A DNA stretch of 64,000 bases from Artemia franciscana (taxonomy: Eukaryota; Arthropoda; Branchiopoda; Anostraca; Artemiidae), in NCBI RefSeq assembly GCF_032884065.1, contig NC_088868.1:1734001-1798000 (forward strand), given 5' to 3'. The translations under genes and the position numbers were made by a program. Each line of letters begins with the position of its first letter. The stretch's first letter is position 1. Positions 1-64,000 of the stretch are shown here, piece by piece. The notes beneath the pieces are model-generated. The model was given only the letters and a program-made list of their open reading frames with translations, made no database searches and was not told the DNA's origin.

Positions 1-930
1 GTATCCTCGATTCTATCAGAGTTTTTCAGAGTGGAAAGTGTTCCATGTCATCTTCAGCCATCTGTCTGTCGTTCTGTCATGATCAGGATGTCCAGCGATT
101 AGAATAACCATTTGGCTTTTGTCATTATGGTTAGAAAGCTGTCTTGAAGACTCTCAAGATAAAATCCTATAAATCAACAGCGCAGCTATAATTAACTGCA
201 TGCAAAGATGTCACTTCCGACCCTCCATATTTACATTACAAACACAACCAGATGATATGAGAATTTAGGCCCATGGGCTGGGCTTTTTCTCTATCTCATT
301 GTACTAAGTTATTCCCCTTTAAGTTTTGTTAAATCGACGGGTATAAAGCAAATTATTATTACTGGTATAAATAGTTGTTTTCTATATATTTTAAGGAATA
401 TTTTTTGGTACATCTTGTTTCAAATTTTCAAAGTGGCTTAGGAAAAGAACTCAAGGAATTAAATATTGTCGCTGTTGTCATCACTGCAGCTTCAAAGCTG
501 GATAAGAATGACCCCTAAATTTCTCAGGCTTTCCAAGATCTCCCCTTAAGTAAACCCGACTCTGAAATCTCTCTCAACATTAATTTTTGTATGTCTCTCA
601 CAAATCAATATTTTTTATCATGCATTAGAGTTTCTTTCGCCTAGAAACTGATAGCTATAAGTATTCAGCCATTTAAAAAAAGAAATTAGCCCTTCACTGG
701 GCTCTGTTTTCATGGGAGGTAAGATTATTTTTTTAATTGTTCCTTCTACAGTAGGCCACCATTCGGTGTTAGAGCACTCTGTAACCGAGATCGAACTACT
801 GGACTAACCGCGTTGTTTCGTATTTCTCCAAAAAATTTTTTCCGATATAGCATTTCCAATGGGGATTTCTTCCCACGAATTAAAAAAAAAAGTGTTATAT
901 TTATTATTCTGATTTTTTTTTTTTTTTTAG
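1..930. other. no gene recognised; probable intron of the GPCR gene
   Basis: I see no coding exon, RNA gene or named repeat here. The next feature starts with a splice acceptor, so this stretch is probably intron of that gene. A long T run (about 915-928) serves as its polypyrimidine tract. Confidence 0.4.
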
Positions 931-1082
931 GGATTTTTTGTAGCAGTATTATATTGTCTAGTCAATGGTGAAGTTCGCGCAGAGCTTAAAAGAAGGTGGA
1001 AAACATTTAAGGAGCGCTTTTCGATCAGCAGACAGAGGCAGGACTCCAAAACCTTTTGGTCAAGGTTCACTATCAGTACAAG
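931..1082 (+). CDS. internal exon of a secretin-type (class B) GPCR: TM7 and start of the cytoplasmic tail
   Basis: Read in phase 0 from 931, the exon gives [15 protein letters not shown] followed by a basic tail (RAELKRRW, then [10 protein letters not shown]). This is the end of membrane helix 7 and helix 8 of class B1 peptide-hormone receptors (secretin, calcitonin, PDF, DH types), where the motif G-F-F-V-x-x-x-Y-C-x-x-N-x-E-V is diagnostic. A T-rich tract ending in AG precedes it and the donor GTAGGTAC follows. Known vertebrate receptors of this class also splice just before this glycine. The exon has 50 codons plus 2 bases, so the next exon must supply one base. Other receptor exons should lie to the left, outside the window. 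Which receptor it is cannot be told from 50 residues; a PDF- or calcitonin-like receptor is a guess. In the membrane the product would couple a peptide ligand to G proteins. Confidence 0.85.
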
Positions 1083-1399
1083 GTAGGTACCTCTGTTATT
1101 TTCCTTTTTTTGGTAAAGGTATGAATCCAAAATTAAATGTTTTTAATTTTTGATTTTCCGCTCTAAGCATTATCTTTTAAGAAAATGCAAAGTGACACAG
1201 TAATGTTAGAAAGCCCGGATTTTTGCTCTTTGACTCTATTGACTATAATTCATTACTGTTAGCCACTAACAGCTCTCTATATATTAGAGTGCTTCGCTAG
1301 CTGCAGAGAGGGAAAACGGGAAAAAAAATGCTACTAATGCAGCGTGGTTGCATCCACTTCCCTTGTTTTCCAGCCAAGGGGCTGTAAATTTCTTTTTAG

Positions 1400-1443
1400 G
1401 GTTTCTGGCAAAAGTGGTTCCAAAGGCATATTTTTTGTTTGAT
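1400..1443 (+). CDS. possible last exon of the same GPCR gene
   Basis: The sequence TTTCTTTTTAG at 1389-1399 is a good splice acceptor. Joined in phase to the exon ending at 1082, it would add a 13-residue Ser/Gly/Lys-rich tail and stop at TGA 1441-1443. The phase fits, but a 44-base exon can fit by chance and no clear polyadenylation context confirms it. The real tail exon may lie elsewhere. Confidence 0.2.
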
Positions 1444-1752
1444 CCGACACCATTTTAGGGTGGCTTCGGGCTTATTTTTTGTTACTATGGGACATGTTCG
1501 TCTTACTAGGTTTAAGCTAACGCTGCAACCACGATTAAAGAAACATAAAAAGAGGGATGGTAAGAGATACACAATATTGTACCAAAGTCCTAAATTTTGT
1601 TGTACGCCAATCCAGCCAACTGACTTTATTAAAATTTTAATAAAGAATATAGATTTAATTTAGCATTACGAAGATACAAATAAAAGAGTCACGTAATAAG
1701 AAAGTCTAGGTTTTGGTTATATGTAAATTTAAACAATTGACTTTAATAAATA

Positions 1753-1960
1753 TTCCATAAGAAATTACCATAAGAAATACCATAAGAAATTACCATAAGA
1801 AATTACCATAAGAAATTACCATAATAAATACCATAATTACCATAATTACCATAAGAAATACCATAAGAAATTACCATAAGAATATACCATAAGATATACC
1901 ATAAGATATACCATAAGAAAATCCATAAGAAATATACCATAAGAAATTACCATAAGAAAT
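1753..1960. repeat. minisatellite, unit about 11-14 bp (CCATAAGAAAT type)
   Basis: Some fifteen tandem variants of CCATAAGAAATTA or TACCATAAGAAAT, with loss of the AAGAAAT part in the middle (CCATAATTA). Unit length drifts between 8 and 14 bp, which suggests slippage. Decayed copies of another short repeat (ACACAATATxGTA...GTCCTA...TTTAATAAA) lie on each side, near 1560-1645 and 2333-2405. Confidence 0.85.
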
Positions 1961-2442
1961 GCTCCATTGGGGCAACCTAGTAAAGAGCAAAGTTCTTATT
2001 AGTTCTTACTAGTTACAAAGTTTTCATAGCTATAATTTAAAGTCGATTAAACTAAAAGTGAGAAAGAATCAATAGTTATATAGTTAGATAGATAGAATAA
2101 TAAGGTAGATAGATAGAAGCAATAGGTAGAAGCAGATTCAATACTGGTAAGTATTAATTCAATTAATCTTCAGTGTAACTTATTGCGCAAATAAGTTTGT
2201 GGGAATTCAGGAAAATAGCCTGATAGCCCACAAAATGGTGTTAGATCGAAAGAAAAACCACGCATTGGAATAACTATAAGCCAAATATACGATAAAAAAT
2301 AAGTATATTTTAAGAACATAGAAGTAAAGGTACACGATACACAATATGGTAGGAAAGTCCTACTTTTGGCTCTTTTGCCGTTTGTGTCAGTTAACTTTAA
2401 TAAACTAGAAGATATACACATTGAGATATGACTATGCATTTA

Positions 2443-2542
2443 NNNNNNNNNNNNNNNNNNNNNNNNNNNNNNNNNNNNNNNNNNNNNNNNNNNNNNNNNN
2501 NNNNNNNNNNNNNNNNNNNNNNNNNNNNNNNNNNNNNNNNNN
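2443..2542. other. assembly gap of 100 N
   Basis: Exactly 100 N, a conventional placeholder for a gap of unknown size. Order and distance across it are not proven by the sequence. Confidence 0.98.
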
Positions 2543-2628
2543 AATGCACGTTTGCCCATATATACATTATCTAAATTAGCTATGCTAGTTAGGCTTAAAT
2601 TAGAACAGACGCGTGCAGACGCTTTAAT

Positions 2629-3075
2629 TTTTAATTCTGGTTGATGGTGAGCTTCAAAAAGCAGCATATAATGAACAAGCTATGTAAAATTTTAATATTT
2701 GAAGATGGTTTCTGGTTAAATTTTAATTCTGGTTGATGGTGAGCTTCAAAAAGCAGCAGATAATGAACCAGCTATGTAAAATTTTAATATTTGAAGATGG
2801 TTTCTGGTTAAATTTTAATTCTGGTTGATGGTGAGCTCCAAAAAGCAGCAGATAATGAACCAGCTATGTAAAAGTTTAATATTTGAAGATGGTTTCTGGT
2901 TAAATTCTAATTTTGGTTGATGGTGAGTTTCAAAAAGCAGCAGATAATGAACCAGCTATGTAAAATTTTAATATTTGAAGATGGTTTCTGGTTAAATTTT
3001 AATTCTGGTTGATGGTGAGCTTCAAGAAGCAGCAGATAATGAACCATCTATGTAAAATTTTAATATTTGAAGAGA
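2629..3075. repeat. tandem repeat, five units of 92 bp
   Basis: The landmark GGTTGATGG recurs at 2639, 2731, 2823, 2915 and 3007, a strict 92-bp period. Units contain AGCAGCAGATAATGAACC and a closing TTTGAAGATGGTTTCTGG and differ by a few substitutions each. The last unit breaks off at about 3072. No open frame runs through the array. It starts soon after the N gap, so the array may have caused the assembly break and its true copy number may be higher. Confidence 0.9.
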
Positions 3076-4510
3076 GACATTCTGTCAAAATATGTATCTC
3101 TGCTTATTATTTACAGTGAGGGTGATCCTATAAAGAACTTAAATTATTAGGTATTTTCGACTAAATCTTAAAAGTAAAAGAAGGAAATAAGGAAAAGGAA
3201 AGTAAAATATACTAAATTTAATATATTTATGGGTTTAGTGAAAGCAAACTATTAAATTTTGTCGGAAGAAAAATACTTCTCAATAACATGTTTATTACGA
3301 TATGAAGTGGGAAGGTAGAGCACAAATTTACAATTTCTAAAATAGGGTTCTAAATTGGGTTCTAGCTTAGTTAAGTACAATTTTGGGGTCTGTTGGGGTC
3401 TTGATCTGAAAAGGCATAATTTTTAGAATTCTCGACTATGCTGAACAAGATGATTGTCTAAAAACTTCGATGAGATGTATTTGGGGACAAATTTTGCGCA
3501 GGAGACGGATTTCTTGTCCTCTAATCACTTTTTAATCTTAAAAAAGAACTAAAACCTCCTATTTGTAATCAAATGACTTTTGATTACGAAAGTCATTGCT
3601 TGCTTTGACTCGAAGCTCTTGCTCGGTTGCATCACCAGCGTAGAGGGAACCAGACGTCCACACCGTTAGTGGTCTCCAGAGCGGCCTGTTATGGGCTAGT
3701 GTACGAGCTATTTTTCATAGCCCACTTTTATAACCCACTCTTAAAACAAGTAGAGTAAATTATACCAAAATGGAAAAATAGAGAAAAAAGGAGCAAAATA
3801 CCGTCACATAGGAAATTCACCTTTATCTCAGTTAAAACACACGGATAATCTTATGGCTTTGGTTTAGGGACACAAAGGCATGTCTTGTTAAATTAGCATT
3901 AGGCAACTCAAACTATTAAATTTTGTCGGTAGAAAAATACTACTCAATAACATGTGTATTGCGATATGAAGTGGGAAGGTAGAGCACAAATTTACAATTT
4001 CTAAAATAGGCGATACGGATTTAGCGCAGATCTTTCTTATTCAATAAAGAATACTTATCGACTAAAAACAAGACAGAATGGAAAGATTACGCGGAAAACA
4101 TTTTAATTAAGGCTTGGCATGAACATTTTCCATCGTCTGGTAAAATTTTTACAAATCGTATCTTCAACTTTTCTTTAATATCTCTCAGAACTTGGAGTCG
4201 CAAAAAAGGTAGTGTAAAGCAAGGACGTGTCCTTTAAAACTCACAACATTACGAACTACTGAGGAGCCATAGGACAAGCTTTGGCTGATATTTTGCGACG
4301 ACAAGCTAAATTTTTGCGCTAATAAACATTAAAAGATAGGCCAACATTCCAAAATATTATAAAAATAAGCTGCACAGATAATTCCAACATAGACTTGGAT
4401 ATAAAATAAAACATAAAACACAATATAATATATGTTGTGTATAACATATCATATGTTAACGTATGCAATATAAAACACAACAAATAAACTATATAAATAC
4501 GAAGGCTTGA

Positions 4511-6144
4511 TCAAACAATTCGTGGTAACGAACTGTAGTAAGGAGCGACCCGGCTCTATAGTAAACGAAACTACAAAAAAAAGAAATTTTGATGCTAAAA
4601 GATACATCAAAAGAATTGAATTTTCATGCTGATTCTAATACATAAGTTTCAATTAATTTAGTCTTTTTCATCAAAAGTTACGAGCCTGAGAAAATTTGCC
4701 TTATTTTGGAAAATAGGGGGAAACATCCCCTAAAAGTCATAGAATTCGGCGTATCAGAGAACCCTATAGCAAAAATTTTAAGCTCCTATCTAAAAAATGT
4801 GGAATTTCGTATTTTTTGCCAGAAGACAAATCACGGGTGCGTGTTTATTTGTTTGTTTGTTTTTTTTTGTTTTTTTTCCCAGGGGTCATCGTATCGACCA
4901 AGTGGTTCCAGAGTGTCGCAAGAGGGCTCCTTCTTACAGAAATGAAAATTTCTAGTGCCCTTTTTAGGTGATCAAAAAAATTGGAGGGCACCTCTCCCAC
5001 GTTCATTTTTTTCCAAAAGTCAACGGATAAAAATTTTGAGCCATTTTGTTCTGCATAGTCAAAAATCATAATAACTGTGTCTTTGGGAATGACTTACTCA
5101 CCCACAATCCCTGGGGGAGGGGCTGCAAGTTTTGACCAGTGTTTACAAGTGTGGGGTTGACGGTAGGGGGCTATGTGGGAGGATATTTCCTTGGAGGAAT
5201 ATGTCATGGGGAAGAAAAATTCAATGAAAAGGGCGCAGGATTATCTAGCATTACTATAAAAAAACAATGAAAAAATAAACATAAAAGCATTTTTTCAATT
5301 GAAAGTAAGGAATAGCATTGAAATTTAAAACGAACAGAGATTATTACGCATATGAGGGGTTCTAAAAATACTTTAGCATAAAGAGCGAGGTATTTAGGAG
5401 AAGATAAATACCTCGCTCTTTATGCTAAAGTATTTTTAGTAATTTTAACTATTTATTCTACGGCCTTTTTAATTCAGGGGCCATTCTTAAAGAATTGGGA
5501 CAAAACTTACGATTTAGTGTAAAGATCGAGGTATTAACGAGGGTACAAACTCCCTCGTACACATAATAAAAATATAAGAATATAACAGTTTTTTATGTAA
5601 GTTAATTCTTAAGTTACGCATATTTTTTACTAATAAAAAAATTAAAACTTCTAGTAGCCTTTTTAAGTAACCGAAAAATTGGAGGGCAGCTAGGCCTCCT
5701 TCCCCATCCCTTATTTTTCAAAATCGTCTGCTCAAAACTAAGAGAAAGCCATTTAGCAAAAAAAAAATTAATATACCAATTTCATTTCAGTAATTTATGT
5801 GCGGAGAGCCAAAATCAAACATGCATTAATTCAAAAACGTTTAGAAATTAAATAAAAAATACTAGTTTTTTTAACTGAAAGTAAGGAGCGACATTAAAAC
5901 TTAAAACGAACAGAAATTACTCCGTATATGAAATGGGTTGTACCCTCCGCAATCCCTCGCTCTTTACGCTAAAGTTTGACTCTTTGCCACAATTCTACTT
6001 TTTAAAACAATTAAAAGCCTTAGCGTAAAGAGCGAGGGATTGCGGAGGGGACAACCCATTTCATACACGGAGTAATTTCTGTTCGTTTTAAGTTTTAATG
6101 TCGCACCTTACTTTCAGTAAAAAAAACTAGTTTTTTTTATTTAA
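4511..6144 (+). mobile_element. palindrome element, copy a (near full length, 1634 bp)
   Basis: It starts TCAAACAATTCG and ends TTTATTTAA. Three inverted structures are visible: a small palindrome at the start (CAGTTCG-type arms), a hairpin at about 5350-5450 whose arms contain AAGAGCGAGGTATTT, and a large terminal hairpin at about 5872-6122 with arms of roughly 110 bp (AGGAGCGACATTAAAAC, GAGGGATTGCGGAGGG). No protein of credible length or family is encoded; open frames inside it are accidental. It sits inside LINE-A: flanks AAGGCTTGA and TTCTTGATAAC join into the uninterrupted sequence seen in LINE-B near 43,957-43,975. No multi-base target duplication is present. Confidence 0.85.
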
Positions 6145-7040
6145 TTCTTGATAACGCATTGTTAATGTAAGTATTAGATGTTAACCCACTTTGTTGTACT
6201 CCAAACTAAACTAGTATATAACAGTAAAATGCTGTATGCGATTTCAAATAAACATACGAATTACTATGCCCAAAATTAAGTACATGTGTGACAGAAAGGT
6301 TCACTCTATTCTCGGAAAAACAGTTGTGCCTGACAAAGATCGTGGAAAGCATTAGACAAAGCCTTAGACTAGGCATAATAAAAAATTTAAGCTTAAAATA
6401 TTCTGCGGATGTTGGTACCCAATGCGAGGTTAAAAACAAAATAGGTTTGGGTCTTTCACAGTCCATTCACTAATATATGGGAGCGGAAAATTTTCAAAAA
6501 TTTTGACAACATTATATGCAACAGTGATAGGCCAATATGCAATGCAATCAATAGGGTCATTTCCGCATTTAAGAGTAGATGTTACTGCTCCCCCCCCCCA
6601 AAAAAAAACAGGCACCATTGACAAAAATAAACAGTTGAAAAACTAACTAGAGCTGAGTGATTAGGGCTGGACTATCACAGCCTAAATGATGAGAACTATT
6701 GCCATCAAGATCACTCGGTTTAGACTTAAGTTTAAGCATACTATTTACAATACTTTTAGTGGATATAGGAACAACAATGCGTTGGAAAACTCTAGCAGGC
6801 AAAAATTTGGAAACTAAGCTCTGATAATGATAATGAACACTATACTCAACCTTAATAAAAGCATTTTTATAATGCCTAAGCCAAGACGAATCTGGGGTAA
6901 CATCAATGATCCCTAATGAATTAAATTTAGATTTGCAACTGACTTCCTTTCATTGTACTGCACCTTTAGGGAACCATTATAACGAACAAAATGAAGATAC
7001 CGCTTAAACTCCCCTTTTGTTTTAATTTTTATATTGAACA

Positions 7041-7735
7041 CAACTAAGCAAATAAGGCTAAGTATAAGTGAAGATAAAAAGGTGATGTTAGGTAACAATA
7101 AGATTGATCAGGTGGACAGCTTAATTTACCTGGGTAGTATTATTAGTAATGGGGGTGGGAGCAGTGAAAATGTTAAAAGTAGAATAGCCAAGGCTCAGGG
7201 TGTTTTATCGCAATTAAAAACAAAAATTGGAAGAATAGCAAGATAACTTTGCAAACAAGATTACAACATTGGAGGATACGGTGATAACAGTGGTAAAATA
7301 TGTTTCTGAAGCATGGGCACTCCGAAAAGTGGTGAAGATTTGTTAGATGCCTTCCAGTGAGATTACCTATGGATTGTTCTAGGTACCCAGCTGACTGGCC
7401 ATATTTCAAACAGTAGGCTTTGCAAAAAATGTGGCTCAGTCCTGCTTTTTAGAGCTATAATTAGATAAAACATGAGATGGCTAGGTCACGTTCCGCGGAT
7501 GAAGGGTGACAGATTACCAAAGATTGTTCCTTTCGGCCAACCGTCTAAGACTAAACAAAAATCAGGTCGTATTCGATTAGGGTGTGAGGATGTTATTAAG
7601 AAAGATTTAAAAGAAATGGGAACTTCCTGGGAGGGTGTAAAATGGAAGGGTTTGAATTGATTGACATGGAGGAGGATTGTGCGTAGCTGGGTTAGCCTCA
7701 GGTGGCGTGGTGCTGCGGTGAGTTATTAGTAGTAG
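7041..7735 (+). mobile_element. LINE-C family fragment, 3' end of the RT ORF
   Basis: Plus-strand frames, broken by stops and a frameshift, read YLGSIISNGGGSSENV, then KSRIAKAQGVLSQLK, then RWLGHVPRMKGDRLPKIV, ending in a Trp/Arg-rich tail and a short (TAG)n-like tail. This is the RT C-terminal and connection region of RTE/CR1-like elements (the RWLGH...DRLPK signature). It lies in the opposite orientation inside LINE-A, and LINE-B has other sequence at this point (45,030-45,320), so insertion was accompanied by local loss. Sister copies lie at 38,505-38,870 and 48,531-51,430. Confidence 0.85.
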
Positions 7736-8397
7736 CAATAGTAGTAGTGATAGGCTTTGCCCCACTCAGGTTCTATGCACCATTTTTTATTGGTAGTAAC
7801 ACAAAGATCATTCGATGTCACGGTAAGAGAGAGGGAGGGTGGTAACACGGATATGACTACCCTCACAATTAGTGCATTTAAAAGCCCGCCCCCAACCCAC
7901 CCCAGAGGAGGGGCCTTTAGTTTTGTGGGAAATGGTAGTAAACAAAATATACCAGCTGATATTTAGAAGAGAATCAACAGAAATGGCAGGGACCAAATGT
8001 TCTTGCAGGAGCACAGTCTTATAATATTTCATTTTTTGGTTTATTGAGCCATGTATATCTGATGGTTCTTTGAGCCATCGAGGGCTATTGGCCCTCAATG
8101 GGCCAAATGAGGCAGACAGTTTAACAGTCATTTTTGATTCACACGTTTGGTCAGGACACCATGCAAAACCCAATACTTCAGTCTATACGATATGTGACTG
8201 CCCTTGCAATTAGTACATTTTAGATGAAATTCACAGGGAAATTACAAGACGATACGGCACACCGGCTGGAACTTATTGGCTTATTACACTTAGCTTTCAT
8301 GTGGTTTGAAGATTGACATTTATGGTAGTAATAAAGTAATGATAGCAATCGTAGTTATTAGTAGGGCAGGAGTCTAAATCTTTCGAGTTTTATTTAA

Positions 8398-8531
8398 TTT
8401 TCTCATATAAAATAATAAATATAATAAATAGTAAATATAATAAATATAATAAAATATAATAAATATAATAAATAGTAAATATAATAAATATATTATAATA
8501 TAATATAATAAATATAATAATAAAATAATAA
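8398..8531. repeat. AT-only simple repeat (AATAT/AATAAT units)
   Basis: Irregular runs of AATATAATAA-type units within the 5' part of LINE-A; LINE-B has only a short version at about 46,425-46,445, so the tract grew after the two copies separated. Confidence 0.85.
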
Positions 8532-8770
8532 ATAGCACTTTTTTAATAGAGAAATCTTGGACTTGAAGTCTAACCTGGCACTAATGGTGATACTTTTGAT
8601 AGTTCCTATAGAGGTACTGTGGAATTCTATACTGATTAGTCCATGAATAATGAGGCTGGACTACACCTGAAAATATAAAATGGGAGACATTAGTTTTTTC
8701 TAATATAATCAATATCAGTAAGACTAACTCCAACTTGTTACGGATCGAGATGTTGCGTCCCGAAAGTATG

Positions 8771-9859
8771 AAAAAAAAGCTGTATTATGAAAGAAAATGT
8801 ATTATTGTTTTTTTCAGACACTAAAAACAAAGATATAAGAAAATAAAATTGTCAAACAAGGACAGTATGAAACAGCAACTGTTTCTATTCTTCTCTACCA
8901 TAAGAAAAAGTTGCAAGAAAACCCATTCACAAATGCTAAAATGAAAAATTAAATAAAGAAAAACCGAATAAAACCAGCGATAGAAACCATCAACGTGGAA
9001 AACAAAAAGTAAAAATATATGAAATCAAAACTGGAACAATATGGCAAAACAACATCTAATTTAAAAGAGTTACAATTTTTAAAGCTAGAAAAAAGTAAAC
9101 GAATATCATGACACACGTCTTTTGCACTAGAAAAATATTCCTCGCTAAGGACAAGAGGTACTTAGTTTAATATCATACTAATCTAATTTGTTGGCCACAC
9201 TTTTCTTGAAATCAAAATAAAGTACTTAAATAAAATATTAGTGCTAGATTTGTCGTATATATGTTTTGCATTGGCTGAGGTTCCTCTTACTATGGACATA
9301 ATAAATTAAAATATACACTACAAAGGTATTCAACCCATAACGTATCGTTATTTCTTTTCGATACATCATAAACTGGTGGAGCCAAAGATTATTCAGATGC
9401 CAGTTTTATCAAAGCTAAGGAGGGGAATTTTACCCAGATAGATTTGAAAAAAATGGTTGGGCCAGGTTCATAATAAGAGAAAATATCATCTTTCTTCATA
9501 TTTGTAGTAATTTGGTCTTAAACCTCTGTTTTATACGAACAGCCCAAGATAAGTTTATTTATGTAGATTATGCTCGTCTTTTTTGTTAACTCTTTGATAG
9601 GCCTTTCAGTCTCAGATTATATTAAAATGTTTAAATACCTTTTTCCAGAAAAAAAAATCTCTGAGGTGAACAAGCTCTAAATTTAAGAATTATATATATA
9701 TGAGTTACACTATTGTGTAATTTAGATATGTCTGAACTTACAATGTAATAAAGAACGTAGTATTTTACTTTCTGTAAAGGATAACAGGAAGACAGAATTG
9801 AATTCATTCCAGAATTTATTTAATCAACTGAAATTGATGATTTGGTACATTCTGACTTG
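8771..9859. other. no gene recognised
   Basis: AT-rich sequence with many A runs, no open frame that resembles a known family, and no repeat I can match elsewhere in the window. Confidence 0.4.
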
Positions 9860-10620
9860 AAGCTTAAGAATAAAATGATCTTTATGCCTAATTTTAATGT
9901 AGATATTTCTATTGCAAATTTAAGCTTGCCATTTTTAGGAAAAGTTCTAGTAGCTAGGGGTGATCTTCGTCAGTAGTTACTTGTTCAACTCCGAAGCAAC
10001 CGTATTGAAACACTTGATTTGTCAATGAAAAAAGTCATCTTCGAAAGTATCTCAAAGGCTTTTCTCTTGAAAAAAATGCATGATGATCATAAAGAGGAAG
10101 AATTTTCAAAGTACATCCTGCAACTGGGAAACAAAAATCTTCGCGAAATTGACTTATGTTAAATCGAATTACCGGAATATATGATTTCCAACTGTAATTT
10201 AATTAAGGGAGTATTTGAAAATGTCTGACAAGTCAAAATTCTTATGTAATGATTTTAGCTTCGCTCAACAAACGAGCTAGTAATATAAATACAAGAGGAA
10301 TACAGGAGGAACTGACTTCACTCGTGATTTCCTTTATTCCATTAATACTGCAGATTATGATTATGAATAACTTAAGTATTTCAGAAGGGACGTGTAATAG
10401 AACCTGACTTATTGTTACTGAATTATGTGACAGAATAATTAAGGCAAATAGAACTACTAGGGAAAAAATACAAAAAGAAGTTGCCATTGCTTGAGTTCTA
10501 ATTACGGTATGCGTGGCTTTTTCTAATGTTCAATGAAAATTAGCTAAAATGTTTCTACCACCTGAAAATGAAAGACGAACATATAATGCTCCTGCCACTG
10601 AAAAATATTTTTAAGAATAC
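9860..10620 (+). pseudogene. PIF1-like / Helitron-type helicase remnant
   Basis: One frame from about 9929 reads PFLGKVLVARGDLRQ, the counterpart of the PIF1-family block PFGGKxxxxGGDFRQ. In the same frame follow KKMHDDHKEEEFSKYILQLG and IELPEYMISNCNLI, matching the family's L-NMR...EF...LLxxGxG and xLP...LI...F blocks. After a frame change, 10,371-10,505 reads LSISEGTCNRT, stop, LIVTELCDRIIKAN, then KEVAIA, matching NGTRLIVTEL and the following I-x-R-I block. Stops occur at 9959 and in several later places, and the upstream ATP-binding Walker part is not visible. Family knowledge: this 5'-3' helicase unwinds DNA, and in Helitrons it is fused to a Rep nuclease for rolling-circle transposition. 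A cellular PIF1 pseudogene is the alternative; the element-rich setting makes a Helitron source likelier. Confidence 0.8.
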
Positions 10621-11489
10621 ATGTTTATTTAATTGATTAAACGAGCAATAATAGTGTATGTATGTGTTTATTTTTCTCTAAATTGGCTACATAGTTTAAA
10701 CAAAATATACAAGTATGCCAGGTTCCGATTACCAAAGCCTGGTGGTGAAGCCGTCAGGCTTTGAGTGCAATAAAAAAAATTGACATACAGTAATTTAATG
10801 GCTTTGAAAACGGTCTAGATAAACCACAAAATTGAGAAAAATCGATAAGCTCCTTGATTTGGGACAAAACAGTTATATGAGAGGATATTTTAAGCACAAA
10901 AAAAGGTCATTTCAGATTCAGAAGTGCAAAATTATACAGAATAGAAGTGCAAAAAAGAAACATAACTAAGTCTAAAATACAAAGTGTAATAAATCCATTT
11001 ACAAAAAGTGTTTTCAGCAGTTTCATAATACCTGAGAAATGTAATACCTGAGTGACGTAACTTCACAAAAGATGAAAATAAACAACCTCAACCAACAAAT
11101 TTGACAAGACCAATATAAGCAGCTAAGGCCAACGGAATTGAAAAATTTTTTAATTAATGATAAACAAAATTGAATAACAAAGAAATATTGCGATGAAAAG
11201 ACAAGCGGTGGTGAGAATTACAACAAGTCAAAAATTAAAGAGAAGAATAAAAACTATGTGGTTACAAGATATTCGAGAAAGAAGATAAAAACAAATCCAA
11301 AATGGAAATGAAAACTAATAAATAGGCTGGCAGAAGATAAGCAACAGCGAAAATAATACTGTATCAAAAATAGAAGTAAAGAACAAAGAACTCTGCTGTA
11401 AGCAGACGTGCTAAAGCAAACATCAGAAAAAGGGAGACAGCGAGAACAGAGAAATAGGTTGTTAAAAGGTAAAAGGCATTCAGAATTAG
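10621..11489. other. no gene recognised
   Basis: A-rich stretch without a recognisable coding region. A short palindrome-like phrase (AAAGCCTGGTGGTGAAGCCGTCAGGCTTT, about 10,733-10,761) can form a hairpin with arms AAAGCCTG and CAGGCTTT. Confidence 0.35.
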
Positions 11490-11960
11490 AAGCAACAGTG
11501 AATTATTACTCATCAGAAAAGTTTTCCCAAAAGCTCCGAGATTCTTTGGGTGTATATAAAGCCTAAACGCCTTGCTTCCCATCATGATAGTATTGCTCTC
11601 TACCTTTATGTTTTGTTTTATTATTCATCAGAAAAGCTTTCTAGGAGAAAATTCAAATGAGTGATGACTATGTAGAGGTTTAATACCCCTTGGGTGGTAT
11701 TTTCCCACGTGGTCAAATTAACGAACTATCACTAGAGTCTTAGGAAGCAATATTAGGCTTAAAACAGTTATTTAATTGCCCAACAACAAAAGATGAAACG
11801 GCTTTAGACGGCATAGCTACTAACATGCTCCAATTCTACAGGACACCGTCACCATGCCCCCTAGTTGGACAAAAGTTACCGCTTTACACTTGAGCTATAA
11901 CCTAAAATCGAAGTCTGGGTCATATACACTACTGAAACATCTACGAGTTGACCAATAACA
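11490..11960 (+). repeat. satellite-flanking repeat unit, left copy
   Basis: Positions 11,495-11,830 match 15,770-16,080 in order (for example CCATYATGATAGTATTGCTC, GGTCAAATTAAYGAACTRTC, AACAGTTATTTAATT). A 48-base block (CCTAAAATCGAAGTCTGGG... to ...CATCTACGAGT) at about 11,901-11,949 recurs at 13,648-13,695 within the satellite. Both facts tie this stretch to the same repeat array. Confidence 0.75.
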
Positions 11961-12829
11961 AGTGAATCAATGTTTGGCATTTGTAAATTGCTCACAAATA
12001 AAACCTGGGACATTATAGATTCTACACCCTTATGCTTATTAAATAGTCACTGCTTTACAAGAAAAACTTTTCGGTAATACCATTTCTACTTTCCTGAAAA
12101 GGTTAGCAAACGATTTTTTCAATTGATTACTTTAAAAAAATTTCTGAAAAAGAAGTTTTTCAAAGAAACATAAAGAGCTCCATTAAGCCGAGAATGAGCC
12201 AAAATTAGGTCAAACAGTCTTCCAAGCGTAAAAATACCGCAAAGCAATATATACATAAATAAATGAAAATGAAAATAAACAGAAATTACAATAAATAGCA
12301 GAGTCAAACTGAAAATGAGCAAATATTAATATGAGTAGGGCTGATAACCCCATTCCTTCTTAAGACTAGAACACAATTTGTGCTTTACTAAGAAAAACAA
12401 CAATAACAAAAAATGACCATGGATTGTCAGTTTATTTGACATATACTGATATCTGTTCCTTAAAGATTAGATAATTTTTTATTTATGGAAGTAAGATTAG
12501 TGAAAACCTTTCAAACGTTCCTTGTTCGAACATGTAATTTTAAAGAGTAGGATGTGGTTTACTCACGTCCGTCCTTCGCTTCATACACGAATAAAATTCA
12601 CATCCCCTATTTCAAGTAATGCGGCTTACCAAAATTTTTTATTTTACTAAACATTGACAATTAATATTCCTAAATCTTCGGTTATATATTGCTTTGAAAT
12701 CAAAATAATTAGATAAACAAAGACCATTGCAATATGGTTACTTCATCGATATGTGTGTTCAACTTCATACCTAAGTTGATGAATGAAATTGTATTCTTGA
12801 TACATTGATTGAAATCGTCGTACTCATAC

Positions 12830-13990
12830 CTACATTGGTAGAAGGGTGTCACAGAATACATATATTACCCTCTAGGGGGTTTTAATACATCTAGCCGTCC
12901 AGAAAAAAACTTTTCCATGTATGTTTATGTGTTAATAGAACCTCCCACATACCTACGTTGGTAGAAGAGTGTCACAAGATACCTGTGTCTCCCGAAGGTC
13001 TTTATACATCTGACCGTCCATACAAACTGTTCCATATATGTTTATGCGTTAATAGAACCTCCCACATACCTACGTTAGTAGAAGAGTGTCACAAGATACC
13101 TGCGTCTCCCGAAGGTCTTAATACATCTGACCGTCCAGAAAAAACTGTTCCATGTATGTTTATGTGTTAATAGAACCTCCCACATACCTACGTTAGTAGA
13201 AGAGTGTCACAAGATACCTGCGTCTCCCGAAGGTCTTAATACATCTGACCGTCCAGAAAAAAACTTTTCCATGTATGTTTATGTGTTAATAGAACCTCCC
13301 ACATACCTACGTTGGTAGAAGAGTGTCACAAGATACCTGTGTCTCCCGAAGGTCTTTATACATCTGACCGTCCATACAAACTGTTCCATATATGTTTATG
13401 CGTTAATAGAACCTCCCACATACCTACGTTAGTAGAAGAGTGTCACAAGATACCTGCGTCTCCCGAAGGTCTTAATACATCTGACCGTCCAGAAAAAACT
13501 GTTCCATGTATGTTTATGTGTTAATAGAACCTCCCACATACCTACGTTAGTAGAAGAGTGTCACAAGATACCTGCGTCTCCCGAAGGTCTTAATACATCT
13601 GACCGTCCAGAAAAAAAACTGTTCCATGTATGTTTATGTGCTATACCCTAAAATCGAAGTCTGGGTCATATACACTACTGAAACATCTACGAGTAGAAGA
13701 GTGTCACAAGGTACCTGCGTCTCCCGAAGGTCTTAATACATCTGACCGTCCAGAAAAAAACTGTTCCATGTATGTTTGTGTGTTAATAGAACCTCCCACA
13801 TACCCACGTTAGTAGAAGAGTGTCACAAGATACCTAAGTCTCCCGAAGGTCTTAATACATCTGACCGTCCAGAAAAATTATTTTGCGTGTATGTGTTAAT
13901 AGGATTACTCCCATAGCTACGTTGGTAGAAGGGTGTCACAGCATATTTAAGTTGCCCCCAGGGCAACTTAATATATCTAACCGTCCACAA
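12830..13990 (+). repeat. 117-119 bp satellite with a 354-bp higher-order unit
   Basis: The landmark CCTACGTT(G/A)GTAGAAG recurs at 12,952, 13,069, 13,187, 13,306, 13,423 and 13,541, then in diverged form near 13,690, 13,803 and 13,918. Units also share GTGTCACAAGATACCTG, CTCCCGAAGGTCTT and CATCTGACCGTCC. Units 1-3 (12,952-13,305) and 4-6 (13,306-13,659) correspond one to one: both first units carry TCTTTATAC and CCATACAAACTG, and 70-codon open frames at 12,958 and 13,312 are identical. The open frames are by-products of unit length and not genes. Outer units are more diverged, as expected at array edges. Confidence 0.93.
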
Positions 13991-14008
13991 AATATATCTT
14001 ATAATATA

Positions 14009-15502
<1,494 letters not shown>

Positions 15503-15529
15503 TATCTTATATATATCTAATATATATCT

Positions 15530-16145
15530 TAATATATCTAACCGTCCACAAAATAAAGAAATATTGCTTGTGTATATGTATGTGTTAATAATGTCACTCC
15601 CATACCTACGTCGGTAGAAGGGTATCACAGCATACCTACGTCATCCATAAGGATGACGTAGGTATTTTAATACATTTAACACATATAACCGTCCAGTCAA
15701 TATAACCGTCCAGGAAATCATCTCCTTACTTCCTATGACAATAGCATTGCTATTTACGCTTATTTTATTATTCATCAGTGAAAGTTTTCGGGAAAGGTCC
15801 GAAATTATTTGGGTGTGCATTAAGCCCAAATGCCCTACTTCCCATTATGATAGTATTGCTCTCTACTTTTTTTTATTTATCAGTAAAAGCTTTTTGAAAA
15901 GATTTCTGGGAAAAACTTCAATTAAGTGCTGATTATGTACAAGGTAAATACCCTTCTGAGGGAATTTTCCCCACTTGGTCAAATTAATGAACTGTCGCTA
16001 TAGTCTTTGGAAGCAATATTAGGTTTAAAACAGTTATTTAATTACCCAACAACAAAATATGACACAGCTTTAGACTGCACCTACGTCACCCCCAGGGTCG
16101 ACGTAGGTATTTTAATACATATAGCCGTCCATTAAAAATGAGACG
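15530..16145 (+). repeat. satellite and flanking repeat, right copy
   Basis: After the Helitron the satellite resumes (AATATATCTAACCGTCCAC, CCTACGTCGGTAGAAGGG), followed by the longer unit that matches 11,495-11,830. It ends with another ACCTACGTC...ACGTAGGTATTTTAATAC phrase, a small inverted repeat (GACGTAGGT/ACCTACGTC) also seen at 15,628-15,664. Confidence 0.8.
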
Positions 16146-16356
16146 TTGCATGTGTCTGCATATGTTTACATCTTTTTAGTTATTATAGGTATATTTTAAA
16201 TTATATGAAAATATAATTTGATACTAGTCCTTTTATCAAGTTTATTAAAGCAGAAAAAACAGAAAAAATAATTTCAAAAGAAAAAAATTCTATTAGTATT
16301 ATTCTAGGTTAACCTAACTGTATCGTCACCACCAACTGAGGGATCGTGCAACCTCT

Positions 16357-18262
16357 TTGAGGGTATGGAGATACTTATATTGTCACCACCAGTGGAATTT
16401 CATGACAATCATCATATCTGATAACAGCAAATTAGAATGGTATGATAAACTAGTAAAAGATTGGTTTGGAGAGGTAAAGCTGATAATTTATTTAATGAAA
16501 ATCAACATAGTGACTTACATTCTGATGATAACGAGGATCGGGAGTGAATTGATAAGTTTTTGAAAGAATACTTTGGAGAGGCGAATTTAATTTCCCCTAA
16601 TATTTCAATAGACGTTACCCAATCTCAGCCAAGTGCATTTGAACAGCAAAGTGCATCAGAGTATGATTTTTCTTGGGCTGACCGTCTCAGTCCGAGTACT
16701 CACGAAAATATGCTGAGCAAACTTGGTAATATAACTCCGCGATCCAACCCTCTTATAGACGGTAATGTTGAAGTAGCTTAGATTGGTAGAGGTGTAGTAG
16801 AGGTAACTCCTGCAACACCCACTGTATTACCAGAGTTTTTTGCCAGACTCTGCCTTGCACAATATATATGTTTATAGGACCGCATTTGGGGATCCATTTA
16901 ATACCTTGATAGTGGAAGATATAATCACAGATCTAACAAACATAGTACACTGCTTTTAAGCAAGATTCTAGAGCTTCTTGAATGGCAAATTCAAGAATGG
17001 GGTGCAAAAGATAGCAAATAAGTATCCATCTCACAAATTTTTTTTTTTTTTTAATGAAAACTCGGCTGTTGTTAATTCGCACTATGTGCAAATAGAAATT
17101 CTAACACTTTATCTGCACTTGCAGAATTTTGAGGGTGTATTTACGGACTGGGTAGACAGAGTGACAAAACTAAATAAATTTAATGAGAGGGGGGTTGGGG
17201 GCAGTGGTTTTATTTATTGAAAATTTAAATGTAGATTTTTTTTAATTAAAAAAATATTTTAAGAGGTGGTGGGGTGGGAAAGAAGGCTGTTTTAAATGAA
17301 ATATTTTAATTGTTTTAAGTTTTAAGTCAGATCTAAAGGGGTGTAAAGGTGTAAAACAAAAATCTTTCGGTTTTGGGCTTCAATGTTTCAAATATGTATT
17401 CCTAATGGAGATTCACAGACCCCACGCAGTAGATGGTGTCATTATGACAAAGTTGGACAAATTGTCAGCTAATGGGGGTGGGGAGGGGTCAGACTTTCCT
17501 AAAGTACATTTCAATTGTTTAAATATTGAATAGTCGGTATCACTTACGGCAATAGAAACTTTGAGTGGGCTAATTAATATCTAAAATTTTGTTTTACCAA
17601 TATGATACACGGTTTGAGGAGGGCGAGGGCAGTAGTAAACAGGGTAGGATATATCCAGTGATGGCTACGTACATTGAATATGTAAAGCACGGGGTAAGGC
17701 TTCTATAAACACCTGCTACACAACCTGATTCAATTCGACATTTTAATCAAATTACAGATATTGGTCGTCTTCTGGGTGAGGTAAAATCAAGTTGAAGGAA
17801 TGCTGGCTCTTATTGTCCAAGCTTTCTTTCTATATTTTGCAGAGAAACAAAGTTAAAGCATAATATGAGACAATTTAAGAGTCATGAAACAAGGTCGCCT
17901 TAGACTGCAAGCCAAACTCATAGATGTTTACGATCCATCAAATTTAATTCTTGTCAGTGAACATGAAGCCATTGCAGTCTCTTACGCCCATGCCAAAGAG
18001 ACTGGAGTATTACAATGCAATTGATAAAGTTAGTTGAAACATTGGGTGGGGAGGATTCCATGGTTGCACATGTTAAAACACAAAATACGTCAGTCTCACG
18101 GCTGCCAAACGTAAATTATCCAGTAGCTCTATCACCAGAGGACGACTTGGCCATTAAAAATCAGAAAAAGAGTTGGCTTTGTAAGAGAAATTTGTTGAGG
18201 GTAGTGGAGGAGGGATGTCAGTTTGTGACCATGACCATTTTAGCAATGCAATTGGATGTCTG
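16357..18262 (+). pseudogene. remnants of one or more unrecognised proteins
   Basis: I do not recognise this. Stretches of protein-like composition appear in changing plus frames. At 16,460-16,781 an acidic segment with one internal TGA continues into QSQPSAFEQQSASEYDFSWA and ends in a stop. Positions 17,047-17,220 include HYVQIEILTLYLHLQNFEG. Positions 17,884-18,027 form a 48-codon frame with MKQGRLRLQAKLIDVYDPSN and SEHEAIAVSYAHAKETG. Positions 18,015-18,262 include SRLPNVNYPVALSPEDDLAI. Codon-like composition across frame shifts suggests a decayed coding sequence of at least 1.8 kb, perhaps from a transposon or virus. No catalytic motif could be named. The LINE-D endonuclease overlaps its right end on the other strand. 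Confidence 0.35.
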
Positions 18263-21200
18263 AGGGAAACTAACCTTTGAATTACGATTTACACACGACA
18301 CAACATCATCCCAACTCTCAGATGTAATCCAAGATTCAAAGTCGAAAAGACCTTGACTTGTTATTGGCCGGTACGAAACTTTGGAGACCGAGTAATTTTT
18401 TTTAAAAACTAGCAGTGGTTTCAATTGTAGCATGAAATGATGTTTAACACCGAGGGGGAAGGGTAGTTGGAGTATTGTAAAAGGTTTTAAGGTTTGTGCA
18501 ACTAACATCCAAGCTGGTTCCACCTTTTGTAGTAGGGAAATCAACAATTTTCTTCTCATCTTTGCACAGATAATTAAGTTTAGTTCGTTTGAGTGACCTG
18601 CAATAAAAATGCCGGCATTTGGGTACTTTATATTCCCAAAGTCAAGACTTGCGTGTGGCCTGTCATGAAAACTACGACGAGAATAAGCATTCTGTCTGGG
18701 TGAATAATAAAATGAGCAAATGATTAAGTTAGTGTAAGGCCGTGGCAGGCATTTGGGATTAGTAGATATCAATATAATTTTTTTGCTATCGCCTAGACCG
18801 GGCACATGGATAAGAGTAGGAGAGAGGCAATCCTTTGTGAAAATTAAATAAAAAAGACAAGTTTTTTTTTAACTGAAAGTAAGGAGTGACATTAAACTTT
18901 AAAACGAACAGAAATTACTCCGTGTATGAAAGGGGCTGTTCCTCCCTCAGCGTCCCCCTCTTTCGTTAAAGATTTACTCTTTCTCTCAATTCTACTTTAT
19001 TAAGCAGTAAATAACTTTAGCGTAAAGAGCGGGACGTTGAGGGAGGAATAGTCCCTTTCATACACGGAGTAATTTCTGTTCGTTTTATTTTTAATGTCGC
19101 TCCTTACTTTCAGTTAAAAAAAAACTTATTTTTTTAATTTAATTTCTGAACGTTTTTGAATTAATGCATGTTTTGAGTTTGGCTCTCCGCAAACGAATAA
19201 TTAAACGAAATTTGCGTATTAATTTTTTTTGTTTGCTAGTTGGCTTTCTTTTGGTTTTGATCAGATGATTTTGAGAAAAGGAGTGGGAGAGGAGGCCTAG
19301 TTGCCCACCAATTTCTCGGTTACTTAAAAAGGCAATTAAAATTTTTAATTTTTAATGAACGTTTTTATTAGTAAAAAAATACATTACTTACAAGTTAACT
19401 TATGTTACGAACTTTTATATTCGTATAGTTTTATTATGTATATCAGGGGGTTTTCCCCCTCGTTAAAACCTCACTCTTTACACAAAAACTTTAATTTTGT
19501 CCCAATTCTTTAAGATTGACCCCTGAATCACAAAGGCTGTAGAATAAATAGTTGAAATTACTAAAAATGCTTTAGCGCAAAGAGCGAGCTATTTAGGAAG
19601 AGATGGACTCCCCTTATGCGTAATAATCCCTGTTCGTTTTATTTTTTAATGCTGGTCCTTACTTTCAGTTGAAAAAAACTTTTTCATATTTATTTTTTCA
19701 TTGTTTTTTTTTAAATAATGCTAGAAAATCCTGCTCCCCCTTCATAGAATTTCTCTTCTCCCATGAAAAAATTCTCCAAGAGAAGATCCTCCCACGTAGC
19801 CCCCTCCCCTCAACCCCCCTCCAACCAAAAATCATCCTGAAATGGTCTGTACACTTCCAAATAATCGTTACTGTATGTAAACGCTGGTCAAAGTTTGTAA
19901 CTTGCATTCCCTCCCCTGGGGACTGTGGAGGAGTAAGTGAGCCCCAAAGACATAGTTATTATGTTTTTCGACTATGCTGAACAAAATGGCTATCTCAAAA
20001 TTTTGATTCGCTGGCTTTGGGAAAAAATGAGCGTGGGAGGGGGCCTAGGTGCCCTCCAATTTTTTGGTCACTTAAAAAAGGCCACTAGAGCTTTTAATTT
20101 TCGTTAGAATGAGCCCTCTCACGACATTCTAGGACCACTTGGTCGATCCGATCACCCCTGGGAAAAAAAACAAACAAACAAATAAACACGCACCGTCATC
20201 GGTCTTCTGGCAAAAAATACCAAGTTACGCATTTTTGTAGATAAGAGCTTGAAACTTCTATAGGGTTCTCTGATACGCTAAGTGCGATGGTGTGATTTTC
20301 GTTAAGATTGTTTGACTTTTAGGGGTTGTTTCCCCTTTTTTCCAAAACAAGGCAAATTTTCTCAGGCTCGTAACTTTTGATGAGTAATTCTAAATTTGAC
20401 GAAACTTACATATGATTTCTCTTTTCATTATATTTAAATCAGCATAAAAATCCGATTCTTTTGATATATCTATTGATTTCAAAACTCCATTTTTTAGAGT
20501 TTTGTTCACTATTTAGCCGGGTCGCTCCTTACTACAGTTCGTTATGACGAACTGTTTGATCATTACTTATTCTTCTTTTTCCCCAGTGGGTGGTCAACCG
20601 GGCGAAGCTTTATAAACTCTTGAAAACCAATCATTTTAAGGTGGTCTGGATTTTGAGTCTGCACTTCAATAAGCGCAATTATATCAATATGGTTCAATTT
20701 AGCTGTTGCTTCTAACTCAAATAACATTACAAAATTCAAATTCTCGGTGTTCGTAAGGAGAAACAGGGGGAAATGATAACGTTATTTTTTTTTACCAAAC
20801 TCTATAACAACAGTTTTCGTCAAAAAAGCTTTATTCGGAGATAACTTTGGGGGGGGGGTGTAAGTACTAAAGTTAATGCTGGTAGTGGGGAGAACATCAC
20901 CTAAAATGTAATATTTTCATTTGAGTTATTGTAGGAAGGTTTGTCGTAAGGCTCAAGCTCGCCATCCTGGACCAATAGACCACTAAACCTGTTTTGATGT
21001 GGGAGGGGAACAGGTTCAGTTTTAAAAGTTTGGGGTAAATTGAGAAAGCCAGGGGTTAAAGTTTCCTGGTTTTCAAACGATTCAATGTTCAAGCTATGGG
21101 ATGGAGCGGATAAATTTTGGGGCAGATTATTTTTTACATGATGATTTTCGCATGTAGGTGGTACTTTCAGACTGGAGTTGCACTGGTAGGGTAGCCATGG

Positions 21201-21710
21201 GGTAGAAAGTGCAAAGGATGGGGGAGAGGTTTCCTGGTGATCCGGGAAGAAGCCAAATTGAGAGTGTTCCTTATAGGGGGGGGGGGATATAAGGCAAAAT
21301 GATTCTGAGAGAGGGAAGCACGATGGAGGGTGTCAGAGTGGTGAGGGGTCGGGTTTATCTCGGCAAACAACGGGTGGTGTCCAGAACCAATCGATAACTT
21401 CTTGGACGCACGAAGAGGAACGAAGTCGAAGGAAACTGGAGTTTTTGGAGGAACTTGAGTGAGGGGGGATGGTTTGAACCGGGTAAAGTGATGTTGGTGG
21501 TTGGGTTGACTTGACACGCGGTATTACCGTGGCAGAAGCTTTTTTCGAGGAATGGATTCCTTGGGTATATTGCTCTGCATCGGGTATGCATGAGGATAAG
21601 ACTGAAAGTCGAATGGAACACAAGCTAGCGGAGAATAGGGTCGTGGATACTTTCGGCACCACCCTAAAAAAGGTTGGGTTTTAAACCTACCCTTCACTCC
21701 TGATGACACA
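18218..21710 (-). mobile_element. LINE-D: endonuclease domain and N-terminal region, split by palindrome element b
   Basis: On the minus strand, 18,843-18,218 reads IILISTNPKCLPRPYTNLII, then YYSPRQNAYS, then FIAGHSNELN (family pattern AGDFNDLN, with the catalytic Asp changed to His and Phe to Ser), then LLQKVEPAW and LGVKHHFMLQLKP (family pattern LGxSDHxxL). This is an apurinic-type LINE endonuclease. Across the insertion, 20,560-20,740 continues upstream (its frames contain DIIALIEVQ-like text), and 21,700-20,900 holds Pro/Ser-rich frames that may be the ORF1 or linker. Loss of the conserved residues and the frame breaks show it is dead. RT sequence is not seen to the left. Confidence 0.7.
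18844..20559 (-). mobile_element. palindrome element, copy b (full length)
   Basis: In element orientation it begins TCAAACAGTTCG at 20,559 and ends TTTATTTAA at 18,844. The terminal hairpin has arms AACTGAAAGTAAGGAGTGAC at 18,872 and GTCGCTCCTTACTTTCAGTT near 19,097-19,116. The internal hairpin of copies a and e is absent here: only one arm (about 19,567-19,590) is present. It lies inside LINE-D with AATGA on one side and TTTTCAC on the other, and no repeated flank. Confidence 0.85.
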
Positions 21711-21943
21711 TGAGTAAAATTACGCGACTTATCAATACAAGGTAAAACAGAACAAAGGTCACCATGATTAAAAATGCACCTATCAGACTAAAAAATTCAC
21801 GAAATATAATGACGTGAAATATGTAAAAACTTGCATTGCTTGCGAAAATTGCAGAAACCACGATTAGAATGATTACAGATCACATTTTCTTTTCTGAATA
21901 TTTTTACATTAACTTTCCTTTGATCCTACTCTTTCAAAAAATT

Positions 21944-23512
21944 TGCAAACACTTCGTGGTAGCCTAACGAACTGTAAAAAGGAGCGACCCGGCTCAATAG
22001 AAACCGAAACTCTAAGAAAAGGAGTTTTGATACCAATAGTTACATCAAAAGAATCAAATTTTAATGCTGATTTTAAATAGATAAATTTCATCAAGTTTAG
22101 TAGTAACCATCAAAAGTCTGAGAAAATTTGTCTTATTTTAGAAAATAGGGAGAAACATCCTCTAAAAGTCATAAAATATTAACAAAAATTACACCATCAG
22201 ATTCAACGTATCAGTGAACCCTACTGTAGAAGTTTCAAGCTTCTATAAAAAAAATGTGGAATTTGGTATTTTTTGCTAGAAGACAAATCACGGGTGAGTG
22301 TTTATTTGTTTTGTTTTTTTTTTCCTAGGGGTGATCGTATCGACTCATTTGTCCTAGAATGTCACGAGAGGGCTGATTCTGGCGGAAATTGAAATTTCTA
22401 GTGCTCTTTTTAAATGACCAAAAAATTGAAGGGAACCTAGTCCCCCTCCCACGTGCATTTTCTCCCAAAGTCACCGGGTCAAAATTTTGAGATAACCATT
22501 CTGTTCAGCTTAGTTGAAAATCTAATAAATATGTCTTTGGGGATGACTTATCTCCCCCCAGTCCCAAGGAGAGGGGCTGCAAATTACAGCTTTGACCATT
22601 GTTTACATATTGCAATTGTTAATTATGAAGTGTACAGACGTTTTCGGGGGGACTTCTTTGCGTTGGGGTTGGGATGGGTCGCGGGAGTAGGTTACGTCGG
22701 AGGATCTTTCCACGGAGGATTTTTTCGTAAGGGAAGAGAATTTCCATGAAGGGGGCGCATGACTTTTTAGCATTATTAAAAAAAAAACAATGAGAAAATA
22801 TTTTTTTTCAACTGGAAGTAATGAGCAGCATTCAAACTTAAAACGAACATAAAATATTACCTATATAAGGGATTTGTCTCATCCACAATACCTTGCTCTT
22901 TACGCTAAAGTATTTTTAGTAATTTCAACTATTTATTCTAAGGCCTTTGTGATTCAGGGGTCCTTCTCAAAGCTTTGGGACAAAATACAAGCTTTAATGT
23001 AAAGAACAAGGTTTTGACGAGGGGGCGAACCCCCTCATATACGTAATAAAAATACACAAATATAGAAATTCGTGATATAATTCGTAAGCTACGTATGTTT
23101 ATTATTAACAAAAACGTTCTTAAAAAATTGAAAAATCTAGTTGCATTCCAAAATCGGAGGGCAGCTAGGCCTCCTCCCCAACCCCTTTTTCTGTCAAAAT
23201 CGTCCGATCGAAAATATGAGAAAGCCATTTAGCCAAAAAAATATTGATGTATAAATTCCGTTTTAATTATGCATGTGCGGTGAGCCAAAATCAATACATG
23301 CATAAATTAGAAAAGTTCAGAAATTAAATAAAAAAAAAAACGAGTTTTTTAAACTGCAAGTAAGGAGCAGCATTAAAACTTAAAACGAACCGAAATTATT
23401 CCGTATATTAAAAGTGGTTGTCCCCTTCTCAACGCCTCACTTTTTACGCGAAAGTTTTATACTCTTTTAAACAGTAGAGCTGAGGGAAAGAGTCGAACTT
23501 TAGCGTAAAGAG
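21944..23512 (+). mobile_element. palindrome element, copy c, left part
   Basis: It begins with a mutated TGCAAACACTTCGTGG and runs in family order to the first arm of the terminal hairpin, where it is cut after TTTAGCGTAAAGAG (23,499-23,512) by the Penelope-like insertion. The missing end lies at 27,546-27,674. Confidence 0.85.
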
Positions 23513-23821
23513 ACAAATACAACGTAGAGACAATAGGGAAAATTTCAAGACAGTGGAAATTATTTCTGTAGATATTTCGGCCCTATGTCCAAGGGCCGTC
23601 TTCAGCACAATACAAGAATAAGAGAGAAACTATATATATATATATATATATAAAAGAACCTACATCAAATTGTGAGGATTAAAACTGAATAATTAAAAAC
23701 ACTTTTTAAAACTTTTTTTAAAAATAGCCCTAGCATCCTTACTTCAACGAAGTTTAACCAGGACTGGCGAAAAGAATGAAATGAGAATATAAGCTCATTC
23801 AAAATGAAGAGAATAAAATGA

Positions 23822-24509
23822 TTAGATGCAATTTCTTAAAGATAATCTTGCTTGTTTAGCAGCCTGTCTCAAAGGCCTTTTCGTAGTTGGATCAGTACTA
23901 TTATAAATCGGTTTAGTAAAATATTTTGTTAGATCATTTTTAATTAAATTTGAGTATAAAGAATTTAGTGAGTATTCCCCCAAGTCCCTGTTCAAAGAAA
24001 TATTATTATTTATTTTGAGATTAATTTCGATTGATTCTCGAACCACCTGTTTTAATCCCAAATCATTACTAATGAGTGAAGAGTTTTCAAAAAGTATCAT
24101 GTGGGACGGATTATTAAATATATGCCAACCTAAAGCAGAATCAAAGGAGTTGTTGGGACTATTTGAAATTAAGGCCTTGTCTATGTCATTTTTATGCTGT
24201 TTTAACCTTTTGTCTAGATTCTGATGGGTCCTGCCGACATAGTATTTTCCGCAATCACATGGTATTTGATAGACCCCTCTTTGGCGAGTAACTGGGGTCT
24301 TATCTTTACCCGAATTTAAGAAATTGATGATTTTAAAATTATTAGCAAAAACTACGTACAGATTATTTTTTGTGCAAATATTTTTCACTTTTGTTGTGAT
24401 CTTTGGGATATACGGAAGATAGACAATATTTAAGGGCTTATCAGTAGCCTCACATTGTGAAGTATCTTCTTCGATTTTACAAGAATGTCTTTTTACTCTA
24501 CGGTTAATT
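23822..24509 (-). pseudogene. C-terminal part of a Penelope protein: GIY-YIG endonuclease
   Basis: The frame reads FLNSGKDKTPVTRQRGVYQI, then PCDCGKYYVGRTHQNLDKRL, then KQHKND. It contains the GIY-YIG core (GVYQ...YYVG), the conserved Arg (DKRL), the Cys pair and His of the Penelope endonuclease, a later GWHIFNNPSHMILFE block where other family members have E before HI, and a basic tail (KRPLRQAAKQAR). In Penelope elements this domain nicks the target DNA for target-primed reverse transcription. Upstream sequence (24,389-24,509) still fits the linker. The RT is gone, cut off by palindrome element d. A close relative lies at 29,055-29,500. Confidence 0.88.
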
Positions 24510-24515
24510 ATTTTA

Positions 24516-25354
24516 TCAAACAGTTCGTGGTAACGAACTGTAGTAAGGAGCGATCCTGCTCAATAGTAACCAAAACTCTAAAAATTGAATTTTGATATCA
24601 ATAGCTACATCAAAAGAATCGCATTTAATGCTGATTTTAAATATATAAGTTTCATCAAGTTTAGTCTTAGTCATCAAAAGTTACGAGCCTGAGAAAATTT
24701 GCCTTATTTAGGAAAATAGGGGGAAACACGCCCTAAGAGTCGTAGGATCTTAACGAAAATGACACCATCAGATTCAGCGTATCAGAGAACCCTACTGTAG
24801 AAGTTTCAAGCTCCTATCTACAAAAATGTGGAATTTTGCATTTTTTGCCAGAAGACAATCACGGGTGCGTGTTTATTTGTTTGTTTTTTTTTTTGTTTTT
24901 TTTTGTTTGTTTTTTTTCAGGTGTCATCGTATCGACCAAGTGGTCCTAGAATGTCACAAGAGGGCTCATTCTAACGTAAATGAAAAGTTCTAGTGCCCTT
25001 TTTAAGTGACCAAAAAAATTGGAGGGCATCTAGGCCCCCTCCCACGCTAATTTTTTTCCCAAAGTCAACGGATCAAAATTTTGAGATATCCATTTTGTTT
25101 AGCATAGTCGAAAATCATAATAACTATGTTTTTGGGGATGACTTACTCCCCCACAGTCCCTGGGGATGGGGTTGCAAGTTACAAACTTCAACCAGTGTTT
25201 ACATATAATAATGGTCATTGGGAAGTGTACAGACGTTTTCAGGGGGATTTTTTTTTGGTTTTGGGGGTAGGGTTGAGGGAGGAGGTTATGTGGGAGGATC
25301 TTTCCTTGGAGAAATATGCCATGGGGGAAAAAATTCAATGAAAAGGTCGCAGGA
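24516..25354 (+). mobile_element. palindrome element, copy d (truncated at the 3' side)
   Basis: It starts TCAAACAGTTCGTGGTAACG, follows the family for about 840 bp and stops at AAGGTCGCAGGA, before all of the hairpins except the 5' one. It sits in the Penelope insertion. Confidence 0.85.
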
Positions 25355-25688
25355 CGAATCTGGTCACGTTAGGAAAAAACGTCAAATTAAGAGCTTAATA
25401 TACAATGCTGGGTGTTCGGAGCCTCTCTATTATGGAGTATAATTTGAAAATAACACAACTATACGAGCGATAAAACATATATACCACAGCCATAACTCAA
25501 CTAACGAAAGAACTGCTAAGAGATAACACAACTATAAAGCGAAAACAGGTGAAAACTAACGGGAAAATAAACGAACTAAGAGGTGGAAGGGGCCCAGAGA
25601 AAAAATATAATCCTTTTTCAATTTTGAGCCTAACTTCCGCAAAGGAGTAATAATGTCAGAAGCCCCGAAATACCGAATTATTTTCTTT
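25355..25688. other. unidentified 330-bp sequence between palindrome elements d and e
   Basis: It begins CGAATCTGGTCACGTTAGG and has no match elsewhere in the window and no long frame. It contains two close repeats (AACACAACTATA at 25,453 and 25,525). It may be the end of another element, to which the loss of the 3' half of copy d could be linked. Confidence 0.5.
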
Positions 25689-27422
25689 TCAAACAGTTCG
25701 TGGTAAGGAACTGTAGTAAGGGGCGACCCGGCTCAATAGTAAACGAAACTCTAAAAAACGGAATTTTGATGCTAAAAGATACATCAAAAGAATCGAATTT
25801 TTACGCTGATTCTAAATATATAAATTTCAATTAATTTAGTCTTTGTCATCAAAAGTTACGAGCCTGAGAAAATTTGCCCTATTTTGGAAAAAAGGGGGAA
25901 ACATCCCCTAAAAGTCATAGAATCTTAACGAAAATCACACTATCGCATTCGGTATATCAGAGAACTCTATAGCAAAAATTTCAAGCTCCTATCTAAAAAA
26001 TGTGGAATTTTGTATTTTTTGCCAGAAGACAAATCACGGGTGCGTGTTTATTTGTTTGTTTGTTTTTTTTTTTGTTTTTTTCCCAGGGGTCATCTTATCG
26101 ACCAAGTGGTCCTAGAATGTCGCGAGAGGGCTCATTCTAACGGAAATGAAAAGTTCTAGTGCCCTTTTTAAGTGACCAAAAAATTGGAAGGTAAATAGGC
26201 CCCCTCCCATGCTCGTTTTTCCAAAAGTCAACAGATTAAAATTTTAAGATAGCCATTTTGTACAGCATAGTCGAAAACCATAATAACTATGTCTTTGGGA
26301 ATGACTTACTCCCCCACAATCCCTGAGGAGGGGCTGCAAGTTACAAACTTTGACCAGTGTTTACATATAGTAATGGTTATTGGGAAGTGTACATACGTTT
26401 TCATGGGGATTTTTTGGTTTGGGGGTGGGGTTGATGGGAGAGGGCTTTGTGGGAGGATCTTTCCTTTGAGGAATATGTCATGGGGGAAGAAAAATTCAAT
26501 GAAAAGGGCGCAGGATTTTCTAGCATTACTATAAAAAAAACAATGAAAAAAAATATATGAAAACGTTTTTTCAAATGAAAGTAAGGAATGGCATTGAAAT
26601 TTAAAACGAACAGAGATTATTACGCATATGAGGGGTTCTAAAAATACTTTAGCATAAAGAGCGAGGTATTTAGGAGGAGATAAATACCTCGCTCTTTATG
26701 CTAAAATATGTTTAGTGATTTCAACTGTTTATTCTACGGCCTTTTTGATTCAGGGGTCATTCTTAAAGAATTGGGACAAAATTTACGATTTAGTGTAAAG
26801 AGCGAGGTATTAACGAGGGTACAAACCCCCTCGTACACATAATAAAAATATAAGAATATAAAAGTTTGTTATGTAAGTTAATTCTTAAGTTACGTATATT
26901 TTTTACTAATAAAAACGTTCGTTGAATATTAAAAGTTTTAGTAGCCTTTTTAAGTAACCGAAAAATTGGAGGGCAGCTAGGCCTCCTTCCCCACCCCTTA
27001 TTTCTCAAAATCGTCTGATCAAAACTAATTTAGCCAAAAAAAAATTAATATACTAATTTCATTTCAATGATTTATGTGCGGAGAGCCAAAATCAAACATG
27101 CATTAATTCAAAAACGTTCAGAAATTAAATAAAAAAAACTAGTTTTTTAAACTGAAAGTAAGGAGCGACATTAAAACTTAAAACGAACAGAAATTACTCT
27201 GTATATGAAATGGGTTGTCCCCTCCGCAATCCCTCGCTCTTTACGCTAAAGTTTTTAATTGTTTTAAAAAGTAGAATTGTGGCAAAGAGTCAAACTTTAG
27301 CGTAAAGAGCGAGGGATTGCGGAGGGGACAATCCATTTCATATACGGAGTAATTTCTGTTCGTTTTAAGTTTTAATGTCGCTCCTTACTTTCAGTTAAAA
27401 AACTAGTTTTTTTTTTATTTAA
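25689..27422 (+). mobile_element. palindrome element, copy e (full length, 1734 bp)
   Basis: The best-preserved copy. It begins TCAAACAGTTCGTGGTAAGG and ends TTTATTTAA. The internal hairpin at about 26,636-26,712 (arms with GCGAGGTATTT/AAATACCTCGC) and the terminal hairpin at about 27,157-27,402 (arms with AGGAGCGACATTAAAAC and CTCCGCAATCCCTCGC) are nearly perfect. No protein is encoded. Confidence 0.88.
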
Positions 27423-27545
27423 TTGACAAAAGGAATGGGGTATCCATTGCCAAAAAGAATATCTCTGATAAATTTTATTTCTGCATTTGTTTGTTATTGT
27501 TTGTATTTGTTTGTTATGGAAAGGCAGTGTGGTCTTCGTCGCTAT

Positions 27546-27674
27546 TTTAGCGTAAAGAGCCAGGTGTTGAGAAGGGGTCAACCCGTTTTATATACAGAAT
27601 AATTTTTGTTCGTTTTAAGTTTTAATGTCACTTCTTACTTACAGTTTAAAAACTTGTTTTGTTTTTTTATTCAA
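27546..27674 (+). mobile_element. palindrome element, copy c, right end
   Basis: The second arm of the terminal hairpin resumes at the duplicated TTTAGCGTAAAGAG and continues through GTTCGTTTTAAGTTTTAATG to TTTTATTCAA. Together with 21,944-23,512 it completes copy c. Confidence 0.85.
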
Positions 27675-27769
27675 TTAAAAAGAATAGCTGTATCATCGTC
27701 TGACAATGGTTTGTAATAATCTTGCTAATCTTTACAGCATTTTTTTCATTATTACATGATAATTTATGC

Positions 27770-28540
27770 AACAAACCGGAAGTCACCGAATCATTCGCGA
27801 ACTCAAAAGGACTTCATTCTGTATCCACACTACAAGTAGGAATTTGTAATTTCTGTTAGAATATTTCGCAATTACTGCTGGAGTTACTGAACTTTGACAG
27901 TTGACCTCCTAGTCTAGAAGTAATTGCTTCTTGTTTTTTAAGTCTTCTTGTAATTTGGTGAATTTTGATTTAAGGGTCACTCGATTGTTTTGTAAAGTTA
28001 AAAATTCATTTTTCATAACAAGGCGATGGGAATTATGGAAGTTGATATCCTCACTTAGTTTTTTTAATTACCAGATCACATTCATAGAGTATATCGTTAC
28101 CCTATTTTTGGTAATTAAATAATACGTCAACTTGTTTTTTCAAATCTTCTATGGCTGCTTCATGGTTTAAATTCTTCTCTAACTGTGAGTTGTATTGTAT
28201 TTTACTCGAAGGTCAGCAAGTTGTTCGACAAACTTAACAGAGTCAGCACAAGAGGGGACTTGGGAAGCTTGTATTTTTTATGGTTTTGGGGTTGTTGATT
28301 TTGTGACAGACTTGGGGGTGGAGCTAAGAGCCATGGGTTAAAGGAAGTTTGTGTTAAAAGGTGGTTCAGGATCATTATTCAGAAAATGGGGGAACTGGCA
28401 GTTTAAACATAACAATTTACCACATTTTTTTTCTCTCCTCAATTGAAATACCTACGCACTTAGGATGCAACCACTTCTGACACCAACTGCATTGCACCGT
28501 TCTACTAGCGGAACTAAGTCTTCATCATGTGAATTTCATG
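27770..28540 (-). pseudogene. probable LINE ORF1 remnant with a zinc-finger-like segment and coiled coil
   Basis: Minus-strand frames (with stops) give Cys-containing text CNAVGVRSGCI, then REKKCGKLLCLNCQFP, resembling the PHD-type finger (C-x-x-C ... C-x-x-C) found in ORF1 of CR1-like LINEs. A Ser/Thr/Pro linker and then charged heptad-like text (LQNNRVTLKSKFTKLQEDLK) follow, which suggests a coiled coil. In such elements ORF1 binds the RNA and aids retrotransposition. Several spacing residues of the finger are missing, so the call is tentative. Confidence 0.45.
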
Positions 28541-28754
28541 GGCCTTGACATAATATTAAAACAAAAATAATCCAGATTACAAAGCTCGGAACTGGTCAAT
28601 AACTGAATTATAAAAGATTCAAAACGGGTTTTAAACTTTACCCAGCATAGTTGTTTGCAGGTTAAATACAAGAAACATACGCTTCTATAGACCACAAAAT
28701 TCAAGGCACCTTAGGTACCACCAACCGTGGGGCGTGGGGTAAAGGTCATATAGG

Positions 28755-29529
28755 AAACAAATACAACGTAGAAACAATAGGGAAAGTTTTTTCAAGACAA
28801 TGGAAATTATTTATGTAGATATTTCGGCCCTATGTCCAAGGGCCGTCTTCAGCACAATACAATACTATATATATATATAAAAGAACTTACATCAAATTGT
28901 GAGAATTAAAATTGAATATAAAAACACTTATTAAAACAATTTTTTTTTTTAAATATAGCCCTAGCATCCTTACTTCAGCGAAGTTCAACCAGGACTGGCG
29001 AAAAGAATGAAATGAAGAAATATAAACTCATTCAAACTAAAGAGAATAAAATGATTAGATGCAATTTCTTAAAGCTAATCTTGCTTGTTTAGCAGCCTGT
29101 CTCAAAGGCCTTTTCGTAGTTGGTTCAGTACTGTTATAAATTGGTTTAGTAAAATATTTTGTTAGATCATTTTTAATTAAATTTGAGTATAAAGAATTTA
29201 GTGAGTATTCCCTGTTCAAAGAAATATTTTTATTTATTTTGAGATTAATTTCAATTGATTCTCGAACCACCTGTTTTATTCCCAAATCATTACTAATGAG
29301 TGAAGAGTTTTCAAAAAGTATCATGTGGGACGGATTATTAAATATATGCCAACCTAGAGCAGAATCAAAGGAATTGTTGGAACCATTTGAAATTAAGGCC
29401 TTGTCTATGTCATTTTTATGCTGTTTTAACCTTTTGTCTAGATTCTGATGGGTCCTGCCGACATAGTATTTTCCGCAATCACAGGGTATTTGATAGACCC
29501 CTCTTAGTGTGGTCTTCGTCGCTATTTTT
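28755..29529 (-). mobile_element. truncated PLE-2 insertion with an 11-bp target duplication
   Basis: GGTCATATAGG occurs at 28,744-28,754 and 29,530-29,540. The 775-bp insert has the PLE hairpin GGCCCTATGTCCAAGGGCC, a short (TA)n, the C-terminal GIY-YIG frame with the active-site start cut off (29,500-29,055: ...MILFENSSLISNDLG...), and at its right end AGTGTGGTCTTCGTCGC, which is start-of-ORF sequence in the opposite orientation. The partner duplication carries the empty site, TTTAAAGTCATATAGAATACC near 58,715-58,735. Confidence 0.9.
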
Positions 29530-30021
29530 GGTCATATAGGATTCCCAAAAAAGCTATCAGCGGCATCTGAAGAAGATGTTGAAACAAACTGAGAGTTCAC
29601 TAGGCAATTGGATTTGAAAATGGAACTTGATGAGTAAGTCGAGGAATTGAAATTCGTTTTTGGTGAAGGTAAGTAATATACGACCTCAGTTAAACATTAA
29701 GTCACGTTCAAGTTTATCCCAATTCTCAAAGCATCTTAAAAGCTGACATCCTATGGCCCTGATGTCCAGGATATTTATGGATGCCCGAAATTTAGGTAGA
29801 TTTTGACTAAATATGTTTTCCGAAGAATTTTACAATACATTTTTTCAATTTTCGTGTGCTATAATTAGTTAAAAGATTAAGAATATTAGCTAATTGCAAA
29901 CATCTAAAGTGTTATATAAAATATACGATCTATACTACAAAATACATGTGCATTATAACTACTTCTTATATTATGGTAAATTTAATTGTTGTAATTTATA
30001 ATGGAATTTAGATATAAATAA

Positions 30022-30342
30022 TTATTTAAATTTCGTACTTGGGGCTGCGGTATACCATTGTCTGTTCCCTCCTGTTGTATATTGAATTCCGGATAAAACG
30101 CTTGCATTAGACGACATTATTGGCGATGCTTCTGTTGTCATGTTTAATAATAGTGTAGTAGCCTCTGTGGTTAATGTTGTAGTTGTTGTTTTTGTTGTCG
30201 TTGCTGTTGTTGTTGGCCTTGTAGGCTCTGGTGGTAAGCCACCCTTTGGGGTTGTCGGCTTTGATGGGGGTGTTCCAACCACAACTGCACTTATCCAGAA
30301 AATAGGGACAACTAAAAGAATTACAATAAAAAGTTTTCTCAT
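30022..30342 (-). CDS. small secreted Thr/Pro-rich (mucin-like) peptide, copy 1
   Basis: 106 codons from ATG 30,342-30,340 to a stop at 30,022. Residues 1-22 (MRKLFIVILLVVPIFWISAV) are a typical signal peptide: basic start, apolar core, small residues before the likely cut. The mature part has a Pro/Lys segment (PSKPTTPKGGLPPEP), then about 20 residues that are almost all Thr, Asn-linked sites (NMT, NAS) and a conserved tail (TTGGNRQWYTAAPS). Thr-rich runs next to Pro are the usual targets of O-linked sugars, so a secreted mucin-like, cuticle or peritrophic role is an inference. The frame is open 28 codons upstream, but the signal peptide marks this ATG as the start. The same mature frame is kept in the partner copy at 59,325, which argues for a real gene. 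The family is not recognised; further exons are possible. Confidence 0.62.
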   Translation of the reverse strand: MRKLFIVILLVVPIFWISAVVVGTPPSKPTTPKGGLPPEPTRPTTTATTTKTTTTTLTTEATTLLLNMTTEASPIMSSNASVLSGIQYTTGGNRQWYTAAPSTKFK

Positions 30343-31152
30343 TCTAACATCGTGACAGAATTTATCAAGATTCGGTTGAACACGTGTAGGTGCCAAAATT
30401 GGGCCCCTTAGGTTCTTTACTACCACCTAAACCCTATAATGTATTTCTACCAACTATCTACCATATTAATCATGTAATTTGTCTTTTTGTGCCTTTTTCA
30501 TACCCTTACCTCTGTATTAAAAGTCCTGAGTACATGTGTACCTGAAAGGTTTTTTTTTTTTGCCTTTCTTCATCTTATGTTCCGGTTCCTTTTGGTTTTA
30601 TACGGTTTCTTTTTACTGTAAAGGAAACCGGTTTTCCTTGTGTTCCCGTTTCCTTTTAATGTAGAGTAAGCTGTGATAAACTAACTGCAATCCAACAGAC
30701 ATTGGCTTAGCATTAAACACGTTGTAACTCAAATTTGAACAAACTAACTTCATAAAGATCATAAAATAGATATATAAATTCAAAAGCATAAATATTATAG
30801 TTTTGTAAATAAAACAATACATAGATTAACTGACTTCCATCGAAAACTATGCCTCTACAAGGCAACCTCTACAGGGCTAATAACCAATTACCATGAGTTT
30901 CCTCGACGTTTTAAACATCCTAGCATTTTTTCAGATATCATCTAAAGAGTTTTGTTTTTTCTTTTACAATCCTCTGATATTGGACTAAATCAATTGTTTT
31001 AGTAAAAATTGTGAGTAAAATAAATGAATAATATATATTTAGTAAATAATATATAAATTTAGTTTATAATATATAATACAGTCTATATATAAAACATAAT
31101 ACAGTAATATAGTTATTATGATATAGAAAAACAATAAAAAGTAATAAATAAA

Positions 31153-31404
31153 TTATGGAATATAAAATAAAATAAATAAATCACAAGAATTAAGTAAGTT
31201 GATTTCGGAGAAACTATCTTTAAACTTCTGACCAAGTGGGCCAAACAAAATGTCTGGAAAAAAAAGTCCAATAGCCGTCCATTTTCCTTTTTGAAAATTA
31301 TAGCGCGTTACCTCTACATCCTTTAAAATATGCACTGAAGTGTCCTCCTCACTCCTCGATTTTTTCAAAATTTCAAGCAGAGAGACAAAGCTAGGGAAGA
31401 CCAC
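31153..31404 (-). CDS. possible coding exon within the duplication, unknown function
   Basis: An 83-codon open frame that follows a good acceptor (TGTGTTGTTTCAG, about 31,406-31,418 on the minus strand). It reads VFPSFVSLLEILKK, then SEEDTSVHILKDVEVTRYN and LFFPDILFGPLGQKFKDSF. The partner copy (about 60,630-60,420) shares FVSL and EGTSIHI but has stops and has lost the acceptor AG. The frame could be a 5' exon of a gene on the same strand as the mucin-like peptide, or chance. No domain is recognised. Confidence 0.3.
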   Translation of the reverse strand: MVFPSFVSLLEILKKSRSEEDTSVHILKDVEVTRYNFQKGKWTAIGLFFPDILFGPLGQKFKDSFSEINLLNSCDLFILFYIP

Positions 31405-31594
31405 TGAAACAACACATTGTATTTCCTGTCAGGTTGATTGGTAAGAAGATTTCTCTGCAGAGAAACTGTTAGAACAAAAGTAAAGAACCACATTCAATCC
31501 TGGCCCTAGTAGATATAAAGTCCTATCATAATTCAATCTTTGGTAGGTGAAAATATAAAAAAAGAAAAATATATTTAAAAAATCAAACACAGAT

Positions 31595-34400
31595 GAAAAT
31601 ATGTAGTCAAAACATAAGTAAAGATGAATATACTGGACGGGGTGAACAGATCGAACGTACGATCAACAGAAATTAAATTTAGTTAAACCAAAATTTAATT
31701 GGAATAACCACAAAAAGGACTAAGGGTGCCACGCCATAGGCCTTATGGAAGTTAGAGCCTTACCGATTTCTGCTAACTAAAAAAAATTTATTTCAAATAT
31801 TACTTATCCTATAGCTATAACATTGGATCATCATAGGAAACAGAAATTAACAAGAATTAATATCATTATTCATTATAAAACCAATCGAATTTCAACAGTT
31901 TTTCGGTTCATCGTTATTGTTATAATGATTTTTCTTTTTTTATGTATTTGTGAAAAAAAAAATTAAAAATACACTGTTTTTCATAATAATCAAATGAAAC
32001 CCATGGACAGAGGTAAATTGTTAATCTCTTCTGTAAGCCTATATAGGCTCTGAGGTATTATTCCTTTGCGATAATAATTCTTTTTGTTTATTTTATCAAA
32101 CAGTTTGTGGTAAAGAGCTATAGGTAAGGACCGACAAGGCTCAATAGTAACCTAAAATCTAAGAAAAAGGGTCTTGATAACAATAGATGCATCAATGATC
32201 TCCCTCCCGATATTCTGTAATAATTGTTCTGGTAGGACCCCCCCCCCCTTGGAAAAAAACACCCATCAATTATATTTCTTCTGGTAAAACATTGGAAAAT
32301 TCCTCATTTTCGTATATAGTGGCTTGAAACCTCTTCAGTAGGGCTCTCTAATATGCTGAATCTGATGGTGTGATCTTCGTTAAAATTACTTGAAATTTTT
32401 AGGGTATATCTCCCCATTTTCAGAAATTGAGCATATTTCCTCAAGCTCGTTATTTTTAATATGTAATGTTAATTAATGATTTTTTGTATATTGAATCATC
32501 ATCGAATTTAATTCTTTTGATGGCAGCTACCCCTTACGCTCCGTTTTTTTTTTACAAAGTCATCCCGATTAAAATTTTGAGAAACCTGTTGCGTTCAACA
32601 TAGCTGAATAACTCAATAATTATGGCTTTAGGAACGACATGACCCCCAACCCCCCAGTCCCTTGGGGAAGAACTGTAAGTTATCAAATCGACCAATTGTT
32701 TACGTCTATTATTTTCCAGTGAGGAGAGCAGTGTACGGAGGGAGTTTTACAGGGGATTAATTTACGTGGGAGGAACTTTCGACGGAAGAGTTTTCCATGA
32801 GGGGAGGGAATTATTCATGAAGAGGGGGCTTGAAGTATCAGAATATTTTGAAAAACGATCAGTAATTAAATGAAAAAATCAGCTGAAAATATGAAGTAAC
32901 ATCAAAACTCAAAACAGCCAGAGATTATTCCGTATATGAAGGGGTTTCTCCCCTCTAAAATATCTTGCTCTTTACGCTAAAGTTTGACAGTTGTCCTAAT
33001 TTCTGTAGGACGACTTCTGAAAAAAAAGAGTTTTTTCATTGATAGAATTAGTGTTACAAGCTTATTGAAATTGCTAACAAAAAAAAAAATTAGCGTGAAG
33101 AGCAAGGCAGGGAAGACAATCCCTTCGTTTACGGGTGTTCGTAAATATGTAGTAAAGATGAAAATCCTGGAGCTGGTGAATAGATTGAACGTAAGACCAA
33201 CAGAAATTAAAATTAGTAATTTAGTTAAACCTGTTAAAGCTTTACTGATTTTTTGCTAACTAAAAAAAAAATTATTTCAAATAATATTTTTCTTGTAGCT
33301 ATAACATTGGATCATCATAGGAAACAGAAACTATTAAGAATTAATATCATTATTCATTATATAACCAATTGACTTTCAACAGTTTTTTGGTTCATCATTA
33401 TTGTTATAATAATTTTTACTTTTTTATGTCTTTGTGAAAGAAAACCATAATATTAAAAATACACTATTTTTTATAATAATCAAATAAGACTCGGGCCGTA
33501 CGATTTGTATGGGCAGAGCTACATTATTGACCTTATCTGTAAGTCTATTTAAGCCCTGTGATGTTATTCCTTTGTGATAATAATTCTTTAGGTTATTTTA
33601 TCAAACAGTTTTTGGTAAAGAGATGTAAGTAAGGTCCGACAAGGCTCAATAGTCACCTAAAATCTAAGAAACAGAGTGTTGATAACAATAGATGCATCAA
33701 TGATCTACCTCTCGATCTTCTGGAATAATTGTTTTGATTGGACCCCTCCCCTCTGGAAAAAAAAACACGCATCAGTGATCTTTCTTTTGGCAAAACATTG
33801 GAAAATTCCTCATTTTGTATATAGGGGCTTGAAACCTCTTCAGTAGGGCTCTCTAATATGCTGAATCCGATGGTGTTATTTTCGTTAAAATTACTTGAAG
33901 TTTTTGGGCTATATCTCCCCATTTTCTAAAATTGAGCAAATTTTCTCAGGATCATAATTTTTAATGTGTAATGTTTAACTTAATAAATTTTTGTATATTG
34001 AATCATCATCAAATTCAATTTTTTTGATGGCAGCTACCCCCTACGCTCCGTTTTTTTTTTACAAAGTCATCCGATTAAAGTTTTGATAAACCTGGTTTGT
34101 TCAGCATAGCTGAAAAATTCAATAACTGTACCTTAAGGAACAACATGACCAGTAACATTAAAACTCAAAATAGCTAGAGATTATTCCGTATATGAAAGGG
34201 TTTCTCCCCTCTACAATATCTTGGTCTTTACCCTAAAGTTTAACAGTTGTCCTAATTTCTTTAGAGCGACTTCTGAAAAGCAAGATTTATTTTGATTGAT
34301 TTAATTAGAATTACAAGCTTATTGAAATGGCTCAGAAAAAAAAACTTAGCGTGAAGAGCAAGATGGCAATGACAACCCCTTCATTTACGGTTGTTGATTT
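31595..34400. repeat. internal tandem duplication within segmental copy 1
   Basis: Unit 1 (about 31,595-33,145) and unit 2 (about 33,146-34,400) share AGTAAAGATGAA, ATCAACAGAAATTAAA-type text, GCTATAACATTGGATCATC and a palindrome element each. Copy 2 of the segment (58,660-62,823) has only one unit, so the duplication arose in copy 1 after the segments separated. Confidence 0.75.
32096..33145 (+). mobile_element. palindrome element, diverged subtype, copy g
   Basis: It begins TCAAACAGTTTGTGGTAAAG and keeps family order but with many changes (for example GGAACTTTCGACGGAAGAG). It stops within the second arm of the terminal hairpin, where the tandem-duplication junction lies. Confidence 0.75.
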
Positions 34401-34453
34401 TGAGTTTTAATGTTGCTCCTAACTTTCAGTTGTAAAATCCTTTTTTTATTTAA
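33601..34453 (+). mobile_element. palindrome element, diverged subtype, copy h
   Basis: It begins TCAAACAGTTTTTGGTAAAG and ends TTTATTTAA. It is the product of the tandem duplication, shortened by a deletion in its middle near 34,147 (CATGACC joined to AGTAACATTAAAACTC). Confidence 0.75.
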
Positions 34454-34893
34454 TGGCCAATAAAAACACACAATTTTAAATACTAATGAGTTTCAGTGAA
34501 GTAAAAATGATACTAAATCCCTTAGAAGGTTGTGAGAGTCACGGCCCTATTATTATTGGCTTAAATATCTGTTGCCAATAGGTATTATACGGTTTTTATT
34601 AGGTTCGGCTTTTTCTAAAAAGGATTCTTTCATCAATAGCAGTATCTCTTATAATTATATTTGAAAAAATTGAATTTTTTTTTTTTTTAAGAAGACATCA
34701 GAAAAACCAGTTTTTCAAAGAGGAATATACAACTATATTTAACAAACAAAGCGAATAAAAATAGTCAGTTGTAGGAAGCATCTGAAGTGGTTGCATTTGC
34801 AGTGAATCCTAAGCGACCTTTTTACTTAAATGGTTTGAACATGCCCCTGCCATGATTTTTTTTTATATGTAGCATAAAAGATTAAAATCACTT

Positions 34894-35806
34894 CCCTACC
34901 GGTAGAGAGCTAAGAAGTCAAAGGTAGAGGATCACAACCACTACCAGGGAGCAGGGGGGGGGGGTCGGCGAATAATTTTGAAACTTTCTTTTTCAGCCAG
35001 TTTAAATGGAATTTTTTTTATTTTCCATCTGCACAGAAGGCTTCATACATATTTTTTTTCCTTGGACTAACTATCTCACCTGCATGAATGAGGAACTTTA
35101 GCAGATAAACACTATGTTGGAAGAAATTGCCTATAATATAATGGAAGCGATGGCTTCACGAATGATATTCTAACATTTCTAAGAAATATTTGATAGACAA
35201 AATTTTTTCAAGAATAAACATCATTCTAATAACATTTTTCTCTTGAATATCAAACTTAAACATAAAATGGGATTTGAAAGAGAAAGAAAAACCATATTAG
35301 ATTTAAAATCCAATGCCTTTTAATTTTATTTCTACTTTTTTTTGACAATTTCTGAAGCATACCTTTTTACTGTTTATTTTTATCTGGGTTCTACCGTTTC
35401 TTTGCTATCCGTTTCATTATTCGCATGGGTACAATTTCTAAAAACACAATAATCGTCACTTGGAGAAACGATAGGGAGACGTAAAGAAAAAAAGTTTACA
35501 AAAATAAGAAATGTTAAAAGAAAAAAGAACATGAAGGATGGATGGTAAAATCAGAACGACCTGAAGTGAAAAGTAAAGTGGAAAAAAAAGTATATTGACA
35601 AAGAGGGGAAAATCTAAACAATTCACTAAAATAAGATATTGAGGGTAATTGTTAGGTTAAATATATGGCCAACTTTAAGAAAATAATACAACTACACTAT
35701 AATTATGGCCTTTAACATTTTCAATCAGTGAAACATATGAATTATAGCCATTACATCAACATAATTATCCGTTGCACGCGAGTTTAAATACAAAGAATAA
35801 TAACCT
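34894..35806. other. no gene recognised
   Basis: AT-rich unique-looking sequence with a G run at about 34,955-34,966 and no recognisable coding or repeat signal. Confidence 0.35.
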
Positions 35807-36037
35807 TCACAAAATATTAAAATAAAAGTTACCGACAAAGAAGAAAGTAAAAACGTAGGGTGAGATAAGTTGATAGTAAAGGTTGAAGAGATCAAGACGA
35901 TCTGGATTAATAGGTCCAAAGAAACGATCCAAGGGGTCCAAAGAAGTTGTATTCCCGAAGGTTAAATCATTCGTTACGGCCTCAGTTGTAACAGTTGTTA
36001 TGGCTTGTGTTGGTACGTTTGCTAGTAAATCCTCCAT
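35807..36037 (-). CDS. hypothetical small Thr-containing protein or exon
   Basis: A 76-codon frame: residues 8-30 are rich in Thr and Val (TQAITTVTTEAVTNDL), followed by DPLDRFFGPINPDRLDLFNL and a hydrophobic end. Upstream codons stay open for about 22 more codons to a TAA near 36,100, so this may be an internal or last exon whose 5' part is elsewhere (CAATTAG before TTTAGTTATGG could be an acceptor). Composition recalls the mucin-like gene 5.5 kb away on the same strand, but there is no clear signal peptide and no sequence match. Weak call. Confidence 0.25.
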   Translation of the reverse strand: MEDLLANVPTQAITTVTTEAVTNDLTFGNTTSLDPLDRFFGPINPDRLDLFNLYYQLISPYVFTFFFVGNFYFNIL

Positions 36038-37015
36038 AACTAAACTAATTGTACACTTTGCCTCTATATATGAACTAATATAAATCTCTTAGCACTATCC
36101 CAAGCATGTTTTACAACAGGCAAGTGACCGAATTACGCCAATTGAATTTTAACTAGGCTTCATAATCAGAGCTGTATTCTAATTTACTGCCTTTCTAAGT
36201 TATTAAATAATAAAAAAAATGTCTCTCCTAAAATAAAAGTAAAGAATGAAATTAGAAGTTGAAAAGAAGAGAAACTATTATGAACCAAAGAGACAATGTT
36301 TTTTACTCCAGTACCCGCTCTTTAAGCTCCGCTCTATCTAGTTGTTAAAAATACTCCTTATTTCAACACAATACTTTTCTGTTTCAGTAGTTATTTTTAT
36401 ATTATTTTGAAATAAAGTGGAACTTTAGGATAAGGAAGGGGGAATTGAAGAGGATACACCCCCACCCCAAGATACTCGGAAAAAATAAATTATATTTTCA
36501 CTCTACATTTTCAATTGATAGTTCTGTTTTTATAGCTCATTTTTTTTAAATTTTATAGTATACCAAGGCTCTAAGTTAAGTATTTGCAGATTGTTCATCT
36601 ATAGTGTTTATTATTGCAAAAGACGGCATGTTTGACCTTACGTATTCAAAAGAATAGGGTTAGACCGATGTCTCGGTCGACAAATATTATTGAGCCGATT
36701 TGAGGATCAGTGTCATCATCGGATATCTGAATAGAAATATCGGTAATCGGCCAATATATTTTCTTTTGTAAGTGCAACTTCCAAGCAAGGTTCTAAGGTG
36801 TCGCTGCTGAGTGCCAACACCTTGTAAAACACTTACGTATATACCTTAAAAATTTAACTTATGTGTCCAAATTTGCAGGAATACAGGACGATTTTGTTGA
36901 GACATTCATTAAATCCTTCCTCCAAACTTAAAACTATATCTGCTTTGTATCCAGTGTCCTTAGCATGAATTCGTTAGTAAGAGAGTATGTCATATGAATA
37001 TAATTTCCCCAAGCA
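36038..37015. other. no gene; short ATCGG-rich stretch
   Basis: No coding signal. Positions 36,660-36,765 carry repeated ATCGG/CCGAT words in both orientations (ACCGATGTCTCGGTCG, ATATCGGTAATCGGCC), able to pair, which suggests the remains of a palindromic transposon end. Confidence 0.35.
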
Positions 37016-37222
37016 ATGAATGAGCTTTTGAACCGTGGTGTATCGCTAGACTTAGTTAGACCTCTTATGTACATGTACCGCCATATGAAAGCAAAAATAC
37101 GTATACCTGGAAGCAATTTGCTGACTGATGGGTATATACCAATTCATGTCGGGGTTAAGCAGGGTGCGGTTACTTCTCCCACGGTTTATAATCAAACCGT
37201 AAAGTTTGAGCTGGAAGCGTTT
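37016..37222 (+). mobile_element. LINE reverse-transcriptase fragment
   Basis: The frame reads MNELLNRGVSLDLVRPLMYM, then IRIPGSNLL and IHVGVKQGAVTSPTVYN. GVKQGAVTSPxxYN is RT block B of non-LTR elements (usual form VRQGxxLSPxLFN). Only about 70 codons remain. The right edge joins the end of a palindrome element directly at 37,222. Confidence 0.85.
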
Positions 37223-37405
37223 AGCTTACGCTAAAGTTTGACTCTTTACCACAATTCTGCTTTTTAAGACAATTAAAAGCTTTAGCATAAAGAGCGAGGG
37301 ATTGCGGTGGGGACAACCCATTTCATATACGGAGTAATTTCTTTTCGTTTTAAGTTTTAATGTCGCTCCTTACTTTCAGTTAGAAAAACTAGTCTTTTTA
37401 TGTAA
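37222..37405 (+). mobile_element. palindrome element, copy j (3' end only)
   Basis: It contains the loop and second arm of the terminal hairpin (TTACGCTAAAGTTTGACTC to CTTACTTTCAGTTAGAAAAA) and an end TTTATGTAA. The rest is absent, so this is a truncated or recombined copy. Confidence 0.8.
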
Positions 37406-38504
37406 TACTATACATAAACAACAGGCAACTTCCATAACTTACAGTTTTTGCAATGAGGACTATGGGGGCTGAAATCCCTATCATGATTAGAGACATTGTT
37501 GATGGATCTTTCAGTTGTGCTGTGCTAAATGGTTAACTCAAATTTTTTTTGAAAATGTCTTGAGAATGAATGGGCTTGGAAAGGGACATAATTCCCCTCC
37601 AATTTTTTACTCTTAAAAAGTAATATAAAAATAGTTCTTTTTGGTTAGTTCGAAATCAGCCACAACATACCCTGTAAGTTCTAGCTTAATAATGTAAGTC
37701 GTTCCTGAGATATTAACGTTACATCCTTTGACAGTCAACATAATCTTAGTTTGTTTTGACTTAGTTTATTTGACCCTTAGCTTCAGTAGTTGCAATAGCT
37801 GTAGTGGTAGTAATAATATTAGTATCTTCCTTCGTTATTTTTCCTTCGTTAAACCTTCGTTATTTTTTCAACATGCCAATCAACATACGCTTAAACTTTC
37901 AACTTAATACCTGAACAGTTCCTTGTACTACTCTTGAATTGATACCTTATGCTCCCTTAGCCAAATTACACTTCAAATCTTATTTCTTTTTTTTTCGATT
38001 GATAGAAAATACTTACCAATTGAAAACTTGATAAATTTTCTCGTCCAGATTTAAGAAAACAACTAAATCTAGTATTAAGCAACGCAAAATTTTGTTTAAC
38101 ACAAAAAGACAGCAAAAAAAAAACAACAAAATTTTAAATCGTTTCTGCAACCGTCCGACCTAAGGGTAGTTATCTTAACGCTTCCTCGGAACAATTTATG
38201 TTACTTTCTGTAGCTTAAACCTTACCACTTTTTTTTATAAACTATTTCAGCATGAATCAATGGCGTAAATATGGCTGTTATTTCAACCCATCAAATATAA
38301 TATAAAATAACTGTCATTGTAACATGGGCAAGTAATATCAGACAGCTTATGTTTAAAATTCGCTTCACAGAGTGAAGCTTGTTCCACTGGTACTGAATCT
38401 TAAAATGAACAAAAATTAAAATGAATAATAAAGACAAGCTTAAAACGAAGAGAAATTACCACAAACGGAGTTAAGAGTAAATGAGTTTCGTAGAGGTAAG
38501 CTAT
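37406..38504. other. no gene recognised
   Basis: AT-rich sequence. A faint match to palindrome-family text (AATGGGCTTGGAAAGGGAC, CCTCCAATTTTTTACTC) near 37,560-37,620 is too weak to call. Confidence 0.35.
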
Positions 38505-38870
38505 TAAAGACTGTGAATAAGATTTTTAAAAAAAGGAATGAACCTAAAGATTTTAGGAAAACCCTAATTAAACCCCTCTATAAGCAAAGTAATTATAGAG
38601 GCATTAGCTTGTTTTCTATAAGAATTAAATCAATTAGTATGTTGTCCTTATCAGCCAACTGCCTAAGGCCGAATGAAAAGAAATTTGTCTCCAAATGGGG
38701 TGGGAGGATGTCGTAAATAAAAATATAAATCAGATAGGAACTTCTTGAGAGGGTGCGACGAAGATGGCTATGAATATATTTGGATGGAGAAGGAGAGTAC
38801 GTAGATGTGTTGACCTCAGGTGGCTTAGTGCCGCAATGAAATGATAAAAGCTGTAGTAGCAGTAGAGGGC
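38505..38870 (+). mobile_element. LINE-C family copy with a large internal deletion
   Basis: The frame starts NKIFKKRNEPKDFRKTLIKP, then LYKQSNYRGISLFSI (RT block 2, NYRGISL). Near 38,695 it jumps to the C-terminal end of the same protein (WGGRMS and GWRRRVRRC-like text) and a (TAG)n-type tail at 38,850-38,868. About 1.3 kb of RT found in other family members is missing. Confidence 0.8.
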
Positions 38871-40369
38871 AATTACCTTTAATAATATTTGTGTCATAAA
38901 AGTGAAACCTTACAATAGGGCTATACTGCTAAAATGAGGCACAATAAAGGTGTATTAATCTCATACAATTACTCAATCTCCATTTGCAACGTTTTAAACA
39001 TCTTTGAAACTATAAATCTAGGAAAAACTTATGATAGGCTATGACTTACAATTCCATTGAAATAACAGGAAATACATTTTCAAAACTAAATCAAAAACCC
39101 TATGAAAGGAAGATTTAAAACGCAATGTGAAACTAAAGGATATTTTGTCAGCATTGTAATAGATTAGAAGTCTTAGAAATCAGAAAAGGGTTGACACAGT
39201 AAAATTACAATTCTTTCCTAGGCCATATTTTTGGCCCTGAAATCATTTATGAAACTTTCATTCACCTAATTCAACTTCTTTGCAACATAAAAACAAGTCT
39301 CTGAACTACAATTTTACCCTTTGGAGTTAACTTGATGTTATCTATATCCTTCATATTAAGTAATTCCTATGAGTCTATAGTTCCCTGTTCTGAAGTTCCA
39401 TAAGAGTTTCTAATCCCATAGCCATAATCGTCCCACATAAATGAGCTTAAACTTTCATAGCCTGTTTCACAATCTTTTATTTATTCTGGTATGGACAGAC
39501 CTTCTAAATTTAGTCATTTTGGGAAAATGAACTTCCCCTTGTGAAAAAATTTTCGGATGTCCATTGTCCGTAAAACATTATGAAACCGCAAGGAGAGATG
39601 GACATTTGAAAACATGAGACACTGTATTTAAAAATATTTCAGCGGGGTGAATTTCAGGAATGAAAATTATTTTCAAAATGTATTTACGCAAAGAATCATA
39701 ATAATATCCAGTGTAAAGTAAGCAGAAAAGTCTAAATATTTAGTGTAAATTTGGTTGAGAAGTCGTAAAGTCTATTTGAGTTTGAGTAGAGAAGTCATTA
39801 TACCTAATGTAAGTTAGGATGAAAAGTTGTAATATCTAGTTTAAATTTAAAGTTCAAACGGGGCAGTTGCTTCACTGTCCCCTGCCTACGCCAATGCCTT
39901 ACAAATAAATCAGAAGGCACTGTGTGTATGCCAGTTGTTGATTAGACGCCTCAGCAATATCTCGAGAACAACTGAGGGAATTAAGTTTAAACTTTCCAGG
40001 CTACTTTTAATACTATTTCTGTTTTTACATTCCACTTAAATAAGAAGAGGGTAATTGTATCCCGGTTGTCATAAAAGCACAAATAAAAAGTTTTAGGATG
40101 TCTATTAAGTTTTATTTTTAAGGAAAAACTTGTACAGGTTTAAATCTTAATTAAAGAATGCTATGTGTTTCCACTTTTTTGAAACCAAAAACGAGCAGAA
40201 GTAAAGTCAAATACGTTTTCAAAACCTGTTCTTTCCGGAAAACAATCCTTACCTCGAGCTGAATATTTCTATTTCTGTAATAGAAATATATATTTCTAAT
40301 AAAAACAAAGAAACGTCACCATTTGAAAGCTTAATATCATTTCTGAGAGTGTTATTAATTTCACATTTA
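38871..40369. other. no gene recognised
   Basis: AT-rich. Positions 39,715-39,850 hold three or four faint copies of a roughly 40-50 bp phrase (TAGTGTAAATTTGGTTGAG, TAATGTAAGTTAGGATGAA, TAGTTTAAATTTAAAG). Confidence 0.35.
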
Positions 40370-40743
40370 TTATGACGAGATGTTGTGGTTTCTATATGCA
40401 TTTGTATTGTCCCAGCCTTACAAGCTCTTCTCTCTGTTGGGGCATAATATTTTTTTTTTCTAAGTTGAATTTAATAAATTCCTATAAATAAATTCCTACA
40501 GACTGGGCATCATAAAGAATTGAAGCTTGAATTAGAATAGGTTTGAGTCTTTCACACTCCATTCAATAATATATATTGGAGCAGAACATACTCAAAAATC
40601 TTGCTAATATTGCATTCAACTGGCCTATATAAATATATAGCTTGAATATAAATATAGTTGAATATAAATATAGTTGAATATAAAATATATATTCAACAGG
40701 CCTATATTATATAGGCCTATATAAACTGCAATCAATAGGGTCA
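40370..40743 (+). repeat. near-identical 370-bp direct repeat, copy 1
   Basis: It matches 44,191-44,549 with one visible substitution (CTCTTCTCTCTG against CTCTTTTCTCTG) and one extra 17-bp unit (ATATAGTTGAATATAAA). Both stop at GCAATCAATAGGGTCA. The right half is LINE-A/B RT sequence; copy 2 is the one inside LINE-B. Confidence 0.9.
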
Positions 40744-42217
40744 AAAAATTTAAACTAATTTGGTTTTCAGTAAAGGCCAGATTATGGCTTTGTCTTTAGA
40801 ACCAATGGAGAATGTTAGCCCTCCTCATCTTAGTCCGGTCTCGTTTTTAGTTTGACTTAGTAATTTATTATGTTTTCTGTTCATTTTGGCTTCTATTTAT
40901 TTATTGATGGTTAGTTTTGGCAGTTTTAAACTTGAAAAATTATTTGACTATTTCTACAATTTTGAGTTTTAATATAGCCTTTAATTTTCTTTAAAAGACT
41001 TCTTTGGTAGAAAATGTTTTTTCCTAGATTAATACAAACAATCAGAAAATCGTGTTATTTACAGCCAATGTCATAAGAGTTGTGGGGGGGGGAATTCTTC
41101 ATCCAAAAGGACATCGTTTCTAGAGTTTTCATCTATGCTGAACAATACGGTTATCTCGAAGCTTTGATTGAATGTATTTGCGGACAAATTTTGTGTCAGA
41201 GAAGGGTCGTTTGTCCTGCAATGACTTAGGGCACTAAAACTACCACTTTGCAATCAAATGAGCCTCTTCCAAAGTTTCTATGGCAACGCCACCCATACAA
41301 AGTCCCTTGATAAAAAGAATAATACATTTTGCCTACATCACTCTTTACTCAGGAAGCGCTATTGCGCTCTTTATGATGCATAGCACCATTTTTGTTATTA
41401 TACCACTTGTTAGTACAAATTGTAATTATAATGATTTAATTATAACTTACTTTAAAAAAAGTGGAGTAAGTTACACTAAAAAGAGAAAAAATACCAAATT
41501 ATTGAAAAAAAGAGAACGAAACCGTTTTCTCAGGTTATAACACAGGATAATGGTATGGTTTGGGTCTAGGAACACAAAAGAATATTTAATTAAATTGGAA
41601 CTAAGCAGCTCAAACTATTGAATATTGTCGGTAGCACCATATATTTCAATAATACGTGTATTATGTGAAATTCAAACTATTGAATATTTTTGGCTCAAAC
41701 TATTGAATATTTTCGGTAGCACCATATATTTCAATAATACGTGTATCAAGTGAAAGTGTTGGTAGTGCAGCAAAAATTTTCAATTTCTATAATAAGCAAT
41801 ATGGATTTGGTGCAGGCTTTTTTCGTTCCATAACGAAAATTCACCAGGTAGAAACAAGATAGAATGATCAGAATACTTTTTAAATAAAGCTTGGTATGAA
41901 TATTGCCACGATATGGTATAATTTCGGCATATCCAATCTTCAACTTTTCTTTAACATCTCTCAGAACCTGAAGTCACAAAAAAGGGAGTGTAGAGTAAAT
42001 ATGTATCCCTTCCCACCGTAAATTTGCAACATCAAGGATTACCATGGAACCACAGAACAAATTACGGCCTGATGATTTGGGATTGAAAATAAAATTTTCG
42101 TTTTTATTAATATTTACAGAGAGATCAACAATTTTAAACACCATAGAAATACGTTGCAAAATAAATACTAAGTATACTTGGTCCGACTTAAAACTTACAC
42201 GTCGTCTCTGTATGTAA

Positions 42218-43922
42218 TTAAACAAAAAAAAATAAGTTTTTTAAAATGAAAGTAAGGAGCGACATTAAAACTTAAAACAAACAGAAATTACTCAGTATAT
42301 AAAAGGGTCTTTTCTTCCTCAACGCCCTGCTCTTTACGCTAAATTTTGATTCTTTCTCTTAACTCTACATTTTAAAACAGTAAAAAAACTTTAGCGTAAA
42401 CAGCGGGGCATTGAGAAGGAAAAGAACCTTTCATATACGGAGTAATTTCTGCTCGTTTTGATGTCACTCCTTACTTTCATTTAAAAAAACTTTTTTTTTA
42501 ATTTCTGGATGTTTTTGAATTAATGCATGTTTTGATCTTGGCTCTGTACAAAAATAATTAAAACGAAATTTGTATATTAATTTTTTTGGGCTAAATGGCT
42601 TTTTCATAGTTTTAATTGGAACATTTTGAGAAAGAAGGAGCGAGGGAGGAGGCCTAATTGCCTTCCAATTTTTCGATTACTTGAAAAGGCAACTATAACT
42701 TATAATTTCTTACGAACGTTTTCATACGTAAAAAAACACGTAACTTGCGAATAAAATTACGTAGTGAACTTCTATATTCGTATGTTTTTATTGCGTCTAT
42801 GAGGGGGCTCACCCCTCGTCGATACCTCGCTCATTACATTAAAGCCTAAATTTTGTCCCAATTCCTTAAGAACGACCCCTGAATCACTAAGGCAGTAGAT
42901 TAAATAGTTGAAATTACTAAAAACACTTTAGTGTAAAGAGCGATGTATTACGAGGAGGTAAACCCCTCATAGGTGTAATAATTTCTGTTCGTTTTAAGTT
43001 TTAATGCTGCTTCTCACTTTCTGTAGAAAACACTTTTCATATTTATTTTTTCATTGTTATTTTTTTTAATGCTACAAAATCCTGTGCCCCCTATATTGAA
43101 AGTCTCTTCCCCCATAAAAAGTTCCTCCGTGGAAATATCCTCCCACATAACCACCCCTCAACTCCCCCCCCCCTCAAAACTGAAAATCCCCCTCAAAACT
43201 GAAAATCCCCCTGAAAACGTCTGTACACTTCTCAGTAACCATTACTATATGTAAACACAGGTCAAAGTTTGTAGCTTTTAGCCCCTCCCACGGAGACTGC
43301 GGGGGAGTAAGTCGTCCCCAATGACATAGTTATTAGGTTTTTCGACCATGGTGAATAAAATGGTCATCTCAGAATTTTGATCCGGCGACTGTGGGGGGAA
43401 AAAGAGCGTAGGAGGGGGCCTAGGGGCCCTCCAGTTTTTATGGCCACTTAAAAGGGCACTAGAACTTTTGATTTCCTTTAGAATCAACCCTTTTGCGACA
43501 TTCTAGGACCACTGAGTCAGTACGATCACCCCTGGGGAAAGAAAACAAATAAATACGCATCCGTTATTTGCCTTCTGGCAAAAAATGCGAAATTCCACAT
43601 TTTTGTAGATAGGGGCTTGAAACTTCTACAATAAGGTTCTCCGATATGCTGAATATGATGGTGTGATTTTCGTATGATTTTTGTATGATCGTATGACTTT
43701 TAGGAGATGTTTCCCCCTATTTTCTAAAATGAGGCAAATTTTCTCAGGCTCGTAACTTTTGATGGGTAAGACTAATTTTGATGAAACTTATTTATTTAAA
43801 ATCAGAATTAAAATGCAATTCTTTTGATCTAACGATTGGTATCAAAATTCCATTTTTTAGAGTTTCGGTTACTATTGAGCCGGGTCGCTCCTTGCTACAG
43901 TTCGTTACCACAGACTGTTTGA
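42218..43922 (-). mobile_element. palindrome element, copy f (full length)
   Basis: In element orientation it starts TCAAACAGT at 43,922 and ends GTTTAA at 42,218. Flanks GTATGTAA and TATAAAAC join to the uninterrupted LINE-A sequence GTATGCAATATAAAAC (near 4463-4478). The terminal hairpin arms lie at about 42,246 and 42,480. The centre carries a local duplication (CCCCCTCAAAACTGAAAAT repeated near 43,170-43,210). Confidence 0.87.
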
Positions 43923-44190
43923 TATAAAACACATCAGATAAACTATAAAATTACAAAGGCCTGATTCCTGATAACACATTATAAGTGGAAACATTAAATA
44001 GATGAGGTGATGGGGCTCCTTCATGTTTAGACAGAAGACTTCACTTTATTCTCTGAAAAAAAGTGCTACACCTTTGCATGGCAAATATTGCTAAAAGCCC
44101 TAGATGAACCAAAATCAAAAATATAAAATTCTTACCTTTAGACCTTGAATGTTTTTTTCTTTTTTGCCGTGTTAATTTTTATTTTTATTT

Positions 44191-44549
44191 TTTATGACGA
44201 GATGTTGTGGTTTCTATATGCATTTGTATTGTCCCAGCCTTACAAGCTCTTTTCTCTGTTGGGGCATAATATTTTTTTTTTCTAAGTTGAATTTAATAAA
44301 TTCCTATAAATAAATTCCTACAGACTGGGCATCATAAAGAATTGAAGCTTGAATTAGAATAGGTTTGAGTCTTTCACACTCCATTCAATAATATATATTG
44401 GAGCAGAACATACTCAAAAATCTTGCTAATATTGCATTCAACTGGCCTATATAAATATATAGCTTGAATATAAATATAGTTGAATATAAAATATATATTC
44501 AACAGGCCTATATTATATAGGCCTATATAAACTGCAATCAATAGGGTCA
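44191..44549 (+). repeat. near-identical 370-bp direct repeat, copy 2
   Basis: This copy lies within LINE-B, so it is the likely source of copy 1 at 40,370. It is far more similar to copy 1 than LINE-B is to LINE-A, hence a recent duplication or an assembly effect. Confidence 0.9.
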
Positions 44550-47129
44550 TTTCCGCGTTTAAAAGTAGAGTTTACTACCCCAAAAAGAAATGAATCAGGC
44601 TCCATGGACAAAAGCAAAAGGAACTGAAAAAGTAGCTGGAGCTGAGTGACTAGTGCTGTATAATCACAATATAATTGGTGAGCACTAATAACATCAAATT
44701 CACTCGGTTTAGACATATCTTCAAACATACTATTTACAAAACTGTTAGTTGAAACAGTAATAACAAGACACTGCAAAATTTAAGCATGAAAAAATTGGGA
44801 AACTAAGCTCTGAAAATGATGATGAGCATCAATAACAATAAAAATATTTTTATAATGACTAAGCCAAGAATAATCTAGAATCAAATCACTGATCACTAAT
44901 GAATTTGATTTTAGGTAAGCAAATGACATCCTTCCGTGATACTGCACGTTTAGGTAAACATTATAATGAACCAAATGAAGATGCCCCTTAAACTTCACTT
45001 TTGTCTTAATTTTTATATTAAACACTTAGCCTCACGAAGGACGCCCACGCGCAATTGAGATGTGAGGCTGGATTATAGCACGATTCATGACTGCCTTAAG
45101 ACCTGGGTTTTCTTTTCAATCAACCCTGGATTTATGAGTTCAAGCAATATAAGCTGACGGTCATATTCTCAGCTTGTTGAATGCGCTCAACTGAGCAAAA
45201 GTAATAAATACTCAGCTGCATTATGGATTATGGCAAAATAACAATCGTATAAAGTAGATTAAAATGGATGATGACACCTGATAACAGAGCAGTCATGGTA
45301 ACATTAAAAAGCAGCCAATAGGCTTTGGTCCACTCAAGTTTCTTACACCTCTTTTTATTAGTAACAACACGAGGATCATAAAATAGATCATCGGTAATGT
45401 CACAGTAAAAGAAAGGGGAAGGTCGTCAAAATCAAGTATGTCTTTATCAATATGAAGACTAGAGCAGGGGACATTGGTGGAGCAAATACAATGGTAAAGG
45501 CTGATAAACGTAGCAATTTTGTGAACATAACTGAGATTGAGAGCTTTAAGTACTATGTGGTAACCAGTTAGTAACGAGTCTAAAACTAAATTGGCACGAC
45601 TAAAGGAGCTATTAATATGGCAATTGAAATACCTTAACACTAACCATCGATATTCATATTTTCAAATAACGCATAGCAGAGTTTATGAGCAGGCATTAGA
45701 TGACTTAATAAGTGAAGCTAGACTTCTCTGGTCGCAGGGTAGATTCACATTGATAAATACAAGGCAACCAAGTCGTGCTGCCGTAATATTATCAGAGGAA
45801 GGAAACAAGACTGGTTACAAAGGTGCAGCTAACTGTTTTTTATACATTCCTGTGCCTAGAGTGCCACTCTAAGTTTTGCAGGCATTGGTTGTGAACCTAA
45901 TGTTCCAGCTGCCTCTTCGTAGAGAGTAAACGGAGATCGCAGGGAGCAATTTTTCTTGCAGGAGTAAAATGTTATAATATTTCACTTTTCGGTTTGTTGA
46001 GTCATCCTTATCTTTCATGCTGATGATATTAAACGAGGCGATTGCGAAGGACAGTTTAACAGTCATTTTAGATTCACACTAATGCTCATGACACCAAGTA
46101 GAACACGACATTTTATTATATAATATATATGACTAACCTTGCAATCAGCGCATTTAAGATGAAATTCACAGAAGAATAACAAGACAATACGGTGCAGTGG
46201 CTGCAATTTACTGGCCTATCACATTTGGATTTCTTGTGATTGGGAGATTGACATTTGTGTTAGCAATGGAGGGGATGACTAAAAAAAATGGATATACAGA
46301 AAAATAGATAAAAAAGACGGGACACAATAACAAAAATAAACTAACAGGACAATATGAAAGTTTTGCTAATTTTTGTTGCCAGGGAAGTAGTTTACATCTT
46401 TTGAGTTTTTATTTTATTTTCTTATATAAGATAATAAATAAATTAGCACATTGTTTATTTTCTTACACTGAAATCATGGACGTGAAGTCAAGATTGAACT
46501 AGTGGTGATACTTTTGATAGTTACTATAGAGGTACTGCGGAATTCTATACTGATTCGTCCATGAATAATGAGGCTGGATTACACCTGAAAATATAAAAAT
46601 GATAAATTTTAATTTTTTCTAATATGATATTTCTGAAATGTAAAAAAGACAATATCAGTAAGACTGATCCTGACATGTTATGGATCAAGATCTTATGTCC
46701 CGAAAAACTAAATACTAGGCTCCTTTAAAGAGTCAACCACGAAATTTTCTTGAAACATATTCTTAAATTTTCCAAAATTTATAAGAAAGAGATGAACAAG
46801 TATGAAAAAAAAATTATGCCACGACCCCTAATTGTGATACTTGCTCCCTAGAGGAAACAGAAGTTAGACTATATAACCTTAAGTCTCACGAACCAAGTAC
46901 TTGTATTATATAAATGACTATTTACCCCTTTCTAGTTCATATACTAGAGCCCCTTCTCCTACCAAATAAGACTCGTTTCGCTTATATTCAAGTATTGATA
47001 TGCACAATAGAACTGATGAAACACAAAATAATTTAATTGACTCTGAAAATGTTATTGAAACAGAAGGCACTAGTATTTTTTAAGTACTCCTAGGGTTGAA
47101 ATTTCACGAATAACAGATGTTTCAAGAAT

Positions 47130-48430
47130 ATTCTATGAAGGTAAATGCTGGATCGAGGGACTGGGGGGAGACTGGGAGGGACTGGATCGAGTGGAAACCA
47201 GAAACTCATTTTCTTCCCTAGCGTAGAAAAGTTTAGAAACACGGCTTCACTGCTTAAAGTTCAGGTGGGAGATATGATGAATATTCTTAGAGAAAATATA
47301 TTAAATTTTGAAAATTTTATCCTTGATCAAGACGTGGAAACTCTTAAACTCTTAAAGGTATAACAACATCTAGGACAAAGGGTCACCATAATTTATTTAA
47401 TAATGCAAATTTAATTATTGATCAATTCCAGGAACTCTTGGAAATTAAGAAATATATTGATATCTTAACTTGACCTCATTTCTAACATCGTAGAAGAATT
47501 TGAGCTTAATATTGACAATTCTAGTAAGAAAAGGGCCATTTTACCTATAGTGGGGCAGATCAAAGAAGTTCTATTTGGTTTAAGTTCTACAAGCACTGTG
47601 GAAAAAATTATCAGACATATTAGAAGAACTAAGCAATGACCAGGAAAAGGATACAAAATTCCTTTCTGTATCAACGTCGTTAATCTCAGAATTAGAAATT
47701 TCTCTTAATAAAATGCGTCACGAAGCCTTTGACCAAGTAAGCCAATCGTTTAAAACCTTTGAATCTGAACTGTCTGATAATGCCTTGAAAATAATTTCTT
47801 CCTTGTTTGTAAACTTCGCCCAAATACACAATGCAGTTGAGAAAATAACTACTAATATTACAAATAAATTAGAATGTTTTTGCTTTCATTTGAAACAATC
47901 GTCGAAAGGTCTGAATGGTAATTTCCCTGTTGGCGTTAAATCCCCAGTTAGGCTTATATCATACTTGAACTTTGTTCAGCAAAGCCTATCTAAAGGGTTT
48001 GAGTTGGCTATTGATGATTTTAGAAATGGTTTGATTATAGAAACTTTAAAGCACGTGGAATGTAGTTTAGAATTTGATTTGATTGCTTGTTTGCGACTTT
48101 CCTCTTTCCAAAGTTTTAGATTCCTTTCAACTTTACAATGCATTTGAGATCCCTGTTGCTATAAAGAATTCCCTTACTGCTTGCGTTAAGCAAAAATATT
48201 CAGTAATTACCAATGGAGAACCTTTATATTGAAATAGGAGGAGATAAATTAAGCTATATAAATTTAAACAAAAGTTTCATGTCATCCTGCTGTTACGTAA
48301 AGTCAAAAATTGTTGTAAAAGACGCTTTGTCAAAAATAAATTTCCATCATATAACTCCTGTGGATTTTCTGTATTTTTTAATACAACAGACTTGAAAAAT
48401 TTAGTTTGTAATTGTAATTTAAAACTTTAA
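47130..48430 (+). pseudogene. decayed viral-type envelope (fusion glycoprotein) gene of an LTR retroelement or endogenous virus
   Basis: Broken plus-strand frames share the layout of insect-type envelope proteins related to baculovirus F and errantivirus Env. A basic cleavage-like site (around 47,526-47,540) is followed at once by an apolar segment ending in LFG, as at the fusion peptide. Then comes a long helical region (47,713-48,145) and a later part (48,150-48,400) with the Y-I-E-I-G pattern and Cys residues typical of the end of the ectodomain. Frames change at least three times, with in-frame stops (for example near 47,360 and 47,472). No membrane anchor, gag, pol or LTR is seen. Family role: entry of an enveloped particle into a cell. 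This copy is not functional. It ends just before LINE-C. The assignment rests on pattern only. Confidence 0.55.
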
Positions 48431-48530
48431 GTTCACTTTTTATTCATTCTCTGTCTGATAGTCAATTGCACTGGTATCCAAGATCATTGCTTTTCCTGAG
48501 GCCAAAATAATTTCAATGATTTAAAGAACA

Positions 48531-49381
48531 TGAAGATTTTAACTTGGAATGTTACAACCTTGCAAAATGAGTTTCGTATCGATATTTTGATTGAAAAATT
48601 CAGCTGATTCGAACCGGAGTTATTAGAAGTTTCAGAAACTCATATCCCAGGGTTAGGAAGCAAGAAATTAGGTTATATAAAGTTTGTTTACTCAGGCAGG
48701 AAGTATGGGTTGCATAGACAGGGAGTAGGGCTAATGATGAACAAGGAAGCTGCTTGCTTAGGCTTGGAATGCATTAATAATAGAATTCTAATTTCTTATT
48801 TTAGAGACGAAGACCACACTGGCTTTCCATAACAAACAAATACAAAGCTGAATATAAATACAAAACAAAATTAAAAAAATAGGGAAAATCTTGTATACAT
48901 AAATACAAAAAAAATAGGAAAATCTTTTCAAGACAGTGGGAATCAATTCTGTGAATATTTAATATCCCTCCCATATGTAAATATTTCGGCCCTCTGTCCA
49001 AGGGCCGTCTTCAGCACAATACGAGAGAAAGAGAGAGAAAAATATGTGTATATAAGTAAACTAACATTAAAAGGCGAGAATTAAAACTAATAATGTTTTT
49101 TTTTTAAACTCTTTAAAAGATCCCTAGTATCCTTACTTCAACAAAGTTCAACCAGGACTGACAAAAAGAGTGAACTGAGAAGATAAATTCATTCAAACAA
49201 AAGAGAACAAAATGATTAAGTACAATTTCTGAGAGCCAAACTTGCATTTTTAGCAGCCTGCCTTAAAGGCCTTTTCGCAACTGATTCAATACTATTTTAA
49301 AATATTTTGTTACATCATGTTTAATTAAATTTGAATATAAAGAATTTAGTGACTACTCCCCTAAGTCTCTGTTCAAAGAAA

Positions 49382-49412
<31 letters not shown>

Positions 49413-51430
49413 ATTTATTTCGAGGCTAATTTCTATTGAATCCCGAACCACCTGTTTTATCTCAAATCAGTACTGATGCGTGAATGTTTTTCAAAAAGTA
49501 TCATATGGGAGGGATTAATAAATATTCACAGAATCGATTTCCACTGTCTTGAAAAGATTTTCCCTATTGTTTCAACTTTGAATTTGTTTGTTATGGAATA
49601 TTACAGAGGATCTGGAAGATGCAGCTAGACGGTGTAATAGTAAAGTATTGTACTGGCATGTTAATAAATTGAGATTAAAGAGGGAGTAGTTAAAAATATA
49701 AAGAGGGAGTAGTAAATCCAGCCGTGTCCCAGTTAATAGTAGGAACGGGGCCACAATTAGTGATAAGGAAACAGTTAAAGACAGATGGGTACAATATTTT
49801 GAGAATGGGCTAAACCGAGATACAGTTGCGGTAAAGGATGCAGAGAAAAATGTAAAAGTTTTTGAAAGAAAATTTGTTTTGTAAACAAGAATTAGCGACA
49901 GTACTAAAAGCCTTAAAAATTATTTAGGCTCCAAGCTCTGATAGTTTGGTAAATGAATAGGTTGACTCTGATGTTAAAAAAATTCTACTGAAGATTACGA
50001 TTATGATTTTTGAAAAAGGGAAAGTACCTAACGATTGTAGGATCCCTTACTTATACCACTGTATAAGAAGGATGATGTCACTGAGTTTTGTGATTATGGA
50101 GGTATTAATCTGGTATCTGTAGGTAGTAAATTACTTAGTAATAGGACACTTTTTAGACTGAGAGCTGCTGTAGACAAAGTTTTCAGAGTAGAATAGCTCG
50201 GTTTTAGAAAAGATAGAGAACGTGTAGACCAAAATTCACTCTTAAGTTAAAAACTGAGAAGGGGCTTGGTTTTCAAACACCTTTGGTCGTCAGTTTTATC
50301 GACTTTATGAGCAAGCGTTCACTTTTGTTGATAGAAGAGCTTTGGCAAAGATTTTATCCTGGTAAAGTATACAAGACAAATAGATTAAAGTGATTTGTGG
50401 TATGAGAATAGTGATTAGAGAGTGGTATGAGAATAGTGATTATGAGAATTAAGTGATTAGTGATATGAGAATAACACTGTTACGATTGAGGTAGGAAAAA
50501 TGGTTAACATGAAGTTAACCATTAAAATGAAGTTAAAAATGAAGTTAGCAACTGGTTTTGTATTAAATCAGGAGTTAAGCAGAGTTGTGTTCTATATACC
50601 TTTCTCTGGATTATTTTGAATTTTGTCTTAAGGAGCTTAGGAAAGGCAGTTTGAGATCAAGGATTCAAAAGGGGAGGAAAAAATCTCCTGGACTTGAATT
50701 ATGCTAATTATTTAAGCATCCTAGATGAAAGTCTGAGCAAAATGAACGAACTTTTAGTGGTTTTACGAGTTTAGGGTGCCAGAATAGTCTTACAATTAAT
50801 GTTAAGAAGACTAAGTCACTAAGACTAGGAAAAAGTAAAGATGAAATGGTGACATTGGGTAGTGAAAAGAATGATCGGGTGAGCAACTTCACTTACCTTG
50901 GTCATGTTATCATAATGACGGTGGAAGCAGTGAAGATGTTTAAAGCAGAATATCCAAAGCTCAGCGGTTTTTGTTGTTTTTTTCACAGTTATGAAAATTT
51001 TGGAAGAATACAAAGATAAGTCTTCAAATTAAGATTAGAAGATTAGAAGGTACAGTGATGACAGTGGTCAAATATGTCTCTGAAGCATGGGCACTCCAAA
51101 AAGCAGATGAAGGTTTACTAGATGTTTTACAGAAAAACTACGTAAGGATTGTTCTGGGAACCCCGTTGACAGACCGTATTTCAAACAGCAGGCTGTACAA
51201 AAAATTTGGTTCAATCCCGCTTTCTAGGACTATAATGAAAGAAAGGTTAAGATGGCTAGGGCACGTTCTGCGGGTGAAGAATGACAGATTGTCAAAGGTT
51301 GTCCTTTTCGGCCTTAGGCTAAATAGAAAGCAGGTTGTCCTCGTCTGGGGGAGGATGTTATAAAGAAAGATTGAAAAGAAATGGGAACTTCCTTGGAGGA
51401 CGTAAAGAGGGAGGCTCTTACCTTGGTTTG
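48531..51430 (+). mobile_element. LINE-C family copy: endonuclease and RT, split by a PLE
   Basis: The frame starts at 48,531 with MKILTWNVTTLQ, the N-terminal block of LINE endonucleases, then GLGSKKLGYIKFVYSGRKYG and GVGLMMNKEAA. It stops at about 48,805, where a PLE intervenes, and resumes near 49,592. The RT follows in broken frames: IYNY/GISL-like block near 50,100, DFMSK/DKVF text near 50,300, then at 50,950-51,363 KISLQIKIRRLEGTVMTVVK, SEAWALQKADEGLLDV and RWLGHVLRVKNDRLSKVV. Part of the endonuclease (about 48,800 onward) is missing even after removing the PLE. Stops and shifts show it is dead. Confidence 0.83.
48806..49591 (-). mobile_element. short PLE-2 copy with inverted ends, inserted in LINE-C
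   Basis: It contains the family hairpin GGCCCTCTGTCCAAGGGCC (48,988-49,006), a decayed C-terminal coding region (about 49,500-49,215, with KRPLR-like basic tail) and an (ATT)n expansion at 49,384-49,412. Its two ends are inverted copies of each other over roughly 100 bp: ATAACAAACAAATACAAAG and TTTTCAAGACAGTGG on the left, their complements on the right (49,535-49,591). I find no clean target duplication. Confidence 0.75.
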
Positions 51431-51628
51431 CCAATTGCTTCTAATTTAACGCATACTAGGACCCTACTGCTTGAGTTTTTAAGTGAAAGACTGCGAAAGG
51501 CGTATGAACTTCTTGTTTCATGTAAATCCAGGTATAAGCGGGTAATTCTAGGAAGGATATACAATGTATTTTCTGTGCCCCATCTAATAGCATTAGCACC
51601 CTTTAAGAACGCTGGTCTTGCTTTATGA
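51419..51628 (+). mobile_element. small LINE fragment (C-terminal RT region)
   Basis: The frame reads YLGLPIASNLTHTRTLLLEF, then LSERLRKAYELLVSCKSRYK and ILGRIYNVFSVPHLIALAPF, a typical segment downstream of the LINE RT. It is of a different LINE type from LINE-C, which ends just before it. It may belong to the LINE-A/B type, whose matching region is mostly lost here. Confidence 0.7.
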
Positions 51629-51792
51629 ATACGCTAGATCGTGAAAATAGTTTGTTTATTGTAGTTTATTTTGTTGTATTTTCTTTTTTTGTGAGATTTA
51701 AGTGAATGCATCTTTTCTTTTTCCTTTGTTTTGTCATTACTCCATGTTAGCACTATGTTTGTCTTTTGGGAAACGAAATAATTGCAATAATA

Positions 51793-51797
<5 letters not shown>

Positions 51798-51889
<92 letters not shown>
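51798..51889. repeat. (TA)n microsatellite
   Basis: About 92 bp of pure TA at the 3' edge of the RT element. Confidence 0.97.
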
Positions 51890-51891
<2 letters not shown>

Positions 51892-52685
51892 GAAAAGAGA
51901 AATCACCAATGCAACAGCACGAACACAAAAAAAAAGAAAAAAAAAAAGAGAAACAGAAGGAGAAAAGGAAGACTGTTTTCCTAAATTAGCGATTAATATA
52001 GACCAGCACTTGAATGAGACCTTAACCCTACTCATCCATACAATCACATAGGTTAAATAGCATAGCCATACACAATCAACCATAAAGAATAATCCATGGA
52101 CAGGCAGTCATGTCGTCAATAAGTATAAGTCGTCATTTACCAAACAATAAAAACAATAAAGACAAATAATTCAGAGGCAACAACCCAACACAAGGGCTCA
52201 TCAGGAGAATACACTTGTCCATGGGGCTCTGTCCCATTAAATTCTCTACCCAGCCAAGTGTTGTGGCTACCACAGAATATCCATGGCATCCCCGTGTAAG
52301 GTATCACCCCCAAAATACATGCCTATGAAAGAAAAAAAAAACAGCAAATGTAAAACAACCAAGTAACATCAAAACAAGCTTATCCTATTAATATATCCCT
52401 CTTTTTAGCAACAATAGGTAAACTAAATATGATAAATTTTACCAAATCACAAATATTTACACATTGCAAAAAACCTGAATTAACTAAAAAATTATAGAAT
52501 TCATCTTTACCACGTGACTAATTTTAAAAAAAATCCGCTCTATTAGAGACACAATTCAAAATAAATGGCGCTGCAACATCATTTCTCGAGCCTCCGAAAT
52601 TAGTTGAAAATTTCTTTAAGTATTTCCAGATAATTCCTTTGATATTTATTTAAGAGTTCGTTATAATGAAAAAAAAATTTTTAAA

Positions 52686-53639
52686 TTACCAAGTTAATTT
52701 ATTTGCAGAAAAACCTCTTGATATCAATTTTTGGCTTAAGATTTTACATCTATTTTTAAAATCAATATAATTACTACAAATCCTTGCATAACGAAGTAAC
52801 TGTGAGAAAAACGCTGAATATGTGATATTTGAGTGTATATTACTTTCAGGGAATGGGAAACTAATCACTTCAAAATCAAAATCATCCGTTTTATTATACA
52901 TTTTAAAATTTAATTTATTATTATCACAAATGTTAATATTTAAATCTAAGAAATGATCTTCATGACCGGCGCCATGACTAGGTTCAAGATTAAGCTCTGA
53001 TGGATATATATTTTTAGAAATATCAATGAAATCCTTACAATTTAAGACCAAAATATCATCTAAATATCTTTTATTATTTGACAAAATATGTTTTAAATTA
53101 TTTGGATTATTCTTAGCCATCATATATTTATATTCTATTTGACTTAAAAACAAGTCAGGTATAAATGAGCTGGCATTCCCCCCCATGGGAATTCCCACAA
53201 TTTGCTTGTACAAATCACCACCAAATCTTATATAAGTATTGTATAAAACAAATTTTAATAACTCAAAAATCATATCCAAGCTGTAACATCTCAAGTTAAC
53301 TGTAGTATTAAAGCAATTTGTCCATATAGCTTTTTTATTATAAGTGTCTATTTTTAAGAACCTTTTACTAGATAAGAGGAAAGATTTCTTGATAACATTT
53401 TTTAAATTATCTAACAGTACATGAAGTAATAAATTAGTATACATTGTTGCAAAATCGAAAGACTCAATTCTTTTAGCTGAAACCATTGTTGAAGAATCTA
53501 TCACCTGCAGTGAATTGTTAACACTCCAATATGGATTAAAATTCGAAAATTTTTTAATACCAGAACAATAGGTTTTAAGTTTATTTACAATTTCCTTTAA
53601 AATTAAAGAGAGGTCAGTAGCAGCAATGCGAATTGGACA
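52686..53639 (-). CDS. Penelope-related reverse transcriptase, C-terminal two thirds
   Basis: The frame continues the host element after the target duplication: KCPIRIAATDLSLILKEIVN, then the RT core. Block A is FDFATMYTNL, block B GIPMGGNASSFIPDLFLSQ, block C KRYLDDILVL (Y-L-D-D, both catalytic Asp present) and FLDLNINI. After the core come FPFPESNIHSN and RYARICSN, a thumb-like region found in this family. The open frame in the assembly begins with about 20 codons of Penelope start sequence (from 53,708, MERQCGLR), which is a fusion made by the insertion and not the native start. The protein would copy element RNA into DNA. Compared with the Penelope protein next door it has longer spacing between A and B and no C-terminal GIY-YIG. 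Confidence 0.85.
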   Translation of the reverse strand, partial: CPIRIAATDLSLILKEIVNKLKTYCSGIKKFSNFNPYWSVNNSLQVIDSSTMVSAKRIESFDFATMYTNLLLHVLLDNLKNVIKKSFLLSSKRFLKIDTYNKKAIWTNCFNTTVNLRCYSLDMIFELLKFVLYNTYIRFGGDLYKQIVGIPMGGNASSFIPDLFLSQIEYKYMMAKNNPNNLKHILSNNKRYLDDILVLNCKDFIDISKNIYPSELNLEPSHGAGHEDHFLDLNINICDNNKLNFKMYNKTDDFDFEVISFPFPESNIHSNITYSAFFSQLLRYARICSNYIDFKNRCKILSQKLISRGFSANKLTW

Positions 53640-53850
53640 TTTAGCTGCTCCACGTAGATAACTTCGAAGACCACACTGCCTTTCCATGACAAAAGTAAAA
53701 CAGTTCAAAATAGGGATGATACCTTTTTATTGACAGTGAAATATAAAATTATTTAACTGGATATTTCGAACACATATACAGTGTTCATCATCAGCAGTAA
53801 AACTAAAAGACATGAATAAAAATAAACAAAATTTATACCTAATAAACTAA

Positions 53851-56470
53851 TTACATATAGTTTATTGCTCTTATTTTTTTTAATGCAACAGCCGAGGCAA
53901 ATCTCCTTGACCTTTTCGGTTCCGGTTTATTAGATTTAACTGACGTATTACGTGGACAGAGGTCATAGCTCTTAGGTGAAGTGATATTTACTTTATTTGA
54001 CCTCAGTAAATTATCATAAATTGAGTTCAATCCAAATTCACCTGTATCTCTGCTTTGGAATTATTCTTGAATAGAATTTTTTTTTAATTTCGATTGTTTC
54101 CCTGAAAGTTTGCTTTAAACCTTGGTCCCTAGAAATCAAAGAAACATTTTCAAACATAATAGAATGATTTGGAAAATTAAAGATATGCTCCGAGAGGGCC
54201 GACGTGAAATCTTCAGGTTTGGTATTTTGCTTTAAAGACGATGAAATGGAATTATGATGTTGTAGCAATCTCGTTCTTAAATTCTGGTTAGTACCTCCCA
54301 CATAAGAGATTCCACAAGTACATGAAATTTTATAAACCCCACTTTGTTGCTCTACGGAAGTCCGATCTTTTCCAGAATTAAAAAAACTAGCCAAAGTATT
54401 ACTACCTCTTAAAGCTACCTTTTTTTTAACCATTATTTCGTAAAATTCTTCTAAGTTTTTCACTCAAACCTGGAACATATGGTAGAGAACAAAAGATATC
54501 TTTCTTTTCTGTTGTTTCCAGAATATCGTCAGAACATTCTAGAAATTTTTTCCTTCTTTTCGAAAAAGTCTGGTCAATTAACCAACCCGGATAATGGTTA
54601 CTTATTAAAATGTCTTTTAGCAATAATAATTTCTCCTCAATGAATTTTGGAGAACAAATTCTAAAAATGCGGTCAGTTAAAGATATGATTAAACCAATTT
54701 TTACTTGGCGGGCATGACCGGAGAAAAATGACAAAAATCTGTTATTGTTAGTAGGTTTTCTGTAAATCTTAAAATCCAGACTATTTTCATTTTTTAAAAG
54801 AAGGACGTCCAGAAAAGGAAGTTTATTATCCTCTTCTAATTCTATTGTAAATTTTAAATCCCCTCCCCAAAAATTAAGATGTTCTAAAAAACTTTTCAAT
54901 TCCTCCACCCCATAATTCCATACTGAAATTATGTCATCCATATATCTCCCCCAAAATTTATGTTTAAAAAAATATGAATCTAACGCTATTGTTTCAATAT
55001 TTTCTACAAAACAATTTGCTAATAAAGGACTTAAAGGGGCCCCCATAGGTAAACCATTTACTTGTTCGAAAAAACCCCCTCTGAATTGAAAAAAAAATAA
55101 GAGAACACATTGCACAACCTAACTAAACTCATTATTACACCGACCTCCAAAACTGTTTCACAACCAATTAAGTCCAAATTTCTTAGTATCTTTCTCTCAA
55201 GAAGAAATTCTGCGGCTTTTACATCAATACTCGTATACATTGACACTATGTCGAAACTTGAAATTATAGAATTCGAAGAAATCTCAACTTCTTTTAGTTT
55301 TTTTACAAGTTCTGACGAATTCTTAATGTAAGAAATTTGTGTAGACATGAGTAGTTTACACAATGACACTAGCCACTTACTCAGAGCACTTGTTGGTAAC
55401 TTGTTACTCGCAACAATTGGTCGTAATGGCAGATTTGGCTTATGTGTCTTTGGAAGTCCATATAATTTAGGGCAAAAAGAACCTCTTGGTAAGAATTTGT
55501 AGAAAAAATGAGGTGTAATCTTCCCTTCTTCCTTCAAACTCTTTAACTCGTTCTTAAACTTCTTTGTGTATGAGTCCGTCGGGTCAAAAGAAAGTTGTTT
55601 GTACGTTTTTTCATCTTTCAGTAAAGCATTTAATTTTGAATCGTAGTCCTTGGTGTCCATTACCACTAAAGTGTCACCCTTGTCTGCTTTTGTAATAATA
55701 ATAGATTCATCCCTCCTTAAATTATTAAGAATCTTTATGTCTTTGATAGAATTGTTAGGGATTTCTGGTTTTAAAGCAAACTCTGACAGGGCTTTAACAG
55801 TAGAAGCTCTTACTAGGCTAACATCTTTAATTAGGATGGGGTTTCTATGTAAAGATGTTTCTATTGAAGAGATACTTTCCTCTACTGGTACTCTATTAGT
55901 TTTAAAACAAAATTTTGGACCTTTTTCTAATGCGGACTTTTCTTGTAACGTTAAGGTCCTCGATGAAAAATTAATTACACCTGGTCCAAGAGTTGACGAA
56001 GGTATTACGGCTTTATTTTCATATAATTTTGAAAACTTTTTAAGTAATCTTTCTCTGGAAAGGTGAAAGTCATGATTGAAATGATTTCTTGCTGTTTGTT
56101 GAATAAAACAAAAATCACTTGCACTCACCTTTTTTGATATAATATTTTCCAGGAAAAGTTTATCTTTCACTAATAAAGCTCCTTTTCTCCTTTTATCTTT
56201 AATCAGATGATTTAAAGTCTTGAATTGTAGACCTCGTTCGAACTTTTTTCCTTTAAAAGTGTCTAGATGTAGATTAAATTTTATTGAAGGTGGCAAAATC
56301 CTTTTCTTCTTACATTTATGAAGAAAATCTTGTTGATTTATAACATTTGCATGTCTCTTATGGGTGTTAATATACTTAGACACCTCCTTGGTCACATTAT
56401 CTCCATATACTCGACGTAGATAAATTCGAAGACCACACTGCCTTTCCATGACGAAAGTAAAACAGTTCAA
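53851..56470 (-). CDS. Penelope RT / GIY-YIG endonuclease, near intact with three homopolymer frameshifts
   Basis: Probably starts at MERQCGLR (ATG 56,449-56,447; an in-frame ATG lies 21 bases earlier). First frame to about 55,095: KADKGDTLVVMD, KLYGLPKTHKPNLPLRPIV and SFDIVSMYTSI (block A). Second frame 55,115-54,430: NGLPMGAPLSPLLANCF (block B), GRYMDDIISVW (block C, both Asp) and LPFLDVLLL. Third frame 54,440-54,038: SGVYKISCTCGISYVGGT (GIY-YIG with Cys pair), LRTRLLQHH (Arg and His), LSEHIFNFPNH (catalytic Glu); the final part matches the upstream partial copy to its stop at 53,851. Each frame change lies at a run of 8-9 A/T (about 55,091, 54,425, 54,076). Total about 870 codons, as usual for Penelope. 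The enzyme nicks DNA and reverse-transcribes its own RNA there. Confidence 0.92.
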
Positions 56471-56611
56471 AATAGGGATGATACCTTTTTATTGACAGTG
56501 AAATATAAAATTATTTAACTGGATATTTCGAACACATATACAGTGTTCATCATCAGCAGTAAAACTAAAGAAATGAACAAAAATAAACAAAATTTATACC
56601 TAATAAACTAA

Positions 56612-57053
56612 TTACATATAGTTTATTGCTCTTATTTTTTTTAATGCAACAGCCGAGGCAAATCTCCTTGACCTTTTCGGTTCCGGTTCATTAGATTTAA
56701 CTGACGTATTACGTGGACAGAGGTCATAGCTCTTAGGTGAAGTGATATTTACTTTATTTGACCTCAGTAAATTATCATAAATTGAGTTCAATCCAAATTC
56801 ACCTGTATCTCTGTTTATGGAATTATTCTTGAATAGAATTTCTTTAATTTCGATTGTTTCCCTGAAAGTTTGCTTTAAACCTTGGTCCCTAGAAATCAAA
56901 GAAACATTTTCAAACAAAATAAAATGATTTGGAAAATTAACGATATGCTCCAAGAGGGCCGACGTGAAATCTTCAGGTTTGGTATTTTGCTTTAAAGACG
57001 ATGAAAAGGAATTATGATGTTGTAGCAATCTCGTTCTTAAATTCTGGTTTTAC
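56612..57053 (-). pseudogene. 5'-truncated Penelope C-terminal copy (left pseudo-LTR)
   Basis: It starts within the GIY-YIG domain (frame text LRTRLLQHHNSFSSSL after 57,049) and runs open to its stop at 56,612: LSLISRDQGLKQTFR-type text, FKNNSINRDTGEFGLNS, then a basic tail EPEPKRSRRFASAV. It matches 53,851-54,300 of the full copy and shows the reading frame that the full copy has lost at the T9 run near 54,076. Confidence 0.9.
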
Positions 57054-57066
57054 TTTAGCTGCTCCA

Positions 57067-57873
57067 GCAGTAAACCGTGGTTTAGGGGGATTCTTATGAA
57101 TTTTACAGTCCAATATAGGAAAGGGAACTTTTTATCATTGTCATTTATTTTAATATTAAAATTTTTAAAAAAGTATTTCTTCAATCTTTTCAATTAAATT
57201 CTCATCCTCTAAATTTACCTTTTCGTAAACATTAATTGTGTATAACTCCCTTTTTAAGATATCACAATACAGCTTCTGACAAATTATGGCAAAATTATTA
57301 TTAGCTTTATCCATTGGCACAATTACAAATTCATTCTATTGATTAGCAATTGCTTGTTTAATCTTTGCATTATAAAATAATGATTTAGTATTACTATTTT
57401 TTAAGTTGGAATATATTTTATTTCTTATTCTACTAATAATTAAATTCTTCCAACTATGAAAACTCTCTTTATTTTTATTCTCTTTCTTACACCACTTATC
57501 AATAAATAAATCAAAATCATTTTCCAAGCCATCAAGAACACTCGATGGTTTCAGATGATGAGAAAGACGGAAATTATCCCCTTTATTCATTATAATTTTA
57601 AGATCATCTTGCTTTATTATTGACAAGTCCCCTGTTATAACATGTTTGTAAGTAGGAATTACAAATGGGCCAAGTTGCTTACAATTACAAACCGGTTTCC
57701 AATTTATATCACTATCTAATCTTTTTAGTATTAAATTATAATTAAAAATAATTTACCCAATAGTTTTTGAAAATTTATAAGTTAAAACTGGACTATCATT
57801 ATAATTCAAATTACTAGGAAGGGCCTGTTTCACATGCCGCTGATTTAAAATTTCTGGTAAATTAATATCTGGT

Positions 57874-57938
<65 letters not shown>
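57067..57938 (-). pseudogene. Penelope-related reverse transcriptase, N-terminal part
   Basis: In order: LPEILNQRHVKQALPSN, SPVLTYKFSKTIG, a stop, IFNYNLILKRLD, a Cys pair (PVCNCKQLG), HVITGDLSIIK, then 57,626-57,336 (GDNFRLSHHLKPS ...), a TAG stop at about 57,336, EFVIVPMDKANNNFAIICQK (the PADK block before RT proper), a frame change near 57,175, and VPFPILDCKIHKNPPKPRF at 57,140-57,075 (RT block 2, W-x-P-K-x-H-K-x-P). Two stops and one shift break this half, while the half beyond the insertion is open. With the insertion removed, frame and sense are continuous across TTTAGCTGCTCCA. Confidence 0.78.
57879..57938. repeat. (TA)n microsatellite
   Basis: About 58 bp of TA at the 5' edge of the RT element. 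It encodes the IYIYIY start of an accidental frame. Confidence 0.96.
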
Positions 57939-57940
<2 letters not shown>

Positions 57941-58659
57941 GAATATATATTTTTATATTCGTTCGGAATCATTTTTCTTATTTTTAATTTTGCTTGCGTC
58001 ATAGACTAAAAACGATAAGACCACCCCGGGGAAAAATGTTGCTATTATTCCTCATCATATGCATGTTAACATAATGTCACTCACGGGAATTTTTCTTTTT
58101 CTGGTAGAATTCAGTTTTTTTATTCTCTTTACATTTCTTTTATGCCACGTAAATTTGTTTCATTCTAGGGTAGCTAAAAACTTTTGAGGGGAATCTATTT
58201 TTTCTTCCTGTGTATCTTTGCACACTCTAAAGTAATACTTTCCATTCCAAGGTAAGAAAATCGGCAATTTCAACTGAGTTAAATAATACTGACTTGAATT
58301 CAATTTCCCCTTCTTCTTTATCTTTTTCAGATTCCCATGCTCTATATTGATACAATCCTTAATTTCATTGTGATTTAATTTCCTAGCTATAGATTTTGCT
58401 GAGCTACATTCTCAATAGATCTTCAATGCTATTCTTTTTTGTTTCTTGATCTGTGCCTTTCCTCTTTGATCTTCTGAGCTATTTGTCATCTATGGTCATT
58501 TAGCAGATGATGATCTTGATAGGGCCATAGAGAATTTTGGAAGGTAAATTTTTGCTCTTGAAAGGAATATAATCGTAATGTCAATGACATGAATTTGTCT
58601 ATTCCAAGATTAAAGTTCTAAAAAAGAAATTCCTATAATTTTGACTTATCTAAATCGCT
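57941..58659. other. no gene recognised
   Basis: Unique-looking AT-rich sequence; nothing I can name on either strand. Confidence 0.35.
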
Positions 58660-59324
58660 TCTATTTACCACAAAATTCAAGGTGCCTCGGGTACCACCAA
58701 CCATTGAAGAAGGGTTTAAAGTCATATAGAATACCTGATGATGGTATCGGTGGCATCTGAAAGAGAAGTTGAAACAAACTTAGGTTTCACGAGGTGATTT
58801 GAGTTGAAAATAGAGCTTGATGAGTAAGGTGAATGAACCAGGCATTACTCACAAAGTCATCCCATCGATCCCTCAATTCGAGCCTTTCCAGTGACTGCAA
58901 ATTTAGAGATAATAATGGTCATAAAATTAATTAATCTTACTGGAATAGAATTGAAATTCATTTTTGCTAATGGGTAAGTGATATACAACTTCAGTCAAAC
59001 ATTAAAGCACATTCAAGTTTATCCCAATGCTCAAAGCTCCTTAAAAGGTAACATTCTATAACTGTGATGTCTAGAATAATTATGGATGTCCGAATTTAAG
59101 TAGTTTTGACTAAAAATGTTTTATACAAAATTTTATTATTATTTTTTTCAGTTTCGTTTGCTATAATTAGCTTAAAGATTAAGAATATTAGCTTGTTACA
59201 AAATATCTAAAGCATTATATAGAATTTACAATCTTTATAACAAAATACATAGGCACTATAACTACTTCTTATATTACTGTAAATTTAATTGTTGCACTGT
59301 ATAATGAAGTTTAAATATAAATAA

Positions 59325-59638
59325 CTATTGAAATTTGTTACTTGGGGCTGTGGTGTACCATCGTCTGTTGCCTCCTGTTGTATTTTGAACTCCTGATAGA
59401 GTGCCATTAGACGACAATGTTAACATGATGGGAGGTGCTTCTGTTGTCATATTTAAAAATAGTGTAGTAGCCTCTGTGTCTGATGTTGTAGTCGTTGTTT
59501 TTGTTGTCGTTGTTGGCCTTGTAGGCTCTGGTGGTAAGCCACCCTTAGGGGTTGTTGGCTTTGGTGGGGGTGTTCCAGCCACAAGTGCCCCTAGCCAAAA
59601 AATAGGGACGACTGAAACAAATAAAACAACCGTCTAAT
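59325..59638 (-). pseudogene. small Thr/Pro-rich (mucin-like) peptide, copy 2, start lost
   Basis: The mature region is open and conserved with copy 1: PKPTTPKGGLPPEPTRP, a Thr run, LFLNMTTEAPPIM and GGNRRWYTTAPS. The position of the ATG of copy 1 is ATT here (59,638-59,636), and a 4-base deletion in the signal-peptide region shifts frame, with TAG just upstream in the mature frame. The frame could be entered only from a new 5' exon; TTTATTTGTTTCAG at about 59,610-59,623 happens to be a good splice acceptor. Probably a pseudogene, with a small chance of a rebuilt 5' end. Confidence 0.55.
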
Positions 59639-61342
59639 TCTAACATCGTAAGAGAATCTAACAAGATGTGATTGAATACAAGTAGGTTAGTGAAATGGGC
59701 CCCTTTGGTCTCTAACTGACACCTAAACTTTAAAATGTATACCTACCAGCTATCTTACCATATTAATCATATCAATTGCCTTTTTGTGTCTTTTGAAACA
59801 TATCCTTCTATATTAACAAAAAGGCAAATGAATTCCTGAGTACATGTGTACATGAGAGGCTTTTCTTTACCAAATGATTAAGTTATTCTAAAGTAAGCTT
59901 TAATGAACTAGCCGCAAATCAACAGACACGGAATAGAATTAAGCATGTGATAACTTAAAATTGAACAAACTAACTTCATAAAGACAATATTAGATGAAAA
60001 TGAAATATTAAACTATTTGACGTAGATTTCATAATTTTGTGAATAAGACGTTACATAGATTAACTTACTTCGAGCAACAACAATACCTCTGCAATTTGTC
60101 CTCTACAGGGCGAATTACCGATTATTAAAACTTTCCCAGACGTTTTAAACACCCTAGGTTTTTTTTCAGACATCCTCAAAAGAGTTTATTTGTCTTCCAT
60201 TTTTCAAACCCCTGGACTATTTCAACGGTTGTATGAATAAATTTGATCAAAATAAATAAATAACAAATAGTTCATTTTAGTAAATAATACATAAATTTAT
60301 TTTATATATATGATATAGATTATATGTAATACATAATATAGTAATATAGTTAGCAGTAAATAAGCAGATAAATACATAGTAATAAAAGCAATAAAAAATA
60401 AAATAAATTAATCATTAGAATTTAGTAATTTGATTTCTAAGAAACTACCTTTCAACTTATGGCCAAGTTCACCGGCAACATTTATTGGAAAGATGTCAAG
60501 CAGCTGTGCAATTTATTTTCTAAGAATTAAAGTGCGGCTCCTACGGCTCCTGTTTAATATGTATTGAAGTCCCCTCCTCCTTTCTCAATTTTATTTGAAC
60601 AAGAGAGACAAAGCTAGGAAGGCCCACGCAAGCAATACAATGCTATTCGTGTCAGGTTGATTTGTGAGCAAGTTTTTCGATAGAAAAACTATTTAAACAA
60701 AAATTAAGAACCAGTCAAACCTGACCCTAGTAGATATAAAGTCCTATAATAATTTAATCTTAGGGAAGGGTAAAAATATTATTTATGAACATAACAAAAT
60801 AAAAAAAATAATAAAATATGTATTCACAACAAAAGTAAAAATAAAAATGTTGCAGTTGATGAATGAAACGAACGTTAAAACAACAGAAACTAAAATTAAT
60901 AATTCACTCAAACTCAAATAAAACTGAAATCACCACGTAAGGAATAGGGGGTACCAACTCATAGCTCTTCTAAAGGTTCATTCTTTACCTATTCCGTACA
61001 AATTGAAAAATTATTTATGTTAAACATTACTTTTACTATAGCTATAATATTGACTCATAATAGGATATAGAAACTAATTGCAATTAGCATCATTATTTAT
61101 TAAAAATTTAAATTTTAACAGTTTTACGGTTCGTCGTATTTTTATTATGATTTCTCTGTTTTATGTGCTTTATTTGTGAAAGAAAAGCTAATTTTGAAAT
61201 ATACATTATTTTAACAATAATCTGATGTCATCCAGGCAGAGCGATATCAATGGGAAGAGGTACGTTATTAACCTCATCTACAAACCCATATTAGCCCTGT
61301 GACATTATTCTTTGCAATAAAATTTCCTTTTAATTACTTTAT

Positions 61343-62536
61343 CAAACAGTTCATGATAAAGAGCTGTAAGTAAGGAGCAATACGACTCTATAGTAACCTA
61401 AACTTTAAGAAACAGAATCTTGATAACAATAGATGCATCAAAAGAACATAATTAGATGATGATTCAAAATACAAAAATTCATATATTTGGACATTACACA
61501 TAAAAACTATGAGCCTGAGAAAATTTGCTCGATTTTGAAAATGGGAAGAAACACCCCAAAAATTTCAAGTAATGCTTACAAAAATCACACCATCAGGTTC
61601 AACTTAATAGGAAGCTCCACTGTAGAGGTTTCAAGCACCTATATACAAAATCGAGGAATTTTCCAAATTTTTTTTTGCCAGAAAAAAACCACAAGTGCGT
61701 GTTTTTTTCTTGTTTTCCTGAGGGGCGGATCATATAAAAACAATTACTCCAAAAGATCGGGAGATGGATCATTTGATCGAAAACCAAAGGCTCTAGTACC
61801 CTTTTAATGTGACCAAACATATTGGATAGTAGCTACCCCTCGCCCATTTTTTTCCAAAGTTGTCCGATCAAAATTTTAAGAAACCTATTTTATTCAGTAT
61901 AGCTGAAAAATTCAATAGCTATGCCTTTGGGGATAACAAAATCCCTCCCCCCAACAGTCCCTGAGGAAAGGGCTGTAAATTACCAAATATACCCATTGTT
62001 TATTTACACTAATTTTCAGTGAGGAGGAAAATGTACGGAGGGAATCTTACGAGATATTGTTTCACATTGGAGGAACTTTTCACTGAAAAAATTTCCGTAA
62101 GGGGAGTGTGGTGTGTCAGAATAATTGGAAAAACATTCAAAAATTAAATATAAAGAAATGAAGCTAAATTAAGGAGCAACATTAATACTCAAAACGACCA
62201 GAAATTATTCCTCATGTAAAATAGCTATAACCCCCCCCCATCCCCACCCCTAACAATATCTTGATCCTTGCGCTAAAGTTTGACTGTTGTCCTAATTTAT
62301 TTATGAACGACTTGTGAAACACAAGAGTTGTTTGAATTATAATTACAAGCTTAGTAAATTATAATTGATAATTAGTAAATTATAATTATAATTGAATTAT
62401 AATTACAAGCTTAGTAAAAGTGCTAAAAAAAAACTTAACGCGACGAGCAAAGTAACCCCCTCATTTACGAAATTTTTGTTTTGAGTTTTAATGTTTCTCC
62501 TACCTCTCAGTTGAAAAAAACATATTTTTTATTCAA
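61343..62536 (+). mobile_element. palindrome element, diverged subtype, copy i
   Basis: It begins TCAAACAGTTCATGATAAAG and ends TTTATTCAA. It is the counterpart of copies g and h in the other segment and therefore predates the segmental duplication. Its terminal hairpin is much eroded. Confidence 0.78.
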
Positions 62537-62879
62537 TGACGAATAACTATATAATAAATAAGAAGGATTTTTTATCAAGAGTCGAATTTTTATCATTATA
62601 TTTGAATAAAATAGAACAAAAGTTAATTTAAAAAGAACCTCCGAAAAACCAATTTTTCAAAAAGAAATAAGCGACTACATTTAACTAACAAAGCAAATAA
62701 AAAGGTGTCCAATGTAGGAAGCGATAGAATTTGTTGCACCTGTAGTGAATTCTAAGCCACCTTTTCACTCAAATGATGTGAAAGTGTCCATCCCTATGTA
62801 GCATAAAATATTAAAATCACTTAAATCAAGGAGGCACACTCGTGCCTCTATAAAGAGGCGACACACGACAATGTTAAGC

Positions 62880-63480
62880 GATCTTCGGTTCCAATGGTTG
62901 CAGACGGATGGGGAGAGTTGCATTTCGTAGCCCGAGCTCCAACTCAGAAACCTGCAAAATTTCATCCCCCTCCAACTTTTTCTTCATGGGGAAAATCTGG
63001 CCGAAAGTTTCGACCTGTCAACCCAAGCCCCCCTTTAACGTTGTCCGATCGGGCTGAAATTCACAAGTTAAGGTCCCCTAGGGCCCAGGAGCTTATCCGT
63101 GAAATTTCAGCTTGATCCGATAACTCCTTCCCTGTTTTCCACAAACCACGCATAGCCACTTAAAATTCATTTACTTTTTTTTCCTAGACGCCTACAGGTC
63201 ACATCCGACATCGGATCTGGGTGTACGAAGACTCATTCGATGCGGAATTCTCCGAGTAAGTGCCCATGAAAGTTTCGTAGGAAAATCTTAACCCCCCGAA
63301 AGTTTCGACCCTCCAACCCCCCCACCCCTTTTAACGTTGTCCGATAGGGCTGAAATTCACAAGTTAAGGTCCCCTACGGCCCAGGAGCTTATCCGCGAAA
63401 TTTCAGCTTGATCCGATAACTCCTTCCCTGTTTTCCAGAAACCACCCATTAGCTATTCAATTAACGGATTTCTCTCCGTA
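62880..63480 (+). repeat. GC-richer repeat, two copies of a roughly 120-bp unit
   Basis: AACGTTGTCCGAT(C/A)GGGCTG through GATCCGATAACTCCTTCCCTG and CCACAAACCAC-type text occurs at about 63,038-63,150 and 63,338-63,450, 300 bp apart, each preceded by GAAAGTTTCGACC. Base composition is clearly richer in GC than the surroundings, which suggests a different element. No credible protein. Confidence 0.8.
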
Positions 63481-63540
63481 AGAGCCCATGTTAATTTGAA
63501 ATTTTTAAAAGCTATTGAGAAGTTATATTTACACACATGC

Positions 63541-63613
63541 AAGTTATTAGCTCAGTTGGTAGAGCGTGAGACTTTTAATCCTCGGGTCAAGGGTTCAAGT
63601 CCCTTACGGGCGG
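63541..63613 (+). tRNA. tRNA-Lys(TTT)-like sequence, acceptor stem broken (pseudogene or SINE head)
   Basis: A box TAGCTCAGTTGG (63,548-63,559) and B box GGTTCAAGTCC (63,592-63,602) are near consensus. The anticodon loop CTTTTAA (63,572-63,578) carries TTT, which reads lysine codons. The T stem (AAGGG/CCCTT) is perfect. The 3' acceptor strand ACGGGCG would need CGCCCGT at the 5' side, but AAGTTAT is found, and the anticodon stem (TGAGA/TCCTC) has mismatches. A T8 run at 63,614-63,621 could stop RNA polymerase III. Transcription is possible; normal tRNA function is unlikely. Confidence 0.7.
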
Positions 63614-63739
63614 TTTTTTTTCACAACATCAAAAAAATTTTGATAACACCTGGACAGCTTATCATTTGAGAGATAACAGAATATTAGCTTCTTATGAGCA
63701 AAAGAAACATTTCGGTCATTCTATCTATTTTTTTTTCTA

Positions 63740-64000
63740 TTTTATACAATGATTTAAAAGCGGGGGGGGGGGTTCCTCTCCTAATTCCTGTACGAGGAGT
63801 ACAGGAATTATTAAATTACATCCACCATGGATTGTAGAAAAACGTACAGAAATAATATGAAAAAAACTTCGTTTTCTTAAAGAGTTAAAGAGGCTGCGTC
63901 CCAAAGTCGAACCTTAAAACGTACAGGAATTAGAAGAGGCAGTTGGGGGGCTGCCGCCCCCCAAACCCCCAGCTTTTAAAGACTCTTTTGTACAGGTTTT
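63740..64000. repeat. hairpin-rich end of an unknown element
   Basis: An inverted repeat AATTCCTGTAC/GTACAGGAATT stands at 63,780-63,809. A third GTACAGGAATTA lies at 63,921-63,932, and a GC hairpin GGGGGGCTGCCGCCCCCC at about 63,944-63,961 is followed by AAACCCCCAGC. The layout resembles a transposon terminus, but the window ends before it can be judged. Confidence 0.45.

Follow-up and report, generated by a model that had tools for sequence, protein, structure and literature searches.

The repeats scattered through the analysed stretch of Artemia franciscana DNA (64,000 nucleotides, hereafter the window) form, by their anatomy, a new Helitron2-type family of this species with an unusual doubled 3' tail, and do not constitute a new class. 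They are most likely non-coding mobile DNA that spreads by rolling-circle transposition with the help of the enzyme of another element. Their Helitron/Helentron-like, non-autonomous nature, already proposed by a sequence-only reading of the window, is well supported: it follows from two clean empty sites without a duplication of at least 2 bp, the asymmetric ends, the 5' hairpin, the subterminal inverted repeat and the 3' palindrome, together with a read-through-like composite and a sister family of the same design, K, with RepHel-type coding sequence downstream of its 5' end. Judged by anatomy and behaviour, the family is very probably a non-autonomous rolling-circle transposon of the Helitron2 type (HINE-like).

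Copies, ends and target site

A blastn comparison of positions 4511-6144 with the window finds related sequence at every one of the ten places listed by the sequence-only reading. The family is thus real, but the ten places are neither ten separate insertions nor ten full copies (Table 1). Copies a, b, e and i are complete, and both ends are also present in the shorter j (1195 bp) and g (853 bp); the proper 3' end is missing in c, d and f, and h is a 3' fragment. Nor are the start and the end fixed, as had been thought. The exact start TCAAACAGTTCG occurs at only three places in the window (24516, 25689 and, on the minus strand, 20548, which belongs to copy b), and the exact AAAAACTAGTTTTT near the end likewise at only three (6122, 27134 and 27398, of which 27134 is an inner arm), so that both are to be regarded as consensus sequences.

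Table 1. Positions of the repeat copies, their structural parts and element K in the window.
Feature	Positions	Strand
Copy a, complete non-autonomous element, 1634 bp, TC...TTTATTTAA followed by T	4511..6144	+
5' hairpin of copy a, with one mismatch; consensus CAGTTCG-TGGTAA-CGAACTG	4516..4535	+
5' copy of the subterminal inverted repeat (ATIR), AACTGTAGTAAGGAGCGAC, which shares nucleotides with the right arm of the hairpin	4531..4549	+
Long hairpin, inner arm: the element 3' end in inverted orientation, with the same TTTATTTAA tip	5846..5977	.
3' copy of the subterminal inverted repeat, in copy a GTCGCACCTTACTTTCAGT, directly upstream of the 3' palindrome	6100..6118	+
3' palindrome AAAAACTAGTTTTT and terminal TTTATTTAA	6122..6144	+
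Copy b, complete	18844..20559	-
Copy c, 5' end GCAAACACTTCG and inner arm, without proper 3' end	21945..23532	+
Composite mobile unit d + spacer + e	24516..27422	+
Composite part: d, 3'-truncated	24516-25354	+
Composite part: spacer, 334 bp	25355-25688	+
Composite part: e, complete	25689-27422	+
Solo 3' end adjoining e	27547..27674	+
Copy f, 5' end on +, interior 32195-32522 inverted, without 3' end, right boundary approximate	32096..33143	+
Copy g, paralogue of f, with both ends and its interior inverted	33601..34453	+
Copy h, 3' fragment only	37222..37405	+
Copy i, complete	42218..43922	-
Copy j, both ends, upstream flank common with f and g	61342..62536	+
Element K, second family of the same design, running off the window; 5' TCAAGGAGGCACACTCGTGCCTC; inner inverted 3' end from ~63852	62826..64000	+

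Some of these copies are related by duplication. Copies f, g and j have upstream sequence in common (f-j over ~1.1 kb at 71%, f-g over ~345 bp at 85%), and the interior is inverted in both f and g; to judge from this alignment, the three are most likely paralogues of one larger duplicated unit and descend from one insertion. Copy a is repeated together with its flanks on another contig, C7 (G000:C7:11460078-11464730, locus L002), with 99.5% identity over 4.65 kb, and this pair is, as the shared flanks indicate, a duplicated segment and not a second jump. Both regions lie on large contigs, and the pair may reflect either a recent segmental duplication or an assembly duplicate. In the 1.27-Gb assembly, in which the window corresponds to G000:C6:1734001-1798000, a search with the family returned 21,625 first-look candidates, the best 40 of which were scored. 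Of these 40 places 28 were read, namely L001-L008 with 1.5-kb flanks and L009-L028 as stretches of 9.3-9.7 kb; they represent the best matches to copy a, and L029 was read in addition. The junction set comprises the window and L002-L029, with L001 left out because it is copy a itself.

The family ends are TC...TTTATTTAA, with the 5' start TCAAACAG. The 5' end is ordered as TCAAA, the hairpin (CAGTTCG-TGGTAA-CGAACTG) and AGTAAGGAGCGAC, and the 3' end consists of the palindrome AAAAACTAGTTTTT, or variants of it, followed by TTTATTTAA, and is not CTRR. The palindrome at the start, the long terminal hairpin and AAAAACTAGTTTTT before the end (at 6122), all noted in the sequence-only reading, are present. 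That reading was also correct in finding no ordinary terminal inverted repeats, but it missed an asymmetric subterminal one: AACTG-TAGTAAGGAGCGAC (nt 21-39) aligns, in reverse-complement orientation, to a segment located ~25 nt before the 3' terminus. The two partners lie mostly at ~nt 20 and ~24-30 nt from the 3' end, and a score of at least 12 is reached by 32 of 43 paired ends, compared with 7 of 500 60-mers drawn at random from the sequence analysed, in which copies of the family are included. The repeat is less striking in individual copies, where 7-18 of 1000 shuffles reach it in a, b, e and i and 948 do so in j, and for K the corresponding value is 135 of 1000. The stem of the 5' hairpin is paired in 359 of 392 cells across 49 copies, a level attained by only 19 of 1000 shuffles. 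Compensatory changes are not in excess in this hairpin (2 cells, a value reached by 259 of 1000 shuffles), and the stem, with 6.6% substitutions per site, varies more than the loop, with 3.4%. Compensatory evolution of the hairpin is consequently supported neither by the shuffles nor by the stem and loop rates.

An intact 5' end was found at 55 places in the junction set, 49 of them with distinct flanks. The base preceding the element is A in 30 of these 49, T in 13, G in six and C in none, with f, g and j counted three times although they are not independent; this distribution differs from that of the bases before T in the window (p ~4e-6), and the second base before TC is T in 34. On the 3' side, the next base is T at 48 of 49 script-called outer sites, and at all 35 sites left after 14 of the 49, including the sole non-T, were dropped by eye as internal, unclear or mis-set. 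The proposed A^T insertion therefore holds insofar as T follows and A is preferred, but it is not strict, and the target is better written as N^T. The TT target dinucleotide of HINEs and Helentrons is not what these 49 flanks display, so that the family is not classed as HINE in the narrow sense.

The absence of a multi-base target duplication, likewise claimed earlier, is confirmed by two clean empty sites, neither of which shows a duplication of at least 2 bp or a deletion. In the first, the composite element of L013 is inserted in another copy of the family, and its joined flanks correspond to L023:677-846 with 0 gaps and 159 of 170 positions identical; they also match L016:3202-3033 and L013:3206-3037 without interruption (158 of 170). 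In the second, the L020 element lies within a repeat whose empty copies include L012:1129-986, where the junction shows no gap. A third empty site (L028 compared with window:52214-52027) has a nearby indel in a T-run. An element TC...AA inserted before T and an element C...AA with a 1-bp T duplication give identical sequence and are indistinguishable.

These ends bear on the possibility that the family belongs to the canonical Helitron1 type and is mobilised by P0001, the young and abundant Helitron of this genome, which we regard as very unlikely. Helitron Rep sequences are very abundant in the genome (7,436 first-look candidates, best 150 scored), and profile searches with PF14214 and PF05970, in which the best 150 matches were scored for each, look dominated by one canonical Helitron family, judging by the near-equal scores among the matches listed. 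At the one locus of P0001 that was read (L029), the element encodes an intact 1,649-aa RepHel with the motif RGLPHAH; the 5' TC and the A before 30 of 49 insertions would also suit it. However, the canonical element ends in CTAG preceded by a GC-rich hairpin (L029, L032), whereas the family ends in TTTATTTAA without CTRR, has a 5' hairpin and is inserted after a base other than A at 19 of 49 places. Furthermore, a 5' hairpin and an ATIR are described for Helitron2 and not for Helitron1 in the passages on these types (PMC3627910). Remnants matching the canonical Helitron of L029 also occur in the window, at 13992-14102 and 14968-15525.

The doubled 3' end and the composite unit

In copy a, the long hairpin is formed by arms at 5846-5977 and 6015-6146, each of 132 nt and 95% complementary. 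An inverted match to the last 130 nt is present just inside the 3' end in 27 of 27 full-length copies (a set that includes the twin of copy a), with arms 82-100% identical; in 25 of the 27 it begins within 6 nt of the tip and reaches nt 110 or beyond. The tip of the inner copy is again TTTATTTAA, after which tttctgaacg or close variants follow, and this flank, by which the script defined its class of 13 inner sites, is a single ancestral junction. Because the inner tip corresponds exactly to the terminus of the element and the next base is T, insertion of an inverted 3' end according to the element's own target rule would fit better than a random inverted duplication. Homogenisation of the two arms, a possible hint of snap-back copying, was considered and rejected: the mean arm identity within copies (94.6%) slightly exceeds that between arms of different copies (92.7%), but the own inner arm is the nearest to the terminal arm in only 4 of 26 cases.

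It is conceivable, though rather doubtful, that the head-to-head doubling of the 3' end serves a function and is not a scar. In that case an ancestor would have received an inverted copy of the exact terminus at a site that follows the target preference of the element itself. The ~130-bp hairpin formed in this way, which two families have retained, one of them with RepHel genes, could act as a reinforced terminator or as a protected or bidirectional end for the single-stranded intermediate.

The unit formed by d, the spacer and e recurs whole in L004, L013, L016 and L027, and L014 contains a partial version in which the spacer is shortened and the 3' module differs. Among the five complete composites, spacer identity is 97.9-99.4%, while the 60-nt flanks on both sides differ by eye. 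This comparison indicates that the composite, which begins with the d 5' end, carries 334 bp of DNA foreign to the family and terminates with the e 3' end, has moved several times. The combination of the 5' end of one copy with the 3' end of another is what read-through would produce, by analogy with the read-through model published for Helraiser (PMC4778049, in the passages on that model).

The long hairpin invites a different explanation, namely that the family is a foldback or MITE-type cut-and-paste DNA transposon in which the long inverted repeat is the recognised end. The high identity of the arms in all 27 full-length copies would agree with it. Nevertheless, the hairpin occurs at one end only, with its inner arm away from the element boundary, and the outer ends of the composite are supplied by two different copies, d (5') and e (3'). 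The inverted repeats at both ends and the duplication of at least 2 bp by which a DDE MITE or foldback element is recognised were not found, the two clean empty sites contradicting the latter directly, and this explanation is accordingly very unlikely.

The sister family K and the search for an autonomous partner

A Helitron2-type assignment is further informed by the second family of the same design, K, whose left junction in the window is A followed by TCAAGGAGGCACACTCGTGCCTC. On contig C10, a K 5' part (97% over 1050 bp from L031:98) and a K 3' part (L032:781-1805, ending CATATTA, followed by T) flank an intact open frame of 2,492 codons, here called element C. Approximately 230 bp of K matches both sides of this frame, so that element C is not simply K with a gene added. 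For six related coding sequences, at loci whose frames are all shorter than that of C10, a 0.9-kb stretch situated ~2.5 kb before the conserved N-terminal match was read as well. The K 5' terminus is present in five of the six (L042, L044 with TCTA, L045, L046 and L047), each time with different flanks, and was not found in the 0.9-kb stretch of L043. A K 5' end thus lies 2.2-2.8 kb upstream of RepHel-type coding sequence, in the same orientation, at six of seven loci, the intervening sequence having been read for C10 only. The base before the K 5' end (A in four, G in two and T in one of seven junctions, including that of the window) resembles that of the first family. The K 3' end is known from one locus, where a canonical Helitron fragment abuts, and from the matching end of the inner arm.

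In the 1,967-aa part of element C in L033, Pfam identifies DUF6570 (5.4e-12), Helitron_like_N (1.3e-26), PIF1 (2e-27) and UCH (1.5e-17), as well as Pif1_2B; the 541-aa N-terminal part in L031 has no domain match. No endonuclease fused to the RepHel is found in either part (Pfam, E <=0.01), the C-terminal domain being UCH, and element C is for this reason Helitron2-like in the narrow sense. Its Rep motif FWRIEYQTRGAPHVH carries the F/Y-x-R signature. According to passages of the Helentron description (PMC4067079), F/Y-x-R is a Helentron signature, and the variable position of RGS-P-H is S in Helentrons and L in Helitrons; this second diagnostic is A in element C.

Several observations on K and element C are recorded here in their own right. 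K contains a tRNA-like sequence at 63547-63606 (Rfam RF00005, 42.1 bits) with CTTTTAATC in the anticodon region, which is not called by ARAGORN; the same stretch is visible by eye in L031 at ~815-880. At three of the six loci with a K 5' end, K/C lies inside or beside copies of the first family (L031 ~97, L044 ~770 and L047 ~151). UCH domains occur in two Helentron-like coding sequences, at the C-terminus in C (L033, C10) but close to the beginning of the frame in A (L034, C4112).

In the genome loci read, no autonomous RepHel element with TCAAACAGTTCG...TTTATTTAA ends was found. A search of the genome with a Helentron Rep-motif peptide yielded loci with long frames. The upstream stretches of eight B/B2 coding sequences (1.3-3.2 kb, two of them 99.9% alike, with the element 5' ends beyond their reach) gave no match to the family at 1e-4. 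Family A (C4112) was rejected as a partner: a copy of the first family is located ~1.1 kb upstream of its ORF, but oriented away from it. Similarly, TCAAACCACAATTCGG (L030:2078) was discarded as the 5' end of family B, for the homology continues upstream. Between two tandem B elements, L030:968-1073 resembles the interior of copy b (window 19540-19429; 70% over 112 bp, 1e-5). A 134-bp segment upstream of a B2-type coding sequence is inverted between copies (L037:242-375 and L038:253-386), which recalls the interior of f and g. The window also contains open frames with GVYQIPC/YVGRT-type sequence (23822-24559, 29055-29531 and 54038-57049), presumably remnants of GIY-YIG/Penelope-like retroelements.

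Such a search outcome could be taken to indicate a genuinely new rolling-circle class with its own enzyme, convergent with Helitron2; moreover, neither an N^T target with A preferred nor a doubling of the 3' end is mentioned in the published descriptions compared, as far as their passages go. Against this, K agrees with the family in 5' design, target preference and the doubling of its 3' end, and a RepHel-UCH coding sequence is located downstream of the K 5' end, which makes a new class most improbable. The suggestion of a new class made in the sequence-only reading was not borne out either, its traits being already described in passages on Helitron2 (PMC3627910) and on Helentrons and HINEs (PMC4067079); the Fusarium elements FoHeli1/2, with a TCAG start and hairpin, an ATTTT end and A/T-rich insertion, are comparable (PMC5148889, in the passages on them). 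Finally, that the repeats are satellite-like or segmentally duplicated sequence without mobility of their own scarcely deserves credence: f, g and j, and a with its C7 twin, do belong to larger duplications, but the common ends are sharp, the 49 5' flanks differ, and the two clean empty sites contradict it.

Relation to described elements and proposed mechanism

With Helitron2 (PMC3627910), as presented in its descriptive passages, the family shares hairpins at both ends, a 5' T, the absence of a duplication, and an asymmetric inverted repeat whose 3' copy lies ~25 nt from the end, directly upstream of the palindrome; K/C adds a RepHel without an endonuclease match. The Helitron2 features found in the family itself are the 5' hairpin, the asymmetric subterminal repeat, the 3' palindrome without CTRR, and insertion before T without duplication. 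In contrast, the family 5'-ATIR starts 20 nt from the end and occupies nt 21-39, whereas in the Helitron2 passages it lies 0-2 nt from the end; the N^T target also departs from the TTTT^T/C reported for the algal family.

The non-autonomous Helentrons HINE/DINE-1, in the passages concerned (PMC4067079), are likewise non-coding and present in many copies, with a 5' palindrome, subterminal inverted repeats, a short 3' palindrome and a T-containing target that is not modified. The family differs from them in that its repeat comes after the hairpin instead of being the hairpin, in its long hairpin derived from an inverted 3' end, in the preference for A over T before the insertion, and in that the related element C has UCH and no endonuclease match. 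FoHeli1/2 of Fusarium oxysporum (PMC5148889) resemble it in the TC start, the hairpin in the first nucleotides, the A/T-rich 3' end without CTRR and the A/T-rich target, but are ~5-6 kb long with their own RepHel, and the passages on them mention no doubled 3' end. Helraiser/HelibatN (PMC4778049) offer a parallel for read-through, in which the 3' hairpin is missing and an end further downstream is used, with flanking DNA carried along; as described in the relevant passages, these are of Helitron1 type, with a CTRR end, no inverted repeats and an A^T target. Taken together, the ends fit a described type, but not a described transposase-carrying family; neither such a match nor a target duplication of at least 2 bp, the two observations that would have spoken against the sequence-only reading by its own account, was made.

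Exact 20-mer scans of viral and genome contig collections gave 0 matches, although relatives near the source genome may be absent from these collections, and the sequence strings of the element had no match in the literature text searched. A description of the family was not found in the passages retrieved on Artemia Helitrons and interspersed repeats (including PMC8406910), crustacean Helentrons, Helentrons with ubiquitin, or Helitron inverted duplication.

The rolling-circle chemistry, the order of its steps, the role of the doubled 3' end and the identity of the RepHel acting in trans are what we infer. A RepHel protein from elsewhere would nick the 5' end of the element, marked by TC and the hairpin, and would then peel off and copy one strand. 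Copying would halt at the 3' end, presumably recognised by the subterminal repeat, the short palindrome and TTTATTTAA, and the resulting single strand would be joined into a target immediately before T.

Rolling-circle elements are reported to make up 8.81% of the A. franciscana genome (PMC11492255), families not being separated in the passages on them, and the termination experiments described in passages of PMC4778049 were performed on a Helitron1, Helraiser. With the present assignment, a seemingly very abundant Artemia repeat would gain a mechanism and correct ends, and its natural composites and doubled 3' ends provide a sequence-level test of Helitron2-type termination.
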